Part shown: positions 1 through 24,244 of the stretch, piece by piece
How the letters are laid out: every line of letters begins with the position of its first letter
Numbering within the stretch: position 1 is the first letter of the stretch
Source: a virus
Strand: one strand, 5' to 3'
Length of the DNA: 24,244 bases
IMG/VR virus record: IMGVR_UViG_3300046000_006123
Coordinates: 1 to 24,244 of that record
Made by a program: the position numbers and the translations under genes
The notes under the pieces: model-generated
Database searches by the model: none
The model's input: the letters and a program-made list of their open reading frames with translations, nothing else
What the model was told of the DNA's origin: nothing

Positions 1-1
1 T

Positions 2-169
2 AAAAACAAATGCTGTCCAGTTATTGAGGTTCAAGAAAACGCAATCGTATTGGGTGATAAAGAAGGACCAGAAGGTATAACAACATGGACTAAAAACCAA
101 TTTGCTGACTTTGTTGAAGCAGCTAAAGAAGGTAAATTTGACGAAATAGTTAATATTGAAAACAACTAA
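2..169 (+). CDS. C-terminal end of a small protein, DUF397-like (partial)
   Basis: An open frame enters from the left edge and stops with TAA at 167-169, giving 55 residues that begin KNKCCPVIEV and end FDEIVNIENN. The start lies outside the window. The layout (a Cys followed by an EV strand, a V-x-GDKEGPEG turn, then a Trp/Phe-rich helix ending in AAKEGKFDE) resembles the small DUF397 family, best known from actinobacteria, whose members read roughly C-VEV, V-RDSK-P-GP, F-FL-GV-GEFD. This resemblance is by eye only and the function is unknown. The gene is followed 28 nt later by a strong terminator, so it is the last gene of its transcript. Confidence 0.6.
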   Translation, partial: KNKCCPVIEVQENAIVLGDKEGPEGITTWTKNQFADFVEAAKEGKFDEIVNIENN

Positions 170-197
170 TTGTTAAATTTTTAACAAAAAACTAATG

Positions 198-226
198 ATG
201 GGAGATTTAATATCTCCCATTTTTTT
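198..226 (+). terminator. Rho-independent terminator
   Basis: A perfect 9-bp stem ATGGGAGAT / ATCTCCCAT (198-206 and 212-220) closes a 5-nt loop and is followed at once by six T residues (221-226). It ends transcription of the small gene that stops at 169 and separates it from the glycosyltransferase block. Confidence 0.9.
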
Positions 227-227
227 A

Positions 228-235
228 TACATTTG
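228..235 (+). promoter_or_regulatory. Candidate Bacteroidota -7 promoter box
   Basis: TACATTTG matches the TAnnTTTG -7 element of Bacteroidota housekeeping promoters exactly and is the same octamer found at 18453-18460. It lies directly behind the terminator and upstream of the gene at 379. No clear TTTG -33 element is present about 20 nt upstream, and the leader to 379 would be about 135 nt, so this is tentative. The rest of the 170-378 gap is very AT-rich, with only a 25-codon Cys-rich frame (233-310). Confidence 0.3.
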
Positions 236-378
236 TGGTATGAATGTGATAAAAATTGTGCGTGGTGTAAAGCTTATGATAATATGATTAAAATAAATGT
301 TATTAAATAAAAATTATTTTATAATATATTTTGATTTTTGATTAATTTTTATTATTATTATGAAAATATAATTAACTT

Positions 379-1599
379 ATGGGTAAAATTAATATACTAG
401 TACAACCAAATGACCGAGCTGGTTCAGGTAAATATAGATGTGTGGATCCACATGTAACCTTACAGAACAATAACCCTCAAGATTTTTTTGTTGAAATTAA
501 TGAAAATGTTAATTTTAATGATGATAATTATTTGAAAAAATTTGAGTTATTCTTTTTCCATAGAGCTCCAGGTGGTAATTATTTACAGGGTGTTGAAATT
601 ATTAAAAAAATTAAATCTTTTGGTGGTAAGGTTATCATCGATTTAGATGACCACTGGAATTTAGACCCATCACATGGTTTATATCAAACATCAAAAAAGA
701 ATGATATACCTCTTCATACTATTAATATCATAAAAGAAGCTGATCTGGTGACAGTATCAACACACTTCTTACAAAAAGAAGTTTTAAAACACAATAAAAA
801 ATGTGTTATTTTGGCTAACGCAATAAACCCAAATGAAACACAATTTAAACCAACACCTAGTGAGTCCGATAAGTTAAGATTCGGTTGGTTAGGTGGTTCC
901 TCACACGTTAAAGATATTGAATTATTAAAAAGCATACCTCAAAAATCAAATGGATGTGGTGATAAAATGCAAATTGTGTTATGTGGTTACGATACAAGAG
1001 GTGTTGTTAGGGCTTTAAATCCGCAAACAGGTGAAATGATGGAAAGAGATATGCAACCTGTTGAAACAACTTGGTTTATGTATGAAATATTCCTAACTGA
1101 CCATTTTAAAACAATTAAAGATCAGGAGTATGTTAAACATTTAATGAAATTCGATTCGACATTAAATTACGATGATAAAAATATGCCATATAAAAGAGTA
1201 TGGACCAAACCTATTGATACATATGCAAAAGGTTATAATGAGTTTGATGTTGCTTTAGCCCCATTAAATGATAGTTCTTTTAATAAATACAAATCTCAAT
1301 TAAAGGTAATTGAAGCTGGGTTCCATAAAAAAGCTATAATCGCTCAGAATTATGGACCGTACACCATTGATTTGGTTTCTGCAATTGAAAAGGGTGGTGG
1401 GTTTAACTCAAAAGGTAATTCTTTATTAGTAGATTCAAATAAGAACCACAAACAATGGGTTCAACATATCAAAAGATTAATTGATAACCCAAATCTTGTT
1501 AAAGATCTTGGAGAAAAATTATATGAGACTGTTAAAGACAAATATGATATAAATTACGTAACAAAATTAAGATCTGAAATATATAAAACATTAATATAA
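379..1599 (+). CDS. GT-B glycosyltransferase (GT4-like)
   Basis: This 406-residue protein looks like a two-Rossmann-domain (GT-B) glycosyltransferase that would move a sugar from an activated nucleotide donor. The N-terminal half has MGKINILVQPNDRAGSGKYR at the start, a strand-turn GGKVIIDLDDHW (residues 82-93) and ADLVTVST (121-128), typical of GT4-like acceptor domains. The C-terminal half starts around RFGWLGGSSHVKD (167-179) and carries FDVALAPLND (289-298) followed by KSQLKVIEAGFHKKAIIA (305-322), the donor-binding region with the usual Lys and Glu. The donor and acceptor cannot be read from the sequence. It opens a block of modification genes and the next gene starts 1 nt after its stop. 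The leader is A-rich without a Shine-Dalgarno sequence. I am confident in the fold but not in the substrate. Confidence 0.85.
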   Translation: MGKINILVQPNDRAGSGKYRCVDPHVTLQNNNPQDFFVEINENVNFNDDNYLKKFELFFFHRAPGGNYLQGVEIIKKIKSFGGKVIIDLDDHWNLDPSHGLYQTSKKNDIPLHTINIIKEADLVTVSTHFLQKEVLKHNKKCVILANAINPNETQFKPTPSESDKLRFGWLGGSSHVKDIELLKSIPQKSNGCGDKMQIVLCGYDTRGVVRALNPQTGEMMERDMQPVETTWFMYEIFLTDHFKTIKDQEYVKHLMKFDSTLNYDDKNMPYKRVWTKPIDTYAKGYNEFDVALAPLNDSSFNKYKSQLKVIEAGFHKKAIIAQNYGPYTIDLVSAIEKGGGFNSKGNSLLVDSNKNHKQWVQHIKRLIDNPNLVKDLGEKLYETVKDKYDINYVTKLRSEIYKTLI

Positions 1600-1600
1600 C

Positions 1601-2185
1601 ATGAACGACAAATTAGGAAATTTAGATATGGGTGAACTTTTTGATGATGAAATGAAAAGTGAATTGGATAGCATATTAAAACAAACTCAGAACATGATGG
1701 GTGATTGGGATTATGACCCAGCTTCAATGTCAATTAAGTTAAAAGTGTCTTTTATTAACAAATCAAATAACCCTGACCCAACCTATGAAAAGGAAGGCGA
1801 TAGTGGTTTTGATATTAGAGCTTTTATTGATGAACCAATTGAAATTGAACCAGGTTGTAGAACCTTAATAAAAACAGGTTTATATTTTGAAATACCTTAT
1901 GGTTATGAATTACAAGTTAGATCTAGAAGTGGTTTAGCTTTAAATAACGGTGTTGTTGTTTTAAATAGCCCTGGTACTGTTGATTCTGGATACAGAGGTG
2001 AGATTGGTGTTATTCTATACAATACAGATAAATTAAACCCTTTTTATGTAGATAATGGTGATAGAATTGCACAAGGTGTTATCGCTGCTGTACAAACAAT
2101 GGGTAAAACAAAATTTATAAAAACTGATACACTATCAAGTAGTGATAGAGGTTCTGGTGGTTTTGGTTCAACTGGTGTTAGTTAA
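1601..2185 (+). CDS. dut: dUTP diphosphatase (dUTPase) with N-terminal extension
   Basis: This trimeric-type dUTPase would hydrolyse dUTP to dUMP and pyrophosphate, keeping uracil out of phage DNA and supplying dUMP for dTMP synthesis. All five family motifs are visible in order: DSGFDIRA (67-74), RSRSGLALNNGV (107-118), GTVDSGYRGEI (125-135) with the catalytic-site Asp, GDRIAQGVI (153-161) and the C-terminal P-loop-like arm RGSGGFGSTG (183-192). At 194 residues it is longer than the usual 140-150. The extra part is an acidic N-terminal segment of about 45 residues (MNDKLGNLDMGELFDDEMKS onward) that is not part of the known fold. The next gene overlaps its stop by one base (TAATG). Confidence 0.95.
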   Translation: MNDKLGNLDMGELFDDEMKSELDSILKQTQNMMGDWDYDPASMSIKLKVSFINKSNNPDPTYEKEGDSGFDIRAFIDEPIEIEPGCRTLIKTGLYFEIPYGYELQVRSRSGLALNNGVVVLNSPGTVDSGYRGEIGVILYNTDKLNPFYVDNGDRIAQGVIAAVQTMGKTKFIKTDTLSSSDRGSGGFGSTGVS

Positions 2186-2490
2186 TGATAGTATTTAAAG
2201 ACCAAATAAGAGCTTATAAAGCGATCACACCTGATATTTTAAACCAAATAGAATATAAAACTGTTTGGTCTGGTAAAAGAATTGAGGTTGGTGATAAAGT
2301 TTTGTATGCGTTTGTGTACCCTTTAAATTCAGAGGATTATAAATTAGCTACATTTCTTGAGCGTGAACTTGATGAGGTTAATCAAATGTTTACGTTCATT
2401 CAAACAATAAAAGGTATTATACCAGTGTTAAAATATAAAAATGATAATCTTGTAAGAGATTTAATCATAGAAGAAGAGAATGAGTTATAA
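2185..2490 (+). CDS. Hypothetical protein, 101 residues
   Basis: I do not recognise this protein. It has 101 residues, no signal peptide or membrane segment, and a mix of short strands (KRIEVGDKVLYAFVYPL) and helices (DYKLATFLERELDEVNQMF) ending in an acidic tail EEENEL. Its ATG overlaps the dUTPase stop by one base and its own end overlaps the next glycosyltransferase by 11 nt, so it is translated as part of the same operon. The overlaps and normal base composition support a real gene. Confidence 0.75.
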   Translation: MIVFKDQIRAYKAITPDILNQIEYKTVWSGKRIEVGDKVLYAFVYPLNSEDYKLATFLERELDEVNQMFTFIQTIKGIIPVLKYKNDNLVRDLIIEEENEL

Positions 2491-3916
2491 AATTAGTGTT
2501 GTTTTCTCAACAAGAAAAATAGATGAAAATTTTATTGAGCATGTTAAGAAAACATGTATACATAAAGGTGTTGAGGTTTTGCCGTATGAAAATAACGGTG
2601 AGTATTCTTTAACAGAAATATATAATAAAGGTTTAAACGATGCGTCAAGTGACATAGTTGTTTTTTGTCACGATGACATATTATTTGAGACAAAAAATTG
2701 GGGTGAAAAAGTTTTAAAAGCTTTTGAAAAAAACCATGAATATGGTATCCTTGGTGTTGCTGGTACTGATCATATGATTAGTGGTAGGTGGTGGCAAATA
2801 CGTAATGCCATGTATGGTACTGTTAAACATACTGACGGTACTAATGTTTGGGTAAGTAAATATTCTCAAAACTATGGTAACGAGTTAAAAGAAATGGTTG
2901 TTATTGACGGTTTATTTATTGCTGTTAATAGAACTAGGATAAAAACTATTTTTGATGATCGATTTAAAGGTTTTCATTTTTATGATATATCATTTTGTTT
3001 ATCGAACCATGTTAACGGTATAAAAATAGGTTTAATCTCAAATATTTTAATATTACATAAATCCGTTGGTCAAGTTAATGAACAATGGGGTGAAAATAAA
3101 ACTTTATTTGAAGAAATATATGGTAATCAATTACCAATATGTTTGAATGATAAAACAAAACATATAATCTTTGATAAAGAATTACCAAAGATCGACATGC
3201 ATGTTCTTTGTTGGAATGAAGAAAAGATAATACCTTATTTTTTAAAACACTATGAGAATTTTGTTAGTAATATTTATGTTTATGACAATATATCAAATGA
3301 TAATAGTGTTAAATTATTAAAGTCACACCCAAAAGTTACGGTAATACCATATGATACTAATGGTGAAATTAGAGATGATATTTATTTACAAATAAAAAAT
3401 AACGCGTGGAAAAACTCAACGGATAAAGCTGATATCGTTATTGTGTGTGACATGGATGAATTTTTATATAGTAATGATTTAAAAAAATCAATCAATAAAT
3501 TTTATGAAAGTGATGCGACTGTTATTAAACCAACTGGTTATGATATGGTTGTAAACGATTTCCAATTTAATCATGGTGATAAATTAACTAATCTTGTTAA
3601 AACTGGGTATAAAAATAACCTTTTTGATAAATTAGTTATGTTTAAAACAAAAAATATAACGGAAATAAATTATAATGGTGGTTGCCATGTTGCAGCACCT
3701 AGGGGTGATAAAATTAAATTATTTGAAGGTGAATTTTTACTTTTACACTACAAAAGACTCGGTTTAAAATATTTTTTAAATAAAATGTCTGATTATAAAA
3801 AAAGGTTAAGTGAATTTAATAAAAAACATAAACTTGGTTATGAATATGAATTTAATAGTGATAAACACACCGAAGATTTTAATAAATCTTTAGGTAAAAT
3901 ATCTTATGTCATCTAA
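2480..3916 (+). CDS. Two-domain glycosyltransferase (two GT-A domains)
   Basis: This 478-residue protein looks like a fusion of two nucleotide-sugar-binding GT-A domains. The first (residues 1-220) starts KISVVFSTRKIDENF, has an SSDIVVFCHDDILFE segment (57-70) with the metal-binding acidic pair, and GVAGTDHMISGRWW (92-105). The second starts at IDMHVLCWNEEKIIPYFLKH (238-257), typical of GT2-like enzymes that begin with an xxNE step, and has KADIVIVCDMDEFL (316-329) containing the DxD motif. A HYKR segment (423-426) lies near the end. It probably transfers two sugars in sequence, or one domain recognises the acceptor. It overlaps the preceding gene by 11 nt. The donors are unknown. Confidence in glycosyltransferase activity is high; confidence in the two-domain reading is moderate. 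Confidence 0.8.
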   Translation: MSYKISVVFSTRKIDENFIEHVKKTCIHKGVEVLPYENNGEYSLTEIYNKGLNDASSDIVVFCHDDILFETKNWGEKVLKAFEKNHEYGILGVAGTDHMISGRWWQIRNAMYGTVKHTDGTNVWVSKYSQNYGNELKEMVVIDGLFIAVNRTRIKTIFDDRFKGFHFYDISFCLSNHVNGIKIGLISNILILHKSVGQVNEQWGENKTLFEEIYGNQLPICLNDKTKHIIFDKELPKIDMHVLCWNEEKIIPYFLKHYENFVSNIYVYDNISNDNSVKLLKSHPKVTVIPYDTNGEIRDDIYLQIKNNAWKNSTDKADIVIVCDMDEFLYSNDLKKSINKFYESDATVIKPTGYDMVVNDFQFNHGDKLTNLVKTGYKNNLFDKLVMFKTKNITEINYNGGCHVAAPRGDKIKLFEGEFLLLHYKRLGLKYFLNKMSDYKKRLSEFNKKHKLGYEYEFNSDKHTEDFNKSLGKISYVI

Positions 3917-3924
3917 TTCATAAC

Positions 3925-3940
3925 TATTTATATTAAATAA
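3925..3940 (+). promoter_or_regulatory. Candidate late promoter, copy 1
   Basis: TATTTATATTAAATAA lies in a 32-nt gap, with its TATTTATAT core ending 15 nt before the ATG at 3949. The identical 16-mer occurs at 11475-11490 in the same position relative to the next ATG, and a close variant at 19634. TATTTA and TAAATA form an inverted repeat around TAT. T4-type late promoters, read by gp55 family sigma factors, are similarly short AT-rich boxes (TATAAATA) just upstream of genes. Confidence 0.45.
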
Positions 3941-3948
3941 AATACTAT

Positions 3949-5106
3949 ATGGGATTTTTTAGGATTAAAAAAATAATAAAAGATAATGATAATAATCAGG
4001 TTGATTATAATATAACAAAAGGTTTTATAAAAGAGGAAAGGTTAGGATTACCTGAAACACCAAAAAAAACAACAATAAGAAAAAGTTATACAGCTGGAAA
4101 TAAAATTGAACCAAATACGGAAAAAATATCAGTGATAATTAAAAAAGGTAGTTATTCTGTTGACGTTAAAAAAATTTTTAAAGAAAAAGATATTTCTGTT
4201 GATACTGTTACTTCTGTTGATACTGTTACTTCTTTTGATACTGTTACTTCTTTTGATACTGTTACAGCTCTCGAACCTACAGAAGAAAAAATAAAAAAAA
4301 GAAAATACGGTATGAATGGTTGTGTTTTTTCAAAAACAATTGGATCCAACGGAAGATTAGGTAATCAATTATTTCAATTTGCTGCGATATATGGCTATGC
4401 CATGGATAATAATAAAAAATATTCGGTATCAAATTGGGTTTGCGCTCGCTCTGGTAAAGATTTTAAAAAATATTTTAACGGACCGCTTATATCAACACCT
4501 ATTAACGATGAAGCGGTGGAAATAAATTATATTGAAACAGATTTTGATTATAACGAAATACCGTATATTAAAGAAAATCTTAACATATGTGGATATTTCC
4601 AATCTGAATTATACTTTAAAAAATATACTGATGATGTAATTGATATATTACAACCATCTATTGATTTACATTTAGATTTAAGGATAAAATATTCAAACAT
4701 TAATTTTAAAAAAACAGCTTCATTACATGTTAGAAGAGGGGATTACCTATCTTTAGGTAGTTTTTATAATCAATTAACAATTGATAATTATTATACTAAA
4801 GCTATAGAAGAGTTAACAAAAAATGGGGTTGAGGATATATTAATATTCTCAGATGATATAAAATGGTGTAAAGAAAATTTTAAAGGTGATAACTTTTATT
4901 TTTCTGAAGGGAACTCAGAAATAGAAGATTTATTTTTAATGAGTTTTTGTTCACACAATATAATAGCGAACTCAAGTTTTTCGTGGTGGGGAGCTTTTTT
5001 AAATAAAAATAAGGATAAAATTGTTATAGCACCAAAAAAATGGTGGGGTGTTATTAATAATATGAATGAAAATACCATAATACCAGAAACATGGGTGAGA
5101 TTATAG
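3949..5106 (+). CDS. GT11-type fucosyltransferase with N-terminal repeat arm
   Basis: The C-terminal 265 residues look like a GT11 alpha-1,2-fucosyltransferase, which transfers fucose from GDP-fucose. Family motifs are clear: GRLGNQLFQFAAIYGYA (135-151), SLHVRRGDYLSLG (258-270, the GDP-fucose-binding HxRRGD), ILIFSDDIKWCKE (297-309) and NSSFSWWGAFLN (341-352). The first 120 residues are not part of the family. They are Lys-rich, low in complexity, and hold four copies of a hexapeptide S-V/F-D-T-V-T (83-106) encoded by 18-bp tandem repeats. This arm may tether the enzyme or act as a flexible spacer. The last 16 nt overlap the next gene. It is preceded by a candidate late promoter. Fold and donor class are confident; linkage and acceptor are inferred from the family only. 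Confidence 0.88.
   Translation: MGFFRIKKIIKDNDNNQVDYNITKGFIKEERLGLPETPKKTTIRKSYTAGNKIEPNTEKISVIIKKGSYSVDVKKIFKEKDISVDTVTSVDTVTSFDTVTSFDTVTALEPTEEKIKKRKYGMNGCVFSKTIGSNGRLGNQLFQFAAIYGYAMDNNKKYSVSNWVCARSGKDFKKYFNGPLISTPINDEAVEINYIETDFDYNEIPYIKENLNICGYFQSELYFKKYTDDVIDILQPSIDLHLDLRIKYSNINFKKTASLHVRRGDYLSLGSFYNQLTIDNYYTKAIEELTKNGVEDILIFSDDIKWCKENFKGDNFYFSEGNSEIEDLFLMSFCSHNIIANSSFSWWGAFLNKNKDKIVIAPKKWWGVINNMNENTIIPETWVRL
4195..4266 (+). repeat. 18-bp tandem repeat, four copies
   Basis: Four in-frame units run 4195-4212, 4213-4230, 4231-4248 and 4249-4266. The first two are identical (TCTGTTGATACTGTTACT). The third and fourth carry a G-to-T change (Val to Phe), and the fourth ends in A instead of T. 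They encode SVDTVT, SVDTVT, SFDTVT, SFDTVT in the arm of the fucosyltransferase. The high identity points to recent expansion by slippage or recombination. Confidence 0.95.
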
Positions 5107-5921
5107 ATTTAAAAGACACCACATTCATTATACCGATAATGATAGATAGTCAAGACAGGGTTGATAATTTAACTATTAACTTAAATTTCTTAGCTAAAAA
5201 TTTTAACACAAATGTTATTATTTTTGAATTAAAGAAACCAGGTTATAATGTTGTTGACAACATTATAAAAAAATTGGTAAAAAACAAATTAAAAATTACG
5301 TATCTTTATGAGGTGGTTGAATTAACAAATGAAAGACCAGAAATAATTTTTCATAGAACAAAATACCTTAATATGATGCTTAATATGGTTAAAACAGATT
5401 TTGTTGTTAACTATGATGTTGACGTTTTATTAAACCCATTAGATTATGTTTTATGTGTTAATAAGTTAAAAGATGATTGTGATGTGGTTTATCCGTATTT
5501 TTTTGGTTTATCACAAAGAGCTGTATTAAATAGTGGTAAGAATAAATTATTAGAATCCTTTGATCTTAATTTATTAACAGAAAATGATTACAAACTAAAC
5601 CAAAATCGTTTTGGTTTGGCCCAATTCTTTAAAACTAGTGTTTACATTGAAGGTGGTATGGAAAATGAACATTTTATATCATACGGACCAGAAGATTTTG
5701 AAAGAGCTCATAGGTTTAAAGTTTTAGATTATAATGTTGAGTGGGCTGATATTTATATATACCATATTGAACATAGTAGAGGTGATAATAGTAGTAATAA
5801 AAACCCATATTTTAGTAAAAATAATGAGTTATATAGTAGTCTTAATGGTTTAAATAAAAAAGAGCTAAAAATGTATTACGATACTATTGATTATAAGAAT
5901 TTATATAAAAAAAATGGGTGA
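5091..5921 (+). CDS. GT-A glycosyltransferase (GT2/galactosyltransferase-like)
   Basis: This 276-residue protein has the layout of a GT-A glycosyltransferase. TTFIIPIMIDSQDRVDNL (10-27) is the first Rossmann strand with the conserved R-x-x-L step. KTDFVVNYDVDVLLNP (101-116) carries the DxD metal and nucleotide-sugar motif. ISYGPEDFERAHRFKVLDY (196-214) resembles the G-x-E-D-x-(D/E)-x-x-R region near the end of galactosyltransferase-like and chondroitin-polymerase-like domains. A His at 225 (YIYHIEHSRG) may be the late metal ligand. It overlaps the fucosyltransferase by 16 nt and the next gene by 8 nt, so the three are probably translationally coupled. The sugar and acceptor are unknown. Confidence 0.75.
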   Translation: MGEIIDLKDTTFIIPIMIDSQDRVDNLTINLNFLAKNFNTNVIIFELKKPGYNVVDNIIKKLVKNKLKITYLYEVVELTNERPEIIFHRTKYLNMMLNMVKTDFVVNYDVDVLLNPLDYVLCVNKLKDDCDVVYPYFFGLSQRAVLNSGKNKLLESFDLNLLTENDYKLNQNRFGLAQFFKTSVYIEGGMENEHFISYGPEDFERAHRFKVLDYNVEWADIYIYHIEHSRGDNSSNKNPYFSKNNELYSSLNGLNKKELKMYYDTIDYKNLYKKNG

Positions 5922-6657
5922 TAAGATAAATTTTCAGAAGATTAATTTTAAATATATTAATCTAAAAAGTAGGGTGGATAGAAAAAATCGTGTTGACGCG
6001 TATTTAAAAAATAACGGTATTATTGCTGAAAGATTTGATGCGATAAAAGATTTTAGTAATTGTAATATTAATTTTGGTAAAAATTATAATGATGGAACTA
6101 AAGGTTGTTTTTTATCACATTATAATATCATAAAAGAATATGACAGTAATAAAGTATTGGGAATACTAGAGGATGATATTGTTTTATGTAGCGATTTCAC
6201 CGAAAGATTTAAATATATTGAGGATAATTTTAACCTTGATTGGGATATGTTTTTCTTATCATCATTTTATCATTTAAACGATGATAAAAATAGACACCAT
6301 GAAACTGGTGATTATGAATTTAGTGGGATTAAATATATCCATAGAACATACGGGTCATTTTGTACGCACTCATATTTAGTTAACCCAAAATCAAAAGAAA
6401 AAATATTAAGATTAATGGAAGAGAACGTTCATAAATCAAACGCTCTCGACCACCTGTATATACTAATACAACACCAATTAAATGTTTTTGCAATAACGCC
6501 TGGTATAACAACACAACTAGGTGATCATAGTGACATAACAAACAGTATGTTAGACCATACAGATTATTTCACAAAGGTACTTGGCCAACATTGTTATGTT
6601 GATAAATTGAGTGAATTTAATTACGATGAATACTTTAAATATAAAATAACAAAATAA
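5914..6657 (+). CDS. GT25-type glycosyltransferase
   Basis: This resembles GT25 (LPS-type) glycosyltransferases, which often add galactose or glucose to a surface glycan or protein. Counting from the ATG at 5914 it has 247 residues. FKYINLKSRVDRKNRV (12-27) matches the family NLxxRxDR start, RFDAIKD (40-46) the F-x-A segment, GTKGCFLSHYNI (61-72) the G-x-G-C-x-x-SH motif, and VLGILEDDIVL (81-91) the ILEDD metal-binding motif. The frame is open further upstream to a TTG at 5887, but that would add nine residues and a 35-nt overlap. ATG 5914, after an A-rich run, fits the family start better. It overlaps the preceding gene by 8 nt. The product of the reaction is not known. Confidence 0.85.
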   Translation: MGDKINFQKINFKYINLKSRVDRKNRVDAYLKNNGIIAERFDAIKDFSNCNINFGKNYNDGTKGCFLSHYNIIKEYDSNKVLGILEDDIVLCSDFTERFKYIEDNFNLDWDMFFLSSFYHLNDDKNRHHETGDYEFSGIKYIHRTYGSFCTHSYLVNPKSKEKILRLMEENVHKSNALDHLYILIQHQLNVFAITPGITTQLGDHSDITNSMLDHTDYFTKVLGQHCYVDKLSEFNYDEYFKYKITK

Positions 6658-6661
6658 AATT

Positions 6662-7411
6662 ATGAAAGATATAGCTAAAAACATAAAAAAATACTATTTT
6701 AATAACGATGGCTTAAAATATGTGATAAATAATTTTGATTACTTAACAACCGAATACCATATTTCAAGTGATGAATATATAGACGCTTCTGGTGTCTACG
6801 TTTTAATGAAAAGGGTTATTGATCTTATGGATAAAGATAAGGTTGTTATTGACATAGGTGGTAATTGCGGTTTAACATCAATCCCATTTTGTTTAAATGG
6901 TTATGAGGTTTATACATTTGAACCGATTAAAATGAATGTCGATTTAATAGAGATGAATAAAATCGAAAATAAATGTGATAACTTAAATATAGTACCATAC
7001 GCTCTAAGTGATAAAACAAAAGAGGAGATAATATATATACCGTATTGTTCTGATAACACATCTTTTAACAAAGACGTAGCTGTTAGTAATATGAATGATA
7101 AGAGTATATGTGTTGAAGAAACCGTTAATTGTATAACATTTGATGAATGGTTAGAAAATAACGGGCAAATAAATATCGGGTTTATAAAAATAGATGTGCA
7201 AGGTCACGAAAAGAATGTTCTAGAAGGTATGGTTAATTTTCTATCAAATTGTAATGACGTTTATCTTTTTATTGAATGGGATGGAAACCACACAATGATG
7301 TCTGGTAATACACTAGAAGAAATGGAATCGCTATTAAATCGTACTGGGTTTAATGAAAAAAACCTATTCAATAGGGATCTATATGATGATAAAATTTTTT
7401 ATAAAAAATAA
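6662..7411 (+). CDS. FkbM-family SAM-dependent methyltransferase
   Basis: This 249-residue protein looks like an FkbM-type methyltransferase, a family that often O-methylates sugars. VVIDIGGNCGLTSIPFCLNG (61-80) is the SAM-binding glycine-rich loop. YEVYTFEPIKMN (81-92) supplies the acidic residue that binds the SAM ribose. NIVPYALSD (109-117) and the later FIKIDVQGHEKNVLEGM (174-190) are the family's most typical signature. It sits 4 nt after the GT25 gene, so it probably methylates a sugar added by the neighbouring transferases. The family assignment is strong; the substrate is inferred from context. Confidence 0.88.
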   Translation: MKDIAKNIKKYYFNNDGLKYVINNFDYLTTEYHISSDEYIDASGVYVLMKRVIDLMDKDKVVIDIGGNCGLTSIPFCLNGYEVYTFEPIKMNVDLIEMNKIENKCDNLNIVPYALSDKTKEEIIYIPYCSDNTSFNKDVAVSNMNDKSICVEETVNCITFDEWLENNGQINIGFIKIDVQGHEKNVLEGMVNFLSNCNDVYLFIEWDGNHTMMSGNTLEEMESLLNRTGFNEKNLFNRDLYDDKIFYKK

Positions 7412-7424
7412 AACATAAAAAAAT

Positions 7425-8189
7425 ATGAGTACAAGACAAACAAAACCAACAACAAAAAAAACAAGAAAAAAATTAACATCTGAAGAAGAGTTTGAAGCTC
7501 TTGAAGATATGAACCGTGCACATGCTGGTAATGTATTAGATAAAATGAAGGTTGATATTAAGTGTAAAACCCAAAATCAAAAGAAACTCATTACTGAGAT
7601 AAAAGATAAAGAGATTGTTATTTGTTCGGGACTCCCAGGTACAGGGAAAACTTTTTTATCTTGTGCTGTAGCTTTAGAACTTCTTAAAAGTGATCCTAGA
7701 TACCGAAAAATTGTCATTGTTAAATCAGTAACAACTTTAAAAGATGAGGAAATTGGGTTTTTAAAAGGTACCATGAAAGAAAAGATGGAACCGTTTATGT
7801 ACTCTTTTATGCATAATTTTGAAAAAGTAATTGGTAAACATAGTGTTGAGCTTTTAAGAGCCAATAACATGATTGAAGAAATGCCAATTGCGTATATGAG
7901 GGGTATTAATATTGATAACTCAATCACAATTATCGATGAGGCTCAAAACATATCTATTGATAATATTAGAACTATCATGACCAGACTTGGTGAGAATTCT
8001 AAAATGATATTTTTAGGGGATGAAAATCAGATTGATATGAAAAAGAAGGGTGAAAGCTCTTTGAATTTCATCATCCAAAAATTTAGTAATTTTGATGAGG
8101 TTGGTACAGTAACATTAGGTGAAGATGATGTCGTTAGAAACCCATTGATCAAAAAAATAGAAAAAATATTTAACGAAAGTAAAATGTAG
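7425..8189 (+). CDS. phoH: PhoH-like P-loop ATPase
   Basis: This 254-residue protein belongs to the PhoH-like ATPases, which share the ATPase core of superfamily 1 helicases and are common in large phages, where the role is not settled (RNA metabolism is the usual proposal). KTQNQKKLITEI (48-59) gives the Q-motif-like entry, CSGLPGTGKTFLS (67-79) is Walker A, ITIIDEAQN (167-175) is Walker B, and KMIFLGDENQID (193-204) is the following sensor motif with GD-x-x-Q. EEIGFLKGTMKEKMEPF (108-124) is the conserved insert between them. The first 45 residues are basic and probably disordered. The leader is an A-rich run without a Shine-Dalgarno sequence. Confidence 0.93.
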   Translation: MSTRQTKPTTKKTRKKLTSEEEFEALEDMNRAHAGNVLDKMKVDIKCKTQNQKKLITEIKDKEIVICSGLPGTGKTFLSCAVALELLKSDPRYRKIVIVKSVTTLKDEEIGFLKGTMKEKMEPFMYSFMHNFEKVIGKHSVELLRANNMIEEMPIAYMRGINIDNSITIIDEAQNISIDNIRTIMTRLGENSKMIFLGDENQIDMKKKGESSLNFIIQKFSNFDEVGTVTLGEDDVVRNPLIKKIEKIFNESKM

Positions 8190-8239
8190 ACTTTATTTTA
8201 AACCAAAATTGTGTTATTTTTATATAAAAAAATGATAAC

Positions 8240-8875
8240 ATGGTAATAGGTATTACAATAAATAACATTTTAAGGGAACACATTAGTAAACTAAAGGATT
8301 TATATGAATTTGAGTTTGAAAAAGAACCCATTTTACCTATAAATCCTTTTGATTTATCTAAATCATTCCCAGATATTGAAGGTGAGATTGTCGACACTAA
8401 TTTTGAGGTTGGTAAAGAATTAGAGTTATCTGAAAATAAAAAAGATAATTCATTTAACCTGAGTAAATTCATGTATGAAGATGCGTGTTTTGAGGTATTT
8501 GGTCGAGTTGAGGAAAGTCAACCTGGTATCATTAAACAAGTATGTGATTTCTCTAACAAAAATAAAATCAAAATCGTATTATTAAATAATGAAAGCCAAA
8601 GATCTAAATCAGCTACATTATTCTTCCTAAGTAAAAACTATTATAATTTAGAACAGATAATCTTTCCAAGCAAATGGAAAGATTTTTGGTCGTATTGTGA
8701 TATCTTGGTTACCGATAACCCTAAGTTATTAAAAAACAAACCAAAAGATAAAATATCTATAAAACATAAAAACGATTTTAATGTTGATATTAAATCGGAT
8801 TATACTATAATTAACATTGAAGAATTATTTAAAATTTTAAAAAAATTAAAGAAAGAACAAAATGGAAAAAACTAA
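8240..8875 (+). CDS. HAD-like 5'-nucleotidase fold protein, probable pseudoenzyme
   Basis: The 211-residue sequence follows the plan of small phage HAD-fold 5'(3')-nucleotidases. MVIGITINNILREHISKLKD is the motif I strand and following helix, the region around PFDLSKSFPD (36-45) is the cap, KIKIVLLNNESQRSKSATL (109-127) is the motif II strand, and FWSYCDILVTDNPKLL (149-164) is motif IV, followed by KISIKHKNDFN. The two catalytic aspartates of motif I (D-x-D) appear as Thr6 and Asn8 (IGITINN), so phosphatase activity is unlikely. It may keep a binding or structural role. The match to the family is by pattern only. It overlaps the next gene by 14 nt. The 50-nt gap before it holds TTATTTTTATATAAA, a weak relative of the late-promoter motif. 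Confidence 0.55.
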   Translation: MVIGITINNILREHISKLKDLYEFEFEKEPILPINPFDLSKSFPDIEGEIVDTNFEVGKELELSENKKDNSFNLSKFMYEDACFEVFGRVEESQPGIIKQVCDFSNKNKIKIVLLNNESQRSKSATLFFLSKNYYNLEQIIFPSKWKDFWSYCDILVTDNPKLLKNKPKDKISIKHKNDFNVDIKSDYTIINIEELFKILKKLKKEQNGKN

Positions 8876-9944
8876 CGAAATAGTTAAAAACATTGAGTCG
8901 GCTATAAGCAAGATTCAAAACAAAGAACAAAAAATTGTTTTTTTGGTGCCAGACACCAAAGGTAACGCTAAATCAAGCGTTATCCACCTCTATAAACAAG
9001 CGTTAACACTTAAAAATTTAGGTTATAGTGTTAGTATGTTACATGAGAAAAATGACTACATTAAAGTTGGTTCATGGTTGACACCAGAATGCGATGAATT
9101 AGAACATTTATCAATTGAAGATAACAATCTTGTTGTTGGGGCTTCTGATTTTATCATAGTACCAGAAGTGTATGGTAACGTATTTGAACAAATTAATAAA
9201 ATGCCTTTAGAAAAGGTTATTTACATACAATCATTTGATTATATGCTTGAAGCTTTCGCACCTGGTAAATCTTGGGTTGATTTAGGTGCTGAAGAATGTA
9301 TAACAACGTCAAACTCACTTAAAACATTGATTGAGGATACGGTTCCAGTTGTAGATGTTCAATTTATCGAACCATCGATTTCAGATAAAACGTTTACTTT
9401 AAACGATAAACCACAAAAACCTATTATTGCTATCTATTGTCGTGAGGCTAGAAAAGCGGCAAAAATTATCAAATCATTCTATTTGAAATACCCTATTTAT
9501 AGATTTGTTTCATTTAAAGATATGCATACAATGCCACAAGATACTTTTGCTAATAACTTAAAAGAATGTTGTGTTTCTATATGGATTGATGATGATTCGT
9601 CATTCGGTAGATACCCAGTTGAATCTATTAAGTGTAATGTACCTGTTATTGGTAAAGTACCTAATATTATCCCAGAATGGATGACAGATGAAAATGGTGT
9701 TTGGGTTTATGATGAAAATCAAATACCCGAAATTTTATCTAGTTACATTAAAAATTGGTTAGAAGATACTTTACCAGAGAATTTATTAAATGTCGCAAAA
9801 ACAGTTGAAAATAAATACACTGAAGAAGTTTTTGAAAAGAATACTAAAGAGGTTTATGAATACCTTTTCAATAAAAAAATCTCGAAATTAGAAACAATAA
9901 AAGAAAATTTTAAAAAAGAAGTAGAACAAAATGAGCAAAACTAA
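8862..9944 (+). CDS. GT-B glycosyltransferase
   Basis: This 360-residue protein has a GT-B layout. A short helical N-terminus (1-22) precedes KIVFLVPDTKGNAKSSVIHL (24-43), the first strand and acceptor-side loop. Later come DFIIVPEVYGNVFEQI (96-111), VIYIQSFDYMLEAF (119-132) and TTSNSLKTLI (148-157), usual for the N-terminal Rossmann domain. The donor domain opens with KPIIAIYCREARKAAKII (186-203) and contains WIDDDSSFGRYPVESIKCNV (241-260), the acidic donor-sugar binding region, then PVIGKVPNIIPEWM (261-274). It overlaps the genes on both sides by 14 nt, so it is part of one translationally coupled group that ends in the sigma factor. The substrate is unknown. Confidence 0.75.
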   Translation: MEKTNEIVKNIESAISKIQNKEQKIVFLVPDTKGNAKSSVIHLYKQALTLKNLGYSVSMLHEKNDYIKVGSWLTPECDELEHLSIEDNNLVVGASDFIIVPEVYGNVFEQINKMPLEKVIYIQSFDYMLEAFAPGKSWVDLGAEECITTSNSLKTLIEDTVPVVDVQFIEPSISDKTFTLNDKPQKPIIAIYCREARKAAKIIKSFYLKYPIYRFVSFKDMHTMPQDTFANNLKECCVSIWIDDDSSFGRYPVESIKCNVPVIGKVPNIIPEWMTDENGVWVYDENQIPEILSSYIKNWLEDTLPENLLNVAKTVENKYTEEVFEKNTKEVYEYLFNKKISKLETIKENFKKEVEQNEQN

Positions 9945-10761
9945 TTTAACAGTTATAATCCCAGTACACTCAGTTGCTGATATTGGGAAACAAAAATTTG
10001 ATGATTTATTCGATATCGCATTATCGTCTATTAGTAGAAATGAGGTTAAACCAGAAAAGGTTTTAATTGTAAGATGCAATTGTATTGAAGTTGACGCTAA
10101 ATTAGAGTCAATTGATTTAACAAAATATGATTTAAATATTGAAATCATAACAAATGATGGTGATACTGATTACCAGAGCCAAATAAATTACGCGGCTAAG
10201 CATGTTAACACCGAATACATGTCAATTTTGGAGTTTGATGATGAGGTATCAAAAACATGGTACAGTAATGTTAAAACACATGTTGCGGCCTACCCAGAAG
10301 TTGATATGTTTTTACCTATTGTTAATGATGTTTCTGAGGACAACAACTTTATAGGTTTATCAAATGAAGCTATTTGGGCTTATAATTTTAGTGAATCACT
10401 TGGTAATGTTGATTTAGAGTGTTTATTAGAATACCCGAATATCAACCCTTGTGGTATGGTTATTAAAACAGCTATTTTTAACGAGATTAATGGGTTTAAA
10501 CAAATCAAATTAACATTCAACTATGAGTTTTTACTACGTTTTCATAAAAACGGTTACAAGTCAATGGTTATCCCGAAAATCGGTTACAAACACGTTAATA
10601 TGAGGGAAGAATCGTTGTTCTGGTTATATAAAAACAGTGAAGCTGTAGAATACAAAATGGACCCTAAACAAGCATTATTTTGGATGGAAACAGCTAAAAA
10701 AGAATATTTATTTAACGATGATAGACATATAATATATGAGGAAAATGAGGTTATTGAGTAA
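9931..10761 (+). CDS. GT2-family glycosyltransferase
   Basis: This 276-residue protein is a GT-A enzyme of the GT2 type. LTVIIPVHSVADIG (6-19) is the typical first strand. KVLIVRCN (43-50) and the following acidic stretch bind the nucleotide. DYQSQINYAAKHVNTEYMSI (80-99) is the helix before the metal site LEFDDEVS (100-107). NPCGMVIKTAIFNEINGFK (172-190) and YEFLLRFHKNGYK (198-210) match the usual C-terminal motif, where new-acceptor binding and the catalytic acid lie. The Asp/Glu-rich late segment and a 1-nt overlap with the sigma factor gene place it last in the coupled run 8240-10761. The sugar is not known. Confidence 0.82.
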   Translation: MSKTNLTVIIPVHSVADIGKQKFDDLFDIALSSISRNEVKPEKVLIVRCNCIEVDAKLESIDLTKYDLNIEIITNDGDTDYQSQINYAAKHVNTEYMSILEFDDEVSKTWYSNVKTHVAAYPEVDMFLPIVNDVSEDNNFIGLSNEAIWAYNFSESLGNVDLECLLEYPNINPCGMVIKTAIFNEINGFKQIKLTFNYEFLLRFHKNGYKSMVIPKIGYKHVNMREESLFWLYKNSEAVEYKMDPKQALFWMETAKKEYLFNDDRHIIYEENEVIE

Positions 10762-11474
10762 TGGCAAAACAGAAAAAAGATCGCAACTACTATGGTGTAG
10801 ACCAAGAAAAAGCGGTGGTTATGTTTCTGGAATCCGAAACAGTTGCTGAACGAGAAAAAATTTATAGAGAGTTTTTACAAGAACCTATCAACACAATGAT
10901 AGAAAGTATTATCAGAACTTATAAATTATACAGACAATCATACGAATTCCACGATTTACACGCTGACACGCTATCATTCTTGATGACAAAATTTGATAAA
11001 TTTAAACCTGAAAAGGGTAAAAGATCATTTTCGTACTTTGGTACAATATGTAAAAATTATCTTTTCGGTGAGATGGTCAAAGAATATAAGAAAAAAACAA
11101 CTGTTGTTGATATCGATGAATCAGAAAATGATTTACAAAAAAGAGATGATTTAATATATCGTATTGATAATGAAGATCTTGATCTAACTTTTTTTATTGA
11201 AACTTTAACCGCGAATATAAAGGACGAATTAAAATCAGATGATTTAAATGACAACGAATTTAAAGTTGGACATTCGTTAGTAAAGATACTTGAAGAGTGG
11301 CGTGAATTATTTTCACAAGTTAATGAGGGTAAAAACTCACCAAAATTCAACAAAAACCTAATATTACTATATATCCGTAATATGACTGGCCTAAATACAA
11401 AGGAAATTAGGAATAGTATGAAAAGATTTAAGTCATTATATCGTATTTTTAAAGATAATTATTTAGATACTTGA
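10761..11474 (+). CDS. Late-transcription sigma factor, T4 gp55-like
   Basis: This 237-residue protein resembles the phage sigma factor that directs host RNA polymerase to late promoters (T4 gp55 family). EPINTMIESIIRTYKLYRQS (41-60) followed by FHDLHADTLSFLMTKFDKFK (63-82) and GKRSFSYFGTICKNYLFGEM (86-105) fits sigma region 2, where the core-binding and -10-melting helices lie. It is longer than gp55 (about 185 residues). The extra C-terminal part includes LLYIRNMTGLNTKEIRNSMK (202-221), which looks like a helix-turn-helix and may contact DNA as region 4 does in other sigma factors. A candidate late promoter overlaps its stop codon region, so it may lie just upstream of its own target. Assignment is by motif pattern. 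Confidence 0.75.
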   Translation: MAKQKKDRNYYGVDQEKAVVMFLESETVAEREKIYREFLQEPINTMIESIIRTYKLYRQSYEFHDLHADTLSFLMTKFDKFKPEKGKRSFSYFGTICKNYLFGEMVKEYKKKTTVVDIDESENDLQKRDDLIYRIDNEDLDLTFFIETLTANIKDELKSDDLNDNEFKVGHSLVKILEEWRELFSQVNEGKNSPKFNKNLILLYIRNMTGLNTKEIRNSMKRFKSLYRIFKDNYLDT

Positions 11475-11490
11475 TATTTATATTAAATAA
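11475..11490 (+). promoter_or_regulatory. Candidate late promoter, copy 2
   Basis: The 16-mer TATTTATATTAAATAA, identical to that at 3925-3940, starts immediately after the sigma factor stop codon, with its TATTTATAT core ending 15 nt before the ATG at 11499. It stands at the start of the structural gene run, where a late promoter would be expected. A second AT-rich stretch, TATTTATT, lies at 11491-11498 right before the ATG, and a similar TATTTATTACT precedes the ATG at 15682. Confidence 0.5.
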
Positions 11491-11498
11491 TATTTATT

Positions 11499-11885
11499 AT
11501 GGTACCAAAAAAGAAAAAAGTTGACGTTTCGGAAGATAGCATGAAAGAGCTTATGCAAGAAACTTATAATGAAATTGTTGATGAAAGAAATAGGGCTTTA
11601 AGCGCTTATAAAAAATTTACAAAAGATATTAACGAAAATTCTGATATTGCTTTAGTTGGTAAGATTACAAATGATTTATTGAAAATAATCGATTCATCTA
11701 TTGAAAAAAAACTAAGGTTAATTAAAATCCAAGGTGATATTCTATATAAATCTGGTAAGTCATCCGATGCATCTAGCGCTGGTAATATGACGATTACTGA
11801 TGAGGATAGAAAATGGGCTGAAGATTTTATTAAAAAACAAGCAACTACAAGCGGATCGGATACAAACGAAAAAGAATATGAATAA
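11499..11885 (+). CDS. Small coiled-coil protein, possible small terminase
   Basis: The 128-residue protein starts with a basic MVPKKKKVDV, then has a long helical, coiled-coil-like centre (SMKELMQETYNEIVDERNRA through IEKKLRLIKIQGDILYK), a flexible Ser/Gly-rich part, and an acidic tail. T4-type small terminase subunits (gp16) also have a central coiled coil between flexible ends, and the large terminase is in the same block, but there is no diagnostic motif and it lies about 8 kb from the large subunit. A baseplate or assembly chaperone role is equally possible. It is the first gene behind the candidate late promoter. Confidence 0.6.
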   Translation: MVPKKKKVDVSEDSMKELMQETYNEIVDERNRALSAYKKFTKDINENSDIALVGKITNDLLKIIDSSIEKKLRLIKIQGDILYKSGKSSDASSAGNMTITDEDRKWAEDFIKKQATTSGSDTNEKEYE

Positions 11886-11887
11886 TA

Positions 11888-13786
11888 ATGAGTTCACAAA
11901 GCGAAATATTTTCAAGATATAGGTCACTGGTGGTTTCTAATAAACAGAAACCATATGCTACCGATGCACAAAAAAAATTAGATAAATTAGAATTTGTCGA
12001 CTTTTTAGTTGAGTTGGTTAAATCAACCAGAGGTCAAAAAGAGTTTAAAAGTTTAATATTAAAAGGTAGTCTATCCCAATTAAAAAAATTTGATGAAATC
12101 AACAAAGTTATTGTTGATAATTTTATCGCTTTATTTGGTTGTGATAGTAATTTATTTATACCTCAAAAATATACAACATTAGCGGTTGGTGGTGTAGAAA
12201 TGACCAAACAAGAGATTGATTCTTTTGGGTTATTAAATATTGACCCTGATAGTAAGTCGGGTAAGTTAATGTATGAGGGTAATGATATTACCAAACATGT
12301 AAATTATTTTTTTAGTAAATCACAAAACGCGACAATTGACTCGCCATTAGAATTAAAAAAAGATAATAGAGTATTATTTACTTTACACGCAAAAGACCCG
12401 TCAACATTTGTATTTAAATTCGGTGAATTTTATTCAAAAAAACAATTTTCAATCTTTTTAAATGACTATTTAGCTGTTGTAACACCAGTGTTTAATTTCC
12501 CTAATTTTATGTCCATATTAATGGATATATTGACAGGATCAGTTTCAACTAAAGCAAAACTAAACAAAAAAATCATAGTTAAACAAAGTGCTTTAATTAA
12601 AGGGTTAAAAAAAATGTTTGGGTTTTGTAATGAGGATGATAATGGAATGCCAGATGCGTCAAATAAAAGTTTTTTAGATAAAGAATTTAAACCATCAGAT
12701 GCGCAAAAAAATGGTGATGGTATTTTAAACTCTGACGCTGATTTTGATAATGTTTTTAATTTTAATAATAAAGAGTTAGATGATATTGAAAACACTGGTA
12801 ATCTTAGGGCAAACAACTTTTTAAGATTTTCTTCATGTGGTAATCTGGATGTTGGTATAAACCCAGATGATATCATAAATTCTTTAGAAGAATTATTTAA
12901 TAATAGTCAGGGTGATAGATTAATTTTCCCTAATGAAAACCCACAAAATGTTGTACCGCAAGAAAATGCTAGTACAATAGATAATTCTAAAAAAATACCA
13001 AATTTAGACCAAGCGTCTGATATATTAGATAAAGCTTTAAAAAACGGTATTAACGATGTTGTTAATTCAGGTGAAATAGACGCAGCAATTAATTTACCTA
13101 ATATAAATGCTGAGATTCAATTAAATATTTTAAAGGCTATACCATATGCTATTATGCAAATGATTATAACACCTAAATTATTGGTGGTACCTAAATTATA
13201 TTTAGTTTTAAAAGATGATAACACAAAAAAATCACCAGAAGAGATGATATCTTTTATGAAACCTTTAATTAAAAAAATAGGTAGTTTTATCACGGATTTA
13301 TTAATTAAAAATATTTTTAATCTAGTAAAAAAAGATTTACTTAATTTAGCAAAAAAGATTAGTGCTGATTTCTTAAAACAAAGAGGACTTGATTACATCT
13401 CATCATTAAAAAGTCTATTATCACTTTTAAGTGCTTTAAAAGGTTTTAAAGTTGGTGGATGTCAATCAATAATTGAACAAATATTACGCTTATTAAAACT
13501 ATTAAACGTAGCACCGATGCCACCTATGCCACCACCATTAGTTTTATTGGGTGGTGCATTAAAACCAGGTTTAAATCAAATCGCTATGGTTAATGATTTA
13601 AAATCAAGCTTAAGCGATAAAGGTATTGAGACGGCTGCAACGTTTCCAGATGGAACACCAAATCATCTTATGATTGCTTTGGAAGAAAGTATGAAAACTA
13701 TGGTTAGCCATATAAAAACAAATTCAAAAATTGAAGTAACCACTGTTGGTGTTGGTTTTACAACAGGCTTCGGACAAATGCAATAA
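11888..13786 (+). CDS. Large probable virion structural protein, 632 residues
   Basis: I do not recognise a family. The protein has 632 residues. The first 230 are mixed alpha/beta with KQEIDSFGLLNIDPDSKSGK and FTLHAKDPSTFVFKF segments. An Asn/Asp-rich linker follows (about 250-370). The second half is helical, with a hydrophobic stretch ILKAIPYAIMQMIITPKLLV (residues about 413-432) and SLKSLLSLLSALKGFKVGG. Near the end is a proline run MPPMPPPLVLLGG (about 547-559) and a Gly/Thr-rich tail. Its place, three genes upstream of other virion genes and behind a candidate late promoter, suggests a baseplate or tail component. The hydrophobic parts do not look like true membrane helices because they are interrupted by Pro and Lys. 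Confidence 0.6.
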   Translation: MSSQSEIFSRYRSLVVSNKQKPYATDAQKKLDKLEFVDFLVELVKSTRGQKEFKSLILKGSLSQLKKFDEINKVIVDNFIALFGCDSNLFIPQKYTTLAVGGVEMTKQEIDSFGLLNIDPDSKSGKLMYEGNDITKHVNYFFSKSQNATIDSPLELKKDNRVLFTLHAKDPSTFVFKFGEFYSKKQFSIFLNDYLAVVTPVFNFPNFMSILMDILTGSVSTKAKLNKKIIVKQSALIKGLKKMFGFCNEDDNGMPDASNKSFLDKEFKPSDAQKNGDGILNSDADFDNVFNFNNKELDDIENTGNLRANNFLRFSSCGNLDVGINPDDIINSLEELFNNSQGDRLIFPNENPQNVVPQENASTIDNSKKIPNLDQASDILDKALKNGINDVVNSGEIDAAINLPNINAEIQLNILKAIPYAIMQMIITPKLLVVPKLYLVLKDDNTKKSPEEMISFMKPLIKKIGSFITDLLIKNIFNLVKKDLLNLAKKISADFLKQRGLDYISSLKSLLSLLSALKGFKVGGCQSIIEQILRLLKLLNVAPMPPMPPPLVLLGGALKPGLNQIAMVNDLKSSLSDKGIETAATFPDGTPNHLMIALEESMKTMVSHIKTNSKIEVTTVGVGFTTGFGQMQ

Positions 13787-13789
13787 AAT

Positions 13790-14008
13790 ATGAATAATCC
13801 AAAACTAAAAGAAATTTTTGAAAACGTTGATAAAAAATCAAATAAAGATTTGGCAACGCTATTACACGCTTTAAAAAATGATTTTGAAGGTGTTAAAGAA
13901 ACTGTTTTAAGATTAACAACGACCATGGAAGAGGTTGAAGTTACATATGAAAAAGTCTATAATGAATTAAAACAAAGACTAAAATTCGAAGATAAAGATG
14001 AAAGCTGA
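13790..14008 (+). CDS. Small coiled-coil protein, 72 residues
   Basis: The 72-residue product is highly helical and charged: MNNPKLKEIFENVDKKSNKD, LATLLHALKNDFEGVKETVL, then EEVEVTYEKVYNELKQRLKF with heptad-like spacing of hydrophobics. It has no recognised family. It begins 3 nt after the 632-residue gene, after an A-rich leader, and its end overlaps the gp5-like gene by 11 nt. Placed between virion genes, it may be an assembly chaperone or a small baseplate part. Confidence 0.75.
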   Translation: MNNPKLKEIFENVDKKSNKDLATLLHALKNDFEGVKETVLRLTTTMEEVEVTYEKVYNELKQRLKFEDKDES

Positions 14009-15668
14009 TTTTAGTTTAGGTATTTGTTTTAATAATAGTGATCCGTTAAATTTCGGTAGAATACTTGTTGTTTCTTACGAAGAATATAAGGAACATGTTT
14101 CTTATTCATCTATTGAGAATGCAATTGATTTATTGAACATAAATTCAATAAAATATGATAAATGGAGTGATAGTGGTGTTGGTGCTAAAACCAGAGATCC
14201 GCATGTTGTAACCCCATTTTTACCAAATCAAATATCGGTTATACCTAAACCTGGTCAGGTTGTTAGATTAATTAGATTTGATGACGGAACTGTAAATTAT
14301 ATTGGCCCTGTAACACAAAATCCTTTAAAACTAAACACAACATATTTTGAGGAAAATAGTAGGAGAAAATTTTCCGTATCTAACGACATTTCAAATAGCG
14401 TTAACGATGCGGTCTTTTCTGGTTTTAACAATGAGCAAGTTTCTTTAGGTAATGATAGGATTCTACTTAGGTTAGATCATTTAGATAGTCAAGCTAGAAA
14501 AAAAACATATCCAGTGTTTCAATTATCAAAGTTTACAAAAACAATAAATTACACTGTTAAAGATGTTACTGAAACAACTAAACCAGATGTTTTTTTAGAT
14601 TATATGATTGAAATAACATTTGATTATACCAGAAAAGAAGCTCTTGATAGTAAGAATATTATATGTAGTATAAACCTATATAGTACTTTGGAACTTATAA
14701 GCACCAAACAAAACAATACTTCAAAAATTGTTAAAGGTTTGATGAAAAAAGATTATAATAGGTTTAAAAATTATACATCTGGTGTGAATAATAACCAGTA
14801 TGTTGTTAATCACACGCTAGAGTTTAATGATGTTGAATCAATAGATAAAACCATTGAAGATATTATTTCCGCTTATAAGACAAAAAAAATTAAATTTTAT
14901 AACCCACAAACAATTGGTTCACAAATAATCGAATCTGAAAATAATATTATAAACCTGGTTAATAGAATACCTTTCAGATCTAATAGTTCTGGAGCTAATC
15001 ACGATACAACAGACGAGGTTGCTGATTTAAAAAACTTTGTTGTCAGAATAAATCCGAATAATAGAGATACATATACAACCCCGAGTGCTGATTTACAAAA
15101 CGAACTTGGTATACCAGCAACACAACCAACGGATTCAACATCACTAAATTATGTTAGGTTTAAAGAATTTAACGGTTTTATACGTAAAATTAGGAAATAT
15201 GACAATGATAGATTCTTAGGTGATCAGGAATTGCAAGCACCTATTACAACAACAACTAAACAAACACAATCCACGGTAAATGATAAAGAAGTTACCGTAA
15301 ACGTTAACTACGCTGATAAATTTTTATTTTTAAGTAGCTTAAACTCAAGAGATTATCTTGAAAGTGCTAATGATGGTATGAGTAAAGAAACAATCTCTAA
15401 ATTTTTATCAAATCTTTCTTCGGACGATACTAATAGAAGTTATGAAACTTATGGTTTTGTTAGAGGTGAAAAAATACTAGATTTAGTAGATCAAATATTA
15501 TCACTTTTCTTATCCCACGGGCATTCAATCGGGCAATCTGAAGGTTCTTTAAGTAAAAATGCTGTGGAATCGGTTAAAAATTTAAGAGGACAAATTGCTC
15601 AAGAAATAAATGGAAATACAACAAATTCCACGACAAAGATAATTAATCATAACTTACGTATTAATTAA
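13998..15668 (+). CDS. Baseplate hub-like protein with gp5-type OB-fold
   Basis: This 556-residue protein begins with an OB-fold like that of T4 gp5 and VgrG-type spike proteins. NNSDPLNFGRILVV (12-25) matches the conserved D-P-x-x-x-G-R-V start, TPFLPNQISVIPKPGQVVRL (72-91) gives the middle strands, and VNYIGPVTQNP (99-109) the final strand. The rest is rich in beta strands and polar linkers. Near the end, VDQILSLFLSHGHSIGQSEG has an HGH. No lysozyme domain is visible, unlike T4 gp5, so it is either a hub protein without enzyme activity or a related wedge component. It starts inside the preceding gene (11-nt overlap). The OB-fold is moderately well supported; the exact baseplate position is inference. 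Confidence 0.65.
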   Translation: MKADFSLGICFNNSDPLNFGRILVVSYEEYKEHVSYSSIENAIDLLNINSIKYDKWSDSGVGAKTRDPHVVTPFLPNQISVIPKPGQVVRLIRFDDGTVNYIGPVTQNPLKLNTTYFEENSRRKFSVSNDISNSVNDAVFSGFNNEQVSLGNDRILLRLDHLDSQARKKTYPVFQLSKFTKTINYTVKDVTETTKPDVFLDYMIEITFDYTRKEALDSKNIICSINLYSTLELISTKQNNTSKIVKGLMKKDYNRFKNYTSGVNNNQYVVNHTLEFNDVESIDKTIEDIISAYKTKKIKFYNPQTIGSQIIESENNIINLVNRIPFRSNSSGANHDTTDEVADLKNFVVRINPNNRDTYTTPSADLQNELGIPATQPTDSTSLNYVRFKEFNGFIRKIRKYDNDRFLGDQELQAPITTTTKQTQSTVNDKEVTVNVNYADKFLFLSSLNSRDYLESANDGMSKETISKFLSNLSSDDTNRSYETYGFVRGEKILDLVDQILSLFLSHGHSIGQSEGSLSKNAVESVKNLRGQIAQEINGNTTNSTTKIINHNLRIN

Positions 15669-15681
15669 AATATTTATTACT

Positions 15682-17058
15682 ATGGGTATATACAGAACAT
15701 ATTTTGATAAAAACAACACTATTGTTAAAGATAGTAACGTTAATACTGGCAGAAACCAAGTGTCAGAGCTATATTTTGGTGATCTCATCAGTAGGTTTTT
15801 GTTTTATTGCTCATTTGATGAGGTTATAAATCTTGTAAACTCTGGTGTTATAAATCCAAACGGTAACGTGAAACATATTTTAACAATCAAAAATACAAGT
15901 AATTTTGATATTAAAGATATATTGAGTATCGACAATAATTTAATGTTCGGTAGTTATTTTAGACCAACCTCATTTGATCTTGAATTACATGATGTTAACG
16001 AACTATGGGATGAGGGTAATGGTTATGATTTTGTTACTGGAATTCAATCATTCCCACAAAACATTGAATATATTTTAGGACCATCAAATTGGATAAACGC
16101 TACAAACGTAACAAATTTCAATACACCTGGTGTTATAAGTGGGGGAACCAACCCAATTGCTGTACAACATTTAGGTTTTGGTAATGAGGATATTAAAATG
16201 GATGTTACTAATTTCGTAAATTCAATTATAAGTGGTGCAACTAGTGGTACAACATACAATGGTTTCTGTTTAAAATACTCAGATGCTATTGAAGCTTTGA
16301 CGTTCCCAGATAATAGAGTTTGTGCTCTTGGTTTATTCACAAGACATACACAGACATTTTTTGAACCATATATTGAAACAATATATGATGATCATATTGA
16401 TGATGAAAGAATAAGTTTTTATTTGGGTAAAGAAAATAAATTATTCTTTTATTCGGTTATTAACGGTAAACTAGAAAATTTAGACCAGGTACCAACCTGT
16501 ACCATTAACGGTACGGGATATACTGTTAACCAAAAAACAAAAGGTGTTTATTATGTAACAGTTGGTGGTGATGAATCAAATTTTGTTAGTTACACAGAGT
16601 ATAACGATATTTGGAGCGGGATTGTTTATAATGGGAATGCTAGACCTAATGTTAAATTAAGATTCGTCCCAATTGACGCTGATAGGTATTACAACTTTAA
16701 TATGGATGCTTTGGATGACACCAGATATGGTTTATCTTTGAGCGGTATAAAGGTTGGTGAAAGTTTACAGCAAGGTGAACAGAGAAAGGTTAACATCCTT
16801 TTAAGAAAACCATATACTGTTTCTGAATACTATGTAAGTAATAGTGTTTATTATAAATTATACGTTAAACAAGGGCCAGCTATTATTGATATTTTTGATT
16901 GGCAGCTAGCGAATAAAGCGTTAAATAATAACTATTTTACGATTGACACGACTTGGTTGGTACCACAAAGGTATTTTGTTGATATCAAAATAGAAACGAA
17001 CGGTGAAACAACATTACATGGTAATGAATTACATTTTGATGTTGTAAATAAAGCGTAA
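15682..17058 (+). CDS. Virion protein with DNRLRE-like domain
   Basis: The 458-residue protein appears to begin with a DNRLRE-type beta domain, a fold known from secreted adhesins and surface proteins. YFDKNNTIVKDSNVNTGRNQ (7-26) is the D-x-x-I ... N-x-G start. LELHDVNELWDEGNGYDF (100-117) matches its W-x-E-G-x-G segment. SNWINATNVTNFNTPG (135-150) is the W ... TPG part. IKMDVTNFVNSIISG (171-185) and YNGFCLKYSD (192-201) are the DVT ... N-G-F-x-L end. The remaining 250 residues are beta-rich, with a FTRHTQTFFEPYIETIYD segment and Ig-like strands at the end. The position between the baseplate-like gene and other late genes suggests a tail or baseplate decoration. The match is by eye; I do not claim a tail-fibre role. 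Confidence 0.6.
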   Translation: MGIYRTYFDKNNTIVKDSNVNTGRNQVSELYFGDLISRFLFYCSFDEVINLVNSGVINPNGNVKHILTIKNTSNFDIKDILSIDNNLMFGSYFRPTSFDLELHDVNELWDEGNGYDFVTGIQSFPQNIEYILGPSNWINATNVTNFNTPGVISGGTNPIAVQHLGFGNEDIKMDVTNFVNSIISGATSGTTYNGFCLKYSDAIEALTFPDNRVCALGLFTRHTQTFFEPYIETIYDDHIDDERISFYLGKENKLFFYSVINGKLENLDQVPTCTINGTGYTVNQKTKGVYYVTVGGDESNFVSYTEYNDIWSGIVYNGNARPNVKLRFVPIDADRYYNFNMDALDDTRYGLSLSGIKVGESLQQGEQRKVNILLRKPYTVSEYYVSNSVYYKLYVKQGPAIIDIFDWQLANKALNNNYFTIDTTWLVPQRYFVDIKIETNGETTLHGNELHFDVVNKA

Positions 17059-17061
17059 TAT

Positions 17062-17466
17062 ATGTATTTAATTTATATAAACCCACTTAATAAAAATTTT
17101 AAAGGTCAATACACCTATGAGTTTATCTTAACAAAACGTTTAGATAATGTTGAGTATGGTGATGATTGGGATGTACAACCAGCGTCAAGTGGTTCACCAA
17201 CACCACCAAACGTTAAACAAATTGAATCAATTGGTATATTAAAATCTGACGATATTGAATTAGATTTGGCTATAAATTCAGACACATTCTCAATGTATGA
17301 TTGTGTTGAAGGTATTATAGCCCTTGGGTGGGAATCAGAATCACCTGAAATCGATGATAGATTGGTTTTTAGATACGGTGAGACTATTGAGTCGGTAAAA
17401 GAAAAAATATACAGTAGAGATAAACTACTAACAATAATAAATAAAGAAGAAATAGATAAATTCTAA
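17062..17466 (+). CDS. Hypothetical late protein, 134 residues
   Basis: The 134-residue protein starts MYLIYINPLNKNFKGQYTYE, then has GDDWDVQPASSGSPTPP (33-49), a predicted strand-rich core with IELDLAINSDTFSMYDCVEG and LGWESESPEIDDRLVFRYGE, and a helical tail. No known family is recognised. It shares the late block with the baseplate-like genes. Its ATG lies 4 nt after the previous stop, and its own stop overlaps the next ATG by one base (TAATG), so it is translationally linked to both neighbours. Confidence 0.75.
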   Translation: MYLIYINPLNKNFKGQYTYEFILTKRLDNVEYGDDWDVQPASSGSPTPPNVKQIESIGILKSDDIELDLAINSDTFSMYDCVEGIIALGWESESPEIDDRLVFRYGETIESVKEKIYSRDKLLTIINKEEIDKF

Positions 17467-18281
17467 TGGAAAACACAGAAAAAAATTATGATGATGTGAT
17501 TGCTAAAGCAATTACGGATCCAGAAGGTACAATGCAAAGTTTAGATAACGCGAAAAATACGTTACAACAATTATCAGATAAAGTAAATCAAGTAAAAGCT
17601 ACTGCTGGTGTACAGGATACAAACAGTGGTATGCAAACAGAAGATGATTCTGCTAGTCAGTGGTCTTTTGAAGATACCATTGATGAGCTAATGTCTAAAA
17701 TTTCAGGTTATACGTATTACGATTTACCATGGTCTAAAAGAAATACACCAAAAAGTGATAGATATAATATTAATGATGAATCTGGTACAGTTAAAGCGAA
17801 CGCATCTGAAGATGATGTTATTGAGTATGCTAATACTGTTTATAATGATATGGTTGACAATGAGTCTGAGGAGTTTAAAACTTTTGATGATGCTAAAAAC
17901 GCTTTAGAAAATGGGGGTCGTTTTAAAATTGTTAATGTCGATGACACCAAACAAATAGGTTTATTCCCAACTGAAAAAAATAAAGAAATGCGAGAACCAT
18001 CAAATACTGTTATTAGTAAAATGGATGATGCAACTTACCAAGCTTTTCTTGATGGGTTTAAAACCCCTTATATGCGCAGCCAAATTAACCAAATCATTGA
18101 TTTATTAAAAGCTAATAAACAAAAAGAAGCTTACACACAATTAAGACGATCTTTAGATTCTTTAAAAGAAAACAAAGAAAATTTGGTTAATTCAGAAACA
18201 TTTCGTATTATTGCAGAGTCAGAAAAACCAAAATTGACAAAATCGGATATTTTGGAATTTGTTAAACAACGTAAAAAATAA
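17466..18281 (+). CDS. Hypothetical acidic protein, 271 residues
   Basis: This 271-residue protein is not recognised. It begins with an acidic helical segment (MENTEKNYDDVIAKAITDPE) and a coiled-coil-like LDNAKNTLQQLSDKVNQVKA, then a Gln/Asp/Ser-rich linker, then a longer mixed region with SGYTYYDLPWSKRNTP. The C-terminus is helical and basic (LTKSDILEFVKQRKK). No membrane segment or signal peptide is visible. Its start overlaps the previous stop by one base. It is probably a virion or assembly protein because of its neighbours, but the sequence does not show which. Confidence 0.7.
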   Translation: MENTEKNYDDVIAKAITDPEGTMQSLDNAKNTLQQLSDKVNQVKATAGVQDTNSGMQTEDDSASQWSFEDTIDELMSKISGYTYYDLPWSKRNTPKSDRYNINDESGTVKANASEDDVIEYANTVYNDMVDNESEEFKTFDDAKNALENGGRFKIVNVDDTKQIGLFPTEKNKEMREPSNTVISKMDDATYQAFLDGFKTPYMRSQINQIIDLLKANKQKEAYTQLRRSLDSLKENKENLVNSETFRIIAESEKPKLTKSDILEFVKQRKK

Positions 18282-18290
18282 ATTTGTAAC

Positions 18291-18422
18291 ATGAAAAGTA
18301 ATCAAGAAAACCCAACACAGACACCTGTTGAAACACCAGTAAAGACACCAACACCAGTTAAGGATCCATCAAAAATTGACATCCCTAGCCCAAAAACAAA
18401 CCCTGGTAGACCAAAAGCTTAA
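18291..18422 (+). CDS. Small Pro/Thr-rich protein, 43 residues
   Basis: A complete 43-residue frame begins 9 nt after the previous stop and reads MKSNQENPTQTPVETPVKTP, then PTPVKDPSKIDIPSP and a basic KTNPGRPKA end. Proline makes up more than a quarter of the residues and Pro-Thr/Val pairs recur. It has no globular core and is probably disordered. The open frame, the close spacing to its neighbour and the terminator 36 nt after its stop favour a real gene. A Bacteroidota-type TTTG-N17-TAAATTTG (18258-18286) lies just before its ATG. Function is unknown. Confidence 0.55.
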   Translation: MKSNQENPTQTPVETPVKTPTPVKDPSKIDIPSPKTNPGRPKA

Positions 18423-18428
18423 AAAAAA

Positions 18429-18460
18429 TTTGGTTATTTAAAAACTTTTACCTACATTTG
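18429..18460 (+). promoter_or_regulatory. Candidate Bacteroidota housekeeping promoter
   Basis: TTTG (18429-18432), a 20-nt spacer and TACATTTG (18453-18460) match the TTTG / TAnnTTTG consensus of Bacteroidota promoters exactly. Transcription would start a few bases further on, inside the 5' arm of the overlapping terminator hairpin, so the new transcript could not form that hairpin. It would express the gene at 18492 and possibly the terminase beyond. Confidence 0.5.
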
Positions 18461-18491
18461 CCTTGTTAAATATAAACAAGGCATTTTTTTT
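18459..18491 (+). terminator. Rho-independent terminator abutting a start codon
   Basis: A perfect 9-bp stem TGCCTTGTT / AACAAGGCA (18459-18467, 18475-18483) with a 7-nt loop is followed by eight T residues that run directly into the ATG at 18492. It would end transcripts from the structural genes upstream. The overlap with a promoter box and with the start codon is unusual. Confidence 0.85.
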
Positions 18492-19628
18492 ATGAGAAAC
18501 TCAGGACTACAATTGGGGGATTACCCAAATTTTATCGCTAAAGCGACAGTTACCGCATTAACCAAAAGAACACACCCTTTGGCTAAAATGCCTTACTACG
18601 ACCAATCCACACATCCAGAAAGCTGGAGAGAGGAAGTTATTGCGTCTGAAAGATATAAAGAGTTGGTTGACTCTTATTGTAACACATTTGGGATTGATAA
18701 ATCACAACTAAACCCAATGGAAGTTATGTTGTCAGCTGGTAAAAATTTAATGGAAGCGACTAATAAAGAGAACGGTAATAGGTTAAAACTATGTAAACTT
18801 GCTGAAAAAATTATAAGAGAACAGTGGTTTATTGGTAAAGATGAGGTTATTTTTGATTTAGAAATATTAGAACCAGGTAAAATTAAATTACCTGAGGAAA
18901 TAAATATGGAATCACCTTTAACTGAAGAAGAAAAAGAGGAACTTGAAAATGAAATGGAAGATGAAATCGTAAAAAGAAGAACGATTAATGCTCTAGCACA
19001 AGGTGCGTCATTAAGGGGTCATTATTTATTTCATTTATATCGTTCTGAAATTGAGGAGATTGTACCAGATATTACTGATTGCTACCAAAAATCTTTAATC
19101 GCTAATGACTTATTTTATTATTTAATTAGCGATGGGATGTTTCAACAGCAGATTGAATCGGCTGATTCGAATAATGCAGGTTACGTTAAGCTTGACTTTA
19201 GTGGGGAAACACCTAAAATTATAGCAAAAGCAATTAATTTGCCGATATTAATTCACGAAATGATAAAAGGTATCATCTCTTTATTATCTGTGGTTGGTTT
19301 ACCAGAAGAAAACACAGATAAAGTAATTGATTATACCGATACAATTATTTCTGAATTATGGGATATTCGTTTATTCCCTATTATATGGGCTAATTTTCAC
19401 GCTTTAATTGATGAAGAAGATTATGACATTAAAAAATTAATCTTAATCGATCTCTTCAAAAGAGATGCTAAAGATTTTATTGATTTTATGTCGTTGTTAG
19501 AACATCGACCTGATTACGCTAAAAAAGAGATAAAAGATATTGTTAAAGAAAAAAGAATGGAAATTATGGAATATAATTTTATTAAAGATGACTTTGATAA
19601 TATTGATTTAAGCGATTTAGGACTATAA
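18492..19628 (+). CDS. Hypothetical late protein, 378 residues
   Basis: No family is recognised for this 378-residue protein. It is mostly helical, with a charged central helix TEEEKEELENEMEDEIVKRR (144-163) and a Gly/Leu segment around AQGASLRGHYLFHLYRSE. A later hydrophobic stretch, PILIHEMIKGIISLLSVVGL, could be a buried helix. The C-terminus is acidic (DDFDNIDLSDLGL). The chosen ATG directly follows the T-tract of a terminator, so there is no A-rich leader. The next in-frame Met is 33 residues later (MPYYDQSTHP) and an internal start there cannot be excluded. Its place just before the large terminase and portal suggests a head or packaging role, as inference. Confidence 0.7.
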   Translation: MRNSGLQLGDYPNFIAKATVTALTKRTHPLAKMPYYDQSTHPESWREEVIASERYKELVDSYCNTFGIDKSQLNPMEVMLSAGKNLMEATNKENGNRLKLCKLAEKIIREQWFIGKDEVIFDLEILEPGKIKLPEEINMESPLTEEEKEELENEMEDEIVKRRTINALAQGASLRGHYLFHLYRSEIEEIVPDITDCYQKSLIANDLFYYLISDGMFQQQIESADSNNAGYVKLDFSGETPKIIAKAINLPILIHEMIKGIISLLSVVGLPEENTDKVIDYTDTIISELWDIRLFPIIWANFHALIDEEDYDIKKLILIDLFKRDAKDFIDFMSLLEHRPDYAKKEIKDIVKEKRMEIMEYNFIKDDFDNIDLSDLGL

Positions 19629-19633
19629 TAAAC

Positions 19634-19642
19634 TATTTATAT
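19634..19642 (+). promoter_or_regulatory. Candidate late promoter, copy 3 (terminase)
   Basis: AACTATTTATAT at 19631-19642 matches the 12 bases at 3922-3933, and the bases that follow (GTAAAGAA) resemble the TTAAATAA of copies 1 and 2 with one inserted base. The TATTTATAT core ends 14 nt before the TTG start codon at 19657. The 28-nt gap holds little else. Confidence 0.4.
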
Positions 19643-19656
19643 GTAAAGAATAACAC

Positions 19657-21465
19657 TTGGCTAAACAAATTACTGATAAGAAAGAATTACTAATAGAGTA
19701 TGCGAAGTGCTCTCAAGATTTTTGTTATGTTATAGAAAGTTATTTTGAAACTTTTGACAAAACCAGAGAAGGGTATGTACCTTTTGAACTTTTCGATGGT
19801 CAAAAAAAACTTGTTGATAATTACAAAAAACATAGATTTAATTTAGTTTTAAAATATCGCCAGGCTGGTATATCAACTGTTACAGCTGCGTATTCCGCTG
19901 TACTTACGGCGTTTGCTAGTCCAGATAGACCTGAGAAGGTTTTGATCCTTGCTAATAAACAGGAAACGGCAATTGAATTTCAAAACAAAATTATTAATTT
20001 TATCAAACAACTACCTGATTGGGTAAATGTTTCATTTGATAAATCATCACAAAAACACGTTAGATTATCTAACGGTTCGGAAATTAAAGCCGTTGCGACA
20101 TCACAGGATGCCTTGCGTGGTTACACACCAACTGTTTTATTAATTGATGAGGCCGCCTTCGTTGAAGGTGGTCAAGAATTATGGACAGCGTGTTTGGCTT
20201 CAATCGGTACTGGTGGTAAAGCTGTATTGATCTCAACCCCTAATGGGTTAGACCCAATTTATTACGCTTCGTATGAAGGTGCTATCAAAGGTGATAACAG
20301 TTTCTGTGTTACACACTTAAAATGGTGGCAAGATCCACGATTCAACAAAGATTTACGTTTAATTAAGACTAAAGATATTGTTGATTGGATTCAAAAACCA
20401 GCATCTGAAAAAGATGAAGATATTATTGAATCGGTTATTGATTTACACCTAGATGTTATAAATAAATTTATCACTGAAGGGTATAAACCACAATCCACAT
20501 GGTATGAAAATATGTGTAGGGATATGAACTTCAACAAACGTATGATAAATCAAGAATTAGAATGCGCCTTTATTGGTTCTGGTGATAACGTTATTGAAGG
20601 TGAGGTAATCAGAAAACAGGAACAAGAAAATGTTATTGACCCGATTGTTAAAGACAAGGCTTGGGATAGTAATCTATGGATATGGAAATTACCTGAAAAG
20701 GGTCATAGATATATCTTAGCACTTGACGTATCTCGTGGTGATTCTGAGGATGCCACAGGTATGTGTATTATTGATTATGATACCTTTGAACAGGTATTAG
20801 AATATCATGGTAAAGTCCCACCAGATGTAGCCGCATTAATTGTGGATCAATACGGTAGGATGTACGATGCGTTATCTACATTTGATATTACAGGTGGTAT
20901 GGGTATCGCGTCAACACAAAAACTTAAAGAGTTAAATTATCCTAAAAAATTATTACATTACGATAAAGAAGGTGATAGTAATAGTATGTACTTTATACCA
21001 GATGATAATTCCATCCCAGGTATAAATTTTGCTTCAAAAAATAGAAGAGGTCAAATTGTGGCTGCTTTAGAAGAAGCGGTTGCTAGAGGTGGTTTTAAAA
21101 TCAGAAGTGAAAGGTTGACAGCTGAGTTAAAAAAATTCGTTTATAAAAATGGTAAACCAGACCATATGAAAGGTTCACACGATGACCTTATCATGGCCCT
21201 TGGTATGTGTTTATTTGTTGCAAACACCTCATTTAAAAGATTACAAGAATCAGATAATATGACCAGAGCTATGCTAGATAGCTGGAAGATAACAACTAAT
21301 AACGCAAAAACAGAAGCAGACTATTTATTAAAAGACATAACTAGCTCACCAAACCCAGATAAATCATATTATAATTCTGATGAATTTGCATCAAGTAATA
21401 ATATGATGAATACAAAGGAATTTGGTTGGTTATTTGGTGTAATGAAAACTAAACCTAATAATTAA
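19657..21465 (+). CDS. Large terminase subunit, T4 gp17-like
   Basis: This is the ATPase-nuclease that drives DNA packaging into the prohead. At 602 residues it is close to T4 gp17 (610). Motifs: FELFDGQKKLVDNY (43-56) is the Q-motif-like adenine-binding segment, LKYRQAGISTVT (65-76) the Walker A variant with Arg, VLLIDEAAFVE (160-170) Walker B, and KAVLISTPNGLDP (188-200) the coupling motif. The C-terminal RNase H-like nuclease has ILALDVSRGDSED (353-365) with the first metal-binding Asp, FDITGGMGIAST (409-420) and SHDDLIMALGMCLF (507-520) with the last Asp pair. The start is TTG at 19657: an in-frame TAA lies two codons upstream and no ATG follows for over 280 codons. A candidate late promoter precedes it. 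Confidence 0.97.
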   Translation: MAKQITDKKELLIEYAKCSQDFCYVIESYFETFDKTREGYVPFELFDGQKKLVDNYKKHRFNLVLKYRQAGISTVTAAYSAVLTAFASPDRPEKVLILANKQETAIEFQNKIINFIKQLPDWVNVSFDKSSQKHVRLSNGSEIKAVATSQDALRGYTPTVLLIDEAAFVEGGQELWTACLASIGTGGKAVLISTPNGLDPIYYASYEGAIKGDNSFCVTHLKWWQDPRFNKDLRLIKTKDIVDWIQKPASEKDEDIIESVIDLHLDVINKFITEGYKPQSTWYENMCRDMNFNKRMINQELECAFIGSGDNVIEGEVIRKQEQENVIDPIVKDKAWDSNLWIWKLPEKGHRYILALDVSRGDSEDATGMCIIDYDTFEQVLEYHGKVPPDVAALIVDQYGRMYDALSTFDITGGMGIASTQKLKELNYPKKLLHYDKEGDSNSMYFIPDDNSIPGINFASKNRRGQIVAALEEAVARGGFKIRSERLTAELKKFVYKNGKPDHMKGSHDDLIMALGMCLFVANTSFKRLQESDNMTRAMLDSWKITTNNAKTEADYLLKDITSSPNPDKSYYNSDEFASSNNMMNTKEFGWLFGVMKTKPNN

Positions 21466-21479
21466 AAATAACTAAAAAA

Positions 21480-21719
21480 ATGGGAAATATAATTAAACAA
21501 GCTAGAAGTAGCGGACCTGGATCAACATCAATCGTTAGAGAAACTAACCCAAAAAATTTGGATAAAAATGATGCTAAGTCGTTACAAAGAAATGTTGATG
21601 CTATCAAATGTTCACCAGAGTCAGATGGTACAACAACATATGTGCAAAAAAAAGAATGGGACGAAGCTGGGGAAAAATACAAATACCCACCTTATGTTTT
21701 ATGTGAATACGTAAATTAA
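21480..21719 (+). CDS. Hypothetical protein, 79 residues
   Basis: A 79-residue protein between terminase and portal genes. It is polar: MGNIIKQARSSGPGSTSIVR, then NLDKNDAKSLQRNVDAI and a C-terminal YVQKKEWDEAGEKYKYPPYV. No family, membrane segment or metal site is recognised. Its ATG follows a run of A residues, and the portal gene starts 6 nt after its stop. In T4 the sheath and tube genes lie between terminase and portal; here only this small gene does. Confidence 0.75.
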   Translation: MGNIIKQARSSGPGSTSIVRETNPKNLDKNDAKSLQRNVDAIKCSPESDGTTTYVQKKEWDEAGEKYKYPPYVLCEYVN

Positions 21720-21725
21720 AAATAT

Positions 21726-24244
21726 ATGGCAGACAATAGATTAACAATATTTCAAAGATTAAATAAAGCTCTCGGTAATGAAGTCGATGGACCTAAATAT
21801 GTCATTGACCCAAGTTCATTCAACGGATTAAGTGGTGATGATTTGGAACAAAAAAAATTAGAGGCGCAACAAACACTATATTTACAAAATCAGTGGAAAA
21901 AAATTGATAATGAACTTTATCAAAAAGCTGTTTATTATGAACCAACAAGAATTGCATCATATTACGATTATGAGGCCATGGAATATTCAATTATTGGAGA
22001 TACTAAAATAGCTACACCAGACGGTTTTATAACTATAAAAGAACTAGCTGATAAAGGTAGAGATTATGAGTTTATAACATACGCTTATGATCATAACCTT
22101 AAAAAGGTTGTACCAGCAATGGCAAGAAACGCACATTACACACGTGATGAAATGACATATAAGATAACTTTTGATGATAATAGTTTTATTATTGCAACAT
22201 ATGGTCATAGATTTTTAAAACGTGACGGTGTTTTTGAGATGTTAGAAAATCTAAAACCAGGTGATTCAATGATGCCGTTTTACCGTAAATCATTTTATAA
22301 TAATGAAAAATATAATTGGGTTTATACTTGTAATAATGAAGAAGGTCATAATGGTTGGGTTGCCGAACATACTTTAGTTGCTGAATGGTTTTATAACCAA
22401 AAATTAAAAGAAAACGAAGAAGTTCATCATATAGATTTTAATGGTAAAAACAATAACCCAGAAAATTTAAAAATATGGGATATATCGGAACATAGAGCTT
22501 ATCACGCAAGATTAAATAATGAAAAATTATGGTCTAACCCAGACTATAGAGCTAAAATGCTTGAAATAAGTAAACGTACCGATAACAAACATCACTGGAA
22601 TGGTGAAAGATCTGGTGAAAATAACCCAGCGTATATTAAAATAGATTTTAACACAGTAATAAATGTTGCGAAAGAAAAAAGAACGATTGAATTAACGGCA
22701 AAACATTTAGGTGTTTCTTACAGAAAAATACAAAATGAATTAAGATTTAATGGTTTTAAAAATTGGGATGATTTTTTAAGTGTTTATAAAATTAAAAAAT
22801 ATAGACCAATATCTGAAAACTTTGAGTCAATTAATTTTAAGTTAATACCTTGGGATTTATTAGTTGATACAGCGAAAGAAGAAAAATTAATGGTTAAAGT
22901 TTGTGTTAAATTAAATATCACATTAGGTAAATTAAGATCAACATTAAGACAAGGTGGTTATAATAATTGGAAAACTTTTACAGATGCATATGGTATTACT
23001 ATGGGTAAAACTGGTAGAAAAAAACAAGATGTTATGGTTGTAAACCATAAAATTGTTAGTATTGAACCTTATGGTATAATGCCTGTTTATGATTTAACAG
23101 TACCTGGATATAAAAATTTCGCAACTGATACAATATTTTCACATAACACACCAGAAATTTCTGTTGCGTTGGATATCTTTGCTGAAGAAGCGACAACTGC
23201 AAATGAAAGCGGTAAGGTTTTAACAATTTATTCTGATAGCACCAGAATAAAAAAAGAGTTAACAGATTTATTTGAAAATGTATTAGATATTAACGCTAAC
23301 CTCACAGCTTGGGCTAGAAACGTATGTAAATATGGTGATAATTTTGTTTACAATAAAATCGTACCTAATCAGGGTATTATTGGTGTAACACAATTACCGA
23401 ATATTGAGATGACAAGATCTGAACCAGGTTTTTCAAAAATTACAAGTTTAGGTGACCAACAAAAAGAAAAGAATATTAAATTTTTCTGGAAAGATAAAAA
23501 TGTTGAATTTAACTCATTTGAAATTTCTCACTTTAGATTGCTTGGTGATGATAGAAGATTACCTTACGGTACATCGATGCTTGAAAAAGTGAGAAGAATT
23601 TGGAAACAATTATTGTTATCTGAGGATGCGATGTTAGTATATCGTGTAACCAGAGCACCAGAAAGACGTGTTTACAAAGTATTCGTTGGTAATATGGATG
23701 ATAAAGACGTTGATGCTTATGTTGATAAAATCGCCAATAACTTTAAAAGGGTTAATATGGTTAATAAGGATAACGGTAATCAGGATACACGTTATAATGC
23801 ATTAGCTGTCGATCAGGATTATTTTATCCCTGTTAGAGATCCAAGCCTTGCGATGCCAATTGAGACGCTTCCTGGGGCCCAAAACTTATCAGAAATAGCT
23901 GACATCGAGTATATCCAAAAGAAAATGCTTGCGGCGCTTAGAGTACCTAAAGCTTTTATTGGTTTTGAAGAAACAACTGGTGATGGTAAAAACTTAGCTA
24001 TTCTTGATGTTCGTTTTGCGAGAGCTGTACATAGAATACAAAAAGCTCTTATTCAAGAGTTAAATAAAATGGCTATTATCCATTTATACACCAAAGGTTT
24101 TACAGATGACTTAGAAAACTTTACGTTAACATTAACAAGCCCATCTACCCAAGCTGAGATGCTTAAAATCCAAAACTTGAAAGAAAAAATTACGTTATAT
24201 CGTGATGCTGTCTCTGACGCTGGTAACGGATTCTCTGCTATGCC
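21726..24244 (+). CDS. Portal protein, T4 gp20-like, intein-containing (partial)
   Basis: The portal is the dodecameric ring at the head vertex through which DNA is packaged and ejected. The frame starts at ATG 21726, is open to the window edge and shows 839 codons. The first 87 residues form the N-extein, ending YDYEAMEY. An intein of 387 residues follows (21987-23147). The C-extein starts TPEISVALDIFAEEATTAN (from 23148). The joined sequence EAMEY-TPEISVALDIFAEEA gives the conserved portal segment (Y-x-x-M-x-x-x-PEI-x-x-A-x-D). Later signatures include VYRVTRAPERRVYKVFVGNM (first codon about 23639) and IETLPGAQNLSEIADIEYIQ with KKMLAALRVPKAFIGFEE, typical of gp20-like portals. The C-terminus lies outside the window. 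Confidence 0.95.
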   Translation, partial: MADNRLTIFQRLNKALGNEVDGPKYVIDPSSFNGLSGDDLEQKKLEAQQTLYLQNQWKKIDNELYQKAVYYEPTRIASYYDYEAMEYSIIGDTKIATPDGFITIKELADKGRDYEFITYAYDHNLKKVVPAMARNAHYTRDEMTYKITFDDNSFIIATYGHRFLKRDGVFEMLENLKPGDSMMPFYRKSFYNNEKYNWVYTCNNEEGHNGWVAEHTLVAEWFYNQKLKENEEVHHIDFNGKNNNPENLKIWDISEHRAYHARLNNEKLWSNPDYRAKMLEISKRTDNKHHWNGERSGENNPAYIKIDFNTVINVAKEKRTIELTAKHLGVSYRKIQNELRFNGFKNWDDFLSVYKIKKYRPISENFESINFKLIPWDLLVDTAKEEKLMVKVCVKLNITLGKLRSTLRQGGYNNWKTFTDAYGITMGKTGRKKQDVMVVNHKIVSIEPYGIMPVYDLTVPGYKNFATDTIFSHNTPEISVALDIFAEEATTANESGKVLTIYSDSTRIKKELTDLFENVLDINANLTAWARNVCKYGDNFVYNKIVPNQGIIGVTQLPNIEMTRSEPGFSKITSLGDQQKEKNIKFFWKDKNVEFNSFEISHFRLLGDDRRLPYGTSMLEKVRRIWKQLLLSEDAMLVYRVTRAPERRVYKVFVGNMDDKDVDAYVDKIANNFKRVNMVNKDNGNQDTRYNALAVDQDYFIPVRDPSLAMPIETLPGAQNLSEIADIEYIQKKMLAALRVPKAFIGFEETTGDGKNLAILDVRFARAVHRIQKALIQELNKMAIIHLYTKGFTDDLENFTLTLTSPSTQAEMLKIQNLKEKITLYRDAVSDAGNGFSAM
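21987..23147 (+). mobile_element. Intein with HNH homing endonuclease in the portal gene
   Basis: The insertion is 387 residues in frame. Block A is SIIGDTKIATPDG with Ser1 as the N-terminal nucleophile. Block B is FIIATYGHRFLKRDG (Thr71, His74). Block F/G is PVYDLTVPGYKNFATDTIFS followed by His386-Asn387, with Thr as the +1 extein residue, so all splicing residues are present. The HNH endonuclease lies at residues 128-173 (nt 22368-22505), with VHHIDFNGKNNNPENLKIWD and His169. Two related helix-turn-helix-like repeats, residues 218-269 and 284-337, probably bind DNA. The insertion point is the most conserved part of the portal N-terminal region. This is a class 1 type intein with Ser1 and Thr+1. 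Confidence 0.95.

Follow-up and report, generated by a model that had tools for sequence, protein, structure and literature searches.

Exchangeable glycan-gene cassettes between conserved glycosyltransferase genes in a T4-like phage with a probable Bacteroidota host

Introduction

Variable islands that contain glycosyltransferase (GT) genes are known from pelagimyophages, in the form of the host recognition cluster (HRC; PMC7029224), and from T4-like cyanophages, in which a hypervariable region lies between gp17 and gp18 (PMC3037559, citing Millard 2009). In Ostreococcus viruses, a hypervariable region is tied to host interaction, and GTs differ between virus types (PMC12906663). Virion glycosylation in mycobacteriophages is mentioned in PMC11256854. 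The slot that we describe here is a further variant of the GT-rich variable regions already known in T4-like cyanophages and pelagimyophages. In bacteria, capsule and O-antigen loci feature fixed flanking genes around a swappable central sugar cassette, and the GTs of mycobacteriophages have been proposed to decorate structural proteins of the virion.

The window analyzed here is the whole 24,244-nucleotide stretch of viral record IMGVR_UViG_3300046000_006123. Its initial annotation proposed a dense glycan-building cluster of seven GT genes and an FkbM methyltransferase gene that could assemble a branched, methylated, fucose-containing glycan on virion proteins, the host surface or modified DNA bases. 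A literature search of a limited collection returned nothing relevant on a phage fucosyltransferase with FkbM or on phage nonulosonic synthesis with capsid.

Results

The recognisable virion and packaging genes of the window encode a T4-type TerL (position 19657; phrog_2, 1.5e-46) and a gp20-type portal (position 21726; phrog_213, 3.5e-54). An overlapping, 100%-identical contig of the same phage (G007) carries, about 14-19 kb upstream, genes for tail sheath, tail tube and baseplate hub, and its matches to sheath (phrog_23, 3e-56) and tube (phrog_4542, 1e-28) indicate a contractile tail. Together, TerL, portal, sheath and tube are those of a T4-like myophage. This is a large, T4-like freshwater phage whose host probably belongs to the Bacteroidota, and it looks lytic in type. 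In its closest isolate, phage immuto, no GT is annotated within 41 kb around TerL and PhoH.

Every gene of the proposed cluster was found in place, each with profile or fold support, but the cluster is interleaved with genes for dUTPase and PhoH and with gene 8240. On the plus strand, the array includes a GT-B-type gene (379..1599; phrog_7162 glycosyltransferase, 1e-41), a fixed non-glycan neighbour encoding dUTPase (1601..2185; PF00692, 3e-22) and GT2480 (2480..3916), which matches both PF13712 (6e-26) and PF13704 (5e-15) and therefore has two GT-A domains. PhoH (7425..8189, plus strand; PF02562, 4e-57) is separated from the next GT gene by an uncharacterised conserved gene at 8240. That GT, GT8862 (8862..9944, plus strand), is sub-threshold in Pfam and resembles the GT-B enzyme AmGGT (8xsg) by profile (1.4e-10) and by fold (1.4e-13, TM 0.71). 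GT9931 (9931..10761, plus strand) is of GT-A type, with a PF00535 match just under the cut-off (1.4e-4) and a profile match to the N-terminal part of TagF (4e-6). No relative of GT8862 or GT9931 was found in isolated phages, and a search dependent on short exact patterns found none of GT8862 in 84,980 species genomes. Comparison of GT379 and GT11 with PDB sequences gave nothing useful.

Between GT2480 and PhoH lie four plus-strand genes, which comprise the cassette of this phage. The first (3949..5106) joins an N-terminal leader to a domain of the fucosyltransferase family GT11 (PF01531, 6e-30; phrog_2644, 4e-52), which scores 105 bits against a cut-off of 23.9 and contains the HVRRGDY motif; the gene belongs to GT11, and fucose-type transfer is its predicted activity. 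The second (5091..5921) has no Pfam match, and its assignment as a GT-A enzyme comes from phrog_15655 (4e-67), invariant DxD and GMENEHFI..ED motifs and an AF2 model (pTM 0.84) that resembles the GT-A chondroitin polymerase K4CP (E 5e-10). Its counterpart is fused to GT11 in two relatives (L145 and L147). The third gene (5914..6657) encodes a GT25 (PF01755, 2e-13), and the fourth (6662..7411) encodes an FkbM methyltransferase above the cut-offs of both PF05050 (9e-18; 65.5 versus 22.7) and TIGR01444 (6e-24; 85.2 versus 37.7).

We compared 19 non-redundant related contigs, the window included. GT2480 is kept on the left in 19/19, and PhoH, gene 8240, GT8862, GT9931 and a sigma-like gene are kept on the right; GT379 is fixed in most relatives, being present wherever contigs reach that far. 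The genes between GT2480 and PhoH, which in the window span 3949-7411, constitute the content of the slot, whose length is 3.5 kb in the window and about 3-10 kb in relatives. The slot itself (3899..7401, plus strand) has no DNA match in close relatives, and blastn breakpoints against five of them (L070, L071, L073, L075 and L077) place its left border between 3898 and 4203, which is the end of GT2480 or the inside of the leader of one cassette gene, and its right border at 7402-7406, just before PhoH. Three cassette types occur among phages that share 91-95% identity in the fixed genes, with sharp DNA breakpoints between these genes and the unrelated cassettes. The window's own cassette is common to no examined relative of the lineage, and more distant relatives contain sialic-type cassettes (NeuB, 1e-59; cytidylyltransferase, CTP_transf_3, 4e-6; GT29-like, 8e-9; below the NCBIfam equivalog cut-offs) or other kinds. 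Some cassettes appear unchanged in more than one record (L071, L072 and L098; L075 and L076; L073 and L096; L080, L081 and L082), which argues against assembly chimeras. Cassette ORFs are intact, on one strand and tightly packed, and their content is nearly always glycan-related; no tail fibre was recognised among the annotated slot proteins, from scans that covered part of the 38 slot protein clusters. The locus is a non-syntenic GT island between conserved structural modules, with tail genes upstream and TerL and portal downstream. Taken together, the contig comparison shows wholesale cassette replacement between close relatives, with fixed GTs on both sides (2480, 8862 and 9931, and 379 in most). 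That the phage encodes a glycan pathway is well supported, but the idea of one fixed product was only partly right: GT2480, GT8862 and GT9931 are constant, whereas the GT11, 5091, GT25 and methyl steps are exchangeable, and the predicted fucose and methyl parts of the glycan are strain-specific.

Exchange also occurs within genes. The GT11 leader (residues 1 to about 128, MGFFRIKK...; 3949..4333, plus strand) is homologous to the leaders of RgpF-type proteins in relatives (BLASTP E 9e-22 to 5e-14), and leaders of this type are present in the slot gene only. At the leader end lies an 18-bp tandem repeat in four copies (SVDTVT; 4194..4265, plus strand), and homology to L075 ends within it, at 4203. 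In two independent leader families, the leader is retained while the catalytic domain is exchanged. We do not propose a common origin for these families (GT11/RgpF and GT8/GT29), as they share only an MGxFxxK start (hhalign E about 0.001-0.03).

Upstream of the island, a terminator-like hairpin (197-221) precedes a -7 box of Bacteroidota type, TACATTTG (228-235), and transcription of the island is predicted to start at this plus-strand element (197..235). A single unit is predicted to span ~228-18281, with no further terminator of at least 9 pairs on the plus strand. The distance of the -7 box is not conserved (4/15 relatives). The Bacteroidota promoter box TAnnTTTG is not enriched across the window (43 found versus 46 expected); upstream of gene 18492, its position is strongly conserved (24/25 versus about 6% background). 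The description of the cluster as followed directly by virion genes was loose, since the next gene (10761..11474, plus strand) encodes a weakly predicted sigma factor (phrog_234 late sigma, 0.036; TIGR02937, 4e-4), possibly a late sigma of gp55 type, and TerL and portal lie further on. The fixed GTs were found in every relative that carries this sigma-like gene. Genes 10761, 11888 and 13998 had no match in PDB.

Discussion

The best explanation of these findings, to which we give an even chance, is a two-tier phage-encoded glycan pathway that is built around the exchange slot and acts on virion proteins. Fixed enzymes would build a common core glycan, to which the cassette would add outer sugars and caps that differ from strain to strain: a fucose-type sugar and a methyl group in the window's phage, and a sialic-type acid or something else in its relatives. 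The donors would be host nucleotide sugars, such as GDP-fucose, because the window's cassette contains no sugar-nucleotide synthesis gene. Recombination within the shared flanks may move cassettes between phages. The least certain steps are that the enzymes would act late in infection, in the cytoplasm, on virion proteins, and that a cassette swap would alter the virion surface. The sugar decoration of these phages seems to change much like capsule types in bacteria. We suggest only tentatively, and at somewhat short of an even chance, a serotype-like virion system with a fixed core and an exchangeable cap cassette, in which the leader steers new catalytic domains to the same assembly site and so preserves function through each swap.

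We favour virion proteins as the glycan target, at about one chance in two, over the host surface, which we consider a possible but rather unlikely target. Structural genes on both sides and the predicted single transcription unit support a virion target, as do the fixed GTs that accompany the sigma-like gene in every carrier and the lack of export parts in the hydropathy scan described below. However, PhoH and dUTPase sit inside the array, which indicates that adjacency need not imply common function, and GT11, GT25, NeuB, RgpF and WbsX are typically encoded in the O-antigen and capsule loci of bacteria, which weakens the virion reading. The cassette could instead remodel the host LPS O-chain or capsule during infection, like serotype conversion, which would keep competing phages from adsorbing or progeny from re-adsorbing. 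Soluble GTs also assemble lipid-linked glycans, which the host then exports with its own machinery, and relatives of GT11 and 5091 occur together with UDP-glucose dehydrogenase and epimerase in sugar clusters of cyanophages. Similar phage islands have been interpreted as modifying the host surface, as pelagimyophage authors proposed for the GTs of the HRC (PMC7029224). Against this alternative, a hydropathy scan of the window's glycan proteins revealed none with a clear membrane segment (none above KD19 1.6), and only 4/166 slot proteins lay above threshold, which suggests that flippase- or Gtr-like export parts are absent; by the same scan, the island has no flippase GtrA, membrane-anchored GtrB or multi-pass GtrC-type GT, and it has no polymerase gene. 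Furthermore, with late-gene location in a phage that looks lytic, a surface change would presumably act only briefly.

GTs of T4-like phages glycosylate modified DNA bases, and the cluster contains a dUTPase, which would fit DNA as the target. This option from the initial annotation lost ground, however, and glucosylation of DNA in the manner of T4 is unlikely. In two relatives with incomplete genomes (G001 and G002), the enzymes of the thymidylate synthase family keep the Asn of thymidylate synthase (LGLPFNIAS), and no dCMP-hydroxymethylase-like copy is among them. FkbM, GT25, GT11 and NeuB are not known as families that modify DNA. We regard glycosylation of phage DNA as very improbable overall. 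Somewhat less remote, though still improbable, is that cassettes have no steady function and are cargo in transit or genome filler, which a recombination-tolerant spot gains and loses by chance; Sullivan et al. (PMC3037559) raised 'stuffer DNA' as an option for the LPS clusters of cyanophages. The recurrence of identical cassettes in separate records argues against filler, as do the intact, same-strand, tightly packed ORFs, their glycan-related content and the retained leader architecture.

If the glycan is on the virion, the slot would be a phage counterpart of capsule switching, and natural sets of close relatives with different cassettes would make the purpose of glycosylation testable. Under the serotype-like reading, one recombination would yield a new sugar coat of fucose/methyl, sialic or other type. 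If the host surface is the target, the slot would be a precise site at which a lytic-type phage lineage swaps its means of surface conversion. In addition, the predicted NeuB, CMP-sugar cytidylyltransferase and GT29-like sialyltransferase, encoded together in one phage slot, broaden the known phage repertoire.

Several known systems resemble parts of this locus. Bacterial capsule and O-antigen loci share its layout but differ from the phage slot, which has no polymerase, flippase or initiating membrane transferase and is carried by a lytic-type phage. Mycobacteriophage systems belong to other phages and hosts and involve few GTs, and Ostreococcus viruses infect eukaryotic algae, which makes that likeness an analogy only. 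Escherichia phage phi92 and its relatives encode a GT379-type GT (26% identity) in a run of four GT genes, but their gene order is not T4-like. In the cyanophage P-SSM2, an LPS cluster lies near phoH (PMC3037559), and P-TIM68 has a sugar cluster with adjacent homologues of GT11 (34%) and 5091 (42%); however, the hosts are cyanobacterial, and the P-TIM68 cluster includes a UDP-glucose dehydrogenase and an epimerase, both of which the window's island lacks. The pelagimyophage HRC and the cyanophage gp17-gp18 region are alike in belonging to T4-like aquatic phages and in having, in the part of the genome with structural genes, a variable island that encodes several GTs and other sugar functions. 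Those islands average 44.6 and 34.2 kb, contain tail fibres and diverge in a manner described as gradual, whereas the present slot, in which no tail fibre was recognised, is sharply bordered, lies between fixed GTs and has its content replaced wholesale.

A slot for interchangeable glycan cassettes

The gene order GT2480 (a glycosyltransferase, GT, named by start position), variable slot, PhoH, conserved uncharacterised gene 8240, GT8862, GT9931 and sigma-like gene 10761 is conserved in 19 non-redundant contigs, the window included, and GT379 and a dUTPase gene stand before GT2480 in most contigs that reach that far. Slot content varies among the 19, all relatives being uncultured contigs. In the window, the slot (3949-7411) holds a GT11 gene (3949), a GT-A gene (5091), a GT25 gene (5914) and an FkbM methyltransferase gene (6662). 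Five loci (L070, L071, L073, L075 and L077) share 91-95% identity with the window over the concatenated fixed genes from PhoH to sigma, and none of the window's cassette catalytic genes was found in them. Their blastn alignments to the window end at 3898-4203 on the GT2480 side and resume at 7401-7406 on the PhoH side in all five. In the fixed-gene tree, close relatives on short branches hold three cassette types. The same cassettes recur, identical, in separate records, which disfavours chimeric assembly. A second, small variable spot lies just upstream of gene 379 (237-316), where some relatives (e.g., L070) carry several hundred extra bases. Gene 13998-15668, which matches no recognised family, diverges far more rapidly than the genes beside it (identity in distant relatives 30-50%, versus 47-80% for those genes).

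A Pfam scan of representatives of the slot protein clusters revealed sialic-type cassettes with NeuB (PF03102, 1e-59), a CMP-sugar cytidylyltransferase and a GT29-like sialyltransferase domain. NeuB was found as a single copy in 5 of 12 records searched, inside the slot in every contig with a NeuB-type cassette, and it is nearer N-acetylneuraminate synthase than pseudaminate synthase, with scores below both cut-offs. Other slot families are GT8, FkbM and other methyltransferases, RgpF, WbsX (8e-92), KdsC-type phosphatase, pyruvyltransferase, DegT aminotransferase, PglD-type acetyltransferase, carbamoyltransferase and UDP-GlcNAc 2-epimerase. Across the 12 records, PF00535-type GT matches fall nearly all within this island; a further GT2-type gene (G006:C1:49079-49783, PF00535 2.5e-23) lies outside it, far downstream in the same phage.

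Leader domains are exchanged between different catalytic parts

In each contig, one cassette gene opens with a charged, low-complexity leader of approximately 100 residues that begins with MGxF or a close variant, and HMM searches found each leader confined to the slot gene. The leader of the window GT11 is homologous to those of the RgpF-type proteins of L075, L073 and L071 (E 9e-22 to 5e-14), whereas their catalytic domains show no relationship (hhalign probability 0.1%). The window's leader closes with an 18-bp tandem repeat (4194-4265), inside which homology with L075 stops, at 4203. Independently, GT8-type and GT29-type proteins have a leader in common (97.7%, E 2e-12), and their catalytic parts give a weak, partial match (23%). 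We do not claim a common origin for the two leader families because their likeness hardly extends past the first residues.

Glycan genes of the window and their possible target

All seven GT genes and the FkbM methyltransferase of the initial annotation are real according to ORF and domain or profile evidence, and gene 2480 contains two GT domains. Three weakly supported GTs were given extra tests. Gene 5091 has a GT-A fold (predicted model pTM 0.84) with an invariant DxD and chondroitin polymerase K4CP as top PDB match (E 5e-10). Gene 8862 has a GT-B fold (pTM 0.83); its best match is AmGGT (8xsg; E 1.4e-13, TM 0.71), a retaining UDP-glucosyltransferase (PMC12159676) that the profile of gene 8862 also matches (E 1.4e-10). 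For gene 9931, the match is to the N-terminal region of TagF (E 4e-6). Putative donor and acceptor sugars were assigned from enzyme families. The GT11 and 5091-type GT probably act together, because they form a single fused ORF in L145 and L147 and their homologues adjoin in cyanophage P-TIM68. Interspersed among the glycan genes are dUTPase, PhoH and gene 8240. Virion genes had been placed directly after the cluster; the next gene is instead a weakly supported sigma factor, and no recognised virion gene directly follows.

We give roughly even odds that the glycan would decorate virion proteins. This reading draws on a predicted single transcription unit (approximately 228 to 18281), within which no other plus-strand terminator-like stem of at least 9 pairs was found, on structural genes flanking the island on both sides, on fixed GTs in each relative that has the sigma-like gene, and on a hydropathy threshold scan that found no clear membrane segments among the glycan proteins, which also include no export machinery. 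Modification of the host surface is a weaker candidate, which the authors who described similar pelagimyophage islands favoured (PMC7029224) and which fits cassette families typical of O-antigen loci. The evidence goes against T4-type DNA glucosylation, since two relatives encode thymidylate-synthase-family enzymes of the TS type (LGLPFNIAS), with no dCMP-hydroxymethylase-like copy among them.

A T4-like phage with a likely Bacteroidota host

The window, a virus record of 24 kb, is probably a fragment. Its two ends match contigs G007 (52.6 kb) and G006 (56 kb) at 100% identity; genes for tail sheath, tail tube and baseplate hub lie upstream on G007, and related contigs reach up to 321 kb. TerL and portal are T4-like, and among isolates the closest TerL is that of Flavobacterium phage immuto (approximately 30% amino-acid identity). 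The portal gene is interrupted in frame by an intein (21987-23147) that shows HNH endonuclease signals; in the related contig G001 the portal gene is uninterrupted, and its alignment breaks at precisely this point. The 1011-aa PhoH of L104 (7379-10414) appears to hold two intein-like insertions, one of which lies at the Walker A motif. In L124 (G006:C1:44667-56227), five or more different proteins start with a similar short segment (e.g., LNEQIxRMRxMMGLNE), which is reminiscent of a shared sorting or prohead-targeting sequence opening otherwise different phage proteins.

Bacteroidota genes characteristically lack Shine-Dalgarno sequences and use a TAnnTTTG -7 box. A Shine-Dalgarno-like 4-mer is absent in 23 of 24 window genes, and TAnnTTTG lies upstream of gene 18492 homologues, mostly by 37-40 bases, in 24 of 25 distinct sequences (approximately 6% in 80-nt background), so a Bacteroidota host is likely. 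In the window (18453-18491) and nearly all relatives, the box is followed at once by a hairpin and T-run that extend as far as the gene 18492 start codon, and the stem varies on both sides among relatives (GCCTTGTT/AACAAGGC, GTCTTATT/AATAAGAC, GCCCTATA/TATAGGGC). This element may be either a terminator within the promoter region or a structured 5' leader.

Comparison with known glycan islands

GT-rich variable islands are already known in T4-like aquatic phages (PMC7029224, PMC3037559). As far as the open-licence literature covered shows, and earlier reports may exist, four features appear to be new: a small slot with fixed GTs at its borders; its wholesale replacement between sharp borders; the exchange of leader domains; and sialic-type cassettes in a T4-like lineage that probably infects Bacteroidota.
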